Position numbers and translations under genes: made by a program. From contig OY783196.1 of NCBI GenBank assembly GCA_963678675.1, positions 14,936,138 to 15,000,137 on the forward strand: DNA of 64,000 bases. The letters run 5' to 3'. Source of the DNA: Xiphydria camelus. Its lineage: Eukaryota > Arthropoda > Insecta > Hymenoptera > Xiphydriidae. Positions 1-64,000 of this stretch are shown here, piece after piece. Position 1 is the first letter of the stretch. Every line of letters starts with the position of its first letter. The notes below the pieces were generated by a model. That model was not told the DNA's origin, did no database searches, and saw nothing but the letters and a program-made list of their open reading frames with translations.

Positions 1-142
1 GTTCAATTATTAAATCAATAAATTATTTAATTTAGTCTCCAGAGTATGTTGAGCAAGTTATAAACTATACAGTTTATTAAAAAGCACAGATTATTAAAGT
101 AAATGAAAGACAATCAATTAATGTAGGATGAATAAACATTCA

Positions 143-145
143 TAT

Positions 146-186
<41 letters not shown>

Positions 187-197
187 TATTTATTTAT
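143..197. repeat. (ATTT)n microsatellite
   Basis: A run of TTTA units, repeated as TAAA near 33725-33770 in the other N1 copy in opposite orientation. It was therefore part of the ancestral N1 sequence. Confidence 0.9.
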
Positions 198-206
198 TAT
201 TTATTT

Positions 207-254
207 CTTGTATAGACGCAAATTGATATTAGTATCAATTTGCGTCTATACAAG
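207..254. repeat. Perfect inverted repeat (hairpin)
   Basis: Two arms of about 23 bp starting CTTGTATAGACGCAAATTG face each other with almost no loop. The same hairpin, with one or two changes, is in the second N1 copy near 33675-33724. Such a structure is typical of a small foldback insertion or a hairpin inside a MITE. Confidence 0.85.
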
Positions 255-422
255 AATATTTATCAAAAGATACAATCATAAATTTAGAAAAATGTTGAGA
301 AAAGAATAATACAATTATAAAATCTTATTTTTTCAAGCTCTTTCTTATTGAAAAGTAATATACATTTATTCATCAAACTTTATATATGAACACTAATACA
401 TAGTAATAATATTTTTAACCAC

Positions 423-545
423 AGGAGCGCGCAGCAGATGAGGACTCGAGGACACCGACCGGTCAACGAAGTTAAGCAGCGAAAAGTGCAGACACTAGCT
501 GGATGGGTGACCGCTCACGATGAAAAGATATACACTCGGCGTCTC
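423..545 (+). other. 5S-rRNA-derived sequence inside N1 (SINE3-like or pseudogene)
   Basis: The block contains AAGTTAAGCAGCG (about 469-481) followed by GCTGGATGGGTGACCGCT (about 498-515). These match the internal box A and box C promoter elements and spacing of animal 5S rRNA; the upstream CCGACCG also fits the 5S sequence. The 5' third of 5S is not recognisable and the 3' end diverges, so this is not a functional rRNA. The other N1 copy (about 33404-33505, minus) keeps CCGACCGATCAACGAAG, slightly closer to 5S. It may be a 5S-derived SINE or a captured pseudogene. Confidence 0.6.
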
Positions 546-748
546 GGATTCTGTCGCTGGTGACTTTTTTAAAATGTTATTTTTAAACGTACTAACCAAT
601 GATTAATCAATTCTCATGCTTTTATTAACGAGAGTAGACACTACCGTAGCTAATGAGGGTATGAGAATTAATTTTTCATTGGTTAGTACGTTTAAAAATA
701 ACATTTAAAAAAAAGTCACCAGCGACATAATCCGAGACGCCGGGTGTA
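531..748. mobile_element. Foldback MITE FB1, copy 1
   Basis: The two arms are nearly perfect inverted copies (left arm ...GGATTCTGTCGCTGGTGAC, right arm its complement) around a centre near 645. Ends read TACA and TGTA. Other copies are at 33183-33399 and 57493-57707, with a left-arm fragment near 6905-6945. The ends fit a TA target duplication, suggesting a Tc1/mariner-type MITE; no coding sequence is present. Confidence 0.8.
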
Positions 749-952
749 CGTCAGACCTAACCTTTTAGAACCGTCATTTTTTTCGTCTTCACAACGTACG
801 GTAGAACGTCATTATTACGTGATTTGTCTGACGTCGTGTGGATGTGCAATTAAGCCGTCGTTGCGACGTTAAAATGACGTCATATTTTTCGTCATCTGAC
901 GTCAGAACTGACCTACAAAAAACGTCATTTCGACGTTAGTGTGCTACCTGGG

Positions 953-1621
953 GTTTCCGTCACGTTGGAATTTTACGGCTTACGTCTTACTCTCAACCAA
1001 TAGAAGAGCAGCTGACACGCGATTGGTATATACACGGAATGCAAAGTTACAACTTGCAATAATTATCGATGCTGATAACCGCACTAATACTTTTTTCTAT
1101 ATTGTATTTCACTTAAATAATATACTCACGCATCTCAAGTGCAAGCGTAGTACATTACACTAAACATTTAGGTTATGATTTCAGATACGACTTTCGAACA
1201 GCGCATGCATATACCACGCTACTAAGAATGAGCACTCGGCTATACGGCTTACTGCCTTACTGTTACTGCTTACGTTTTTTCACGTGTGATGGCCTTTAGT
1301 ACGTAGCACGCATCCGTAAAAGGTGGTGGGGGGAAAGTCGCGACGAAGTAACTTTCTCAAGACTTTTTCGTCTGCTCGCCTCGAGCAGACGCTCTATTCA
1401 CCATAGAGGTATAAAGACTAGAGTTTTTCACCGGGTATAGGGACCGTGCATGACGATTGCTACGCCACCTGATGGCAATAATTACAATGTTTGGAAAAAA
1501 ATTGTACAAGTGTTCATATGGGAGAAATTTTTTATTATTGAAATATTAATTATTTGGAAAAGTAATTAATATCAGCAAGCATCGACGCTACAACTCCCTC
1601 TATACTTTTTGGTTTAGTTGG
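953..1621. other. No gene recognised; fragment of foldback MITE FB2
   Basis: I find no convincing gene here. Positions 1258-1294 (ending CACGTGTGATGGCCTTTA) match one arm of the FB2 foldback element at 37826-37979. The rest is unassigned. Confidence 0.5.
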
Positions 1622-1862
1622 TTGAATCGTTGGTTTAGTGCTAATTCCTTCTACGGTAAAAAAATTTCCCCGTGAAAAATTAGAAAAATTGAGTTTTAGG
1701 TGTATTTGACGTAAAGAATATTATTTTTAATTATCATTTAATTCTATTTAATAATTAAAAATAATATTTCTTTACGTCAAATACACCTAACTTAATTTTT
1801 CTAATTTTTCACGGGGAAATTTTTTTACCGTAGAAGGAATTAGCACTAAACCAACGATTCAA
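1622..1862. mobile_element. Foldback MITE
   Basis: Arms of about 110 bp starting GAATCGTTGGTTTAGTGC are inverted around a centre near 1740. The arms differ at very few positions. No coding capacity. Confidence 0.8.
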
Positions 1863-2201
1863 CAATTTCACCGTTATTCAAATGGAAATCAGAAAAAGCG
1901 ATTGAGACACCCCTAAATATTGAGTGAAAATGTACATCCGGCGATATATTCAAAGTTACATTAAATACTAACCAAGCCCGCCAAGAGAATTAATTAAAAA
2001 AGCTTTTTTTTGAGTCAGTCTAATAAGTATATTCATAAAATTGCTATAAACGTGAATTGCTATAAATGTGACTTGACGGGTTTTGCATCTATACCCCTCC
2101 AGTCCTACATTAGTATAAAATATTCGAATTTACCGCTCTACTAGCCTAGCGAGCGTTCCATTACCCTGGTGGAGAGTCGACACCAATTGACACGAGTCGA
2201 C
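1863..2201. other. No gene recognised; left flank of the Gypsy insertion
   Basis: I see no gene in this stretch. It ends in CGAC (2198-2201), which is the left copy of the 4-bp target duplication of the Gypsy element. Confidence 0.6.
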
Positions 2202-2813
2202 TGTTGCGTGCCGGGCTGGTCTTCTTGGTCCGTTTGTAGGGGGCAAGTCCGTGCCCGTGGAGTGCTGAACCACTCTGCTCGGAAAGAGCGGGATCGGGAG
2301 ATAAAGAGTTTTATTGCAGGTGGAGAAATGAAAACTCTTAATCCAAGAATTAGGTGATCACCAATGAATTATATTTTAACACATAGTTGGAATATAATTT
2401 GTCGTTATAAATCGGTATCTGAGTGCCCCTCGAGCGGCAAAGTGCATCCTTTTAAATCAAAAGTCCCCGCCTCTCGGTAACAACGGGGAACCAATCAAAT
2501 ACTCAGCGCTAATGTGGGGAACCAATCTGATACTCGACGCTAGTCGTAGTCAAGGACTCTACTCCCACTTTCTTCGTCTACGCACAATGATCTAATCCAC
2601 GCTCCACGCGTCCATGTGCGAAGAAAGTACGCATCGACCCTGACTCTGGCGCGCACAATCCCACGCACTCGAAAGAAAACATGCCCTCATCGACCGTGGG
2701 TCTACCGCGCACGAACTCCCGCAATCCGCAGCGCGTATCGATGACAAATCTTATGCGCGCACGCCTACGTGACTCAAAGAAAGGAGAACGGTTCTTGCTA
2801 GCTAAATTAACTA
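2202..2813 (-). repeat. Gypsy 3' LTR, distal part (interrupted by E0)
   Basis: 612 bp of the LTR. The remaining 324 bp resume after E0 at 28635-28958. Together they make 936 bp, exactly the length of the 5' LTR at 34965-35900 and of the solo LTR at 36836-37771. Confidence 0.9.
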
Positions 2814-3059
2814 CCCAAATAGCACACGGATGTTCAATGGGCGTCCAATGGATGATAATGCCGTATAAGACAGATATCCATAGAATGTCCGTAACATGTC
2901 CATTGGACATCCACTGGATATCCAGTGGATGTACTTTTGACACCTTCGAGTACATCCATATGATGTTCTTCACAGAACACGAAACGGACGTTCAATGGAT
3001 GTTGAATGGATCTTTCATGGACATATCAACAAAATCTCGTAAATAAATATGCAACAAGT

Positions 3060-3476
3060 TCAATCAAGAATAAAATACGTTTTTTTATTATATCAATCAT
3101 CTCGTTAAATATATAAAGATATATAGTAACACAGATATTACAAGTATTATAATTCTAAAGCCAGAAGGAGTTTCCTTGTATGTACTGAAATATATCGAAA
3201 ATATATTCGTTTTCTATAACTATCTTCTTAAAATGCTGTATTCATTATAGTTACGCAAGAATCGAAATTGTTATTATTTAATATTGGAAGTGAATATACT
3301 TGAAATAAGAAGAACAAAAATTCTTTCGGGATGCTCTAATATTTCCGACTAATAAGAACCTTCAATTATTGAATTACTCAAACATATAACTGAAATAAGA
3401 ACTTACAATTACTAGAAACAAAAGTAACTTATATTAAGGGGTAACGCCACTCTAGCGGCCGGTAAAGGAGCCAACT
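3060..3476. other. No gene recognised (inside E0)
   Basis: AT-rich sequence after the left subterminal repeats of E0. I see no coding region or clear repeat. Confidence 0.5.
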
Positions 3477-3770
3477 TTACACTAAACAGATAGCCTTCCT
3501 CACAGACTTACTTAATGCTATGTGAGTAACGTTATTTTCAATAGCCCATATAGCAAGTTCCCTTTCAAATGCCTCGGTACCACTCAATTTATCAACAGGT
3601 ACATCATTATTAGGTATGTCATTACCCGATGAATCGTTATCAAAGCCGAAGTTAAGAGAGCTATCGTCAGATGTATCATTATCGACCACTACTTCATTCA
3701 CTTCATTATCTACCACGCTGGCATTAGAAATAGATTTATTTGATGGTTCACGATGAGTATTAGATTCGAT
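3477..3770 (-). pseudogene. Fragment of tnp2-type transposase, N-terminal region
   Basis: The minus-strand frame contains FERELAIWAIENNVTHIAL, which aligns with the conserved block before the catalytic core of the three tnp2-like transposases here (for example LRLWAITRNVPRSTVNDLL in E1). An acidic, serine-rich stretch precedes it, as in those proteins. Homology ends abruptly at about 3500 and the frame stops at 3477; on the other side the fragment abuts the truncated copia sequence near 3770. It lies on the opposite strand to the DUF4806 gene of E0, so it is either inverted or the relic of another element. Confidence 0.5.
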
Positions 3771-6504
3771 TACGCATTACAGGAGAATAAACATCATTTA
3801 TTTCCTCAGTTTGTTGGAAGCCTCTAACAACTAATCTCGCTTTATACGTATCATCAGATTTTCTCGTATATACCCATTTTACATCCAACACTTTATTATT
3901 GTTTGTATTCTCAACTAACTTCCACGTGTTGTTTTTATTTAAACAATCAATTTCTTTGTTCATCGCTTTTCTCCAAAGATCACTCTCATTACTCTCAACC
4001 GCCTCCTCAAATGTATCAGGTGCGCTTGTACTACAAAAATTTGCAAAAACCTCACTATTATAAACATAGTATTCATTTAACTTCTTTGGTGGGTTTCTAG
4101 TTCGATCAGACCTACGGGCAGTTTCGTTTAAACTCTCATCCCTACTTTCGCTCATACTCTCGAAAGTTTCATTCAATGAATCATCATCCGACTTTTCGTC
4201 ATTTTCATTATTCGTATCATTATTCTCGTTACTCTCATTATCGGATTCCTCACTATCTAGACCGATACATTTTACATTTTCCTCAACGAACTCTACATGT
4301 CTAGCGACAATTACTCTACAGTTTAGAAGTACGCGATACCCAACGTTACTATAACCAATTAGAATTCCCACATCAGCCTTTTTATCCCATTTTGATTCTC
4401 TTTTTAGCTCCGGTATTCTAACAAAAACCTTACTACCATATAAACGTAGATTCGATACATCCGGTCTCTTTCCGAAGAATATTTCAAACGGTGTCTTTTG
4501 CTCGATGGTTCTTGATAACGTACGATTCTTCAAATAGGTTGCCGCGCATACTATTTCAGGCCAGTACCGTCTATGTACATTAGCTTCTGCCAATAAGCAA
4601 CGTGATACATCCATTATTGTTCTATTAAATCGTTCCGCAGTTCCATTTAGCTGATGTACATAGGCAGGGCAATTATTAATAACAATTCCCTTTTCTCTTG
4701 CAAATCTAAACATTGTACCATTCAAGTATTCTTTACCATTATCACATCTCAAAATCTTAATTCTCTTTCCTGTTAAATTTTCACATTCATTTACATATTC
4801 AATCAAACAATCACACACTTCCGCTTTAGATTTTATAGTATACACTTTAGCGATTTTACTATAATCATCAATAAACGATAGAAAGTATTTCTCGCCTTGA
4901 TACCCTACCGTTTTAAATGGTCCACACACGTCAGTGTGAACGATCTCTAAAATATCGTTCGCTCTCTCTCTATTATTTTCAAATGGTAAATCATGCATTT
5001 TGCTCTCCGTGCACGTTCTACATTTCATAAATTCCGATTCGATTTTACTTGGCATGCCATTTAACAATTGTTTCTTACACAGAGTGTCCAAATATCCAAA
5101 ATTCACATGACCCAGCAAGCGATGCCATTTCTCTTTCTCACTCATACTTTTTGTATTCTTATTTGCTACATTAACGCGCGATACAATATTCGTAGTTGAC
5201 TCATCTGATTTCAATTTACTTTTCATGATATATAATCCGTTCTCTTTCACAGCTACTGCAGTTACTTTACCAACACTATCAACAATTTTCGCAATTTTTC
5301 CTTTTGAAACAATCGTATTCCTTTGTGTTATCTTGCTATAGCTTACTAAATTCGACTTCATATCTTTGACAAAGAAAACGTTCTCCATTTTAATCAAATT
5401 TCTTTTCCCAAAACTCTTAAAATAACTCAGTACATTACCGATTTTTGTTGCTTTTACATTTCTATTGTCACCCAAATACACATTTACGGGCTCTTTGAGT
5501 ACAACATACCTGTCAAACAAACTCTCATCATTTATAATATGATCTGTACAACCGCTATCTAGAAGCCACTGTATTTCATTTCCGTCTCGGCTACTTGACT
5601 GATTCTTCTGTGCCGCATTGTGCGCAACCGTCGTTGTCCACGCGCTGTTTTGTCCTCCATACGCCTGCTGCTGCTGATTCGTCTGATGTGTGCTTGACTC
5701 GCGCTGTCCCGAACGGAAACCACCGCGCCCTCTATAGCTTCCTCTTCCGGCTCCCTGCCGGCCTCGTGGTGCTCGCCATGTGCCTCGTCTACCCGACGCT
5801 TGACCGCCATTTTTGCACTGCCTCTGAATATGTCCTGTCTCTCCACAGCCGTAACATATCTGATCTCTTTGTAACTTGTTTACGGTGAACACACTTGACT
5901 TTTTTTCTGAATTATCGTCTTTTTTATTTTTTATTTCAGCCATTTGTATTTTATTCTTCACATAATCAGCCGTCTGATCTTCTTCTTTGAGTGTATCAAT
6001 CAAATCACCAATATAACTATACGACTCAGGCAACGTGTTTAACATATAATTCAGTTTCTCTTTCTCTGTTACCTTTGCACCAGCGCTTTTCAATTCGTTT
6101 ACGGCCTTTTCAAAATCACTAAAGAACGTCGCCGTATCATTATAATCCTTGAGCTTTATCTTTTCCAGCTTATTTCTGCACACAATTTATAACGCCGTTG
6201 ACTCCTTTAGATACAAACTGTCCAGCTTTTTAATTATTTCGTACGGCGTCGTTTTCTCGCACACAAATTCTAACTGTTTATCCGATAATGCACTATACAT
6301 ATAATTTATTGCCTTTAAGTCGTTTTCATCCCACGGATCTGCGTCTTCCTCCGTTTTTTCTCTCATAATTGCAGCTTCACATTTTTTCATTTTCAAAAAC
6401 ATTATGATTCGTTTTTTCCACATCCCATAATTCTCCCCATCGAACACGGGTATTCTTATCTCATTTTTCGCCATCTTGTGTCGTACGTGCTTTCCTACGT
6501 ACAC
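3760..6504 (-). pseudogene. Ty1/copia gag-pol, truncated
   Basis: One long minus-strand frame interrupted by an in-frame TAA at 6187-6189. In order: gag, a CCHC zinc knuckle (CYGCGETGHIQRQC), the aspartic-protease motif LLDSGCTDH, the HHCC region and core of integrase with HTDVCGPF, RCDNGKEY and a glutamate in LNGTAERFNR, then the start of reverse transcriptase up to VYSPV. The sequence breaks off there, so the catalytic part of reverse transcriptase, RNase H and the 3' LTR are missing. Without them the copy cannot be autonomous. The integrase-before-RT order is diagnostic of Ty1/copia rather than Ty3/Gypsy. Confidence 0.92.
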
Positions 6505-6567
6505 GGCTCACTTGCTAATTATTTAATCACTTTACTATTTAACCACTATACTACTTGACCACTTAAT

Positions 6568-6585
6568 CACGGACCTCTGCTACCA
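6568..6585 (-). promoter_or_regulatory. Copia primer-binding site (initiator tRNA-Met type)
   Basis: On the minus strand the first bases after the LTR read TGGTAGCAGAGG, complementary to the 3' end of insect initiator tRNA-Met. This position directly next to the LTR is where reverse transcription of copia-type elements is primed. Confidence 0.75.
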
Positions 6586-6827
6586 TGTGAAGATTTATTT
6601 AAGTAAGGTACATATTTGTTACATATTGCTCGGCTGCTGGTCTCTTACGCACTCTCTCTCCATGCCCGTCTCTACCGGTCTCCTCACTCTCTCCCCTCCA
6701 TTTCCACGCATGCGCACCATCCTGACTTTCCTCTATATAAATTTGCTACAGGTATATACTCAACAGATATGGAATTGAAAGTATTTGTTGTTTGGTATAT
6801 ATATGTGTATGTTATAAGGAGTTCACA
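6586..6827 (-). repeat. Copia 5' LTR (about 242 bp)
   Basis: Bounded by the primer-binding site at 6585 and by TGTGAACTCC (minus strand) at 6827, giving a TG...CA LTR. A TATA-like TTTATATAGA lies within it on the minus strand. There is no second LTR in the window because the 3' half of the element is lost, so the outer border is less certain than the inner one. Confidence 0.65.
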
Positions 6828-6834
6828 TTTTAAA

Positions 6835-6868
6835 ATTATCGAGGCGTATGTTTTTGCGCCTCGATAAT
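6835..6868. repeat. 12-bp perfect hairpin
   Basis: ATTATCGAGGCG and its complement surround a nine- or ten-base loop, directly beyond the copia LTR border. Its origin is unknown. Confidence 0.7.
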
Positions 6869-6974
6869 GTTAAGGTATTCATTCCAGGACAGAGCAGGTA
6901 CACATACACCTGGCGCAACGGATTCTGTGTCGCTGGTGACTTTTTAGAATAAAACATATTTGTAATAACGTGTC

Positions 6975-7190
6975 GTATAGGCTAGGCAAGTATCTCAAAT
7001 TAATGACGCGCGTGCGACCTCGTGGATAGTCCACGAAGCTTTGGGGTGATAAGTGACCAGTCGGGATCAAGTATTCCGTTGTCTCTAACCCACCACAATG
7101 GAATACTTGATCCTGATTGGTCACTTATCACCCCAGAGTTACGAACTGCGACCACCTCGTGGCGCCACTAGAGATACTTGCTTAGCCTAT
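6975..7190. mobile_element. Foldback MITE
   Basis: Arms such as AGGCTAGGCAAGTATCT (left) and AGATACTTGCTTAGCCTA (right), and inner arms GGGGTGATAAGTGACC and GGTCACTTATCACCCC, are inverted around about 7080. A left-arm fragment of FB1 (about 6905-6945) lies just before it. Confidence 0.75.
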
Positions 7191-7939
7191 ATCGCATATC
7201 GCATATCATTTCCATACTCTTAATTCCATTCTTTCTCAAACAATCACATTATGTTCCCTAAGTGTGACATTAATGATCACTATTTAATGTCATAGAATTG
7301 AACATCATTTTCAATTCATGATTTACTGTTTAATTATTTGTTTTTATATTAGAAATATGGCACAATATACAGTCGTTGAGTTCAGCGATGGTCTGCAACT
7401 AGTTCCTACTTCATGGTTAATCAATGACACAGAGTGTCAATGGCCAATATATACGAACCCAACGAGAATAACCAAAGCGGTATCAGAAGCGGAAAGACCG
7501 TTAAATACTTGGACTACTCTTGCCGTAAAACGAATTTTCTGCACAACAAGTAAATATACTTTATTAAAACAATTTTAATGTAGAAAATATTACGTGAAAA
7601 ATATTTTATTTCTCTTTGGTAATTTCTCTTTAGGATCATAATGCACGTACCCCAAGTAACACGATGACGTCATTTTAACGTTCTTTTTTGGTCAGTTGTG
7701 ACGTCTTCCCAGGTAGCAGTGACACGTCATATTCACGTCGCTTGAAGGTGATTGTTCGTCGACGACGTCATATGCCTTAAATTCGACGTTTTAATCACGT
7801 GTTATTTGAAGATCATATTATGACGTCATTGAAATGACGTTTTTTTCACGTAATTTGTTGACGAAACAGTCACATAATTTATTATTTCCCTACGCATAAT
7901 CAGGTGTGTAACTGTAAGAAATGTATAAGATGAAATACC

Positions 7940-8075
7940 CATCAGTTGAAAAGTTTGTGAGATATTTTCGTTCAAAGTACAAGAGTAAATTGCGCTGCGT
8001 GCGACTAAGTTTCCAGCGCCCAGCGAAATTTACTCTTGTACTTTGAGCGGAAATATCTCACAAACGGTTCAGCGA
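7940..8075. mobile_element. Foldback MITE inside E1
   Basis: TTTGTGAGATATTTTCG and AGTACAAGAGTAAATT on the left are mirrored by AATTTACTCTTGTACTTT and AATATCTCACAAACG on the right. It lies in the 5' region of E1 before the DUF4806 gene. A related fragment occurs near 10570-10650 in the last intron of that gene. Confidence 0.75.
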
Positions 8076-8685
8076 ATGGACATTTCACCTTTTACCTTTT
8101 TTTGTTCATCTTGACGAGCTCTACTACTTTTGTAGGAATTAAAATACCGAATTCCACTTAAAAAGATGAAAGTAACCTTCATATCTCGTAAATAATGCGT
8201 GTCATTGAAAATCTGTTGCATCTACCATATGTATCTTTCAATACCAAACAAATTTTATTTGAAATATATTTTCATAAAATTACAAATAACGGAAATAAAC
8301 GGGATTTTCCCTTGATACCTCTGCGGGATACTTTTTACAAGAACTCCAACGGAATAGAAAATCACGGCATTGCGGGTACCCGTGTTACCTGCCACTTTCC
8401 TTGGTATCCGCGTTTAATGAGTTCCATGTGCTGACCAAATGCCGTAGACCGAGGTGGGTCTTTCCCTATACTAACGTACCGTCACCACGGCAGAAACGGT
8501 TTATTTCTTTGAGTTTGAAAATTTCGGTTCAGTCACGTCGGTAGTCCCGTACAGTTCAAACGATATTCGAACATTCGTGGCATTTTCAGTGCAGTGCATA
8601 TACGATTTCTTAAAGCAGCAAAGTGACAGGAAAATAAAAGTGAGAGCGAGCGAAAAAAGAGTGACTGTATAAGACGTCGCGTATA

Positions 8686-10800
8686 ATGACATATGTAGGC
8701 GTCGAGTTTTCTGCTTCCGAGGAATGTGCAGGCGGCATAGCTGTAGTAAATAGCCGCTGGTTAACGCCACGAAAAAAAGAAGTCTTGTGGCCACCATGCA
8801 AGACGCAAAATGAATACAATAAATTATTAAAACGTGGGGAAAATCCAGATGAGGAGACCTGGACAGTGTATGGTATTTGCCGTCGTTTTTTTGAGTGCGG
8901 TAAGTACACACATATGCTTATTCCTTCTTAACAAAAGGGGGATAACAACGTAAAGCCGAATTTTTGGAGCTCCTCATTATCTTTTCTTTGTGATATGGTT
9001 GAGCGCTGAACGAATGCACGAGATATCGTTCGATAACATTTTTTTTTATTTCATCAGATTCTTCAATTCGATATTAAAAAACTATAATCATTATATTTCT
9101 ATACAGATGATTTTGAAAAAGCTTCGTATAAAATAAAACAAGCCGAAGTAACCTCAGATATACAGTCAGGTATTGAAACACCAAAAAAAAAGCAATCGTG
9201 GAAGAGAAAAGTCTCTGCTACCCGCAAAATTTTGTCTGATTCGAGTGACGAAGAAAATATCAGTCTTCTTCCTAGACCACCGAAGGTAGAAATCTATAAA
9301 AAGTCTGGTTCTGAGTGCAAAAGATTGAAACTGGGAGAGGATGGTACGTACACCTGAAGAATTATTAATGAACATGGCTGATTATATTTTTCGCGCTGGC
9401 ATTTCGATAAATTTAAGAAGATTTTCAAATTGAGCCTTCATTAAATAATTATAGGAAATTTAAAACTTGATTTGTATCATTTTATGGACATGATCCAACA
9501 ATTACGAGCAATCTTATTACATGAAATAAGCTATTTAACAGTTTTGTATCATATCTTTGTATGAATTAGAAATGTATGATCTGAATATTTTTTAGTTAAT
9601 TCCGATCCACATTCTATTAATACAAGAAATGATGATGATTATTCAGTTCAACCATCTCATTCAACGATCTCTCATCTTTCAAAAGTATCGCAATCTACCG
9701 GTACTTTGAATAATGATTTAGATGACCTAGCAGCAAATAATGTTAATAATATCGGTAAGCCTATGGTAATTATATTTGAAATCCAATATTTCAATATGTG
9801 CGGGTAAAATTGCCTGCACATATTGCAATACGACAAAACGTTTCCGCCAACCTAATATACAGATGTTATGTAGGAAAATTAACAGACGTATGTCTATATA
9901 TTTTTACCAATACTTTGATTAATTTATTGTAGTGTTTCAACGGAAGTTATTACGAGAAATTTTTATTATAAAAGAACAAAATACCCAAATACTTCGATGG
10001 ATTGAAAAGCAGTCAACAACTGCCACGTTAAACCAATGTCAAGCAGCACATTTACCATCAAATTTACCGATTAATACTACTGATGATCTAGATGGATTCG
10101 AACGTTATTTAGAAGAAAAAGAAAATTTGATTGGCTTCGTAAGAATTGTCTCTTTACTTATAAACATATTGACATATAATTTGATTCAAGCTTCTCTATA
10201 TTTGATTACTTCTTTTTATTATCATACTTCGTAAATCATATGAATAGCATACATATACGTATACCGCAATTCAAGAATTCAATTTATCACTTTAACTCAA
10301 TTTCAAAAGTCACATCACAACATATTTCCAGACATAAATAAGCCTATACAAAAAAGGAATAACGTTTTGTTTCAGTCTACATACCTATCACAATTGGGCG
10401 GTAAAAACACATCATCCAAAGTAAATAATATATTACGTCGATGCATAACAGACAATCTCGCAAAAGAATATAGTTTCTTTGGCAAGCGTGCAGATAAGAA
10501 AGTTTTTTCACAACTAAAGTTGAAGACTGCCGTCGTTCGTAAGTATTCTGACATACTTTGAAGAATGAGTTATGCTGCGTGCCGCTACAAATTCCCATTA
10601 CACATCAGAGTGGTGGAACAGATTACTCTTGTATTTTGAGTGGCAATATGTTTAACAAACTTGTTTGAAATTGTTTAATTCCAGGTGCAATAAACTCAAC
10701 TGATTGTTCAGAACAAGAAATCAACGACAGTATCAAAATTTGGCTTAAACACGCACCTCAACGGTACAAAATTCAAGAATTGAAGAAACAGAATCCTTAA
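8686..10800 (+). CDS. DUF4806-domain protein of E1 (putative subterminal-repeat binding partner)
   Basis: Six exons with consistent GT-AG borders and phases: 8686-8899, 9107-9343, 9596-9754, 9933-10138, 10376-10538, 10685-10800, giving 364 aa. The N-terminus (MTYVGVEF...GIAVVNSRWLTPRKKEVLWP) is a small domain shared with the E0, E2 and E3 proteins. Lys/Arg- and Ser-rich linkers follow, then a helix (IKEQNTQILRWIEKQ), the LP..T.DDL..FERYLEE motif and the DUF4806 core LGGKNTSSKVNNILRRCI, ending with a WLKHAP motif. The start is the first ATG before the conserved domain. The stop is in frame with, and two codons before, the transposase ATG. DUF4806 has no known biochemical function that I can name. 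A role like that of TNPA of En/Spm, binding the subterminal motifs, is inference from its constant pairing with tnp2. Confidence 0.85.
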
Positions 10801-10803
10801 ACA

Positions 10804-12894
10804 ATGAGCAGAAAGACGACAAATGCAACTACAGGGAAACGTCAGCGGAATAGAAAAATTGCAAAAGCTGTCGAAAATGCATTACATGAAATAAAACAGG
10901 AAAGTAATAGAATTCAAGTAACGAAGGAGTCTATTGCACATAATCATAAAAGCGAAAATGTATATAGAAGCGATTGTGATAGCAATGTTTCACCGCTACT
11001 TCAAAATAGTACCCACATGAATCGCGTATTTTTGAATGACAGTGCTACCACATCAGAATTAGTCTATAACAATGATACTTTTGAAATGCTTTCCGATAGT
11101 AGCAGTACGATTGAAACACCTGATCTCTCTCAGAAGCTGAGACTTTGGGCAATAACTAGGAATGTACCTCGCTCGACAGTTAATGATCTATTACACATTC
11201 TTTCGCCCTATCATCCAGATTTACCGCTTGATTCACGAAGTTTATTAGTAACTAAATTAAATATAGACACTAAGAAACTAGAAAACGGGGAATACTGCCA
11301 CTTGGGTTTATTGAATGGAATTAAAAAAGTAATTTCCCCATATCTGAAGGATATTTCTAGTAATGTAATAGAAATAAGTTTCAATGTTGATGGTTTGCCC
11401 TTATTTGCAAGTTCGAAAACGCAGTTGTGGCCTATTTTGGGGTTAATAAAAAAAATAAAATGTCAACCTTTTGTTGTTGGAATTTTTTGTGGCAACGGCA
11501 AACCAAAGCCACTAACCGAGTTTTTAGAAAATTTTGTAAATGATCTTAGTCATTTATTGGAAAATGGCATTAAACTTGATAACAAAAAATATATTGTCAC
11601 TTTACATAGCTTCGTTTGCGATGCTCCAGCTAGGGCATACTTAAAATGTATAAAATCTCATGGCGGATACTCTTCTTGTGAAAAATGTACAGAATCTGGC
11701 GAGTATGTCGATGGAAGAGTTACATTGCAAGGTATTCATGCGCCTAAGAGAACTGATACTTCATTCTCTCTACAAATAGATAGCGACCACCACTTAGGCG
11801 TTTCACCTTTATCGAAAATTCCAACAATAGGATTAGTGTCAAATTTCCCCATAGATTATATGCATAATGTATGTTTAGGTGTTGCTAAAAAGTTATTAAA
11901 TACTTGGATTTCTGGTTCTTTACAAGTCCGCCTAGGCAGTAGATCAGTTCATCTATTATCAGAACGCTTATTGTCATCGCGATTTTACATTCCTGTAGAG
12001 TTTAACCGCAAACCCCGCAGCTTGGAAGAATTGCCACGCTGGAAAGCAACAGAATTTAGAACTTTTGTATTATACCTAGGTCCGATTGTATTAAGAAATA
12101 TCGTAGATCCCTCGATATATGAACATTTCTTGCTCTTTCATTCTGCTATTACTATTCTGATTTCATACAAACACATTTCCACATTCGGCTGCAGGACTGC
12201 TGGCAATGTTTTAAACGTATTTGTTAAGCATTGTGAAAAATTGTATGGCAAACAATTTTTAATTCATAATATTCATATGTTATCTCACCTCAGCGATGAT
12301 GCAGAAATGTATGGACCTTTGGATAATTTCTCAGCGTTTGTTTTCGAAAACTTTTTAGGACAAATTAAACGCTTAGTGAAGTCACCTAATAGACCACTAC
12401 AGCAAATTTGCCGCCGTATAAGTGAAATTGAAAGTGCATTTATTAATGAAAATATCAAATTAAAAGGACCAATAATTCCTAAATTTGAATATAACTGTGG
12501 CCCTCTTCCTACAAATATTATTTTCAGAAACAGTAAACAATTTAAACAACTACGCTTGCAGAATTTCCAGATTTCTGTCCATGCATATTCTAAAGCTGAT
12601 TCGTATTGCCTTATAAAAGAATCTAGATCAGTTGTGCAAATTCATAATATTTTGATGGATCACAACAATTCTTTTACGATAGTCGGGAAACGATTTTCAT
12701 TTCATACATCATTATATTGTAATCCAATAGATTCTAAAGAATTAGATATTTATGTCATCACAGGAATTTCAAATGATTATGAAACATGGCCTATCAACGT
12801 TATTACTGCTAAATGTCTAGTTCTACCTATTACTCAAAAGAATGATAAAGATTGTTGGGTTTCGTTGCCTTTAATACACTCGATTTATACTTAG
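10804..12894 (+). CDS. tnp2/Transposase_21-like transposase of E1
   Basis: Uninterrupted 696-aa frame. The N-terminal third is basic, then acidic and Ser-rich. A conserved block LRLWAITRNVPRSTVNDLL (about 116-134) precedes the core. Core motifs match CACTA/EnSpm tnp2 proteins: FNVDGLPLF (Asp196) with LWPI, CDAPARAYLKC (Asp273) with a following C-x2-C pair (Cys292, Cys295), IDYMHNVCLG (Asp351/His354), and FENFLGQIKRL (Glu515). Asp196, Asp273 or Asp351, and Glu515 are candidates for the DDE/D triad; I cannot assign them with certainty. A C-terminal region of about 150 aa (GPLPTNIIF...) is shared with E2 but absent from E3. The protein should cut and join the CCCA ends. Confidence 0.85.
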   Translation: MSRKTTNATTGKRQRNRKIAKAVENALHEIKQESNRIQVTKESIAHNHKSENVYRSDCDSNVSPLLQNSTHMNRVFLNDSATTSELVYNNDTFEMLSDSSSTIETPDLSQKLRLWAITRNVPRSTVNDLLHILSPYHPDLPLDSRSLLVTKLNIDTKKLENGEYCHLGLLNGIKKVISPYLKDISSNVIEISFNVDGLPLFASSKTQLWPILGLIKKIKCQPFVVGIFCGNGKPKPLTEFLENFVNDLSHLLENGIKLDNKKYIVTLHSFVCDAPARAYLKCIKSHGGYSSCEKCTESGEYVDGRVTLQGIHAPKRTDTSFSLQIDSDHHLGVSPLSKIPTIGLVSNFPIDYMHNVCLGVAKKLLNTWISGSLQVRLGSRSVHLLSERLLSSRFYIPVEFNRKPRSLEELPRWKATEFRTFVLYLGPIVLRNIVDPSIYEHFLLFHSAITILISYKHISTFGCRTAGNVLNVFVKHCEKLYGKQFLIHNIHMLSHLSDDAEMYGPLDNFSAFVFENFLGQIKRLVKSPNRPLQQICRRISEIESAFINENIKLKGPIIPKFEYNCGPLPTNIIFRNSKQFKQLRLQNFQISVHAYSKADSYCLIKESRSVVQIHNILMDHNNSFTIVGKRFSFHTSLYCNPIDSKELDIYVITGISNDYETWPINVITAKCLVLPITQKNDKDCWVSLPLIHSIYT

Positions 12895-13230
12895 GAATAA
12901 TTAATGTATAATATCCTTCAATAGTACCGAAATACATAACACGTACGTTAGAAGTTATACACATACCGTACGTTAGAAGTTTTAACATACAATATGTATT
13001 ACGTACATATATATGTATATTCTCAAATATATGTAGATGTTATTTCTCGAATATGCAATTGTGTATTAATATTTTTCAATGCCTATTATTGTAATTCTAA
13101 TGATCATATTTCACTGTTTAACAATATTGCGACTAGAGCTTTACTTACATTTTTTACACTCTTCTTTAAAATTTCCTTGAGTTTAAATAATATTGCAAAG
13201 CTTTTCACTGAGAATAAGATTTTAAAGTGT
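12895..13230. other. 3' region of E1, no further gene
   Basis: AT-rich stretch between the transposase stop and the right subterminal repeats. It contains a repeated ACGTACGTTAGAAGTT motif at about 12940-12985 and presumably the polyadenylation site. The frame at 12994-13266 has no recognisable domain. Confidence 0.5.
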
Positions 13231-13732
13231 GACGTCTTTAGGATGGCATTATCACGTAACTTTTAACGTCAATATGACGACCCGAATCAATAAAAACGAA
13301 CGTAAATAAAACGTGACTATAGTGACGACATATTGACGTCGAAGTATGACGTCTCTTTAACGAGACATAATCACGTCATTTATGACGACATTATAACCGA
13401 ACTAATCACGTTATTTCGACGAATCGAGTGACGAAATATTGACGTGAGTTTGACGTGCCACTGCTACCTGGGTTGTGACTTTCAGAATCACGTATTATTC
13501 ACGTGAGAAATGACGTGATAATGTCTCAGCCCAGAAACGTCATTTTGTAACGTAGCAGAGACGTCACTCGGTGACGTTTTAAAGACGGCACTTTTTAGAT
13601 ATTTTTTGACGTATAAACCACAGGGTATTTTATATAAAATATTTGCAAAAAAAGTCGGATTTTACGGTTTTAGTTTTATTCATATTTGCTTGAAATACAT
13701 TAAAATATAATACCTACATACATTGTAATAAT

Positions 13733-13861
13733 ATGAAGGGTTTCTTACAAGAACCAAACAAGTCCATACATTATAAGGTTGTCTTGTCGGTTGTTTCTAA
13801 GTAAAAAGTCCGCCTTATAGCATATGGACTTGTTTGGTTCTTGTAAGAAACCCTTCATATA
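13733..13861. mobile_element. Foldback MITE in the 3' region of E2
   Basis: GAAGGGTTTCTTACAAGAAC on the left is mirrored at 13835-13858, with CAAGTCCATA and its complement continuing the arms. It lies between the E2 subterminal repeats and the 3' end of its transposase gene. Confidence 0.8.
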
Positions 13862-13972
13862 CTTATTTGTTACATAAAGGAATGTCCCCATTTTAAATCT
13901 TTTAATTTAAATGTTTCAACAAAGACACTCTTAAAATGGAGACACTGTATACTAGCTGTGAGCTTATAATCA

Positions 13973-16073
13973 TTATTTTATAGTATGTAGTAAAGGAAAA
14001 CAAACCAGTAATTCACAATGTGACAAAGACGTGTCAAAAAATGGCATAACTACACATTTAGAAAAAGAATGATCAAATTTCCATTGTTGCGGATGTAACG
14101 ACAGATTTTCCAGTAAGCATACACCAAAATCAATAGAATTTTGTGGATAAGTAAACAAGGGTTTATACATAGAAAATGTTTTGCCAATAATGAATGTGCC
14201 GCAATCATTCACTACTATATTGTCTATTTTAATAACTTCTTTTTCACGTACACAATAGCAGTCAGAAATTTTATATGTACAAGTAGTTAATGTGAAATTT
14301 CCAACAAGCAGCTTTTTGAACTGGTGTCCTTCTATATTTTGGAATGTAGGTCCATCGCGATGTTCATATAAATACTGAAACGCCCCCTTTTTATTATTAC
14401 TTATTTTAAAATTTGCATTGATTTCTTGCATTCTGTTACAGATCTGTTCTAAAGGTTTATATGGGGACTTTATTAATTTTTTCATACAACCTAAAAAACT
14501 TTCGAAAGGGAAAGCCGAAAAATTATCCAAAGGACCAAATTTATTGACGTCTTCACTTAAGTGACATAAAGTATGTACATTGTAAACAAAAAATTCTCTT
14601 CCATAAAGTTTTTCACAATGTTCGATAAAAACAGTCAGAAGCCTATGAGCGTATTTTACATCAAACTCTTTAATATGGGAAAACGATGCAAGTATTGAAA
14701 TACCACAATGTAGTAATAAAAAGTGTTCATAAACAGCTAATGGAACATGTTTCTTAAGCACGACAGGACCCAAATAGAGTAAAAAGGTGCGAAATTCAGT
14801 AGCTTTCCAATTCGCTAATTCTGATAATGGCCGTGGTTTTCTATTTATTTCAATAGGCATATATTTTCGTAGCAAGACTAATTTAGAAGATATAAGCTTA
14901 ACTGTTTGGCTTCTTAATCTTGTCTTCAAATCTCCCCCTAACCAAGTATTCAATAGTTTTCGTGTAACACCTAAGCACACACTATGCATGTAATCGATAG
15001 GAAATTGAGAAATAAGTCCAATTGGCAACTGAGTTAATGGTGATATTCCGAGGTGATGATCCTCATCTATTTGATTTAAAAATGAGCTATCTGTTCTTCG
15101 AGACGCCGAGGTACCTTTTAAAATTACACGTCTATTAACATATTCCCCCACTTCCGTACATTTATCGCAACTCGAATAGCCACCATGCGACTTTATGCAC
15201 TTTATGTATGCCCTGGCAGGTGCATCACATATAAAGTTGTCGACTACAATAGAGTAGTGAATACTTTTGATATTTATGCCATTTTCTAAAACACAATTCA
15301 GTTCATTAATAAATTCATCCAAAAACCCAGCGAGAGGTATTGGTTTTGATTTTCCACAAAATATTCCTACAGGAAATGGGGAATAATTATTTTTAAGACT
15401 GTTAGTCACACGAGCTAAGATGGGCCAAAACTGAATATTTGAACTTCGAAAAAGAGGAATTCCATCTATATTAAAGCTAAGTTTTATCACCTGGCTAGGA
15501 AAATCTTCACATGCTAATTTATTTAAAGCCTCTACTAGACCTACATGACAATATGTTCCATTTTCTAATTCTTTGATATGACTCATGGCTGATGAAGAAA
15601 CTTTTAATAAAGTGCGGCATTCTAAGGGTAACTCTGGATGAAACTTGGATAGTTTATGTATCAAATCAGTAACAATGGAATGTGGAATGTTAGATGATAT
15701 TGCCCATTTCCGTAATGTCTCTTTTAAATCATCAGAGGAATCCTCGGAAGAATTAGAGCCTAATGAATTTGAGGATATGTAACTAGCAATGCCATATTTA
15801 TGAGTTATATTAGAAGTTTCTTCAACACAGTCGCTAGGAGTATGCTCCAATATTGATGATGTTTGCGATACATTCTCAGGTAAAGTTACAGTTTCAGTGA
15901 ATACCGATGTAGACACTTGACTTTCAGAAATTTGCTTTGGAAGAAAACCCTGCTTTATAAAACATTCGTTATCAGTAATCTGATCTAGCACTTGTAATTG
16001 TTCCTTAACAACTTTTTGTACACGCCTATATATCTGCCTTTCGCTGACAATATTTTTTTTTGAAATTTTGCAT
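13973..16073 (-). CDS. tnp2/Transposase_21-like transposase of E2
   Basis: The open frame gives 672 aa from Met at 15991 and matches the E1 protein throughout (SFNIDGIPLF, CDAPARAYIKC, IDYMHSVCLG, FESFLGCMKKL, plus the C-terminal domain). By homology to E3 (ISDRQIRRLVQ) the protein should start further upstream, with VSERQIYRRVQ. The likely start ATG is at 16071-16073, but a run of nine A (16053-16061) puts it one base out of frame; eight A would join them. This may be a true frameshift, transcript slippage or a base-calling error. The ATG is 27 bases after the DUF4806 stop and in the same frame as it. Confidence 0.8.
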
Positions 16074-16097
16074 TTTTAAAAAATTTTTGAGTATATT

Positions 16098-19000
16098 TTA
16101 CTTCCTTGTGTTTGCTCTCACCAATCTTTGAGGAACGTGCTTAAGCCAAATTTTTATGGAATCCTCAACTTCCTTGTCTGTTATGCCAGGACTATTTAAT
16201 TTGACAGCCTCTAAAAAAATAGGTTTAGGTAAATATTCAGTGTTTCAGTATTTTATAATTTTAGTTCAAACTTAAAACTTTACTTACTAATTACAGCTTC
16301 CTTTAACAGTAAATTACCAAACGGAATTTTCCCAAGACGTTTTCCATAAAATGAATACTGCGTTGCCAGATCGTCAGTAAAAATTATTTTCAGGATTCGG
16401 TTCGTTTTGGATGTGCAATCTTTGCCACCTACACTGTTCAAATAAACAACCTACAAAAAAGATAATATTAGTATTGGTTTGTAGAAAAAAATATCACCTA
16501 AAACTTTTTAAAACAGTAAAAAAGTTTGAATCCCGCAGATAATACATATACAGGGTGTCCATAAATAATTCTAGGGCTGATTCTACGCACGAAAAATCTC
16601 GATATTTACCAAGTTAATAACCTCAAAATATTTGTTTTTTTAAATATATTTTGCCACGTTTTTAGTAGTGTACAAATTTTTTTGCCCATAATTTCCTGAT
16701 ACCCTGCATACCAGATTACTACATAATTTCGTATAAGAAAGATACTCACAACTGATGACAATTTTTCATTACATTTTAAATATTCTTCCACATGCTTAAT
16801 GTCATCTAAATGAGTTAAAGGCAGCTGTACTGGAAAATCAGCAGGTATTGCGACAGTTTTCGATACATCCTTATTTTTGATGTAGTTTAAAATTTGAATG
16901 TTCTGCTCTTTTATAATATTAAGCAAAGTTAATATTTGGGTTCTGAATTCTAAAAAAAAAGATAGCCATTAAATTATATAAAAATAATACAATATACCAG
17001 AATAAATTATTTTTGAATTAATAGAATTAAAAACATTATTTTTTTAAACCATCTTTCCACATCTTTCTTTAAACGTGCTTAATTTTGACACTACTGGTAT
17101 ACTTAAACTACATTTTTTTTTCTTTTCGATAGCTCTTATTCATTCGGGCATCCCACATATTTCTTATATATGTACTCACCTAGCTCATCCCCACGTGCCC
17201 TAGGTATCCCATGGGATGTTTCGTTGTTAACAGGTCGGCGTAAATCACTTGTGCTTGCTTGTAGTGAATTAATTGTGGTTTCATTAGAAGGAGTGTTTTC
17301 CAATACAACTGACCTTTTAGTATATCCTTAAAAAAAAATTAGTTGCATGGATTAATATCTTAAGATGAAAACGTAGAAAAATTCTGAAAACTTGGACTTT
17401 TAAGGAGTAGGGAGTGCTGGCAAAAATACCTGTTCTTTTTGTTACAAATCTGAAAAAAAAATGGTTCGCTTTTTGCAAAAGATTCATACTTAAGCAAAAA
17501 CTTACCCTTGGGTTATTACCGAGTACTCTAAGTGAAAGATTTTAACATATTTTCAAAAATGTTGATTTTTTTTATCAAAAATTTTCCAAAGAAAATTTTA
17601 TTCACTTAGTGAACTCGGGAATAACGCAAAGAACATTTTTGCTTTATAAAGTTTTTGCGAAAAATGAACCATTTTCCTTTAGATTTGTAACAAAAAGCGT
17701 TATTTTGTGCCAGAGCTCACTGCTCCATAAGACTTTCGAAGGATATTTCTGTAGAATTTACAATAAAACAAAATACAATGGAAACATTTTAGTTCCCTTC
17801 GCCCCATTGATGTTACCTAATGTATGAAATTTTCACAATTTTCCTAAGTTTCCATTTCAAGATATTAATCTATGCAGTTCGTGGTAAGACACTTGACACA
17901 TATACAAAAATTAAATTGAATAATATAAACATATCAGATAAGAAATGAAAATAACTTACCACTCTGACTTCCGCCAACTGGAGTCAGTTGTAAACTCAGT
18001 TGTCGAGTATCACATACTTCTTGCGAGAGCTCAGAAAACTGAGAACTTACAGCTACCTGTGTTCTGTTACAAATAGGTCTATCTTGAACTGCTGAATAGG
18101 GCTCTGATGATAAATTATTTGACGCTAAAATTAGTAAACACAATTAAAAGATTCAAAAAATAAAAAATTGCCAATCTGTATAATGCTAACGTGCTAAAAA
18201 ATTATTTGTAGTTTTTCAAGAAAAAAAAATAAATATGATTTTAGAGTTTATAGACAGTAGGCAAAAAGAAGGTTGCAAAAAAATTACCGTTTTCATTCCA
18301 TTTAATTAGAGGTGGGCGTTTTAATGACAAGTTGTCCTCGTCCTCTTCTTCACTACCACTACGGGAAACGAAACGTGATGGTTTCTTCAATTTGCGCTTC
18401 CTTTTATTTGAACATTCTGAATCTGTTGCTAAGTCAGAAGTTACTTCGGCTAGTTTTAATTTTTCCTCGGCTTTTCCTAAATTATCTGAAAAATGAAAAA
18501 TAAATGTAGATGTACTTATAAAAGTAATGCCTCCTATTGAACTTGCGAGCTATTTTACATTTCACTCATTCGATAAAATATCATTTTAGCTAAGAGTGGG
18601 TAACTATTAAAAAGTTTCTTCAATTTTTACCTGGTGAAATTTCATTCAAAAAAGTTTGAGGCACTTGAAAAAAGTGTATAATAGGATAAGCAAATGGCGA
18701 GGCAAATGGAGATCTGCCAAAATTTATTATTTACCTTGTTTCAAAAAAAAAACGGAAAAATCTGAACAAATTAAATGTAAATTGTTTTTTTAGCCAATAC
18801 TTAATAAATATTCACAATTCCACTCCAACAAATCAACAAATTTAGATATTTATACAAAGATTGCAAAAACCTAACCTAACCTAGGTAACTTAGGTATCTA
18901 TTTTTAGGTTAAGTTAGATAAAGAAAAACCAACCTGTTTCGTAGAATTGTCGGCTAATTTTATAAAGATTCCATTTTGTCGTGTCAGGTTCCTGGAGTGA

Positions 19001-19141
19001 TTGTAAAGCTTGTTTATAAACTTTTTGGTTTTTTGTTGATGGCCAAAAAACCTCTTTTTTCCTTGGAGTAATCCAGTTGGAAGCAACAACAGCTAGACCG
19101 CCACCATCGTTCTCCTCAAACTCAATTAACATATAAGACAT
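16098..19141 (-). CDS. DUF4806-domain protein of E2
   Basis: Seven exons on the minus strand: 18934-19141, 18288-18485, 17960-18124, 17180-17326, 16750-16949, 16288-16450 and 16098-16210. All splice phases agree and no stop interrupts, giving 397 aa. Starts MSYMLIEFEENDGGGLAVV with WITPRKKEVFWP, nearly the same as E1; the middle is Lys-rich with SGSEEEDED and an extra Ser/Thr-rich exon (17180-17326) absent from E1. The end has LP.THLDDIKHVEEYLK, the DUF4806 core SVGGKDCTSKTNRILK and WLKHVPQRL. The DUF4806 core exon is 163 bp in both E1 and E2. The first intron donor is a weaker GTTGGT. Confidence 0.8.
17402..17735. mobile_element. Foldback MITE in an intron of the E2 DUF4806 gene
   Basis: GTTACAAATCTGAAAAAAAA on the left is mirrored by TTTAGATTTGTAACAAAAAG on the right, and GGGTTATTACCGAGT by ACTCGGGAATAACGC, around a centre near 17565. 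It is confined to the intron between 17327 and 17959. Confidence 0.7.
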
Positions 19142-20560
19142 CTACGGTCAAAAATCAATGTTTACTTTCAAGAAAGTAATAAATATTTTTCATATTTGTT
19201 TGAATTGTAGTTCTTCCGGATGATTCCTGCGTCGATAACACTTGCTGTTTCAAGCTTCCGCGTCACAGTCTCACAAGCTGACAGTCTCAGTGTAGGTAAT
19301 CGTCACTCCCCTGAGGATGTCCTATATAATTGTGGATGAAATCTCGGAACAGCAAGTTTCACCGATGCAGGAGTCTTAGGAAAAAACTACACTTTCATCG
19401 TATAGGTACAGCCTGTGAAAGTCGAGGTGAAAGTTTCCAATCAAGAATAGTTTTATCAGATTGAATATTCTGATAAATGGCCAACGTGAGCAAATTTTAT
19501 AGCGATTTTTATTTTAACTGCACTTGTGTTCTCAGGGCACAGTGCACCTCCTCAAGACAAAGACTTGTCAACCTGACTATAACTTTTTATATTTATTTTC
19601 CTCGAAAAACAGAATAGACTTACATTGAAAGAACAGAAGGTCGATTTCAGGTTCAGAACACAAAATATTATGTAAAAATAATATCCCTTGCGACACTAAC
19701 GTTTTTACAATGGCCAATGGCGGCCAAGGGACAGTGGACACGCTACTCCACCGGAGATAACAGGAAAATACTTTTCTATCTATACTAGATAGGTAACTAA
19801 TTTGTTCTCAGTGCCACACAACGGCAAACTATGCACCACAAATCATACCATATACATCTTCTGCAATCTGCTGAACTGGCGCGCACGTGTAGGCGACGGC
19901 GTGAATAATCGGAAAAGGCACAGGGCAGTAGTGGGGCGCACAGGAAAACGAAAAAAGGACGTGGCAGGTGATGGCGGCGCGGGTGGAGTGCGGGTCTGGA
20001 TCACAAAACTGACAAAACAAGCAAGCGGGATGGCCTGGCAGCGCGGCGGTCGGCTGGCGCAGGCGCACCGCGCATTACGCATGTTGCCAATTTTCTAAAG
20101 GTTCATTTCAAATGTAACAGTTTACTAAAAAACCATTCTACAGTAATTTTGTGCCATATTAACCCTATTATTTGGTATTCAGGTAAATATTTTGGCAAAA
20201 TAACATTGCCTTGTCATGTTTTTTAAACAAAAAAGTATTTATTTGGTCCAAAAATAGAGATTTGGCAACGCCACGGCTATGCTACTCTGAAAGGCCGGCG
20301 ATTGGGGGATAGTGATCACATGACATAATCCTTCAAATTTTTGGCGCGCTTGATGACGGCACGTGAGGAATATACTGCGTTTGAAAGAAAATATTTTTCT
20401 TGCAATTAATTGTAGACAATACATTAATAATTACATTTTGTTTGAAAGTAAACAGAGATCAATCTTGCCATAAAAAATACCTACCTAAATTAAAATTTTA
20501 TAATAATTAATAGTAATAATAACAATACCATAATAGTTGGTAGCAAGTTTTTATTTAAAT
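19142..20560. other. 5' region of E2; no gene; one foldback
   Basis: This stretch separates the start of the E2 DUF4806 gene from the right subterminal repeats and would hold its promoter. A foldback at about 19217-19378 pairs TTCCTGCGTCGATAACACTTG with its complement. The GC-rich stretch at 19870-20080 has long frames on both strands, but they show no domain and I do not call them genes. Confidence 0.5.
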
Positions 20561-22050
20561 TAACGTCATTAAATTTAATAGTAAATCACGTCTCTTTGTC
20601 GTCACTATTGAGTCGTCTATAAAACGTCTTAAATTTGACGGCAATGCGACGTCAATTTTTCGTCATCTGACGTCGCGCGACGAAACTCACCAAAAAGAAA
20701 CGTCAAAATGACGTCATCGTGTTGCTTGGGACGTAACGTGAAATTAACTGTTCTGTGAAAAAAAATCGACAAAATACATTTTATTACACATGTGTTCAAA
20801 TGAATCCAATCCATTTAATTTTTGTTTTCGGAATTGTAATTCATATTTCGTTATATCTTTTTTAGATTCATACGCACGAGGAATCGAGAAAGTTAAATTA
20901 GCCTAAAAATTTTCAGATATTGAAAGCACATCTGATTCCGAACACCACAAAAAAGCGAGGCACGATCGTGCTAAAAAAGTCCCGAAAGATTCTTCTGTCT
21001 CCGAAGACGAAGAATGTGACGATAAATCTAACTGGAGAAACACAAAACTGCTAGGCTACCTTTACCACCTAAAATTCCATCAAACTTTTCTTCACATAAA
21101 GCTACACCGCTATCGCGGCATGACTTCGACAAAGTATCTTCAAAACCGACAATGACTTCGAAACAAAATTCATCTACCACTACAGTTTCATCTCACTCGA
21201 CACTAGAAGGAGATCATGAATTAACAAAGCAAGTGCATCGTCTGCTTTCAACGTACTCCACAGATATTGGTTAGTAATATAAGATTTTGCTGTTCTGTTG
21301 TAATTGAAAAAATATATAAATTACCTGTATCAATTTATTTATTATAGAACTGAAGAAAGAAATTTTGCGTAAGCTAAATCAAATGAATATAAAGCTGGAT
21401 AGCATTGACGAGCGTTTGCGTATTATCGAAGAGAGAGGTTGTGGTGAAAATGATCGAAATATGCAGCTTCATCTGGACGACATCATATCATTACCCTTAA
21501 AATCTCAAGAAGATTTTGAACTTCTCGAAAATGATCTGGTTGATAGAGATTTTTACAAAAGAATGGTAAGCATTGACAATTTTTCATCTAGATAATTCTG
21601 CTCTGTGAGCTTTTGAATGTCTCCATTCAATACTGTAAAGATGACTATAGAGGCATCCAAATCACAGGTTTGTGTGATACTTCAAAAATGTAGAAATTTT
21701 CAAATAATAACATTTCTCACTTTCGTTAGGTACTTTTTTTACACAAAATTGGTGGAAAAGATTGCCATGATTTGACATTTAATATATTGAAGCGAACCAT
21801 AACAAATCCAGTGGCTATTCTTTACTCTTGCCCATACAGCACTGAAATATTGCAGCAATATTGTAGAAACATTGCGTCGTAAGATAGCAATATTGCAGCG
21901 AGATTATGAAATATTGCTGCAATATTGCTACAATGATGCAGCAATATTGAAATGTCCGATCTTCGCAATATTGCGTTGCAATATTCCAACAATATTGCGC
22001 TAAAATATTTTAGCAATATTGGTTCGAAAATGTAAATTTAATTTTTATTA

Positions 22051-22150
22051 AGCCTTGAATCCACGATGTTAGAACTCGATCAGAATTTTAATTACTCACA
22101 CAGTGATTGAAAACTCGGACCGAGTTCTACCACCGTGGATATAAGGCTTT
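22051..22150. mobile_element. Small foldback element inside E3
   Basis: AAGCCTTGAATCCACGATG and AGAACTCG are mirrored by CGAGTTCT and CACCGTGGATATAAGGCTT. About 100 bp, just inside the left subterminal repeats. Confidence 0.7.
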
Positions 22151-22311
22151 ATAGGAATTCCTTTCAAATAAAAAGAACTGCAGTTCCAAAATATCACACG
22201 TATATTTTTTATATTGTTTTATAACTATGTTAATATATAATAACTGTAGTATCTGGCTATATACATATAATATACATATACAGCTACATTTGTACTTGAG
22301 AATTCATAAAT

Positions 22312-24112
22312 CTATTCCTTATCTTGTTCTTCTACCATAGCTTTCCCTAGTGCATGCTCCTGATTCGCCTTCCGTACCCTTCTTATTTTAGCTTGCGCTA
22401 ACCAGTTGCCAATTTGTTTTAATATTTCATTACTGGTGCCATTTGAAAAACGACTAAGAACTGCTTCTGCAATGAAAATATAAATTATTTCTTAATATCG
22501 AACATGATCATGATTTTACGACGTATAGAACTTACTTATTATTACTTCAAGTATGAGTGATTCTTTAAAGGATCGTTTTCCTTTGCGACCATACACACTA
22601 AACAACTCCGCCAGTTCATCAGACATTATTTTCTTCATAATGCCGCTTATAACTGCATTAAAGTCGTCTCCTCCAATGGTTTTTACCATTTTAACCTATC
22701 ATATATTCCATATTATGTATTGTTACCTATTATGTCCGATAAATCGTTTGAGCACAAGTTATCATTTTGCTAACTCTACAATCTTATCTCAAACACGTCT
22801 TTCACATTTTGTACTTACAGAATATTTTCATATTTTTAACTTTTATACGTTTTTACAATTTGATAAGTATCGATTCATGTAAATTTATGGTGATGAATGT
22901 TGAAAAAGGTTTCAATCAGACAGAGCCTCAATAAATTAAATAAAATCAAAAGAAATTGTAAAACAACTAACGATGCGATTTAAAAAATCTTGATTGGCCA
23001 GCTCTATTTCAAATTGCTGAAGTTGCGTTATATCGCGTAGTGGCAAATTTACGTCTTCAACGGTATTTTGATCGCCAATAGGAATAAGCCGCTCTTCTAA
23101 TATTGCGAGCTTTGCATTTGTGCTGCGTACTTGGTAAAGTAAAAGGTTTTGTTTCCTCAATATTTCTTTCAGAAAACCTGCAAACGAAATAAAATATTAT
23201 ATATAATTAATAAATACGATAAACATCGTTATTTTCAAAATACCTTTTATTTCCTCTATATTGTTATTTGTTTGAGCACGAGTAAATGATGAGCAGTGTT
23301 CATTTTCCGAGAAAAATGACCCCTCGCGAATATTTCCTAACATGGATGAGTGATGGGCAATTGGTTCTGTTGTACAAGTATATCAGAAAAAAATTAATAA
23401 ATTATATTTATTGCAAGAAACACACATAGATGTATTTTCTGTAGAAATACCTTTCTGTGATAAATGCACGTCCGGGGTATTAGAGTCACTTTTCGCGTCA
23501 AAGCTAGCATTTCTCTCCTTTACAACAGGCATATTTGAAATTTTCGGGCCGGATGATCTTTTACGGTCATCATTCTTTGGCCTCAGAGTAGAAGCTGGGA
23601 ACGTTGACAAAATAGTTTCTTCGAAATCCATGTTTTCTTCATCCGAAGAAGACAATTTGCGCTTTGCCTGTTCACGTCTTTTAAATTTCAACTTGATTTT
23701 ATGCCTCTCTTTTTCATTATCTGATAATGCGGAATCGTTTATATTGGATGTATCCTCGGCCAAAACCAGTTTTTCCATGCCTTTTTCGTAGGTAGCTGCG
23801 TTATGTATCAAATTGAAGAAAGGCAAACATTCGAAGTGTTAGTTAATACTTTCAAAAAATTACTTCACTAGCAATTTTCCTGACAGTAATAAACTGTGTA
23901 CCTGCTGTCCCAAATATTTTCTTAACCTCAACAACTGACCAATCCTCATTGTCTTTTGGCATAAGTTCTTTAATAATTGCTTTATTTAAAAATAATTGAG
24001 TTTTCAAATGATCCGGCCAAATGCATGATATATTTTTGTTTAAAATCCTTAACCAAGCTGTAGGTACCAGCTGCAATCCACCATCGAACTCTACAATGGA
24101 ATATTTGCTCAT
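22312..24112 (-). CDS. DUF4806-domain protein of E3
   Basis: Six exons on the minus strand: 23902-24112, 23451-23795, 23244-23366, 22972-23177, 22536-22695 and 22312-22466. Phases agree and no stop interrupts, giving 399 aa. Starts MSKYSIVEFDGGLQLVP, closest to the dead E0 protein; the Lys/Arg-rich second exon includes KRREQAKRKLSSSDEE. Then come a helix, LPLRDITQLQQFEIEL, the DUF4806 core TIGGDDFNAVISGIMKK with YGRKGKRSFKES, and a terminal helix with WLAQAKIRR. The fourth exon is 206 bp, as in E1. The ATG lies inside the 3' end of the transposase reading frame, in a different frame. Confidence 0.82.
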
Positions 24113-25841
24113 CTTGAGATCTGCATTTATTGCATATATTTGCTTGATTATCTGAATTTGTTTCTATTTCGGAATACCTTTTCCATAACTGCTCCAATGG
24201 TTTCTCGTTTTTTCTCAGAAGCTTTTTTATAGAAGACATAAAATTCTCAAATCGGAAAGCACTGAATGAGTCCAGAGAGCCATAATTCCTTACGTCATTG
24301 CATAAATGTAATAAACCGTGTACGTTATGTGATACAAATTGCTCGCCGTACAATTTCTCAAAAGACGTCACAAAATGAACCAGCAAAAGCTCAGCATATG
24401 ATACGTATTCATCGTCTTTGCACATAATTGGGTTTACTAAGATCGTTATAGCTACATGCAATGTCAGGAAATGTTTATATACATCACTTTTGACGATATT
24501 CTTTAATGCCAATGGTCCAGTGTACAATAGAAAAGTTCTCAATTCTGTAGCTTTCCAATGTCGAAAATCAGAGAGAGCTCGTGGTCTTCGATTTAAATCA
24601 TTTGGCACCGTATTCTGTAGTTGAAGAAGTGATGTTGAAATAATATTGATTTTTCTAACGGGTAATCGAATTGAGAGGGGTCCTGATTGTACCCAAAGTA
24701 GAATCAACTTTTTTACTACACCTAAACATACTAAGTGCATGTAATCGAGGGGAACGTTTGTTACTAATCCGAAGTGTGGTACTTCATTCAGAATAGAATT
24801 TTGTAATTGATAATCTTCATGGTAACAATTATTTTTGAATTCGTCGTCCGTTCTTAAACTGACATTATTATTCTGATTTTGTGGAAAGCAAAGTCTGTTG
24901 TTCACACGTTCTCCTTCTATTGTGCATTTAGTGCAACTATAAAATCCAGCATGACCTATGACACGTAAGACAAAAGATTTCGCTGGAGTATCGCATATCA
25001 ACGCCCGCAACCTTATTTGTACGCTTTCTCCATTTTTAACGTATTCGTTAGTAATTAGGTTTTTTAAATCATCTATTAATTGCCGTAGAAATGTATTACA
25101 ATCGCTCGGTTTGGTATTTCCGAAATATGCTCCTGCGATATATACTTTTTGGGACACATCGTTCGAGAGTAGTATGGGCCACAGGGAAGCATTAGAAGAT
25201 TTTGATATTGGCAACCCATCAATATTTAGGAGTAAATTAATGTAGGAAACATTATCACTGATGTTTGCTAACATTTTTTCAATTACTCTAGAGACACCAA
25301 AGTAGCAAAATTTTCCATCTCCTAAAGAAATTACGTCACAATTCTTTGGCGTTTGTAACAACGTTCTGGTATCTTTTGGAAAATCACAGTCTGTGAATTT
25401 GTTAAGAATACCAAGCAACGAGTTACATGCATTGTGAGTAATATTATATGATACAGCCCATGATGCTATGGATTGTATAAAATTAGTAGTTTTATCATTA
25501 TGTTCTTCTTCTTCCACATTCTTATCTTCATCATAAACATTGGTGCGCAAGTGATCGCTCATAAAATCATGATTTACATTTAATTCTGCATAAGCGTCAG
25601 TGTCAACGTGATTAATGCAACTATCCTGAGAATTTTTATCATTTTCTGGATAATCTAGACTTGTGCTTGAATTGCTATGTAATGTACTTTTTTCTTTTGT
25701 TCCGAAATACTTTTTTGCGTATTGAAAACGCGAACGTATTTTTATTTCTTCAATCTCCTCTTTAGTTTGTGCTTGAACCAATCGCCGTATTTGCCTGTCT
25801 GATATTTTTCCTTTAATTTTTCTCTGATTAGCCATGTCCAA
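23982..25841 (-). CDS. tnp2/Transposase_21-like transposase of E3 (short C-terminus)
   Basis: The frame gives 619 aa. Motifs: ISDRQIRRLVQ near the start, IASWAVSYNITHNACNSLL, LLNIDGLPISKSS with LWPI, CDTPAKSFVLR with C-x2-C, LDYMHLVCLG, and FENFMSSIKKLL. Homology to E1 and E2 stops just after the glutamate helix (RYSEIETN). The last 40 or so codons overlap the first exon of the DUF4806 gene in another frame and are probably not ancestral. The C-terminal domain of about 150 aa found in E1 and E2 is missing. Either it is dispensable, or an unseen splice supplies another end. Confidence 0.78.
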   Translation of the reverse strand: MDMANQRKIKGKISDRQIRRLVQAQTKEEIEEIKIRSRFQYAKKYFGTKEKSTLHSNSSTSLDYPENDKNSQDSCINHVDTDAYAELNVNHDFMSDHLRTNVYDEDKNVEEEEHNDKTTNFIQSIASWAVSYNITHNACNSLLGILNKFTDCDFPKDTRTLLQTPKNCDVISLGDGKFCYFGVSRVIEKMLANISDNVSYINLLLNIDGLPISKSSNASLWPILLSNDVSQKVYIAGAYFGNTKPSDCNTFLRQLIDDLKNLITNEYVKNGESVQIRLRALICDTPAKSFVLRVIGHAGFYSCTKCTIEGERVNNRLCFPQNQNNNVSLRTDDEFKNNCYHEDYQLQNSILNEVPHFGLVTNVPLDYMHLVCLGVVKKLILLWVQSGPLSIRLPVRKINIISTSLLQLQNTVPNDLNRRPRALSDFRHWKATELRTFLLYTGPLALKNIVKSDVYKHFLTLHVAITILVNPIMCKDDEYVSYAELLLVHFVTSFEKLYGEQFVSHNVHGLLHLCNDVRNYGSLDSFSAFRFENFMSSIKKLLRKNEKPLEQLWKRYSEIETNSDNQANICNKCRSQDEQIFHCRVRWWIAAGTYSLVKDFKQKYIMHLAGSFENSIIFK

Positions 25842-26968
25842 TTTTTTAGCATTTACATAAAATTTAAAATCTCTAGTTTTAATTTTAAGTTATCCATACC
25901 ATACGAAAGGTAACCCTGTTATAGAAAATTGATAGAAATAAATGAAAAAAATTATTCGGCAAGTAACAGAGAATTATTTTTCATAAACTGGAAGACGTTA
26001 AACTGATAGAAGCTATGTGTATCTTATTATCTCATCAGACTTACCGTGAAAGTATAATTAGGTTATGTTAATCCATTTTATTCGTACCAATATAAATTAT
26101 AGTAACGCACTATTAGTAACTTTTTACATGAAGAATTGCAATAGATAAAAATGTATTACTTAGCGAGTTTAATTCTCATCTATGTATAGTAAAGCAAGAT
26201 CGTTCTTATTCACTTTTATTGCAAATTCCGCACGTAACACCTCATGTAACCATTCGTAGACAGGGTTATAAAACAGCGAGAACCAAAGCTTGCCTATTGC
26301 GATGATTTGCACGCCACTCGTTGGATATATGCAGTACTAAAGCATAATATTGCAGGAAGTTTGCAGCAATATTGCAGCGCAATATTGTACGGACATTGTA
26401 CTGCAACATTGCAGCAATATTTCGCTACAAGATGAAAGATTGCAAGATTCCTGCAATATTGCAGCAATATTTCATGCCGTGTGGGTGGGCTGGAACGAAA
26501 ACCAAAAAATCATTTAAAGACTCCCTTGTGTGTAAATGCATTATGCGTGAGTGTTATTTTAATCATTGTTCTCTTCAAGTAAGCTTGTATTGTGTGCTCT
26601 CCCCAATGGAAACTGTTCTTCGACTTTTAACGAGACTTCTATAAACTATTTAAAACATTTCTTTATCAGAGCTATAAACTAGACATTTCATGATTAAAAT
26701 AATTGGACATATATAAAATAATCAAATAAGCCTGGTTTCTCGATATTCCAGATAAAATTTATCTTTTAATTTTATCGATTAATTTTGCTAGAAGGACAAA
26801 TTTTACCTGAAATATGGAAATACTCAATTTAAGCAAAATAATTTTTCAGTAATAAAGTGTGTTTTAGAATCTATACGTTATGAAAATAATTATACGGAGA
26901 AAGAAATTACAGAATTAATTTCTAAGTGGCTCGTACAAGCGAAGCTAAGGAATGACAGAGAGACGTAA

Positions 26969-27725
26969 ATTTACCAAACCAATCGAATTCATTAACAACA
27001 ATTAAAGTTTGGTCTACAATAGTCAGAGTAAACGTAAACTTATTCGTATGAAGTTAAGTAATACGAAATCCTGTAAGTGATTACAATTAATATCATTCAA
27101 TGAGTATTGTGAAACGTTACACAATTATGCAATTTTATAGCTACTTCCGTAAGATTCCTTTTACGCTTACGGTTATTGCAGACTAAGCTTCAAATAATTT
27201 TCAAGTACATATTTGGCAGCATACAATATATTCAACTCCATTTTAATAGAAAGTAATGACTTATTGTTTTGAATACCTCATCTTGTATATAACTACGTAT
27301 GTATATTTACAGACAAAAACTGCTTCGTACTCAGTCTATTAGTAGCAAACCTACAGAAGACTTTGAAGATGAAAACAATAATTAACTGCGGATTGTCAGC
27401 ATGCCTGTTTATTTCCATAGCTCCCAAGATTATGTTGATTGACCACTAACAAACAGAAGAAGTTATCAGAAATCAAAGGTTGGACAGAAAGGAACATGGG
27501 TTATTGTTCTATAAATTTGTTTTGAATCTCAAAATATGAATTAATTTTTATTTTTGTTATATTAATCTCTAATATATGCAAAACTTGTTAGCTGTGATGT
27601 ACTAGTTAACATATGCGTTTACGTATATTTCTTCATTATTATATAGTTTTCAGAATTCCGTATTAAAAATATAATTTATATTCATTCGCATATGTCCTAT
27701 GATCACCATCCTCGAAATCATATAG
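26969..27725. other. E0 interior, no gene recognised
   Basis: AT-rich stretch after the last exon of the dead DUF4806 gene. No transposase remnant can be seen where E1 and E2 have theirs. Confidence 0.5.
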
Positions 27726-27892
27726 GGCGGGTTGTAACTACTTGGTTTAAACTCAGTTTTAACTTGAACCACGTTTGAACTGACAATGAGTTTACATCAA
27801 AATGTACCTACGACATTATGCGTGACACAAAATATACCAAGAACGGCGGTTCAAGCTGAACCGGCTCTGAACCAAATCGTTACAACCCGCCC
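27726..27892. mobile_element. Short inverted-repeat MITE
   Basis: Ends are GGGCGGGTTGTAAC and GTTACAACCCGCCC, with the arms continuing imperfectly (CTTGGTTTAAACTCAG...CTCTGAACCAAAT). No coding sequence. ATA occurs on both sides and may be the target duplication. Confidence 0.75.
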
Positions 27893-27899
27893 ATAGAAT

Positions 27900-28187
27900 A
27901 ATATCACTATTCGATACTTCAGAAATATTCCTGAAACATCTATGAAAGCTTTCATTTAGCTACCATTTTCATTTCTCATATGTGTCATATATGTTTCAGG
28001 AATATTTCCAAAATATCTCAGCTACATTGCAGGATGATTACAAATGTAAGAAAGGCGGACATTTTGACATCTCTGAGATATCTCTGAAATATCTCAGAAA
28101 CCTTGCGAAACATATCTGAAATCCTTCCAATCCTTCCAATGTAATATTTCTGAGAGATATCTGCAAGAAATCTGTGCTGTGTGGGTA
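27900..28187. mobile_element. Orphan end of a further CCCA-type element
   Basis: The segment ends GTGCTGTGTGGG (28187), the complement of CCCACACAGCAC, and is filled with TCTGAGATATCTCTGA-like palindromes (about 28010-28165). This is the same plan as E0 to E3 but a fourth subterminal motif. I cannot find the matching left end. The adjacent MITE at 27726-27892 may have replaced or separated it. Confidence 0.5.
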
Positions 28188-28634
28188 TAAAGCAGTACGT
28201 ATTGTAAATAGTAATAATATTAGGGGAGAAATGCATTGAAACCTACAAAAAATGCTGTACCTACCTACATTCGGATCACGCACGGCTCACCGTAGCTCAC
28301 GCGGAAATGACGATGACGATAAGAAGTATATATAATAAGTCAAGTCGAGTAATTATGTATATATACATCGCAATTGTAGTACTATATATAACTGTATTAT
28401 AATAATTAAATTTTATTTATTTAAAAACATATCAATTTTTTGAAACGTGTTAGTAAAAGAACCTATTCAATTATTTTTTAAATGAAGGAAAATCATGCTC
28501 TATCTCCATAAATGGACGTCCATAGAATATCCAAATTAGAATATTCAGTGGATATCCATTACATGTCCATGGACGTACGGACATAAAATGGACACAAAAT
28601 GGATATCCATTGGATGTCCGGTGCTATTTGGGTA

Positions 28635-28958
28635 CGACCTATCGGTCCGCGAAAGGGGATACCATATTTACAAACGGAGCTCGCAGTGGCCTGCGACTCA
28701 GATCCCCTGTCCATCACGCAATAAAGGTGTTTATAATCTCGCGAATAGAAACCACGGTGGCCTGCGACTTATTTAACTTATCACGCAGTCTTCGACGTTC
28801 TCGTTCTTTTTCTCTATTACAATCCATCTATACCTTACTTGCTTAATAAAATGACAATAATTAGAGGTTAATACAAAGAGTTTGAATGCGCCGCCAAAAA
28901 TCTAGTAACTTCCAAAAGTTATAGGGATTTTAGGTCAAGTCTGGATGCAGACGCGACA
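28635..28958 (-). repeat. Gypsy 3' LTR, proximal part
   Basis: Continuation of the LTR interrupted by E0, ending GACGCGACA. Directly beyond it at 28959-28972 the minus strand reads AAGGGGGAAGG, a polypurine tract in the expected place upstream of the 3' LTR. Confidence 0.88.
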
Positions 28959-29399
28959 CCTTCCCCCTTATGAAAAAAAAATGTTTTACAAAACATTTTT
29001 TTTAAATTATTCCCGTGAATAATTTTAAGGCCTTAATTTAACGTCAAATCTTAATATAATGTGTCAGATCTTAATATAATTCCAAATTTTAATGTAATTT
29101 CAAACCTTAGTATAAGTTTCCAAAATATAGAGATTATTATTCTAGGTTAGTCCGTGTATTTTCACGATTTTCACCAATGTTATCTAGTCCGGTGAGAGCT
29201 AATTTTTGCTTATTCGCATGAACAATTTTCTCTTAACGCTATTTAGTAAAATCTCAAACTCAAGGAAATTACAATAGTCATTATTCTACGTTGATTTGTT
29301 GGTCTTCATTGATATTATTTGATCTAATGAAAGCTAACCTTAGCTTATTTGTATGGACTATTTTTCTCTTAACACTATTCAACGCAAGCTTTGCATTCA

Positions 29400-30105
29400 A
29401 TTTACCATGCATCCGTACAATCTCGAACGGTCCAGACTATATTCAAATTTTGACATTTTCGGTTCTCTTTTTTTAAAGGTATACGTGATCTCCTTCGTGG
29501 AGTTCATTTTTATCGTAGTATATTTTACTTTTTCCCTTAGGCTTTTCTAAATTTTTCACAGCGGTTGCCTGAGTCATGAAGATCCTAACGAAAAGATCAT
29601 CCAGATATTAGACGAAAGTAGGGACACTTGCTCTCTAGCAAATTCAGAAGAAATAACAGCCTCCACGCCGAAAATCAACTGTGAGAAGTAAAGCCAGTGG
29701 CTTCGTAAACCGAAATTTTATATGAGAAAATTCCAAAGCGGATCCATTCGTCCCAATCACTTTTGTTACAGAAGTGTTTCAAATAATCTATGAAGACACG
29801 ATGGTATACGCTCCAAGGATCCAAGTGATTTGTGGTGAAAAATGTAGTGAAAGTGAGTTTTTGAAGTTTAAAAATGTTTGCAACGTTTTTGAGAATTTAC
29901 CAGTGAAGAAGATACTTCCCAAATTGATATAATACCACGAGGGTAATCAAAACGAATGATAAATTGCTCGACTAGTACGTGAGTAAACTGTAACTGAATT
30001 AATATAGAAAGAGAGATAACGTCAGAATATTTTGAGGTTATCCTGGATAATTATCCTGGAAAATAATGATTTCCCTTTTAATAAGAAGATAACGATTTCC
30101 TTTTT
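29400..30105 (-). pseudogene. Gypsy integrase, decayed
   Basis: In shifting minus-strand frames one reads CNKSDWDEWIRFG and FSYKISVYEATGFTSH (about 29690-29790), the region after the integrase core. AVKNLEKPKGKSKIYYDKN with ELHEGDHVYL follows (about 29470-29570), a typical Gypsy integrase C-terminal segment. Several stops and frameshifts are present, so no protein is made. Confidence 0.7.
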
Positions 30106-30401
30106 CGTTTAGTTAGAAGATAACGACTTCCCTTTTCGAATATCACGGGAGAAGACTGTTATGAAATACTTAGAATAGTTGGAGATATTTCTCAGAAGAT
30201 TTCCTACTTCAACCCATTGAAATAAATCGAATTCGGAGTTGTTTACAGAGATGCTGAAACTTTTTACACCTTGGTGGTCCATTAATAATCTCAAAGATTT
30301 ACAGGACATTCGAAGATAATTTAGAAAGGTGTCTGTTTGAGAGATGTCATGAAGAATTAAGTGAAATATCAAATCGTCACACAGCTCAGTGCGAATCCTT
30401 T

Positions 30402-31096
30402 TCAATCTTTCAAGAATTTTTCCTCAAGCAATATAGTTGGTCCATTGAAGTGGAAAATAATAGGGAAAGGTTTTGGGATGTCTGACGATTTGTCTGAATT
30501 TACTTTGTTTGTGGTGAAGATATTGGAATCAATCTGACTACGTTTTATAGAGGTCAATCCTAGGTTATTTCCCTCGTCGGTGGCAGCTGAAGCACCCATC
30601 TGGTCCGAGGTCACTTCCTGGACCTATATAACCCGGCTTTCAGGGAGGCATGCTCAGCTGATGTGCCACGTCCTAAGCTATTTCCCTCGTCGGCGGCAAC
30701 GGAAGCACCCAACAGGGTTAGAGGTTTCTTACGTAAAGAAGTCATAGCCGGAGGGCGCCTCACTAATGTGCCACGTTTTAAGCTATCTCCCTCGTCGGTG
30801 GCAACGGAAGCACCCATCTGAACCAGAGTTCGCACATAGGAACTGTCAGACCGTATGTCCAGTGAGATTTGCTTAGCCGGAATGCCACGCCTCTTCACTC
30901 CCCGGGAAGAGACCTCCAACAGGTCGGCAACCGAGTGGAGCCCTAATTCTATTGGTAAGTCATCTTCGTCGGCAGTAAAATATTCACTGTCATAGTCTGA
31001 GTCAGTCGTGTCAGATTCTATTTTACTTGTTTGAAAATAATTGACCTCTTCTTCGTTAAGTACCAAGCTCCCGCGCGCCAGGAACAAGGCACCCAT
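30402..31096 (-). pseudogene. Gypsy pol region between RNase H and integrase, repeated acidic segment
   Basis: The 161-codon frame (31096 to 30611) starts MGALFLARG, is acidic (DTTDSDYDSEYFTADEDD) and contains three spaced repeats of GASVA(T/A)DEG; a fourth similar repeat continues to about 30560. It lies between the RNase H and integrase remnants. I know no named domain for it. It may be a linker expanded by tandem duplication. Confidence 0.45.
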
Positions 31097-31289
31097 TAAT
31101 TCTTCATTTTGATAGAAATTTCTGTCTGCATCCGATACCAGATTCTCATTGAAACAAGGAAGCGGTTATTCGTCTACGTAGTCGAACACCTCTTCAGAGT
31201 TTCGGGATAAGCGGTATCTTCATTTACATTTCCCGTCAGAAAGGTGAAATGTTCAGGTAAATCAGAAGCATCAGGATTGGTCAGTTTAC

Positions 31290-32200
31290 TGGATATCAGC
31301 AGTGGAATTCATTTTTCCAGGTTCGTATACGATATTATAATCGTACTCATTAAGATGAATTCGTCAACTAACTAACGTCGAGATGGGGTCTTTTGCATTA
31401 TGCAATCAGACCAAGGGGCGATGATCAGTAACAAGGGTAAATTGATAACCCCACAGATATAGTCGAAAATGTTTAATAGTGAAAAGAATCGCCAAAAGTT
31501 CCCTTTTTGGTTGTATTGTAATTGATTTCAGAATCCTACAATATGCCGATGGGGTATCCCGACTCAGGACTGTGCAGAATGCATACTTAGAAGAATTGGT
31601 TGTCCCAACGATAGGTTCGGAGAATTTAAGAAATTAAGGAAGCGGCTTGGAACACAGCATTTTACAAAGGACTTCGAAGGCATCCTGAGCAGACTAGGTA
31701 GGTCCAGATAAAGGGATTCCCCTCTTTAATAATCTAGTAAAAGACTTGGCTATTTTCACCATATTCTTGATGAAGCGTCTATAATACTTAACGAGACTAA
31801 GGAACTGTTTAATATTTCTTCGTTCTGGGAACCGAAAAATTTCGAATGACCTTAAGTTTGCTAGAATCGGGTTTCACACCTTTATCGATGATTTCGTGTC
31901 CAAGATAAATTAAGTCATGCCGTATAAAATGACATTTTTTAGTTTGGAGTGTTAAACCAGCGTCTCACAACCGTGCAAGGAGGACTTAAACTTTTGAGAA
32001 TGTTCTTCGAGAAAGAGAGATCATCCATATACACAACCAGCTTGATACCCTGAAGACCCGATAGTACCACATCCATCGTCCGTTGAAACGAAGCCGGGGC
32101 GTTCTTCAAATCAAAGGGTATTTTATTGAAATTAAAAACCCAAAAGTAGTAGAAATGAAGCTACATGTTTAGATTTCGGAATTAACTCTTTTATGAAATT
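31290..32200 (-). pseudogene. Gypsy reverse transcriptase and RNase H, decayed
   Basis: On the minus strand, IPFDLKNAPASFQRTMD followed by LVVYMDD (about 31990-32125) is the palm of reverse transcriptase with the YMDD catalytic motif. FTLVTDHRPLV and YDYNIVYEPGKMN (about 31300-31450) mark the end of RNase H. RT followed by RNase H, with integrase downstream, is the Ty3/Gypsy order. Stops and frameshifts interrupt it repeatedly. Confidence 0.8.
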
Positions 32201-32631
32201 TATATTTTTCAGATTACTGAGGTCTGCTCTCAGCGCTATATTCGGTGGATCCGGCTTATGCAATAATAATCACGTCCCTCGCGTTTAAATAATTTTTATC
32301 TCGGTCGCGCTCACGACTAAAATCATAATTACGCCCCTATCCGCGTCAGAAATTGAGTTCACGCTTTCAACCACGATTTCATTCAGAGGGGTTAGGATCA
32401 TCCCGTCACGAACATTAATTGGCGTTAGAATTAAGCAAATGATTCATATTAAAACTCCACTTTAATTTTGATTTGATTTCCGTGTTCCATAAAGATAATG
32501 CGAACGTTCTATTGTTTCCTGTTCCACTCAATCAATAGCATCTTCTATGGACGTCGGTTTTTCTTTTGATAAAAGTGTACTCATTAAAGGGTCGCGCAGT
32601 CTACGCGCAAAGCAAGTGACGGCTGTGTTAT

Positions 32632-32978
32632 TTAATAATATTTTAACCCTGACGGCTTGCGAGATTCATTGTACTTCTCTTTAGCTGCTTCTAATCCGCG
32701 CTTCAGGACTTCAAGAATTCGCGCCCCGAAATACTCAACATTTTCGGTTTCATTTTGGGAAAGTCTACGAAGCTCGTCATGCACCAAATTGACATCGAAA
32801 AACCGAGAAAAAGCAGCTTTCAATAGGGTAATTAAATCATTTAAATCATCTAGTGAGTGACGATTTGACAAAAGTTGGTCACTAACTTTTGATCTTGCTG
32901 CATATGAGCATCTGCGATTTTACACTATTGAGTGAATTTAGTTAATTCCAGGGATTTCCCATCAAAGGAGGGTACAAG
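32632..32978 (-). pseudogene. Gypsy gag fragment, broken by N1
   Basis: The minus-strand frame reads VPSFDGKSLELTKF next to the N1 insertion. After a frame change it continues with SNRHSLDDLNDLITLLKAAF and RLSQNETENVEYFGARI, resembling the capsid part of insect Gypsy gag proteins. The N1 insertion at 32979 splits the gene. Confidence 0.55.
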
Positions 32979-34179
32979 CCCAGGTAGCACACTAACGTCG
33001 AAATGACGTTTTTTGAAGGTCAGTTCTGACGTCAGATGACGAAAAATATGACGTCATTTTAACGTCGCAAAGACGGCTTAATTGCACATCCACACGACGT
33101 CAGACAAATCACGTAATAATGACGTTCTACCGTACGTTGTGAAGACGAAAAAAATGACGGTCCTAAAAGGTTAGGTCTGACGTACACCCGGCGTCTCGGA
33201 TTATGTCGCTGGTGACTTTTTTTTAAATGTTATTTTTAAACGTACTAACCAATGAACAATTAATCTCATGCCCTCATTAGCTACGGTAGTGTCTACTCTC
33301 GTTAATAAAAGCATGAGAATTGATTAATCATTGGTTAGTACGTTTAAAAATAACATTTTAAAAAAGTCACCAGCGACAGAATCCGAGACGCCGAGTGTAT
33401 ATCTTTTCATCGTGAGCGGTCACCCATCCAGCTAGTGCCTGCACTTTTCGCTGCTTAACTTCGTTGATCGGTCGGTGTCCTCGAGTCCTCATCTGCTGCG
33501 CGCTCCTGTGGTTAAAAATATTATTACTATGTATTAGTGTTCATATATAAAGTTTGATGAATAAATGTATATTACTTTTCAATAAGAAAGAGCTTGAAAA
33601 AATAAGATTTTATAATTGTATTATTCTTTTCTCAACATTTTTCTAAATTTATGATTGTATCTTTTGATAAATATTCTTGTATAGACGCAAATTGATACTA
33701 ATATCAATTTGCGTCTATGCAAGAAATAAATAATAAATAAATATAAATAAATAAATAAATAAATAAATAATTATATGAATGTTTATTCATCCTACATTAA
33801 TTGATTGTCTTTCATTTACTTTAATAATCTGTGCTTTTTAATAAACTGTATAGTTTATAACTTGCTCAACATACTCTGGAGACTAAATGAAATAATTTAT
33901 TGATTTAATAATTGAACAAATTACAATTTTTGTCCATTTATTAACAAATAAATTTTAAAGTCCCTATATATGCAGGAGACGGAAATTTTTCTAAGTCTTG
34001 TTCGTCATTAAAAATGACGGAAAAGTTCCGTCAAAAAGACGTTTAATTTTGACGTCCAAGGTACGTCGTAAATATGACGTCCCTGCGACGTTAATATTAC
34101 GACAACTGACGTCTGAAACCCTATACTGACCAAAAAATGACGTCTGAGACGTTATTCTAACGTCAGTGTGCTACCTGGG
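32979..34179 (+). mobile_element. N1 non-autonomous CCCA-ended transposon, complete copy
   Basis: A 1201-bp element from CCCAGGTAGCACACTAACG to the complementary CTACCTGGG end. AG is duplicated at 32977-32978 and 34180-34181. Both ends carry about 160 bp of TGACGT/ACGTCA motifs. It contains FB1 (33183-33399), the 5S-like block on the minus strand (about 33404-33505), the hairpin and the TAAA run, all shared with the copy at 1-952. There is no coding sequence. It shares its terminal sequence with the intact E1, its likely source of transposase. Confidence 0.88.
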
Positions 34180-34499
34180 AGCTCACCGGCCAATTTCAGA
34201 GTCAAATAAGATGTGTAAATTATTGTTTCGATCTAGGTGATGCCACTCGATGATGCCTCGCTCGACGAATGCGAAACTATCGGAGGGTTACTTTCGGTCA
34301 AATTAATATGCGAAGAAACGGATTATTGGAGCTCAGAGGTACCCTCATTCACAATCAGGAATGGACCACTCATTCGAGATGTCGGATGTAACATTTTTGC
34401 AGTATTGTTCGACTTACGTTTTTTCCAATTACTATATGACAGCAAAATTATCTTTGTTGTGTTCCCGGATCACGGCGTTGTTCACGACTTCCTGAGAAT

Positions 34500-34680
34500 C
34501 CTCGGGTTGCCACCTGGTTGCGGATCTCCGGGTTGCCGTCTCGTCGTTGATTCTCCGGGTTGCCATCTCGTCGTTGATTCTCCGGGTTGCCGTCTCGTCG
34601 TTGATTCTCCAGGTTGCCGTCTCGTCGTTGATTCTCCGGGTTGCCGTCTCGTCGCTGGGTCTCCGGGTTGCCGTCTCGAA
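34500..34680. repeat. 27-bp tandem repeats in the Gypsy 5' region
   Basis: About six copies of a unit like CTCCGGGTTGCCGTCTCGT plus CGTTGATT. On the minus strand they would encode a repeated Arg/Pro/Gly-rich peptide near the start of gag. They can be read in several frames on both strands, so long open frames here mean little. Confidence 0.8.
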
Positions 34681-34946
34681 TTTTTCTCTCAGTGAACGGA
34701 TTTTTCAGTTTCAGTGTTTTTTTTTTTATTTTCGCGCGTGTGGTCTCCGTGGAAGTTTGCTTATGTGGTCACTTGAGCCACCCCCTCTGGCATTCGCCCG
34801 CAGTTCCCGGGAAAAACCACACACAAATAACCCGGGAAAGAGGGGTGCGTCTTTCACTTAGTTTTCCCGCACTTCCCAGCCGGCATTTTTTTTAGTTTTC
34901 TCTTTTTAAAATTTTAATCGTCCCTTTTTTAAAATTTTAACATCCC

Positions 34947-34964
34947 ACCGCTGTCACCAAAATT
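34947..34964 (-). promoter_or_regulatory. Gypsy primer-binding site region
   Basis: On the minus strand, four bases after the LTR, the sequence reads TTGGTGACAGCGGTGGGA. It begins with the TGG expected of a site complementary to a tRNA 3' CCA end. I cannot name the tRNA with confidence. Confidence 0.55.
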
Positions 34965-35900
34965 TGTTGCGTGCCGGGCTGGTCTTCTTGGTGCGTTTGT
35001 AGGGGGCAGGTCCGTGCCCGTGGAGTGCTGAACCACTCTGCTCGGAAAGAGCGGGATCGGGAGATAAAGAGTTTTATTGCAGGTGGAGAAATGAAAACTC
35101 TTAATCCAAGAATTAGGTGATCACCAATGAATTATATTTTAACACATAGTTGGAATATAATTTGTCGTTATAAATCGGTATCTGAGTGCCCCTCGAGCGG
35201 CAAAGTGCATCCTTTTAAATCAAAAGTCCCCGCCTCTCGGTAACAACGGGGAACCAATCAAATACTCAGCGCTAATGTGGGGAACCAATCTGATACTCGA
35301 CGCTAGTCGTAGTCAAGGACTCTACTCCCACTTTCTTCGTCTACGCACAATGATCTAATCCACGCTCCACGCGTCCACGTGCGAAGAAAGTACACATCGA
35401 CCCTGATTCTGGCGCGCACAATCCCACGCACTCGAAAGAAAACATGCCCCCATCGACCGTGGGTCTACCGCGCACGAACTCCCGCAATCCGAAGCGCGTA
35501 TCGATGACAAATCTTATGCGCGCACGCCTACGTGACTCAAAGAAAGGAGAACTGTTCTTGCTAGCTAAATTAACTACGACCTATCGGTCCGCGAAAGGGG
35601 ATACCATATTTACAAACGGAGCTCGCAGCGGCCCGCGACTCAGATCCCCTGTCCATCACGCAATAAAGGTGTTTATAATCTCGCGAATAGAAACCACGGT
35701 GGCCTGCGACTTATTTAACTTATCACGCAGTCTTCGACGTTCTCGTTCTTTCTCTCTATTACAATCCATCTATACCTTACTTGCTTAATAAAATGACAAT
35801 AATTAGAGGTTAATACAAAGAGTTTGAATGCGCCGCCAAAAATCTAGTAACTTCCAAAAGTTATAGGGATTTTAGGTCAAGTCTGGATGCAGACGCGACA
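34965..35900 (-). repeat. Gypsy 5' LTR (936 bp)
   Basis: Uninterrupted LTR, TG...CA. It holds the empty form of the E0 insertion site (TA at 35575-35576). The minus-strand orientation follows from the coding region to its left. Confidence 0.92.
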
Positions 35901-36000
35901 CGACACAAGAGTCGCTGGGAGTCGTGTCTGCTAGTGTGCTGACTGCACATGCGCGTAGTACGCTACTAGAGGCTGGTCAAATCCGAAGTACTTAGTAGGT

Positions 36001-36829
36001 TGTGACATTACGTCACATTCTCATAGAGCGACGGTTCTTTGGACAAGCCTACACGAACGACGATCGCCTTGTTTTCCGTTGTAGAACGCGGGCTGTTCAA
36101 GGAGCCTTCGAATTAAGACTTGCGTATGAGAAATCCCCATCATTAGCATATCTCCCTTTTCCGCATAGATTCTTGTAGAGAAATGGTCACTCTAGGGATG
36201 AGGTAGGGTAGGTAGGAGGAAAGCAGATACGGCGACTTTCTCACGGCCCGAGAACAACGGGAGCCAAGGCTGCGACTTTCTCACGGACCGAGAACAGCGG
36301 GAGCGAAGGCTGCAACGTCTCTAAGGCCCAGGAACAATGAGGGGCTATAAACCGATTTTTTTAGTCCCTTCGCAGAAAACTCTCGCCAACGCAGGACCCG
36401 CGCATTCGAGACAGGACGCATCGACACATCTGGAAGACGTTACGGCACCCGACGTCTTCGTCCTCGAGGAAACACCCCTTTTCTCGAGGACTCACCCCGA
36501 TTGGACATCGCACGAGGCACACCCACCGGAGCATCCCCTTCCCGGGCGACGCCGAGAGGGATTTGGAACGCTGGAAGATTTTTTGGGGAGAGACGCAACT
36601 CGATCACGGAACCGAACGCGACTTTTCCTTTTGCTTAAAGACGAAATAACGTCGAACTTCGATTTTTGCTTAAGGAATAAATTCGAATTTTGCCGGCAAC
36701 CTCTGTATGGAATTTTCTTCCCTGTTTCCTTTCGGATTGTTCCTAAATCGCGCGTCTCGCGCGCGGTGCCCGATCCTCGCGCCTCGCGTCATAGAGCGAC
36801 CGGGTTTAGAGATAGGCCGGGTCGTAACA
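36001..36829 (+). repeat. Solo LTR of a second LTR retrotransposon family
   Basis: 829 bp from TGTGACATTACGTC to CGGGTCGTAACA, flanked by the 4-bp duplication AGGT (35997-36000 and 36830-36833). It has a TATA-like GGGGCTATAAACCG (about 36341-36354), preceded by imperfect tandem repeats of about 50 bp containing CGACTTTCTCACGG (36225-36330). A 175-codon frame crosses it but shows no domain. With no coding region and one LTR, it looks like the product of LTR-LTR recombination. The TATA box gives the orientation. Confidence 0.7.
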
Positions 36830-36835
36830 AGGTAC

Positions 36836-37771
36836 TGTCGCGTCTGCATCCAGACTTGACCTAAAATCCCTATAACTTTTGGAAGTTACTAGATTTTTGG
36901 CGGCGCATTCAAACTCTTTGTATTAACCTCTAATTATTGTCATTTTATTAAGCAAGTAAGGTATAGATGGATTGTAATAGAGAGAAAGAACGAGAACGTC
37001 GAAGACTGCGTGATAAGTTAAATAAGTCGCAGGCCACCGTGGTTTCTATTCGCGAGATTATAAACACCTTTATTGCGTGATGGACAGGGGATCTAAGTCG
37101 CGGGCCGCTGCGAGCTCCGTTTGTAAATATGGTATCCCCTTTCGCGGACCGATAGGTCGTAGTTAATTTAGCTAGCAAGAACAGTTCTCCTTTCTTTGAG
37201 TCACGTAGGCGTGCGCGCATAAGATTTGTCATCGATACGCGCTTCGGATTGCGGGAGTTCGTGCGCGGTAGACCCACGGTCGATGGGGGCATGTTTTCTT
37301 TCGAGTGCGTGGGATTGTGCGCGCCAGAATCAGGGTCGATGTGTACTTTCTTCGCACGTGGACGCGTGGAGCGTGGATTAGATCATTGTGCGTAGACGAA
37401 GAAAGTGGGAGTAGAGTCCTTGACTACGACTAGCGTCGAGTATCAGATTGGTTCCCCACATTAGCGCTGAGTATTTGATTGGTTCCCCGTTGTTACCGAG
37501 AGGCGGGGACTTTTGATTTAAAAGGATGCACTTTGCCGCTCGAGGTGCACTCAGATACCGATTTATAACGACAAATTATATTCCAACTATGTGTTAAAAT
37601 ATAATTCATTGGTGATCACCTAATTCTTGGATTAAGAGTGTTCATTTCTCCACCTGCAATAAAACTCTTCATCTCCCGATCCCGCTCTTTTCGAGCAGAG
37701 TGGTTCAGCACTCCACGGGCACGGACCTGCCCCCTACAAACGGACCAAGAAGACCAGCCCGGCACGCAACA
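36836..37771 (+). repeat. Solo LTR of the Gypsy family, opposite orientation
   Basis: 936 bp, the reverse complement of the 34965-35900 LTR with few differences, flanked by its own duplication GTAC (36832-36835 and 37772-37775). It lies next to the other solo LTR, partly sharing its target bases. It lacks E0 and so is a second empty copy of the E0 site. Confidence 0.9.
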
Positions 37772-37825
37772 GTACGTAGTCTAGTATCTAGTATATCCTA
37801 CGTACTAAGATGAATTGGAACACAG

Positions 37826-37979
37826 CCTAAAGGCCATCACACGTGAAAAAACGTAAGCAGTAACAGTAAAGATTGACCAATCAGAAAGCCTGTTTAAGCA
37901 TAATTCCGTAAGAATAATATTTCTGATTGGTCAATCCTTACTGTTACTGCTTACGTTTTTTCACGTGTGATGGCCTTTA
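37826..37979. mobile_element. Foldback MITE FB2
   Basis: TAAAGGCCATCACACGTG and its complement close the element, with arms continuing through AACGTAAGCAGTAACAGTAA. An arm fragment occurs at 1258-1294. Confidence 0.8.
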
Positions 37980-38519
37980 TAGTTTACGCCCTATAGGTAG
38001 AAATCTTGTGTTCTCCGTTTATTACTTTTCTTTATAAAATTAAAGTATTAATACTGTTAAGTACAAGCAATATATATTGACTTCGTATTTTTTACAGTTC
38101 TCATAGAACTTAATGATTGAGAATGGATTACAGTCTAAGATAATATTACGTCTCAAGTCTACGTTTAAACATTTTGTTGCTACCAAGTGAATGTCTGAAG
38201 GTAAACATATTCCTTCCTTTAATACTACAGCCGAATGAGTATGTAATGATAGTCCTATTTAAAAAGAGAATGATGTGTAGTTACTAAGGAATGTAATTTT
38301 GTGCATGTACTGTGAAGGACTTTCATTGTTATAGATTTACTTAACCTAACTCACTCTAGTTATCTAATGTTTCCCTAAAATTTCATTTTGTTATACATAT
38401 GAATAGAAAATACGAAAAACCGAATAGAATTATTATCATTAGTTTTGAATTTTTCAATATTATAAAGTTGATAACAATATTAATTTGAATGAATGAATAA
38501 AACGTATTACTTATATGTA
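37980..38519. other. No gene recognised
   Basis: AT-rich sequence between FB2 and the next foldback. I see no coding region. Confidence 0.5.
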
Positions 38520-38770
38520 CGGGGTGTTTTCAAACCTCTAACCCAGAGAAAAACCCCATGTTCATAAAATAACGAACATAATACAATTGATTTTATTGAA
38601 ATTCATTAAGAATTTACGGAGAAATTAATTATTAAAAAGTAATTAATATTTTGAATTTATTCGGCATTGATGACGTCATATAGAAGATAATCGCAATTGC
38701 TATCGTTATTATAAACATTGTCTTCATGAGCCTTGATATAACGTCATCAATAAATTCAAAATATTAATTA

Positions 38771-39798
38771 AGGTGCACCGGGGGAAGTGTAAATTCGGGG
38801 CAAGTGGTACCCCTAGCCTTATAACAACTTGTTCTGATCATCCCATTGGAGCATCATCTCTTAACCCTTAACCACCATAGTGCATGCACATATATAGGAA
38901 AGAATATCCATTGCGGTCACCGAGACCGCACTACGGTGGTTAAGGGTTAATAACGGTTGGCGATAACGCACCAAACGACATGGAGTATTGCGGCGCTCGT
39001 CTGCCACTTCTACATGATCCATGGCCGTTGCAACGTTCGTGTGCTTTTTTCATGTGTGTCATTGAGTTTGTACTGGTTGTGCGTTATTCCTTGTATTTTC
39101 GTGATTTTCAAAGGCATTATCAGTGTTTATAGGTAAGTAACACATGATTGCACTATTTTATGATATTCATTGTTGCAGATGGAAAAATAATTATTATAAT
39201 GGTTAAAGTTTGTTTAGGTTACACTTGCCCCACATAAAAGTCGCACCAGGGTAAGTGGAACCTATCATGGGTTACACTTTCACCAGGCTAGGTTCCACTT
39301 GCCCCTTTTATTAAAATTGTGTAGTTATTTGTTACTTACCTTGTAGATCAATTATAACTTTAGATGAGATCTACCTACATTTACCAGAACGCACATTCGA
39401 CAAACGAGGAAAGTTTAAATTTAGCATTTCATTCGATACTTTTAACATTAGTTAAACAAACTCTATGTAAACTACAATTTGTTTAATAAATAAAAAAATG
39501 CAAACTTGACTTCCACTTGCTCCATGCTTATTTCTGCTTACTAAATTGGTATCTGAAACCCGAATTTACACTTGCCCCACTATATGGGGTAAGTGTAACC
39601 TAATGCACCTTTTTTCTATTTTTTTTTCAAGAAAAAAAAATAGACTTGAAATTCCTAATGAATACTTATCTACATATAGGAAACATCTTTACCAAGCATT
39701 CTCCAAAAATTCATTGAAGTCATTGACCATATCTGTAACAAATTAAGTAAAAACATTGAACTAGTAAAAATATAGGGTCCACTTTCCCCGATGTACCT
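38771..39798. mobile_element. TA-flanked pogo/Tigger-like non-autonomous element
   Basis: Ends are AGGTGCACCGGGGGAAGTG and the complement of AGGTACATCGGGGAAAGTG. TA is duplicated at 38769-38770 and 39799-39800, and the unbroken left arm of the surrounding foldback shows the empty site. The interior has repeated GGGGCAAGTGGAACC-like motifs (38795, 39230-39310, 39565-39605), much as the Tigger element at 47536 repeats its own end. No transposase remains. Confidence 0.75.
38873..38950. mobile_element. TTAA-flanked piggyBac-like mini-element
   Basis: TTAACCCTTAACCACC on the left is mirrored by GGTGGTTAAGGGTTAA on the right. The TTAA target and CCCTT start are typical of piggyBac MITEs. It is nested in the preceding element. 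Confidence 0.65.
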
Positions 39799-39970
39799 TA
39801 CTTTTTAATAATTAATTTCTCCATACATTCTTAACGGATTTAAAAAAAAAATCAATTGTATTATGTCCGTAATTTTTTAATGAACATAGGATTTTCCTCT
39901 GGGTCAGAGGTTTAAGAACACCCGGTATATACTTACTAATAAAACTTATTTATTATTTAGACACCCTGTA

Positions 39971-42900
39971 ATGATGGAATCAAGAACAGAATTTAAGCTG
40001 AAATCACCTCCTATGGATGCGATTTCTGCTGTAGAATTTGGACCAAATTCAACTCAATTTCTTCTTGTATCTTCATGGGATAGCACTGTACGATTATACG
40101 ATATTCATGCAAATTCAATGAGACTTAAGTACAATCACGAATTACCAGTGCTGGATGTAGCATTTCAGGTAATACATCACTTTACATATATTTTTGCTTC
40201 GATATCATAGCAATCGTGAGGTTTTTATTCTTCAGGATGCTGTACATGCTTACAGCGGCGGTTTGGACAATACTTTAAAAATGTACGACATTAATAGCAA
40301 CACAGGTAAATATACTTTTTAAAACAATCTCTCCACAAAATGATGTGTAACAAAACACTTATAAATAGTAGAAATAGTGTTGTACGAGAAATTGTTTAAA
40401 TCATAGAATCTGTGATGGGAACCCATGAGAAACCAATTAGAAAGATAGAGTATTGCGGTGCAGTTAATGCAATATTGACTGGTGGCTGGGATGCGGCAGT
40501 AAAACTTTGGGATCCCAGAACACCTACTCTTGTTGGAAGCTATTTGCAACCTGACGTTGTACTGGCATTATCTGTATGTGGAGATAAATTTGTTGTGGGC
40601 ACAGCAAAACGCAAAGTTTGCATTTGGGATTTGAGGAATATGGCAGGAATGTTCCAACGTCGTGAAAGCAGTCTAAAGTATCAAACACGGTGCATAAAAG
40701 GCTTCCCCAATGAACAGGTAAAGTAAAAATTTGATTCTCTCTGATGAATTATTTTTTATCTTATAATATTATGCATGTATGTACCAAACCATTCCATGTC
40801 AAACGCGACGCTCTTTAACACGTTAACTGCCGTGTTGGTCCCATGGGACCAACAAGTAATGTACCTAAACCGGCCGTGTTGGTCCCATGGGATCAACAGA
40901 GGTAAGGACGCCTCCCAGACCGTTGATTCAAATTTGACTGTATTTTGCTATGGGAAGGGATCAACATGGGTCAGGAGAACTATAGTATAATGATGTTTTG
41001 GAATTTTTTGCAAACTGATGCCTGTGGTCAGAATAAAAATCGGAATATGGCAGTTTTAATTAACTTTATTTTTTTCAATTTTTTCGGAAATTTTTGTGCC
41101 GAAAATTAAATCCACATGAACTATTGCGTTTTCTAAGTCAAAATACATTATAATTTATCATCGGCCTATAGGGACCATTTTTGAAAAATACCTATGGCAG
41201 TCAACGTGTTAAACGAGCTTGGGAGTCAACAGGGAATTCAGATTTTTAACCTTTTGAAGCCAGCTTTCTTCCAATTGCAAGAATTGCATAGAGTTTTACA
41301 TTTTTCAACAAATGATGGCTCTATTCCGAAATTCAGCTCAGCTTACTGTCAGCATTATCAATAGCGTCAACAGCGCTCCGAAATGGTACGCTGTTCACTG
41401 CAATAGCTTTAATGACGCCGTTGCTACATCATTGTTGTTTTGCTGTGACTACTGTAGTTGAAGAGGTTAGCCATAGCCATAGTTAATTAAAGATGGTGGC
41501 GTCCAGTACTGGTGATAAAATGGAATACTGCTGCGTGACGTCATAAAGTGCAGCACTATCAAGTAGCCCTAATAAGTTTTGGAATAGGCTCAGTTTACGA
41601 AAAATTGTCATTGTCAATTTAATATTTTTTTTTTGAAATCTACGTGCCATACTACACACACACCTACACACACACACACACACCGGTACTACATTTCCTA
41701 AAAAGAATCAGATTAGGCTAGGTAAAAAATAAATTAAATTATGTTACTCAAATTAATAAAATTATTGTTATTATAACAATACAGGGACCTGATTTGGATG
41801 TGTAACATAGCAATCGTGCAAGTACGAGAGAGAACATATGGCGAGTACATAAGAGTCTTTGTCGCACATTTCTCTAGACTTGTCCAGTTGGAGTTTGTGC
41901 GACAGAGAGTTTCTTATGTATTCGCCACGTGTTTTCTCTTGCACTCACACAATTCCTATGTTGCAGGTTCAAGTCCTGACCTCGTATGACCGCCATTGTG
42001 TACCGGATTGTGTGCTAGTAGTAATTTTATTATTTTCCGATTTCATTATCCTTGTGTAGTGGTTATGATTTCAGGAAATAACTTTAGTCCATTTATATAT
42101 GAAACGTGGATTCACTTTATGATTTTCGTTTTAACACTGCAAGAAATTTTTAATGTTCAACTACATTTCTCGAAAAATCTCAACTCCTTCTTGACTTTTT
42201 GGAATAGTAAAATTGTTAAAATTTTTTCACATCCGAGAGAGTGTTTTAGTGCCCATTTCGTGTTATTTCCTTTATGGGCGTTTTTCAAGTGCTTATCCGT
42301 CTAGACCCTTTCCAACTGTGCAGATCCAACCAATCGACGTAGGAATAACTAAAACTTTTACAAAGAGATTGTGAACGCCGGGTTTTAAATACGAACACAG
42401 TCCCTTAGTGTACAACATTACAATGCTGACTGTTATTTTGAAATAATCGTGAAGTGCGCTTCGCAATCGTTATTTGTTATTCAGCAAGAAACATTTACTC
42501 AGTGTATACCTAATAGTCTAAGATCCGAACTAGAGACGTTCTTCACCGATCTGTTTACCGGATGAAAAGTATTTTTTATCAAACATAATACGTCAATGAA
42601 TATATCGCAAATGGGTTGACTAATAAAATATGCTCAAGAATACCCTTAAAACTGTATAAACAGGTGAGCTGATATGAGCAATTTGCACCGATCTGTTTAC
42701 ACATTAAACTATATATGAAAAAAAAGATAATTTTATTGCAAACACGATGGTATAATCCTACCTGCAAAAAATCGGTCATGAATCACAGTTGTAAGGCTTT
42801 GAAATTTATCGGAGCTAGCCAAGATGCGCGTACTACAGGCAAATTTGCTATAGGATGCAACGTAGCAACTGGGCGCGACGAAACTGTTAGATGAGAGAGA

Positions 42901-45565
42901 GTGCGTATGCTGCTTCCTCGTACGCGATTGAAAAAGATAACACTACTAAAATGACGAGAAAAAGCGACTACGATGGACTAGGTACTGGCAGTAAACTTTT
43001 AATTAATTTAAATTAAATATAAAATATTGAAATGTGAGAAAGATTTTTCAAATATTTTCAATTAAATATATGGATAGTGAAATATTAATATTTCTATCAG
43101 AATAGTAATATGTTAGTGATAATTATTCGATAAATTTTATCTATTCTATAAAAATACCACAGCAAACAAACAAAAAAATTACATTTTTTAGAAAGCGATA
43201 AAAAATCATTAACAAATTGGTGGTGTAAAAAAACTTTATTATAAAACAATGAATACAATAACAATCTTTACAAATATTACAATTACAAAAATAATACAAC
43301 AAATACAATATTATAGCCTTCCAAAAACTTGTATGTTACTGGAATAAGTGCCCAGATTTTATATAACAGTAACCTAAACAACGCAAAGACTCCAAGAAGA
43401 ATTTTTCTTAAAAATTTATTATTTCGACTTATGAAATCTGACTTAGAGAGGAAAGATCTAGAATTTCGTCTTTACTTTCAGATATTCAGATATTTTTAAT
43501 GTGTTACAAACCTATAGAAGAGCCACAAAAACATGATGTACCAAGAAAAAAGCGGGGAAATTGCACTACTTATATGTGGAAGACAGGAAAATAAATTTTC
43601 CTCACTCATGCCCATTTCGAGGCCTTTTCCAGTCTACTTTTAGACCGTAACAGCCCGTTCACACGATACGGTTTTTTCCCGTTTCGGTATTTTACCGAAT
43701 CCGTTTTTTACCGTGTGCTGCAGTGGCGCATACATTTAAATGGGCGCGTTCACACGCTACGTCTTCGAAACTCATACGGCAATTTCACCGATTCGGTCAC
43801 GACTGACGTTCGGTTTTGTCACCGAAAACCGAATGGCCGGATTCGGTAAAATAACCGAATCGGTCGCTAGTGGCAATGTGGTTTGCATGGAAGTGTTCAG
43901 ACGGGATAGTTTTCGTACGATACGGCTCGTGCATGGCCGGGTGATGGCGCGAGAGCCCGAAACGGGTCGTGTTCACACGATACGGTTTTTTCCCGTTTCG
44001 GTAAATTCACCGAATCGGTTTTTTACCGTGTGCTGCAGTGGCGCATACATTTAAATGGGCGCGTTCACACGATACGTCTTCGAAACTCATACGGCAATTT
44101 CACCGATTCGGTCGCGACTGACATTCGGTCTTGTCACTGAAAACCGAATGGCCCGATTCGGGAAAATAATCAAATCGGTTGCTAGTGGCAATGTTTATGC
44201 ATCGAAGTGTTCAGACAGGATAGTTTTCGTACTGATAGGTCTCGTGCATGGCCGGGTGATGGCGCGACAATAAACAGTGATTTTAACCCTTTTAGTGCCG
44301 GACGACGATATATCGTCGTTCTCTGTACTTGCGAAAAGTGCCAGCGACGATACATCGTTGCGTATGCGATGGCGCCATGTTCTTCGCATTACGAGAAAGC
44401 TCTATCTGAAAATAAATTTATAAGACGTTATATAAGCGGTCTAATAACATTGCAAAGTAATGTAATAAAAATTGTTTTTGAGTATCCTTTGCATTCGCTC
44501 GAGCGGCACTGTTTCGACGCCCGGGTGATTGGTTGACACGTCCACTCGACGTGTGCGAAACACTTGCCAGAGCCGTAGCCGAGATAGGTATAGTGTCAGT
44601 TGGCTGACCGATTCGGTAGAATTTTACCGAAACGGTGAAAAACCGCAACGTATGAACGGGCTGTTCGGTAAAATTACCGAAACGGTGAAAAACCGCATCG
44701 TGTGAACGAAAAAACCGTATCGTGTGAACGGGCTGTAAGATGGCGTTTTTCCCGCGTGACACCGACTAGGAGTCCGTAGAGTATTAAGCTAGGAATCCAC
44801 TACACTCGACTCGACTCGACTCGACACGACACGACTCGACGCGACGCGACTCGACACGACGCGTTTCTGATCGCATGATTTTCCATGTATTTAAATGGCG
44901 TAGAAATCCACTAGGCTCGACACGACTCGACTCGACTCGACTCGACACGACACTTTTCTGGCTGGCCAGAAATTTGTCGCGTCGAGTCGAGCCTAGTGGA
45001 CACGGTTTGCGTGCACATCGAGATATGGACCGATGAGCGAACAGTTCAATTGCGGCAGTCTTGCTTGGAAAGTCGAGAAGAGCAGTTCGAAGATTTTACA
45101 TTAATTTCGCAGAGGAATGGAGGAGGATCTCATTAATAAAGTTAGAGCATATGAGGTGCTGTAAAATATACATAGTTGAAATATAGAGACCAAAATATAC
45201 GCAACGAAGCTTGAGAAGAAATCTCAAAAGCCTTGAATAGACTAAGTAAACATAAATAGGTATATAGTAAATTTCTATCTGTATAGATGTTACAGAGAAG
45301 CAATAATTGGAAAAATTATAGAACCATACACGATGTATCCTTGTACGTTAAAATTTAAAAGGACGAAGCACTACCGTCGCGTCGATTCCAGTGGACACAC
45401 CACGCAAATTTTTGTCACCGTGTCGTGTCGAGTCGTGTCGTGTCGAGTCGAGTGTAGTGGATTTCTAGCTTTAAAATCACTTTACTCGGACTGGCGCGAA
45501 TACTTAGGGCCGGTTTTACCAAAGCCAAGTTATACCTAGAATAAAAGTATACCGAGAATAAATTT

Positions 45566-45652
<87 letters not shown>

Positions 45653-45852
45653 NNNNNNNNNNNNNNNNNNNNNNNNNNNNNNNNNNNNNNNNNNNNNNNN
45701 NNNNNNNNNNNNNNNNNNNNNNNNNNNNNNNNNNNNNNNNNNNNNNNNNNNNNNNNNNNNNNNNNNNNNNNNNNNNNNNNNNNNNNNNNNNNNNNNNNNN
45801 NNNNNNNNNNNNNNNNNNNNNNNNNNNNNNNNNNNNNNNNNNNNNNNNNNNN

Positions 45853-45892
<40 letters not shown>

Positions 45893-48800
45893 TTATACCT
45901 GGTATAAAGCGCAGGCGTTTTACCAGCTCCAAGTTTGCCTGGGATAACTATTCCAGGTATAAGCGTTGCCATCTAAAATCATTTTAGGTTGGTAGTAAGA
46001 AGTACTGCGCATGACATTTGGTCGTTTTGACAGCTGTTCTGGCGCGATAAACGAAATTCGGAGTTGTTATTCTCAGTATAACCTAACTTTTTGTTTGACG
46101 TCTTTATTCTTTCATGACATAATCATAACCTGATCGTTGTGGTAAATTGTTATTAATTTTGAAATAGAGTTGATTGATGTACCAGTTTTTTAATCATCAT
46201 CTGATGATGACATTGACGTATTACCAAGAATCAGAAATTCGAAGAAAATACGTGCCCGGTAAATAAAAGATATCTATAACAATATATTTATATTTTCGTA
46301 ACAATAATTTTTATTTTCGAGTCGTCGATAAAAGCATCAGGTACAAAACACGTCCAAACAGTCGATATCTCACCAACAAGAATGTGTTCAGTCTCAAAAA
46401 AACTATGAGGGTCGTCAATAATAGTAATTACAACGTAAAATTGCACCATTTGATCCAAATCTCGTATCGGACAAAATATATTCTAAAATCTATAAACTTT
46501 TAAATCGCTACAACTTAAGATTTATCACGCGGTGACATTACTCGGAGATTACATAGAGCGGTACAATGTCATCGTTTTTTTAAGTATACGCGACCCTATC
46601 TAAAAAGTATACAAAGAGCGTTGTACGACTTGATGTCTAGTGCCGAGGTATCTTACAAAAGTGTATCAATGCAAATCTAACATTTTTTCATATTCTACAT
46701 CGTACGCGACGGATGTATCACTTCTGCTCCTGAAAACTCTGCAATCACGCGAATTGAAGAAAGGTATAATGTCTACCTAGATAAATTTAAATGTTACTTA
46801 TACAAGACAATGCAATGGTAGATGACTTCTTTGGTTGATATTATTGGATACCGTTGAGATTCTCGCGATTAGAGACCCGCGTGCGTAAATTTTAATTTAA
46901 ACTTGCATTTTCTGAGTAAAAGAGCGAAGAGAGAAAACAAAATTTTCCCAACGTTTCTATGAGCTTCTATTCTCCTATTAAAAAAGAACTATAATCTAAA
47001 ATGTGTCGCGCGAAATTACCTAGCAGGGAAAGACTCATTTATAAAAAAAGAAAAGAGATCTATTAATTTTGATTCTCCAGAGCTCTGACTTAGATAAAAT
47101 TATAATCATGATTCAATCGCACGCGTGGAAAGGAAGACTACAATAGCCGTTCCTAGGAGCACCGACCGACGCGAAAATGCTGCGACCTAGAGAACTTGAG
47201 CATCATCGAGTTCTTAATCTAGAACGAATTATCGAACGTCAAGGTCGCGGTGGAATTTCTACTGTCCGGCGATTGCATTGCGATATATCGTTTCCGTAAG
47301 ATCTCTTGAAGGTCGTTGCAAGAGCTATTTTCTCGTTTGGCTCGCAAAGGTCTCCCACCCGGCGATCTGAAAAACACGTTTAAAAGCCCACTGTGAACAA
47401 AATCAATCCTTCGCAGCCACGACATTCTGACAATGCGAAACTCCTCTTTGTTCCTCACGAATGCGCTTATAGTATATGTCATTCGGCTTTAATCCTCGGA
47501 TTTTTCAGATTGTGTTCATGTCGTAGCACGAGGTAGGGAGTGGGGCAAAATGGTAAATTCTCAAAACGTATTTTCCGTATTATCGACCGGTTGGTAATAG
47601 CTAGAGAGAGAGGGTTGCAATTTGAATCGTAGATGGCACTCGGTGTAAGGACCGAATGTCAGTGTGGATGTGACGATCTCACTAATAGTTTTACATTCAC
47701 ACACAGAAATTTGTTTTGAGGTTAGCGTCGTAAATATTTTTCCGTTCAAGTTTTTCAGTTTGTGTCGATTTTGGTGGAGATATTGTCGTGAAGGTAAGTA
47801 TTTAAGTTTATTTACTTGTCCCAGAAGCGAATATAAACAGCATTCTCTGCGAGATTTATCTATCGTTTGTGTGTAACTGTAGTCGAAGCCGAAAATGTAT
47901 GGTGGGGCAATTTGGTAAATTTGACGTGGGGTAAAATGGTAAACGTTTTCTCAGTTTTGTTTCTTTTTTAACGTTTTGTATCGAAATAGTATATTGTTAA
48001 ACTTGCGTGAACGGTGTTTTTTTCGAATTCAACGTTATTGGTGTATTTTTTGACAGTAATTATTTATGATTTTATTGGTTTTTACTCTTTTTTCAGCGAA
48101 ATGGTGCGAAATTATGTACGAAAAAACGTTGCAATCGACCCCGAGAAACTTTCTCAGGCGATTGACGCTGTCGTAATTGAGGGATTGTCGGTGCTCAGCG
48201 TTGCTAAAACATTCGGAATCGCTCATATGACTTTGCGCAGATACTGTAATGCAGCTGTCTCCAGCAATACCGCTTCAACTCAGACTCCAGCCTCTACGTC
48301 TACCACATCATCAGTCGTTGTAAAGACAGCCGGCCGTTCCACAGTGTTTTCTAAACAACAAGAAAATGCGCTAGTGGAATATTTGATGAAATGCTCTGAT
48401 TTGTATTTTGGTCTTTCGCCACGAGACGTCAAAAAGTTGGCCTACGAATTCGCCCATAAGTTGAAGATTCCTGTTTGTGATTGGGAAGAAAAGAAAACAG
48501 CCGGTGTCGAATGGTTTCGGGGCTTTATTAGGCGACATACACATGTCGCTATTCGTAAGCCCGAAGCCACGAGTCTTCAACGCGCGATGGCCTTCAATCA
48601 AACCAACGTTGGAATGTTTTTCGGACATTTGCAATCGCTCTATCAGCAGTATAACTTTGAGGCGGCAAACATCTACAATATGGACGAGACTGGAGTGACG
48701 ACGGTCCAGAAGCCTGATCGTGTTATCAGCCGCAAAGGGCAAAAACAAGTTGGTCGCATAACTTCCAGCGAACGCGGCACGCTCGTGACGATGGCTTTGG

Positions 48801-51800
48801 CCGTGAATGCGGTCGGAAATATTGTACCACCGTTCATTATCTTTCCGCGAGTTAAATTTCAAGAGCATTTTCTTAATGGTGGTCCAGAAGGCTGTGCTGG
48901 ATCAGCTAATCCATCAGGTAATAAAATTTACGGTGTTAGAGATGTATGTTTATTTATTTACTTCATTTTTTGCAGGATGGATGGATGCGACTCATTTCGT
49001 GCAGTATTTACAACATTTCCAACGACATGTGGGTGCCACTAATGAAAAAAAAGTCTTACTGATACTCGACAATCACGAATCCCATTTATCCATCGATGGG
49101 TTGCAATTTTGTTTAGATCATGGCATTGTTGTGCTCTCTCTTCCACCTCACTACAGCCATCGGCTTCAACCACTGGATCGCACAGTGTTCGGCCCATTCA
49201 AGAGAGCAGTCAATTATTTTTCGGACGGTTGGATCAACGCTCATCCTGGTCGCTGAATGTCAATTTACGACATTCCAGGAATCATTTCTTCGTCTATGAA
49301 CAATGCGATAACTCGTCAAAATATCATTTCTGGGTTCCAAGCCACTGGCATTTGTTCTATGAATCAATTCATTTTTGACGACACCGATTTTATGCCGTCG
49401 GACGTGACCGATCAGCCACTTCCAACCCCAGCAACGTCGGCTGAGATTGATCCAGGAGAAGAAACTTCGGCGATGACCTTAGCGGCCGAACAAGAAGTAG
49501 AAGAAGAAGAAGACGAAGCATCGAATGGATCAAAAGAGGACAACGACTCGGCACAAGTTTTGTCGACTCAGAATCAGTTGATGGGGGCGCAAGAAGACGA
49601 TTCGGGAAAGATTCTTGAGTCCATCCGTCCCTATCCTAAGGCTCCTGCGCGCCAACCTTCTCGTCGCGGCAGAAAACGCCGCTTTTCAACAGTTTTGACA
49701 GACTCAACGACAATTGCGGAGTTAAGAAGCGAACAAAAGTCTCGCGAGGAGAAAAAGAAGAAGAAACCAGAAACAACTACGCCGAAGAAATGAGGACGTC
49801 CAAAAAAGAAACAATGAAGCGATTATTCTTACTCATTCATTCTATTTTTGCTTTCTTATTGCTTCAATTCGACAAATTATCAATAAAAAATTTAACATTT
49901 TGCGAAAAAACCTTTTCTCCTGTGTTTTTTCTTCCTTTCACAATGTTAAATGACTTAAAACCTGAGTTAATTGCATAAGAAACACGATTTACCATTTTAC
50001 CCCACATATTTACCAATTTACCCCACCGTGGGGCAAAATGGTAAAAAAACCAACCTCCGGAAAAGTGGAAAAATTGACCCACTTTTCATGAGAATATCGG
50101 AAAATAGTCTTCATAAAAGTTGTGTAGGAATGAGTTTTATACAAGATAGGCACTTATACGATCTACTTTTTAAACATCTAAGAGTTCAAAATCTGATTTT
50201 ACCGAAAATTTACCATTTTGCCCCACTCTCCCCTATGGTGGGAAGATGGTCCCCCCACCGTCTCTCGTGCTACGACTTGAACACAGTCTGAAAAAGCCTC
50301 GGATTACCGCCTTATGACAAGATACTATTACGTTACTATTGTGTTACAAATGTGATAATTTTGTCTGTCAAGAGCAGTGGAAAAAAAACATTAAAATACA
50401 TATATCAAAAACTTGGGGAAAGAAATTTTTGGATATCACATGTATGAAAAAACTTTCACTCGAAAAACCGGTAAGAACGTTTTCCCCTTTTTCTGTATTT
50501 TCGAGAAACAGCCATAAAGTAATAAATTGTCCCTTCTCCGGACAGGCAAAAATAAAAATGCAAAGGTAGTTGAAGGTAATTTTATCAGGAATCCTACAGT
50601 AATTGATTGAAAAAAATAACGATTGAAAAAGATAACACTACATTACATTTATGTAATAATGGAGTACGTATTATTCTGCAAACTGAGGGATGTAAACAGC
50701 GAGTCGCTCGTAGTCGCTTTTTCTCGGCATTGTAGTAGTGTTATCTTTTTCAATCGTACGCGCGCGCGCGCGAGGAAACAGCGTACGCACTCTCTCTCAT
50801 CTAACAGTCGCGTCGCGCCCAGTTGCTACGTTGCGTCCTATAGCAAATTTGCCTGTACGCGCATCTTGGCTAGCTTCGATAAATTTCAAAGCCTTACAAC
50901 TGTAATTCATGACCGATTTTTTGCAGGTAGGATAATACCATCGTCTTTGTAATAAAATTATCTTTTTTTTCATATATAGTTTAATGGGTAAACAGATCGG
51001 TGCAAATTGCTCATATCAGCTTACCTGTTTATACAGTTTTAACCCGTCAGCACTCGCGCTATGAGCATTTCTCTCACGTAAATTTTCACGGTATAGGAAA
51101 CTTTTACAAAAATTATCCAAATGCTCCGAGAATTTTTTTCATCCTTAAACAACTATTCCTCTTTCTTTCAGTGTAAATTAAAAACAAAAAGATTCAGTCA
51201 AATTCGAAAAAAAAATGGTTTCCTTGACGCGAAACTAAAAGTGTGAGAGTTTCTCTCACGGCGCGAGTAAAGCGTGGTTCAGATGGGTGCGGAAGGCCTG
51301 CGGAATACGGAATGCGGAACGTGCGCGCGCAGACACATTAGATGCCCATACACACAGAGGTCGAACTGTCGGTTTGGAACGGCAGTTCGAACCGTCGCAC
51401 AGTGGGGTATTTTAGCAATCTGGGTGGAAATAATTGATTTTTCCAATAACGCATATAATTAAAAATTCATTATATTCCAGTAGAAGAACATCCCTTTCAA
51501 ATCACGGCATAGTTAGTTTTCTTAGAATTAGCTCCGAACCCTAAATAAAAAATGGCTATAAACTTTCTTTACCTGGGATATACCTAAACGGTATTCTCTC
51601 ATTTCTTTACCAGTTGTTTGAGTTCACTCGACGAGTATACTTTACCAGCTTTCTGTGCTAATATTTGTGTGTTGTTACTGTAATCTACTATTTATCAAGG
51701 TATGTTAACGAGTTTTAGTTTCCTGAAATATAATGTCATAAGCATGTAAATCATTTTTAAAATAAGGAGGCAATTAACGTACAAAGAAATTTGTATTAGC

Positions 51801-54800
51801 TAACTGAAATTAGATTTTAGTATGGTATACTGTATTATACCCCGGAATAAGCTTATATATTCTTGAAAGCTGGACTCTTACTGGAGCTGGAGTTATTCAA
51901 AACATAAAACACTTAGTGCGCAAAACTGCGGATTCTAACATTTTTTACTAATTTTCAGAATGGTTCCGCAAATTTCTCATCAGTCGATTTTTGACATATG
52001 GGTTTCAAATCCGAAAACGACTAGAACTGACGCCGTAATTGCATATGTTTTGAAAGAATTGGCCGACTTCTCATTGCCCAACGACGTTATAGTTAATTTG
52101 AAAGCAATAATTAGAAGTTTGTGTCAAAAACTTCAGCAAAGATGGGCTAAAGCAGAAAGACATCGACAACGATTGTTGAGTGCTAATGCTTCGTGGCTTC
52201 AAGGAAATCTTACTTTTCTAGACACTGTCATCCAAGCTTTACCGGGAACTTCACAATGTAGTTCGAGGAGTAGGCCTGGTAGGCCACAAAAAATTTTGAA
52301 GAGTGGTTATAAGGCCAAGAAAGAAAAACTAGAAAATCTGCTACAGTCAGCTAGTCAAGAAGAATTATCCATAGCCACAGAAATTAAATTTCGGAAGGCA
52401 GGGAAAAGAGACTCTGCCGCAATAGTTAAAGAACTGTCTGCTAGTTCTCCTCAAAGAGGGACTGCAATCAAACACGCCCGAAAGTCTTTTATTCAAAAGC
52501 CAGCTTCACTATCTGCAAAACAAGCGCTCGCACTAATAGTTGATGCCAAACCTTCAATACATCAGTACAATATTATACGTCAACAAGTCATGCCAATAAA
52601 TGCAAGGTTGTACTCTCCATACTACACAGTAAAAGAGGCTAAGCAGTTATGCTATCTTTCTGGAATAATTATCACAGAAACTTCAGCAGAAATACAACTT
52701 CAGGCACTCATTGATCATACTGTGATGCGCTTGTGTCACGTTTTAGAAGAAGTTCTTGAAACATTACATTTACCGGCGAACAGTAACATAAATATAGTTA
52801 TCAAATGGGGCTGTGATGGTGCAGAACAAACGAAATATAGACAAAACTTTTCTGAAGAGGACCAGACTGACGAAAGTTTATTTAGTATTTCGATGGTTCC
52901 CTTGCAAATATACGCTGATGTTAACAACAATAAACAAATCATTTGGCAAAATCCTTCACCGTCTTCAACACGGTACTGTCGTCCCATCAAATTTAGTTTC
53001 GCCAAGGAATCACCTGAGCTAATAAGAAAAGAAGGGAGTTGAGGATCAAATTGCTGTGCTGTCTCCTACGAAGATCATTGTTAATGGCGTAGAAGTATTT
53101 GTGAAACCTACATTGATCTCCTGTATGGTAGATGGTAAAGTATGTAACGCGGTGTCATCATATGTATCAACTCAAACCTGTTATTTGTGTGGTGCAAAAC
53201 CCAGCGTGAACTATATAGACATTATTTCACAAAAGACTAAATAAAAACTTTCTTTCCTTTGGAATATCATCGCTACATTCGTGGATTCGCTTTTTGGACT
53301 GTGTACTGCATATCTCATATAGACTTGAAATAAAAACATGGCAAGCTCGGGGCATCGAAAATAAAAACAAAGTCGCCCAAAAAAGAAAGTATATCCAAGG
53401 GAAATTTATGAGTGAGTTTGGTTTGCTAATAGATATGCCCAAACAACAAACAGGCAACACAAATGATGGTAACACTGCTCGCAAAGTTTTCCGAAATGCT
53501 GAGAAGTCTGCCGAAATTACTGGTATCAATGTGGATATCAAGCGCTTTCGTGTTATTCTGGAATGCTTGAATTGTGGCTTCCAGATAAGCGTAGACAAAT
53601 TTGATAAATATACACAGGAGACTCGAGACTTGTACCTGAAAGAGTATTCTTGGTACCCAATGCCCGTAAGCGTGCATAAGGTATTACTTCACGGAAGAGA
53701 TGTTATTGCTTCCTGCTATTCTTCCAATCGGCCAATTTTCTGAAGAAGCACAAGAAGCAAGAAATAAGGATAATAGACACACACAATACAGAGAATTATA
53801 TACCAGAAAAACATCAAGGATTGACACGAATATAGACTTAATGAATAGGTTATTAATTACATCAGATCCAGTTATTGCGAGTTTCCGTGCTGCTCCTAAA
53901 ACTAAACGAGGGAAGATTATTCCCGAGGTACTGGAGATTTACTAGAAGAAACTTCACATGACCTAGATACATCAAAAGAATCTCAAGAATATTAATCAAT
54001 CAACAGCAATTCTAATTAGGTAAGTGATTCCTTTTTCGTGATTTTTTATAACAATTTTCATTTTTATACTGTACCTACTCTGTATTGTAAAAATGGTCTG
54101 TTATTTAGTAGTTATAAAATTCTTTAAATAATAATTCTTAAGATACAGTCAGTTTTTTACTTTATTAATATGGCGGACGATATTTTCGAAAAGTTTGAAT
54201 TTTTGCAAATATAACCATATTCGTAATCAGCAACCGAAAAAACCTCCCTATACCAAATTTGGCATGAATCCGTCGATTTTCGAAAATCTCGTCCGCCATA
54301 TTAGATCCGCCATTTTGAATTTTTAAAATCTGACTTCAGATTCGTGATCAGCGACCCAAAAAACCCCCCTATACAAAATTTGGCATGAATCCGTCGATTC
54401 ATGTAATTAATTCCACCTAGATAGCTGAAATACCCCACTGTGCGTCGGGTCGATCCGTCGGTTTAAACCGTCGTCGTCCACTAACGCAGAATAGAAATCC
54501 GCGGTTAAAACTGACAGGTCGAACCGCCACAGGCCGGCCGGCTGCAAAACTGCAGATCGACCCGTAGTGTCGACCGACAGTAGACGGACTGAGAAAATCG
54601 ATTTTGTTGCGCTTTTACTTCATAAGAGAGAGTGTACGATTTTAATTTTTCTTTTTTTAAAATACTCGGAAAAATATATAGAACAAATGTGACATAAAGC
54701 CAAAGTTTGCTTTTTAATTTTTAATAAAATTGTATTTTTTGTACGGCTTTTTCTTTAAATATCTCGAAAACTATTGAGAAGTTATCGAGACATGCTGCGG

Positions 54801-57800
54801 AAAAAATTTAGAGAATTTCAAGACAAAACGAATGGTTTTTATCTCATTTTGTTACGATGAATATTTTTCGAGATATTGAATTTTGTACATAAATACGCGC
54901 CGTGTAACGCCCGCGTGCTCTTGTAAACAAATGCCTCTAACTTCACTAAAAATTGGTATTTTTCGATGATTTTTGTTTTGTTTTAAAAGTAATGAAATAT
55001 TGCAATCATCAGAAACAAAATTTTGTCAATTTTTTCGGTTTTACGCCAGAGCATCAAAAATGCATTTACACATTTTAATAGCGAAAACGCATTTTTTCGT
55101 AGAAAATTCAATGTACTCCTTTTTTAAATACTCACTTGATATAAACATAATTCTTGTTCGCCGGTTTTGAGCATTTTTCTCTAAAAAATATTAACATAAA
55201 AATCCAAACGTCTACGACGATATTTTTAAATAGGTGCCCATACACACAGAATTGTCGGTTTATCTTGTCGGTGAACGAAGGGCCTAAATAGCGCTTTCGC
55301 TTAGATTAGGATGATATTAAGCGGTACGAACCGACGTTCCGTCTGTCGTGCTAAAACGCATGTTAGTGGACGGCGGTAGTTTTTCCCGTCGGACTGGACT
55401 GACGGGTCAGCCTGACAGTTCGATCTGGCGCGTGGCGCGCCCACTAACTGAAAGGTAAAACTGTCGGTTTGGAACAGCAGTTCGAACCGTCGGGTCGATC
55501 CGTCGGTTTTAACCGTCGTCGTCCACTAACGCAGAATAGAAATCCGCGGTTAAAACTACGCGGACAGCCAATCAGCGCTCTTCCGCGTGCGTCCGGCCTG
55601 CCTGTCCGCACCCCAATTTAGCATGCTAGATACCGTATGTCCCACCCCCGATAGCCAGGTGGCTTTACAGTGGTGGCACTGTGGGACCACGCGGTGACTT
55701 TGAGAAACATCACAGTGATGTCTTGGTGCGTGCCCACTGGGGTACCACTGTGGCATCACGCAGTGCACACGGTGGATAAAGTGGATAAAGTAGGATTTTG
55801 CAAAAGGGGAACTGCATGCAGTGACTTTACCGAGGTTTTTCACTGCAGTGCCGCCGCCTGCCACTAGTCTAGTAGTGTCGCTTTTTTTTTTTTCACGCCC
55901 TAATGGGATTTGAACCTGCGATCTTTAGAATACGAGATGCTTCGAAACTGGGAATGCTTCGCATTCTACCAATTGAGCCACCGACTCTTCAAGCGCGATG
56001 TTGCTCCACTCCGGTCATAATATAGAAACCGGACATGATAGTGACTGCTTTCGAAAGTTCTCATTAAATTTTTAAAAATAATTTGATCTTTTTCTTTTTG
56101 AAAATAAATGTCAACATAACCACGTAACATAAACAAAGAATTAGTAAATAAAAGTAGTTTTAAAAGTGCAAGTGCAATAATGCCGCTAGTGGAAGGAGAA
56201 GCGGTATTGAAAGCAGAGAGTCAGGGTTTGTATTTTCCTGCGGAATCAAAAAGAGAAACCAAAATGCAGTGAAAATCGTCGCTTCTTGCGTACAATCGTC
56301 ACACATGGTACTATTTGCCCTACCGATTTACGTACAGAAGCGTTGCAAAAACATGTTTGCGTCTTCCTCTGGCCCAGCTGCACTTGCACGTTACTTCTTT
56401 ATTGTTGTTTACTAGTAAGATGTTCACTTCAACTTCGTGAGGAGCACTTGTTACATGTGACGATTGTACGCAAGAAGCGACGATTTTCACTGTATTTTGG
56501 TTTCTCTTTTTGATTCAGCAGGAAAATACAAACTGCTTTTTCAATACCGCTTCTCCTTCCACTAGCGGCATTTTTGACTCTCCTAGAACTGACAAGATAT
56601 CTTCGATATCGATATTCATCACTTATGAATTGGGTTTATTGCACTTGCACTCTTAAAACTACTTTTAGGTATTTACACAAATACTTTGTTTACGTTACAT
56701 GGTTATCTTGACATTCGGTCCGCAACGACGGCCATCTTAGGAAGAACGAAACGCCACCATACAGCGGTGTCCGACGCGAATAAAAGTTCCGTACGGCGTC
56801 AGCGAATAGACCAATCAGGATCAAGTATTCTGTTCTGGCAAAAATTCGCACTCCGGATCCTCACTGTGGCATCAGAGTAACGTCACTCAGTGACGCCGCC
56901 GCGTGACTTTTGGGTGAAAGTCACGCTTGGCTATCGGGGACTCTGTACGGGCCAGTTTGAAAGTTACCTTCAGGGAGGCTTGGTCGGTAATCGAAACATT
57001 TAATACCGGTAGAAGTCGAGTCGGTAATTAGAGTTGGTGTCAATTCGGGAGATTGAAGCGTCTAACTTCGAAATTATGAATTTGTGAATAATGGTGAGTA
57101 AATTCCATTATTCACAAATTCATAATTTCGAAGTTAGACGCTTTGATCACCCGAATTGACACCAACTCTAACTACCGACTCGACTTCTACCGGTATTAAA
57201 TGACTCAAGTACCGACCAAGCCTCCCCGAAGGTAACTTCAAACTGGCCCGTACAGAGTGGGACATACGGTATTTTCCGCACGTTCCGCGCGGAGAGCGAT
57301 AGTTCTTTGAACAAGTTGTCACAAGATGGCAGCACTATAGAGTGTTATAAACCCGCTTGGCCATTGGGATTGTATTTTATCAATTTATCAGGATCAAATT
57401 ATCAATTTTCGATTAATATTTATCTAAAATAAATGTCAAGAATGTTAAGAGATTTGTAACATTCAAACCTTGACCTTCAAATTAGAGCAAGATACACCCT
57501 GCGACTCGGATTCTGTCGCTGGTGACTTTCTAAAGTATCATTTTTAAACATACTAGCCAATGAACAATTAATTCTCATGCCCTCATTAGCTACGGTGGTG
57601 TCTATCCTCATTAATGAAAGCATGAGGATTGATTAATCATTGGTTAGTACATTTAAAAGTAACATTTAAAAAAGTCACCAGCGACAGAATCCGAGTCGCA
57701 GGTTGTAATAGGTATCTAACGGTCGGTAACTGTCAACGTATTTATCATATATTGATAAAACAGTTTTCACTGTGGAACGATAATTCATTATTAATTACAT

Positions 57801-60800
57801 AGGTAAGTATTATTTCCCAAATGAAATTAACAATAGGGTTCAATTCTCCAAATGATTTCCAATTGATTCGTCTGTAATTTGAAAATTTCTAATTAATATT
57901 TGCTATCTATACGGTCAAGTAAAAAATAATTTATAATAAATTAATTAACGTTTCCCAAAATCTGAAACTAATTTCCTAAATATCCCCAAACTATTTCCAA
58001 ACGATAGGAGTAATTCCTAATTAATTATAAAATTATTGTCTGCTAGGCAGACGGTGGTCAAAGAACTGTCGCTCTACGCGCGCAACGTGCGGAAAATATC
58101 TAACTAAGGGTGCGGACAGGAGGAAGTACGCACGCGGGAGAGCGCTGATTGGCTGACGGTCTTTCCGCATTCCGCACTCCGCAAGCCTTCCGCATCCATC
58201 TGAACCACGCTTAAAGTAGTATGGTCATGAATCGATTTCCAAGATTTGAATATGAAATAATTATGTATGCAAGCTAATATCAATAGAAACCTCCTGGTGC
58301 AATTTGGGGTAGATTGACCGTTTAGTATGTCTGATAAAAATTAATTACCGAGTAGAAAATAACCCAGAGTCTTATGGGCAAGACACATTTCTTTGGGTTT
58401 GTATGTAAAATCCAAGATTAAAATATAAAAAATATACCAAAAACGGGGAAAAAAAAACAAAAATTTACACCCATTGATGAAAATTATTGACCGTTTGATA
58501 CTTTAGTTATAACTAATTTCTGCTTCTCGGTATTCGGAAATAGCGCGTCGAGTAGATGCGGCAGCGTCGCGTCAGTGGAGTGGGTTCAAGCGTGCATTTC
58601 AGATCTCGTTTTCCCCACGACACACTCAAACGTTTGAGTGTATCGTAGTTTTCTCTACTGGGCCACGAGCCCATTGATAATATGCGTGTCCACACATAAA
58701 AAGACGCTAGTCAAAGGAGGCACATTATTTAAATAATAAGTGAAAAGTAATCAAAATAATCGACTAATACTTATGGTCATAAATTTTATAATTCACAAAG
58801 AGAATTTTCAATTATAAATCATAGTTTTTTGATGATTTTTTTTACGGACACTCAACGATCACTTTGGAGAGTGACCATACTACTTTAAAGTAGGCTGGGA
58901 GCCGTGCTGCCTTCGCGCGTAGTCGGCCGCATTCGGCAATTCTCGCCACTGTTGGCGGCTGGAGGAAAACGAGGGAAATAAATATTTGCTTTTTAATTTA
59001 TCTAACTAAAAATGTTTATAATGTGTTAAACAAGTTAAATAGTTTATGAGAAAAAAAGCATAATAAATCACTTATTTGGAATTCTTAAAATTAATTTTTT
59101 TAATTTTTAAAATAAAAAAACATGCCCAGTCCATCTTTTGCATTAAAAAATATATTACCTATCTAAAAAAAATACAAAATTTCCCTCGCCCGCCAACTAA
59201 GATTTACGCGTCAAATACGTTGCGCGTACAGCCGCGAGAGAATCTCATCATCACGCGAGTAAAGAACGGTGGGACGGGAGCGCGAGTGCTGACGGGTTAA
59301 GGGTAGTCTTGAGCATATTTTATTTAGTCAACCCATTCGCGATATATTCATTGACGTATTATGTTTGGTAAAAAATACTTTTCATCCGGTAATCAGATCG
59401 GTGAAGAAAATGTCTCTAGTTCGGATCTTGTACTATAATAATCCAGTCAGTACGAAGGTTTACCCTAACAAAATTAAGAGAGTTTTGAAATTTGGTAGTT
59501 TAGCTCAGTTTCACATCCTGAGCAGCATAGTAAATTTGCAGAATCGTAGCGATGACAACAGCGTCGCCATATTAACAAAATGGCGTTTAAATCCGGTTTT
59601 TTGCATTATCTTCTTTCCAGCGGCTCATAGGTAAAAGGTAGTTATTATTAAAATTGTAGAGGATAAAATTCTCTTCAAGTTTGATTTAAAACTTTTTTCT
59701 CGAACAAGTCATGTTTCAAGATTGTCTAATTTAATGTGGAATTGGTTATATACAATTATCCTTTATTTCTCCTTAGGGTTACGTTCTCAGTAGTATAGAA
59801 GGACGCGTTGCTGTAGAGTATCTCGACACAACTCCGGAAGCTCAGAAAAAGAAGTATGCATTCAAGTGTCACAGAATAAAGGAAAACAACGTTGAGAATA
59901 TTTATCCTGTCAATGCAATCAGGTGAGAAACATTCTGTCAGAAAAGGTCATTAAAGTATATACAGTAGTTTGTGACCGTGTATCTTCTGTCGAGCGGCGA
60001 ATTTATCAGCTCTGTACTTTTGACTACGTATTATACCGTGTGATTTCGAAGATAGTGATTATAGGCGTATGCGAATGCAAGTAAGAACATGTGGTGGGCG
60101 CATAAGAATCTCTCTGTTGCACATTTCCCTAGACTTGTCCAGTTCGAGTGTGCGACAGAAAAACTCTTATGCGTTCACCCGGGTGTTCTTACTCACACTC
60201 GCATATTGCCTATGATCACCATCCTCGAAATCACATGGTACATATGAGTCATACACACGCGTAGATTCTACAAAGTGATTCCGAAAATAGTAGTCATAGG
60301 ATGATAATATGGACGTCGTGATGCATAACTTGACTAAGCGCCAAATCGCCAATTTGGAGATAATATCACCATCTAGTGTCTATAGACGTAATCTAATTAT
60401 AAAAAATAATGGGCTTATAAAACCTTTATTTTTTTTAAATGATCAAAAACGCTAAACGCTAAATTCTCCATTTACTTCTTGGAATTACGTATTACATGAC
60501 CAATCGCCAATTTCAGACGGGTTTTAGTCGCCTGGTCAACTAATTTCTTCTTAGTACTTTTGATGTCCATATAAAAAAGGAACTCCAACTGATAAATAGT
60601 TTTTTTTCCAGAGAGCATAAAACTAAATGTAATTTTCCTCAATTCATTGAAATGGCGCTTAGTCAAGTTATGCATAACGACGTCCATATGTTATGTAGTG
60701 TTTTGGAGACTATAGGTTACATGTTATTGGCCTGAGGATGCTGTATGATTGGCTGTGACGGCATGCAGTGCCTGGCAAACGCATGGAGAGAAGATTCCTA

Positions 60801-61920
60801 GTACCTGATTTAGGCGATTAGACACTAGGGACTTCCTTCCAAAACGTTTGGTGGACATTGTTCGTAAGTCGTCACAGCCAATTATCAAGGTACAGGCAGT
60901 GTCCAGCAGCGTCTGATCGCCTACAGGATCTGAACTTGGATCTGCAACATAGTAAACATAGTGTATACAATTTTATGGAAGTATAAACGATGAGTATCAT
61001 CGTTCATTAGACGTAGTAGGTAGGAGAGGTTAAGCAGGACCGGCATCTGTTAGTGGTAAAACTCTTCAATCAAGTATTATAGATACGCCTGATTCTTACT
61101 AGATTTTACTCTAGTTCTGGTTAAAATCAGGAGTACTCATCTCAGCTTAAGGGTTTCACCACTATTGTGACAGTTTCCGATCTTGTTTAGCCTCTCCTAC
61201 CCACCATGACCAATCAATGATGACGCTCATCGTCCATACTTCCACAAAATCGTATACACTATATTTGCTACAGGGTGGACATGAGAATACGGGCCATAGG
61301 AATCGTGCGAGTGCAAGTGAGAACATGTGGTGGATGCGGAAGAGCTTCTCTGTCGCATTCACTCCACCTGGTCTAGTTTAGGGAAATGTGCGACAGACAG
61401 GTTCTTATGCAACCACCACATGTTCTCACTCACACACACGATTCCTATGGCCTGCATTTTCGAGTCTACCCTGTGTGTTGCAGATCTAAGTCTAGACCCG
61501 GTATACTCTACACAGTGATACACAGCATATCGTCCTATGATTACCACCCTCAGAATCGTTATGTAGATTTTCAAGTAGAGTGACGATATACATGTAGAAG
61601 TCGAACTAAATTAAATGAAGTGTCTGTTGTATAGAAATTAATAATTAACTTTATTTTTTAGTTTTCATTCCACTTATAATACATTTGCAACTGGCGGCTC
61701 GGATGGTTACGTTAACATCTGGGATGGTTTCAATAAAAAACGACTGTGCCAGTTCCATAGATACAATGCTGGTGTGGCAGCTCTCAGTTTTAGTCACGAT
61801 GGATCTGTCTTAGCAATTGGGGTGTCTTACCTGAACGAAGTGGAAATTCCTCCTGGCGGTACTACAGAAGAAGCTATTTATATTAGATACGTCAACGATC
61901 AAGAGACTAAACCAAAGTAG
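39971..61920 (+). CDS. Bub3: BUB3 mitotic checkpoint protein
   Basis: Five exons: 39971-40168, 40236-40305, 40407-40717, 59777-59922 and 61662-61920. Phases agree, giving 327 aa, about the length of human BUB3 (328). WD40 beta-propeller repeats run throughout: [83 protein letters not shown] and [14 protein letters not shown]. The protein carries BUB1 and BUBR1 to kinetochores and supports the spindle checkpoint; it also shuttles through the nucleus. ATGATGG gives two possible starts. The AG at 39959-39960 suggests the first coding exon may follow an untranslated exon. Intron 3 is about 19 kb, expanded by nested transposons and containing an assembly gap. An AATAAA lies about 115 bp after the stop. 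Confidence 0.96.
40819..41208. mobile_element. TTAA-flanked piggyBac-like MITE in Bub3 intron 3
   Basis: Ends CACGTTAACTGCC and the complement of CACGTTGACTGCC, with TTAA duplicated at 40815-40818 and 41209-41212. About 390 bp. Two internal copies of GTGTTGGTCCCATGGGA, a palindrome, lie near the left end (40833-40895). No coding region. Confidence 0.8.
41215..42310. repeat. Dispersed repeat D, copy 1
   Basis: Three blocks match 62870-63400 in the same order: GAGTCAACAGGGAATTC..., a middle block with TTGCCATACT-like sequence, and TGTACCGGATTGT...TTTCCGATTT. The copies differ at many positions, so the family is old. A foldback (41807-41965) is inserted here. No coding region is recognisable; the class is unknown. 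Confidence 0.65.
41807..41965. mobile_element. Foldback MITE FB3, copy 1
   Basis: TAGCAATCGTGCAAGTACGAG and the right-arm CTTGCACTCACACAATTCCTA are imperfect inverted copies, with inner arms CTCTAGACTTG... and TGTGCGACAGAGAG. Related copies are at 60037-60236 and 61295-61450. It has no coding capacity. GGTTCAAGTCC, a tRNA B-box-like motif, follows at 41967. Confidence 0.7.
42530..42990 (-). repeat. Dispersed repeat X, copy 1 (empty at the piggyBac-like site)
   Basis: The reverse complement matches 50700-51042 continued at 59297-59460. In this copy TTAA at 42646-42649 is uninterrupted, whereas in the other copy an 8.25-kb TTAA-flanked insertion sits at that exact point. No coding region is seen. 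Confidence 0.8.
43000..43650. other. No gene recognised (Bub3 intron 3)
   Basis: Very AT-rich sequence with no clear repeat borders or coding region. It ends in TAA, the left target duplication of the next element. Confidence 0.5.
43651..44735. mobile_element. Harbinger-like MITE with internal tandem duplication
   Basis: Ends CAGCCCGTTCACACGATACG and its complement, flanked by TAA (43648-43650 and 44736-44738). The 3-bp TWA target and the ends fit PIF/Harbinger. About 315 bp containing GGCGCATACATTTAAATGGG is duplicated in tandem (about 43725-43960 and 44040-44275). There is no transposase. Confidence 0.75.
44787..45470. mobile_element. Harbinger-like MITE with CGACT/CGACA pentamer ends
   Basis: Ends AGCTAGGAATCCACTACAC and its near-complement, flanked by TTA (44784-44786 and 45471-45473). 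Both ends carry short tandem arrays of CGACT and CGACA pentamers, and a related inverted pair lies near 44908-44995. There is no coding sequence. Confidence 0.75.
45572..45890. repeat. (CT)n microsatellite containing an assembly gap
   Basis: CT repeats run from 45572 to 45652 and resume at 45853-45889. Positions 45653-45852 are 200 N, likely a standard-size gap, so true length is unknown. Frames reading long Glu-Arg repeats across it are artefacts. Confidence 0.95.
45990..47490. other. No gene recognised (Bub3 intron 3)
   Basis: About 1.5 kb of intron without a convincing frame, terminal repeat or known domain. Confidence 0.5.
47536..50233 (+). mobile_element. pogo/Tigger-type DNA transposon
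   Basis: Ends GGGAGTGGGGCAAAATGGT and the complement of GGGGAGAGTGGGGCAAAATG, flanked by TA (47534-47535 and 50234-50235). The terminal motif GGGGCAAAATGGTAAA recurs inside both ends (about 47905-47945 and 49990-50045). Its transposase is on the plus strand. It is inserted in a palindromic repeat whose arms (47491-47533 and 50256-50308) contain GTCGTAGCACGAG and its complement. Confidence 0.88.
48101..49793 (+). pseudogene. pogo/Tigger (CENP-B/jerky-like) transposase with one internal stop
   Basis: Exon 48101-48917, a 58-bp GT-AG intron, and exon 48976-49793; 544 codons with one in-frame TGA at 49254-49256 just after NAHPGR. The start MVRNYVRKN is the ATG after a likely splice acceptor. The N-terminal psq-type HTH ([18 protein letters not shown]) is followed by a CENP-B-type HTH ([10 protein letters not shown]). 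The DDE core has [20 protein letters not shown] and, after [13 protein letters not shown], the final acidic residue of the pogo-type DD(E/D). The C-terminus is acidic then basic. Apart from the TGA it looks intact, so loss was recent unless the stop is read through. Confidence 0.85.
50234..51038. other. Repeat X (copy 2) and a foldback
   Basis: The second copy of repeat X runs from about 50700 to 51042. A small foldback (50618-50758) pairs CGATTGAAAAAGATAACACTA with its complement. A (CG)n run lies at 50757-50771. No gene. Confidence 0.6.
51398..54442 (+). mobile_element. Transib DNA transposon with RSS-heptamer ends
   Basis: 3045 bp. Both ends begin CACAGTGGGGTATTT, giving an imperfect terminal repeat of about 38 bp. 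The 5-bp duplication is CGTCG (51393-51397 and 54443-54447), matching the GC-rich 5-bp target known for Transib. A closely similar sequence without the insertion is at 55461-55555, with a single CGTCG at 55488-55492. CACAGTG is the consensus V(D)J recombination-signal heptamer. A conserved AT-rich block begins about 30 bp inside each end, roughly where a 23-bp-spaced nonamer would lie, though it does not match the nonamer consensus. The interior encodes a broken RAG1-like transposase. Confidence 0.93.
51960..53945 (+). pseudogene. Transib (RAG1-core-like) transposase, three frameshifts
   Basis: Open from 51960 to 53042 (360 aa), then three single-base frame changes near 53035, 53235 and 53710, ending at TAG 53943-53945. 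The N-terminus has a basic segment with SRPGRPQK. Core features follow RAG1/Transib: an aspartate in KWGCDGAEQ (about residue 286), a C-x2-C in TCYLCGA (about 53180-53195), [19 protein letters not shown], a [12 protein letters not shown] motif (about 53455), an H-x4-H in VHKVLLHG (53675-53692), and the glutamate region [10 protein letters not shown] (about 53742-53771). The C-x2-C plus H-x4-H pair matches the zinc-binding residues of RAG1. The copy cannot make an active protein. Confidence 0.9.
55232..55560 (+). repeat. CGTCGGTT-rich repeat, empty copy
   Basis: In the same orientation as 51345-54640. Starts GTGCCCATACACACAGAATT and contains CAGTTCGAACCGTCGGGTCG uninterrupted, which is the Transib target before insertion. 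Confidence 0.75.
55893..55986 (-). other. tRNA-derived sequence
   Basis: On the minus strand TGGCTCAATTGG matches the tRNA A box and GGTTCAAATCC the B box. They are 52 bases apart, longer than in a normal intron-less tRNA, partly through a repeated CGAAGCA. The putative acceptor ends do not pair, so this is a degenerate tRNA or SINE head, not a functional gene. Confidence 0.55.
56108..56713. mobile_element. Foldback inside E5
   Basis: The left arm (about 56108-56310) with AAAAGTGCAAGTGCAATAA and TGCCGCTAGTGGAAGGAG is mirrored at about 56450-56713. The right arm has about 60 extra bases at 56577-56637, including GATATCTTCGATATCGATAT. No gene. Confidence 0.75.
57493..57707. mobile_element. Foldback MITE FB1, copy 3
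   Basis: TACACCCTGCGACTCGGATT and its near-complement enclose a palindromic element matching 531-748 and 33183-33399. TA at both outer ends is the likely duplication. Confidence 0.8.
58214..59050. other. No gene recognised (Bub3 intron 3)
   Basis: Intronic sequence inside the piggyBac-like element. AAAGTAGTATGGTCA at 58213 recurs as its complement near 58872-58888, so another inverted-repeat insertion may lie between. No coding region seen. Confidence 0.45.
60037..60236. mobile_element. Foldback MITE FB3, copy 2 (Bub3 intron 4)
   Basis: CCGTGTGATTTCGAAGATAG on the left and its complement near 60215-60236 extend the arms beyond those of copy 1. The inner arms carry AAGAACATGTGGTG-like and CTCTGTTGCACATTTC sequences. 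Confidence 0.7.
60310..60686. mobile_element. TA-flanked MITE in Bub3 intron 4
   Basis: Ends TGGACGTCGTGATGCATAAC and its complement, with TA at 60308-60309 and 60687-60688. A 71-codon minus-strand frame fills much of the right half but has no recognisable domain. Probably mariner-related. Confidence 0.75.
60958..61265. mobile_element. Foldback MITE in Bub3 intron 4
   Basis: AGTGTATACAATTTTATGGA and GTAGGAGAGGTTAAGCA on the left are mirrored by TTTAGCCTCTCCTAC and ACAAAATCGTATACACT on the right. Confidence 0.7.
61295..61450. mobile_element. Foldback MITE FB3, copy 3 (Bub3 intron 4)
   Basis: CATAGGAATCGTGCGAGTGC and its complement ACACGATTCCTATG close a palindromic element with AGAACATGTGGTG arms. 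Confidence 0.78.
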
Positions 61921-62042
61921 CGCAATATTATTTTAAAGAGATTCGCTTCGACTACATCATTACGCAGCAGATACATCTGCTTGATCGAACGAGAATTTTT
62001 TTGACGGTAATGAGACAATTCAGTTAAGTCAATTTAAATAAA

Positions 62043-62860
62043 TAATCGTTTCTAAGAAAATATGATCTTTATTTCCTTTCCTTGAAACTGTTCCGTATAA
62101 TGTTCTTTACAATTCAAATGAGCTAGCAAATTTACTATAACGTAGATGAGTGCATACCGTGTCTTGCTTTGAATTTATTAAGGTTTAATTGTTCCTTCGA
62201 TGGTGTCTTATTTATTCGTAGAAAAATGTGACAACACATGTGATCAAATTTTCTCTGTGCGATAATTGCGAACCTGTTTACGGTTCTACAGTTAGGTACA
62301 GCTAATTATTTTGGAAATAAAGTGAAATACGAAGAAATAATAATAATGAGTTTTATTATTTCATAGGGATTTTTAAAGCTATTGTGAGCGGACTAATTCT
62401 AGATGGCATCACTTTCTAATATAGTTAAAGCAATGACGAGATTGCACGAGAGCGCTGTTCTCTGTTCCTGCCCCCTATTCCTTTAGTTGTACATATGGGG
62501 CATTCCATGCCAACTCGAAACGATTTTTTTCCTCACCCTCTGATTTCGTCGCCAATTTCTTCTTTTGTTCTCTCGATTTAAATATACATTCCATATGTTT
62601 TTTCCGATTTGTATCCTTCATAGTTTTCGAAATACGAATTTTTGAACGTTCATTTTAATGCTCAATTTTAGCACATGAGAGTGTATTGAATTTACTATAA
62701 CTCCAAGTCTGTGAAGAGAATCGTTAAATATTAATACATGAAAGTGTTCGTTTTGAATCGTACTTTTCAATAAAAAAAATAGGCTAAAATTTTTTTATGT
62801 AATAATAACAATAAATTCTGCATTTGAAGGAAAGACCTTCGATTTTCTCCAGGTATAAAT
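62043..62860. other. Downstream of Bub3; no gene recognised
   Basis: Follows the Bub3 polyadenylation region. No coding region or clear repeat border. GGGGCATTCCATGCCAACTC at 62497 resembles the sequence near 40790 and may be the start of repeat D. Confidence 0.45.
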
Positions 62861-62869
62861 AATACTTTC

Positions 62870-63400
62870 AAACGGGCCTGAGAGTCAACAGGGAATTCTG
62901 ATTTCTAGCCCTTTGGAGCCAGCTTTTCTCCAATTATTGCAAGAGTCTCATACAGTTCCATATTTTCCAACCAATGATCTTTACGAGAAATTATCACTGT
63001 AATTGGAAAATGTATTTCATCGGTTTGTCCGCAATTATTTATTTTCGCGAAATGAAATAATGTTTTTCGAAATATACTTGCCATACTCCACTTTCCAAAA
63101 TACAATCAGCTTAGACTACGACTCAATAAAAATATCATTATCATAACAATATGGCCGTTGTCGTGTACCGGATTGTTTGCCAGCAGTAATTTTATTATTT
63201 TCCGATTTTGTTACTCTTGCATGGTGGTTAAAATTTCAGGAAATAATTTCGGACCATTTATATGTAAAAAGGGACGGTCACTTTATATTATAATTTTCAT
63301 TTTAATCACGGAGAAAGTAGTGAATCAAATTCTAGTTATCCTTCTCGGACAAATTGAGTTCCACATTTGCCCAGAAGGGGCCACTAGTACCCCCCCCCCC
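62870..63400. repeat. Dispersed repeat D, copy 2
   Basis: Contains GAGTCAACAGGGAATTC, TGTACCGGATTGTTTGCC and TTTCCGATTTTG blocks in the same order as 41215-42310, without the foldback found in that copy. A run of about 19 C follows at 63391-63409. Confidence 0.65.
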
Positions 63401-63409
63401 CCCCCCCCA

Positions 63410-64000
63410 GGGGGCCTGGACTCCATAGTAGCCTAGGATCGTTTAATTTTTATAACAAAATTACTGATCATTTCTAGGGTAAAAACAAAATCTTTGACTC
63501 GGCGAAGACAATGGGCATCATTCTTTTTCATATTTTTCTTCAATTTCAGAATTTCCTAATTTCTCATTAACCTATGCGATCGAGAAAATTGTTATGAACT
63601 GTTTTAAAATATTGTTAGACTGCGCCTTTATTCTTTAAGATTTATTAATTCAATGAAGCAATTTAAACAAGAATTAAACCATAGCTTTTTCCATAAATAG
63701 TGCAATTTATTTGTTCTTTACATTTTGCTTTGTAATACTATATATTTGAAAGTCGACGGAATCGAAATATCTTTTTACACGAACTGTATTATTCACCTAC
63801 GGAATAATGCAATTAATTTTTTGCGTATCTAGTACCTACATGCTTTTCTTTTTCGAAGCGAGTTGACAATACATTTTGTGCTTCTACATATTGTTCTTTA
63901 GATGAAAATTTCGTAATTATATTTGGCAAATTTGATGAAAGCCAGACTCAATTATGATGCTCTCGTCATGTAGAAATGGGCATGTTCACGATTTTTTTTT
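63410..64000. other. No gene recognised
   Basis: AT-rich end of the window with no coding region or repeat that I can define. Confidence 0.45.

What the first reader, a model, noticed from the sequence alone, without database searches (positions are those of the whole stretch)
7651..26485. A two-gene transposon system pairing a DUF4806 protein with a tnp2-like transposase
Three elements each carry both a spliced gene ending in a DUF4806-like domain and a tnp2/Transposase_21-like gene, on the same strand. A fourth (E0) retains a dead DUF4806 gene. Plant En/Spm encodes TNPA, which binds subterminal repeats, and TNPD, the tnp2 transposase. I infer that the DUF4806 protein is the functional counterpart of TNPA. 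If so, isolated DUF4806 genes in insect genomes may be transposon genes or domesticated descendants.
Basis: partly seen in the sequence, partly recalled or inferred. Interest (0 to 1): 0.88.

Follow-up and report, generated by a model that had tools for sequence, protein, structure and literature searches.

The report
Insect jumping gene with DNA-binding helper
A family of insect jumping genes (animal relatives of the plant CACTA elements) carries, next to its RAG1-like transposase, a second gene whose protein ends in a BEN-type DNA-binding domain (DUF4806), a plausible partner for the repeats at the element ends and a likely source of many unexplained DUF4806 genes.

Summary
E1 (7708-13472), E2 (7651-20730, split by E1) and E3 (21831-26485) each carry a spliced gene passing the Pfam DUF4806 cut-off and a same-strand transposase. 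All have CCCA inverted termini and 2-bp duplications (TT, AC, TG), as in TRC elements, the animal branch of CACTA. So the four DUF4806 genes detected lie inside TRC elements. The pair recurs elsewhere: 7 of 148 retrieved proteins, from two beetles and an ant, are fused DUF4806-transposase gene models, and two firefly pairs have consecutive locus tags. A predicted model of a beetle homologue gives DUF4806 a BEN DNA-binding fold (top 13 structural matches). Subterminal regions are packed with a family-specific motif. Best reading: DUF4806 is a conserved second TRC protein that binds these repeats beside the transposase, functionally like plant TNPA. Pairing is well supported; binding is inferred. 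No genome-wide census was possible, and co-divergence of the two genes was not shown. New variant of a known kind.

The parts
2814..28632 (.). E0: TRC-type element (25,819 bp with its inserts; 8,080 bp without E2, E3 and their TSD copies), TIR CCCAAATAGCAC, TSD TA (2812-2813 / 28633-28634)
   Evidence: Empty target in two uninterrupted copies of the host repeat: 2202-2814 matches 34965-35577 (98.7%) and 28633-28959 matches 35575-35901 (99.1%), second copy 36836-37773 (98.2 and 98.8%); letters; TSD and length
7357..26968 (+). E0 DUF4806 gene, broken: exon 1 7357-7549; exon 2 from 20866 (internal stop and frameshift); helix exon about 21348-21565; BEN exon about 21730-21830, interrupted by E3, resuming at 26488; last exon about 26850-26968
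   Evidence: tblastn with E3 and E2 products (7357-7557 E 2.7e-9; 21356-21574 E 1.7e-4; 21730-21828 E 0.001); joining the flanks of E3 less one TSD copy gives one open frame across the site; last exon and exact boundaries read by eye
7651..20730 (.). E2: TRC element inserted in intron 1 of the E0 gene, TIR CCCAAGTAACACGATGACGTCATTTT (right end differs by one base), TSD AC; 7,315 bp without E1
   Evidence: I5 arms 47 nt 89%; TSD AC/AC; 14 TGACGT in terminal 2x260 bp, 1 in 6795 interior bp
16098..19141 (-). E2 DUF4806 gene, 7 exons (19141-18934, 18485-18288, 18124-17960, 17326-17180, 16949-16750, 16450-16288, 16210-16098), 397 aa
   Evidence: spliced model; PF16064 30.6 bits
13973..16075 (-). 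E2 transposase ORF, 700 codons from stop to stop; no in-frame ATG near its 5' end
   Evidence: DUF4218 23.6 bits, below gathering
7708..13472 (.). E1: TRC element nested in the left end of E2, TIR CCCAGGTAGCAGTG, TSD TT, 5,765 bp
   Evidence: I10 arms 32 nt 91%; TSD TT/TT; 12 TGACGT terminal, 1 in 5245 interior bp
8686..10800 (+). E1 DUF4806 gene, 6 exons (8686-8899, 9107-9343, 9596-9754, 9933-10138, 10376-10538, 10685-10800), 364 aa
   Evidence: spliced model; PF16064 27.6 bits
10804..12894 (+). E1 transposase, 696 aa, in the same frame as the end of the DUF4806 gene, one stop and one codon after it
   Evidence: DUF4218 24.5 bits, below gathering; RAG1-like fold
21831..26485 (.). E3: TRC element in the BEN exon of the E0 gene, TIR CCCATACAGCACTGAAATATTGC / CCCACACGGCATGAAATATTGC, TSD TG, 4,655 bp
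   Evidence: termini and 21 GCAATATT in terminal 2x260 bp, 1 in 4135 interior bp; TSD TG/TG
22312..24112 (-). E3 DUF4806 gene, 6 exons (24112-23902, 23795-23451, 23366-23244, 23177-22972, 22695-22536, 22466-22312), 399 aa
   Evidence: spliced model; PF16064 31.0 bits
23982..25835 (-). E3 transposase, upstream of the DUF4806 gene; homology ends about 24144, the ORF then overlaps DUF4806 exon 1 in another frame; lacks the C-terminal domain of E1/E2
   Evidence: 37% identical to E1 over 561 aa
7708..7967 (.). left subterminal repeat block of E1 (TGACGT / ACGTCA); matching right block 13213-13472
21831..22090 (.). left subterminal repeat block of E3 (GCAATATT, GCAATATTGC); matching right block 26226-26485
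2814..3073 (.). left subterminal repeat block of E0 (TGGATATCCA-like); matching right block 28373-28632
   Evidence: GATATCCA 7 times in the two terminal 300 bp and in the two terminal 260 bp (commonest 8-mer, 0 of 1000 simulations reach 7); perfect 8-bp palindromes 9 against Markov mean 3.4
32979..34179 (.). E4: gene-less TRC relative, 1,201 bp, TIR CCCAGGTAGCACACT, TSD AG
   Evidence: longest stop-free run 59 codons, 13 TGACGT terminal and 0 in 681 interior bp; TSD AG/AG
1..952 (-). E5: second copy of the E4 family, cut by the window start
   Evidence: 1-955 matches 33917-32976 at 97.6%; terminus at 952

Best explanation
E0-E3 are autonomous or once autonomous cut-and-paste DNA transposons of the TRC group (animal CACTA relatives: CCC termini, 2-bp target duplication). 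They encode two proteins. (1) A DDE transposase with a RAG1/Transib-like catalytic core, which cuts the CCCA ends. (2) A DUF4806 protein made of an N-terminal small domain, a helix that may be a coiled coil, and a C-terminal BEN-type DNA-binding domain. The BEN domain binds the family-specific motif repeated in the first and last ~260 bp; the upstream parts let the protein multimerise, so that it coats and brings together the two ends and delivers them to the transposase, the job TNPA is said to do for TNPD in plant En/Spm (recalled). Shown: the gene pair in three elements, termini, TSDs, motif clustering, DUF4806 membership, recurrence of the pair in other insects. Predicted: BEN fold and RAG1-like fold. 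Inferred: binding, multimerisation, bridging, need for transposition.
Against: No binding data. DUF4806 and transposase distances over 9 paired loci do not co-vary once E3 is left out (Mantel r -0.13, p 0.75; with E3 r 0.66, p 0.09). Perfect palindromes are in excess in E0, E2 and E3 only, not E1 or E4. Foldseek's BEN matches are weak on their own (best E 0.056, none under 0.001), and the model is of a beetle homologue, not of the window proteins. The transposase could be the motif binder. E3 lacks most of the conserved K.W.KH.P.R pattern (G, W, A, Q, K, R at those six sites), and its gene order differs. E0 has no detectable transposase. Of 10 DUF4806 relatives with firefly locus tags, 8 show no listed transposase neighbour (but 837 of 957 transposase hits were not listed). 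Three annotated DUF4806 proteins carry other extensions.
Confidence: 0.66

Rival explanations
1. DUF4806 is a conserved second TRC protein, but its job is regulatory: it binds the subterminal/promoter repeats to control transcription or chromatin of the element (self-repressor, or anti-silencing factor), not to build the transposition complex.
For: Known BEN proteins act in transcriptional repression, chromatin insulation and recruitment of chromatin factors (PMC6911014 and PMC10206803, abstracts in listing). The repeats flank the genes, where promoters would be.
Against: Repeats are about as dense at the 3' end as at the 5' end, and in E4, which has no gene to regulate. Not exclusive: TNPA is recalled to do both.
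Confidence: 0.2
2. The transposase alone recognises both termini and subterminal repeats; DUF4806 is a dispensable passenger kept by linkage.
For: DUF4806 and transposase distances do not co-vary without E3; E0 has DUF4806 without a detectable transposase, so the genes can part.
Against: DUF4806 reading frames are open in E1, E2 and E3 although these share only 24-36% identity, and the pair recurs in beetles and ants; a passenger should decay.
Confidence: 0.1
3. DUF4806 is an ordinary host gene family, and TRC elements merely land in or beside its members.
For: E2 and E3 did insert in a DUF4806 gene (E0). Other annotated DUF4806 proteins carry unrelated extensions (P0002, P0003, P0027).
Against: E1, E2 and E3 carry their own, very different DUF4806 genes between their own TIRs, and E0 is itself an element with an empty site. 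Fusion models place DUF4806 before the transposase in 7 of 7.
Confidence: 0.03

Closest known systems
TRC elements (SmTRC1 of Schistosoma mansoni and the Tribolium castaneum and Aedes aegypti elements; DeMarco et al. 2006, PMC1636069)
   Same: CCC core of the TIR (Tribolium CCCTAGTAGCACCG.. is close to E1 CCCAGGTAGCAG and E0 CCCAAATAGCAC), 2-bp TSD, Transposase_21-type transposase with the motif [LVI]-D-x-[LM]-H-x3-L-G (IDYMHNVCLG, IDYMHSVCLG, LDYMHLVCLG), and in SmTRC1 a second short protein in tandem with the transposase
   Different: SmTRC1's non-transposase protein parts were reported as not detectably conserved; here the second protein is a DUF4806/BEN protein. Which proteins the Tribolium and Aedes elements encode besides the transposase is not stated in the section read.
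Plant En/Spm (CACTA) with TNPA and TNPD
   Same: Two trans-acting proteins, dense subterminal repeats, Transposase_21-group transposase
   Different: Termini CCCA not CACTA; TSD 2 bp not 3 (3 bp: PMC8978399, passage); homology of DUF4806 to TNPA not tested; gene order in E1/E2 the reverse of TNPD-TNPA
BEN-domain proteins, e.g. Drosophila Insensitive, human BEND6, BANP
   Same: Predicted fold of the C-terminal domain; upstream coiled-coil/multimerising part in Insv (PMC6317261, passages)
   Different: Pfam keeps DUF4806 apart from BEN; here the gene is transposon-borne, with an extra N-terminal domain
RAG1/RAG2 and Transib
   Different: 9-12% identity, other termini, no RAG2; the partner protein is BEN-like
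Spongebob, a TRC element of Hydra and insects (PMC4298943)
   Same: CCC TIR, 2-bp TSD (passages); Hydra is also rich in DUF4806 (69 and 54 in two species, PMC7642931 table passage)
   Different: The authors could not find its exact transposase; no second gene reported in the passages seen

Membership tests
TRC (animal CACTA-related) elements | TIR beginning CCC | tested here: met
   E0, E1, E2, E3, E4 all begin and end CCCA/TGGG
TRC (animal CACTA-related) elements | 2-bp target site duplication | tested here: met
   TA, TT, AC, TG, AG for E0, E1, E2, E3, E4; empty site for E0 in two other copies of the target
TRC (animal CACTA-related) elements | Transposase_21 domain | tested here: inconclusive
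   No PF02992 match for the three window proteins at E<=1; 11 of 46 aligned transposases match at E<=0.1, two of the 46 chosen with PF02992 already noted
TRC (animal CACTA-related) elements | [LVI]-D-x-[LM]-H-x3-L-G motif | tested here: met
   present in 3 of 3; the paper's first motif (I/L/V-X-..-DG-..-WP) is met by E1 and E2, not by E3
TRC (animal CACTA-related) elements | alternatively spliced transcripts making several proteins | not testable with these tools
   no RNA data
Plant-type En/Spm CACTA | CACTA at the termini | tested here: not met
   CCCA termini
Plant-type En/Spm CACTA | 3-bp target site duplication | tested here: not met
   2 bp in all five
DUF4806 (PF16064) | score above the Pfam gathering cut-off of 25 bits | tested here: met
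   27.6, 30.6, 31.0 bits for E1, E2, E3; E0 matched only by tblastn
BEN DNA-binding domain | BEN fold | tested here: met
BEN DNA-binding domain | sequence-specific DNA binding | not testable with these tools
   needs a binding assay
TNPA-like accessory function | binds subterminal repeats and is needed for transposition | not testable with these tools
   indirect only: BEN fold plus motif blocks
RAG1/Transib-like transposase | RNase H DDE core with inserted helical domain and C2H2 zinc site | tested here: met
   fold match; candidate D, D, E, C, C, H, H invariant in 46 of 46 and in E1, E2, E3; residue correspondence to RAG1 is by order and recall, not by a printed alignment

The most novel reading that the evidence does not exclude
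The DUF4806 branch of BEN domains is at root a transposon protein family: the end-binding partner of TRC transposases across animals, each TRC family pairing its own BEN protein with its own subterminal repeat. The many orphan DUF4806 genes of beetles, ants, mosquitoes, Hydra and zebrafish would then be TRC genes, relics or domesticated descendants, so transposons would be one source of animal BEN transcription factors, and a RAG1-like enzyme would again work with a partner supplied by the second gene of its element.
Probability: 0.42. Interest if true: 0.85.

Novelty: new variant of a known kind. Interest (0 to 1): 0.72.

Why it matters
Animal TRC elements were described in 2006, and the second protein of SmTRC1 was then reported without recognisable relatives (PMC1636069). 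Naming an insect counterpart as a BEN-type DNA-binding protein makes the idea of a TNPA-like helper in animal CACTA elements testable with one gel shift and one two-plasmid excision assay. It also offers an origin for DUF4806 genes, now reported as enriched or lineage-specific domains in beetle, Hydra and zebrafish genomes (PMC13270666, PMC7642931, PMC11075544; passages), which may be transposon genes counted as host genes.

Tried and rejected
Related loci in viral contigs and genome contigs: none confirmed (one scan each). A search with the DUF4806 half of a long fused protein, meant to collect more fusions, found only itself and P0027 among 2868 candidates. Co-divergence of the two genes: not supported. 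Sequence profiles against solved structures: no significant match for either protein (best E 0.99 and 0.9). Pfam for a BAH domain in the transposase C-terminus: no match, so that domain rests on fold only. A transposase remnant for E0 in 956-7356, 26960-32978 or 34180-64000: no convincing tblastn match (best E 0.037, 141 aa at 22%, inside the copia ORF); the true E0 ends were found only with a looser terminus pattern. P0028 was first read by eye as a fusion; it matches no window transposase at E<=1e-5 and is not counted. Considered and dropped: that E2 starts one base earlier (CCCC..) with a 5-bp duplication; the 2-bp reading fits all five elements.

Literature: DUF4806 in 4 papers, IPR032071/PF16064 in 1; the passages seen link none of these genes to a transposon. 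'BEN domain' with 'transposon' (15 papers) and 'BAH domain' with transposase/CACTA terms (12 of 201 listed), CACTA with insect/TNPA terms (9 papers) and CACTA with DUF4218 (1 paper): no such two-gene element in the titles and abstract starts. Subscription papers and Repbase were not searchable, so this is not proof of absence. Pan et al. 2023 was not held and is known only through PMC11075544 and recall. That TNPA binds subterminal repeats is recalled.
Full report
WHAT IS THERE. The region is a nest of DNA transposons. The oldest, E0, occupies 2814-28632. E2 (7651-20730) sits in the first intron of E0's gene, E1 (7708-13472) sits near the left end of E2, and E3 (21831-26485) sits in a coding exon of E0's gene. 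All four begin CCCA and end TGGG, and each is flanked by a 2-bp duplication: TA, AC, TT, TG for E0, E2, E1, E3. Terminal repeats are 32 nt at 91% in E1, 47 nt at 89% in E2 and, from 12 bp inside the end, 33 nt at 85% in E3. E0 is shown to be an insertion: the repeat in which it lies occurs twice more in the window without it, and the two flanks meet there exactly, less one TA. A gene-less relative, E4 (32979-34179, TSD AG), and a 97.6% identical copy cut by the window start, E5, show the same kind of ends.

THE TWO GENES. E1, E2 and E3 each encode a spliced protein of 364, 397 and 399 aa that passes the Pfam DUF4806 cut-off (27.6, 30.6, 31.0 bits against 25), and a transposase. E0 holds a broken DUF4806 gene: a stop and a frameshift in exon 2, E2 in an intron, E3 in the BEN exon. 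Joining the flanks of E3, less one TG, gives an open frame across the site. No transposase remnant was found for E0. In E1 the transposase ATG (10804) follows the last base of the DUF4806 stop (10800) by three bases and is in the same frame. In E2 the transposase ORF follows closely but has no in-frame ATG near its 5' end. In E3 the transposase comes first and its ORF runs into DUF4806 exon 1 in another frame. The proteins are far apart: DUF4806 E1-E2 36%, E1-E3 26%, E2-E3 24%; transposase E1-E2 49% (over 594 aa), E1-E3 37% (over 561 aa) identity.

THE PAIR ELSEWHERE. A search with the E1 DUF4806 protein gave 28 relatives, mostly beetles and some ants. A search with the three transposases gave 957, of which 120 were listed. 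Of these 148 proteins, 7 match both a window DUF4806 protein and a window transposase at E<=1e-5, DUF4806 first in all 7: five from the beetle Rhamnusium bicolor (two near-identical couples, so three families), one from the beetle Brassicogethes aeneus, one from the ant Cyphomyrmex costatus. The ant protein holds only the N-terminal DUF4806 part (146 residues, matching E1 1-133), not the BEN domain. They are probably fused gene models, as expected where two ORFs lie as close as in E1; a real fusion by splicing is not excluded. Two further pairs have consecutive locus tags and contigs of the same length: Aquatica leii RN001_002793/002794 and Pyrocoelia pectoralis RI129_012829/012830. That tags run along the chromosome is assumed. 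By my reading of the listed names, 10 DUF4806 proteins carry tags of the three firefly species with tagged transposases (6 Aquatica, 3 Pyrocoelia, 1 Photinus), and 2 of the 10 have such a neighbour; since 837 transposase hits were not listed, the other 8 say little. Against: P0002, P0003 and P0027 carry unrelated N-terminal extensions, so fusion alone is not proof.

ENDS AND MOTIFS. In the terminal 2x260 bp, TGACGT occurs 12, 14 and 13 times in E1, E2 and E4, against at most 8, 5 and 6 in 5000 Markov simulations each and 1, 1 and 0 in the interiors. GCAATATT occurs 21 times in E3, against at most 4, with 1 in the interior. These motifs were picked from the data; comparing the commonest 6-mer with the commonest 6-mer of 1000 simulations gives P 0.005, 0, 0.008, 0 and 0.001 for E0, E1, E2, E3 and E4, and for 8-mers 0, 0.011, 0.027, 0 and 0.010. 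E0 has a third motif around TGGATATCCA (GATATCCA 7 times). Perfect 8-bp palindromes are in excess in E0, E2 and E3 (P 0.0085, 0.004, 0.002) but not in E1 or E4 (P 0.64, 0.51), so palindromy is a tendency, not a rule. TGACGT is also common elsewhere in the window (44 in the 45,164 bp outside 7651-26486), partly through E4 and E5.

WHAT IT IS. The CCC termini, 2-bp duplications and the D-x-[LM]-H-x3-L-G motif (3 of 3) are those by which DeMarco et al. 2006 described TRC elements (PMC1636069, abstract and the whole results section). The 2-bp TSD and non-CACTA ends exclude the plant type. Their SmTRC1 also makes a second protein in tandem with the transposase, compared there with TNPA, but its non-transposase parts were reported as not detectably conserved. 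The new part here is that in insects this second protein is DUF4806, a BEN-type protein.

HOW IT LIKELY WORKS. The transposase cuts at CCCA. The DUF4806 protein reads the subterminal blocks through its BEN domain and, through its upstream parts, multimerises and pairs the ends. Insv, a BEN protein with a coiled coil, binds an 8-bp palindrome as a dimer, forms higher multimers and is proposed to bridge distant sites (PMC6317261, passages). E4/E5 keep only termini and blocks, as expected if both proteins act in trans. All of this step is inference. Two results do not help it: no co-divergence of the two genes beyond the E3 split, and no binding data. The last-helix pattern K.W.KH.P.R is invariant in the 25 aligned relatives and in E1/E2 but largely changed in E3, which has a different motif; this fits specific recognition but is one contrast only.

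LIMITS. The genome-wide census failed. Pairing is shown in insects only. Hydra (69 and 54 DUF4806, PMC7642931, one table passage; and a CCC-type TRC element, PMC4298943, passages) and zebrafish (four DUF4806 genes on chromosome 4, PMC11075544) are leads.

Noticed in passing
12466-12891 (+) and 13976-14383 (-): The C-terminal ~140 aa of the E1 transposase is predicted as a BAH-like domain (chromatin reader fold) with no Pfam match; the E2 transposase has an aligned, similar C-terminus, and E3 lacks this region. A RAG1-like transposase with its own putative histone reader would parallel RAG2's PHD finger (recalled).
   Followed up: partly
32979-34179 and 1-952: Two copies (97.6% identical) of a gene-less TRC element with TGACGT end blocks, so probably mobilised recently in trans.
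   Followed up: partly
28185 (-): Orphan TRC-like terminus CCCACACAGCACAGATTTC inside E0's right part, partner not found.
   Followed up: no
34965-35900 and 36836-37771: Inverted pair of a repeat, 99.4% identical, about 0.9 kb; a third copy is the target of E0. Its nature was not identified.
   Followed up: no
3760-6507 (-): Copia-like gag-pol ORFs (by eye) lying inside E0's left part.
   Followed up: no
10798-10806 (+): In E1 the DUF4806 and transposase ORFs are in one frame, separated by a stop and one codon, so stop readthrough or a splice around the stop could give a fusion protein.
   Followed up: no
P0004 model against BFVD: The top three viral structural matches of the DUF4806 protein are uncharacterised bracovirus proteins (E 1.8e-4, 0.004, 0.023); bracovirus BEN genes may share this origin.
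   Followed up: no
P0120 (Cyphomyrmex costatus): The ant fusion model joins the N-terminal DUF4806 part, without the BEN domain, to the transposase; an alternative splice form or an annotation slip.
   Followed up: no
7916-8102, 13726-13865, 17344-17876: Long inverted repeats inside E1 and E2 (82-87% arms) that look like small inserted hairpin elements.
   Followed up: no
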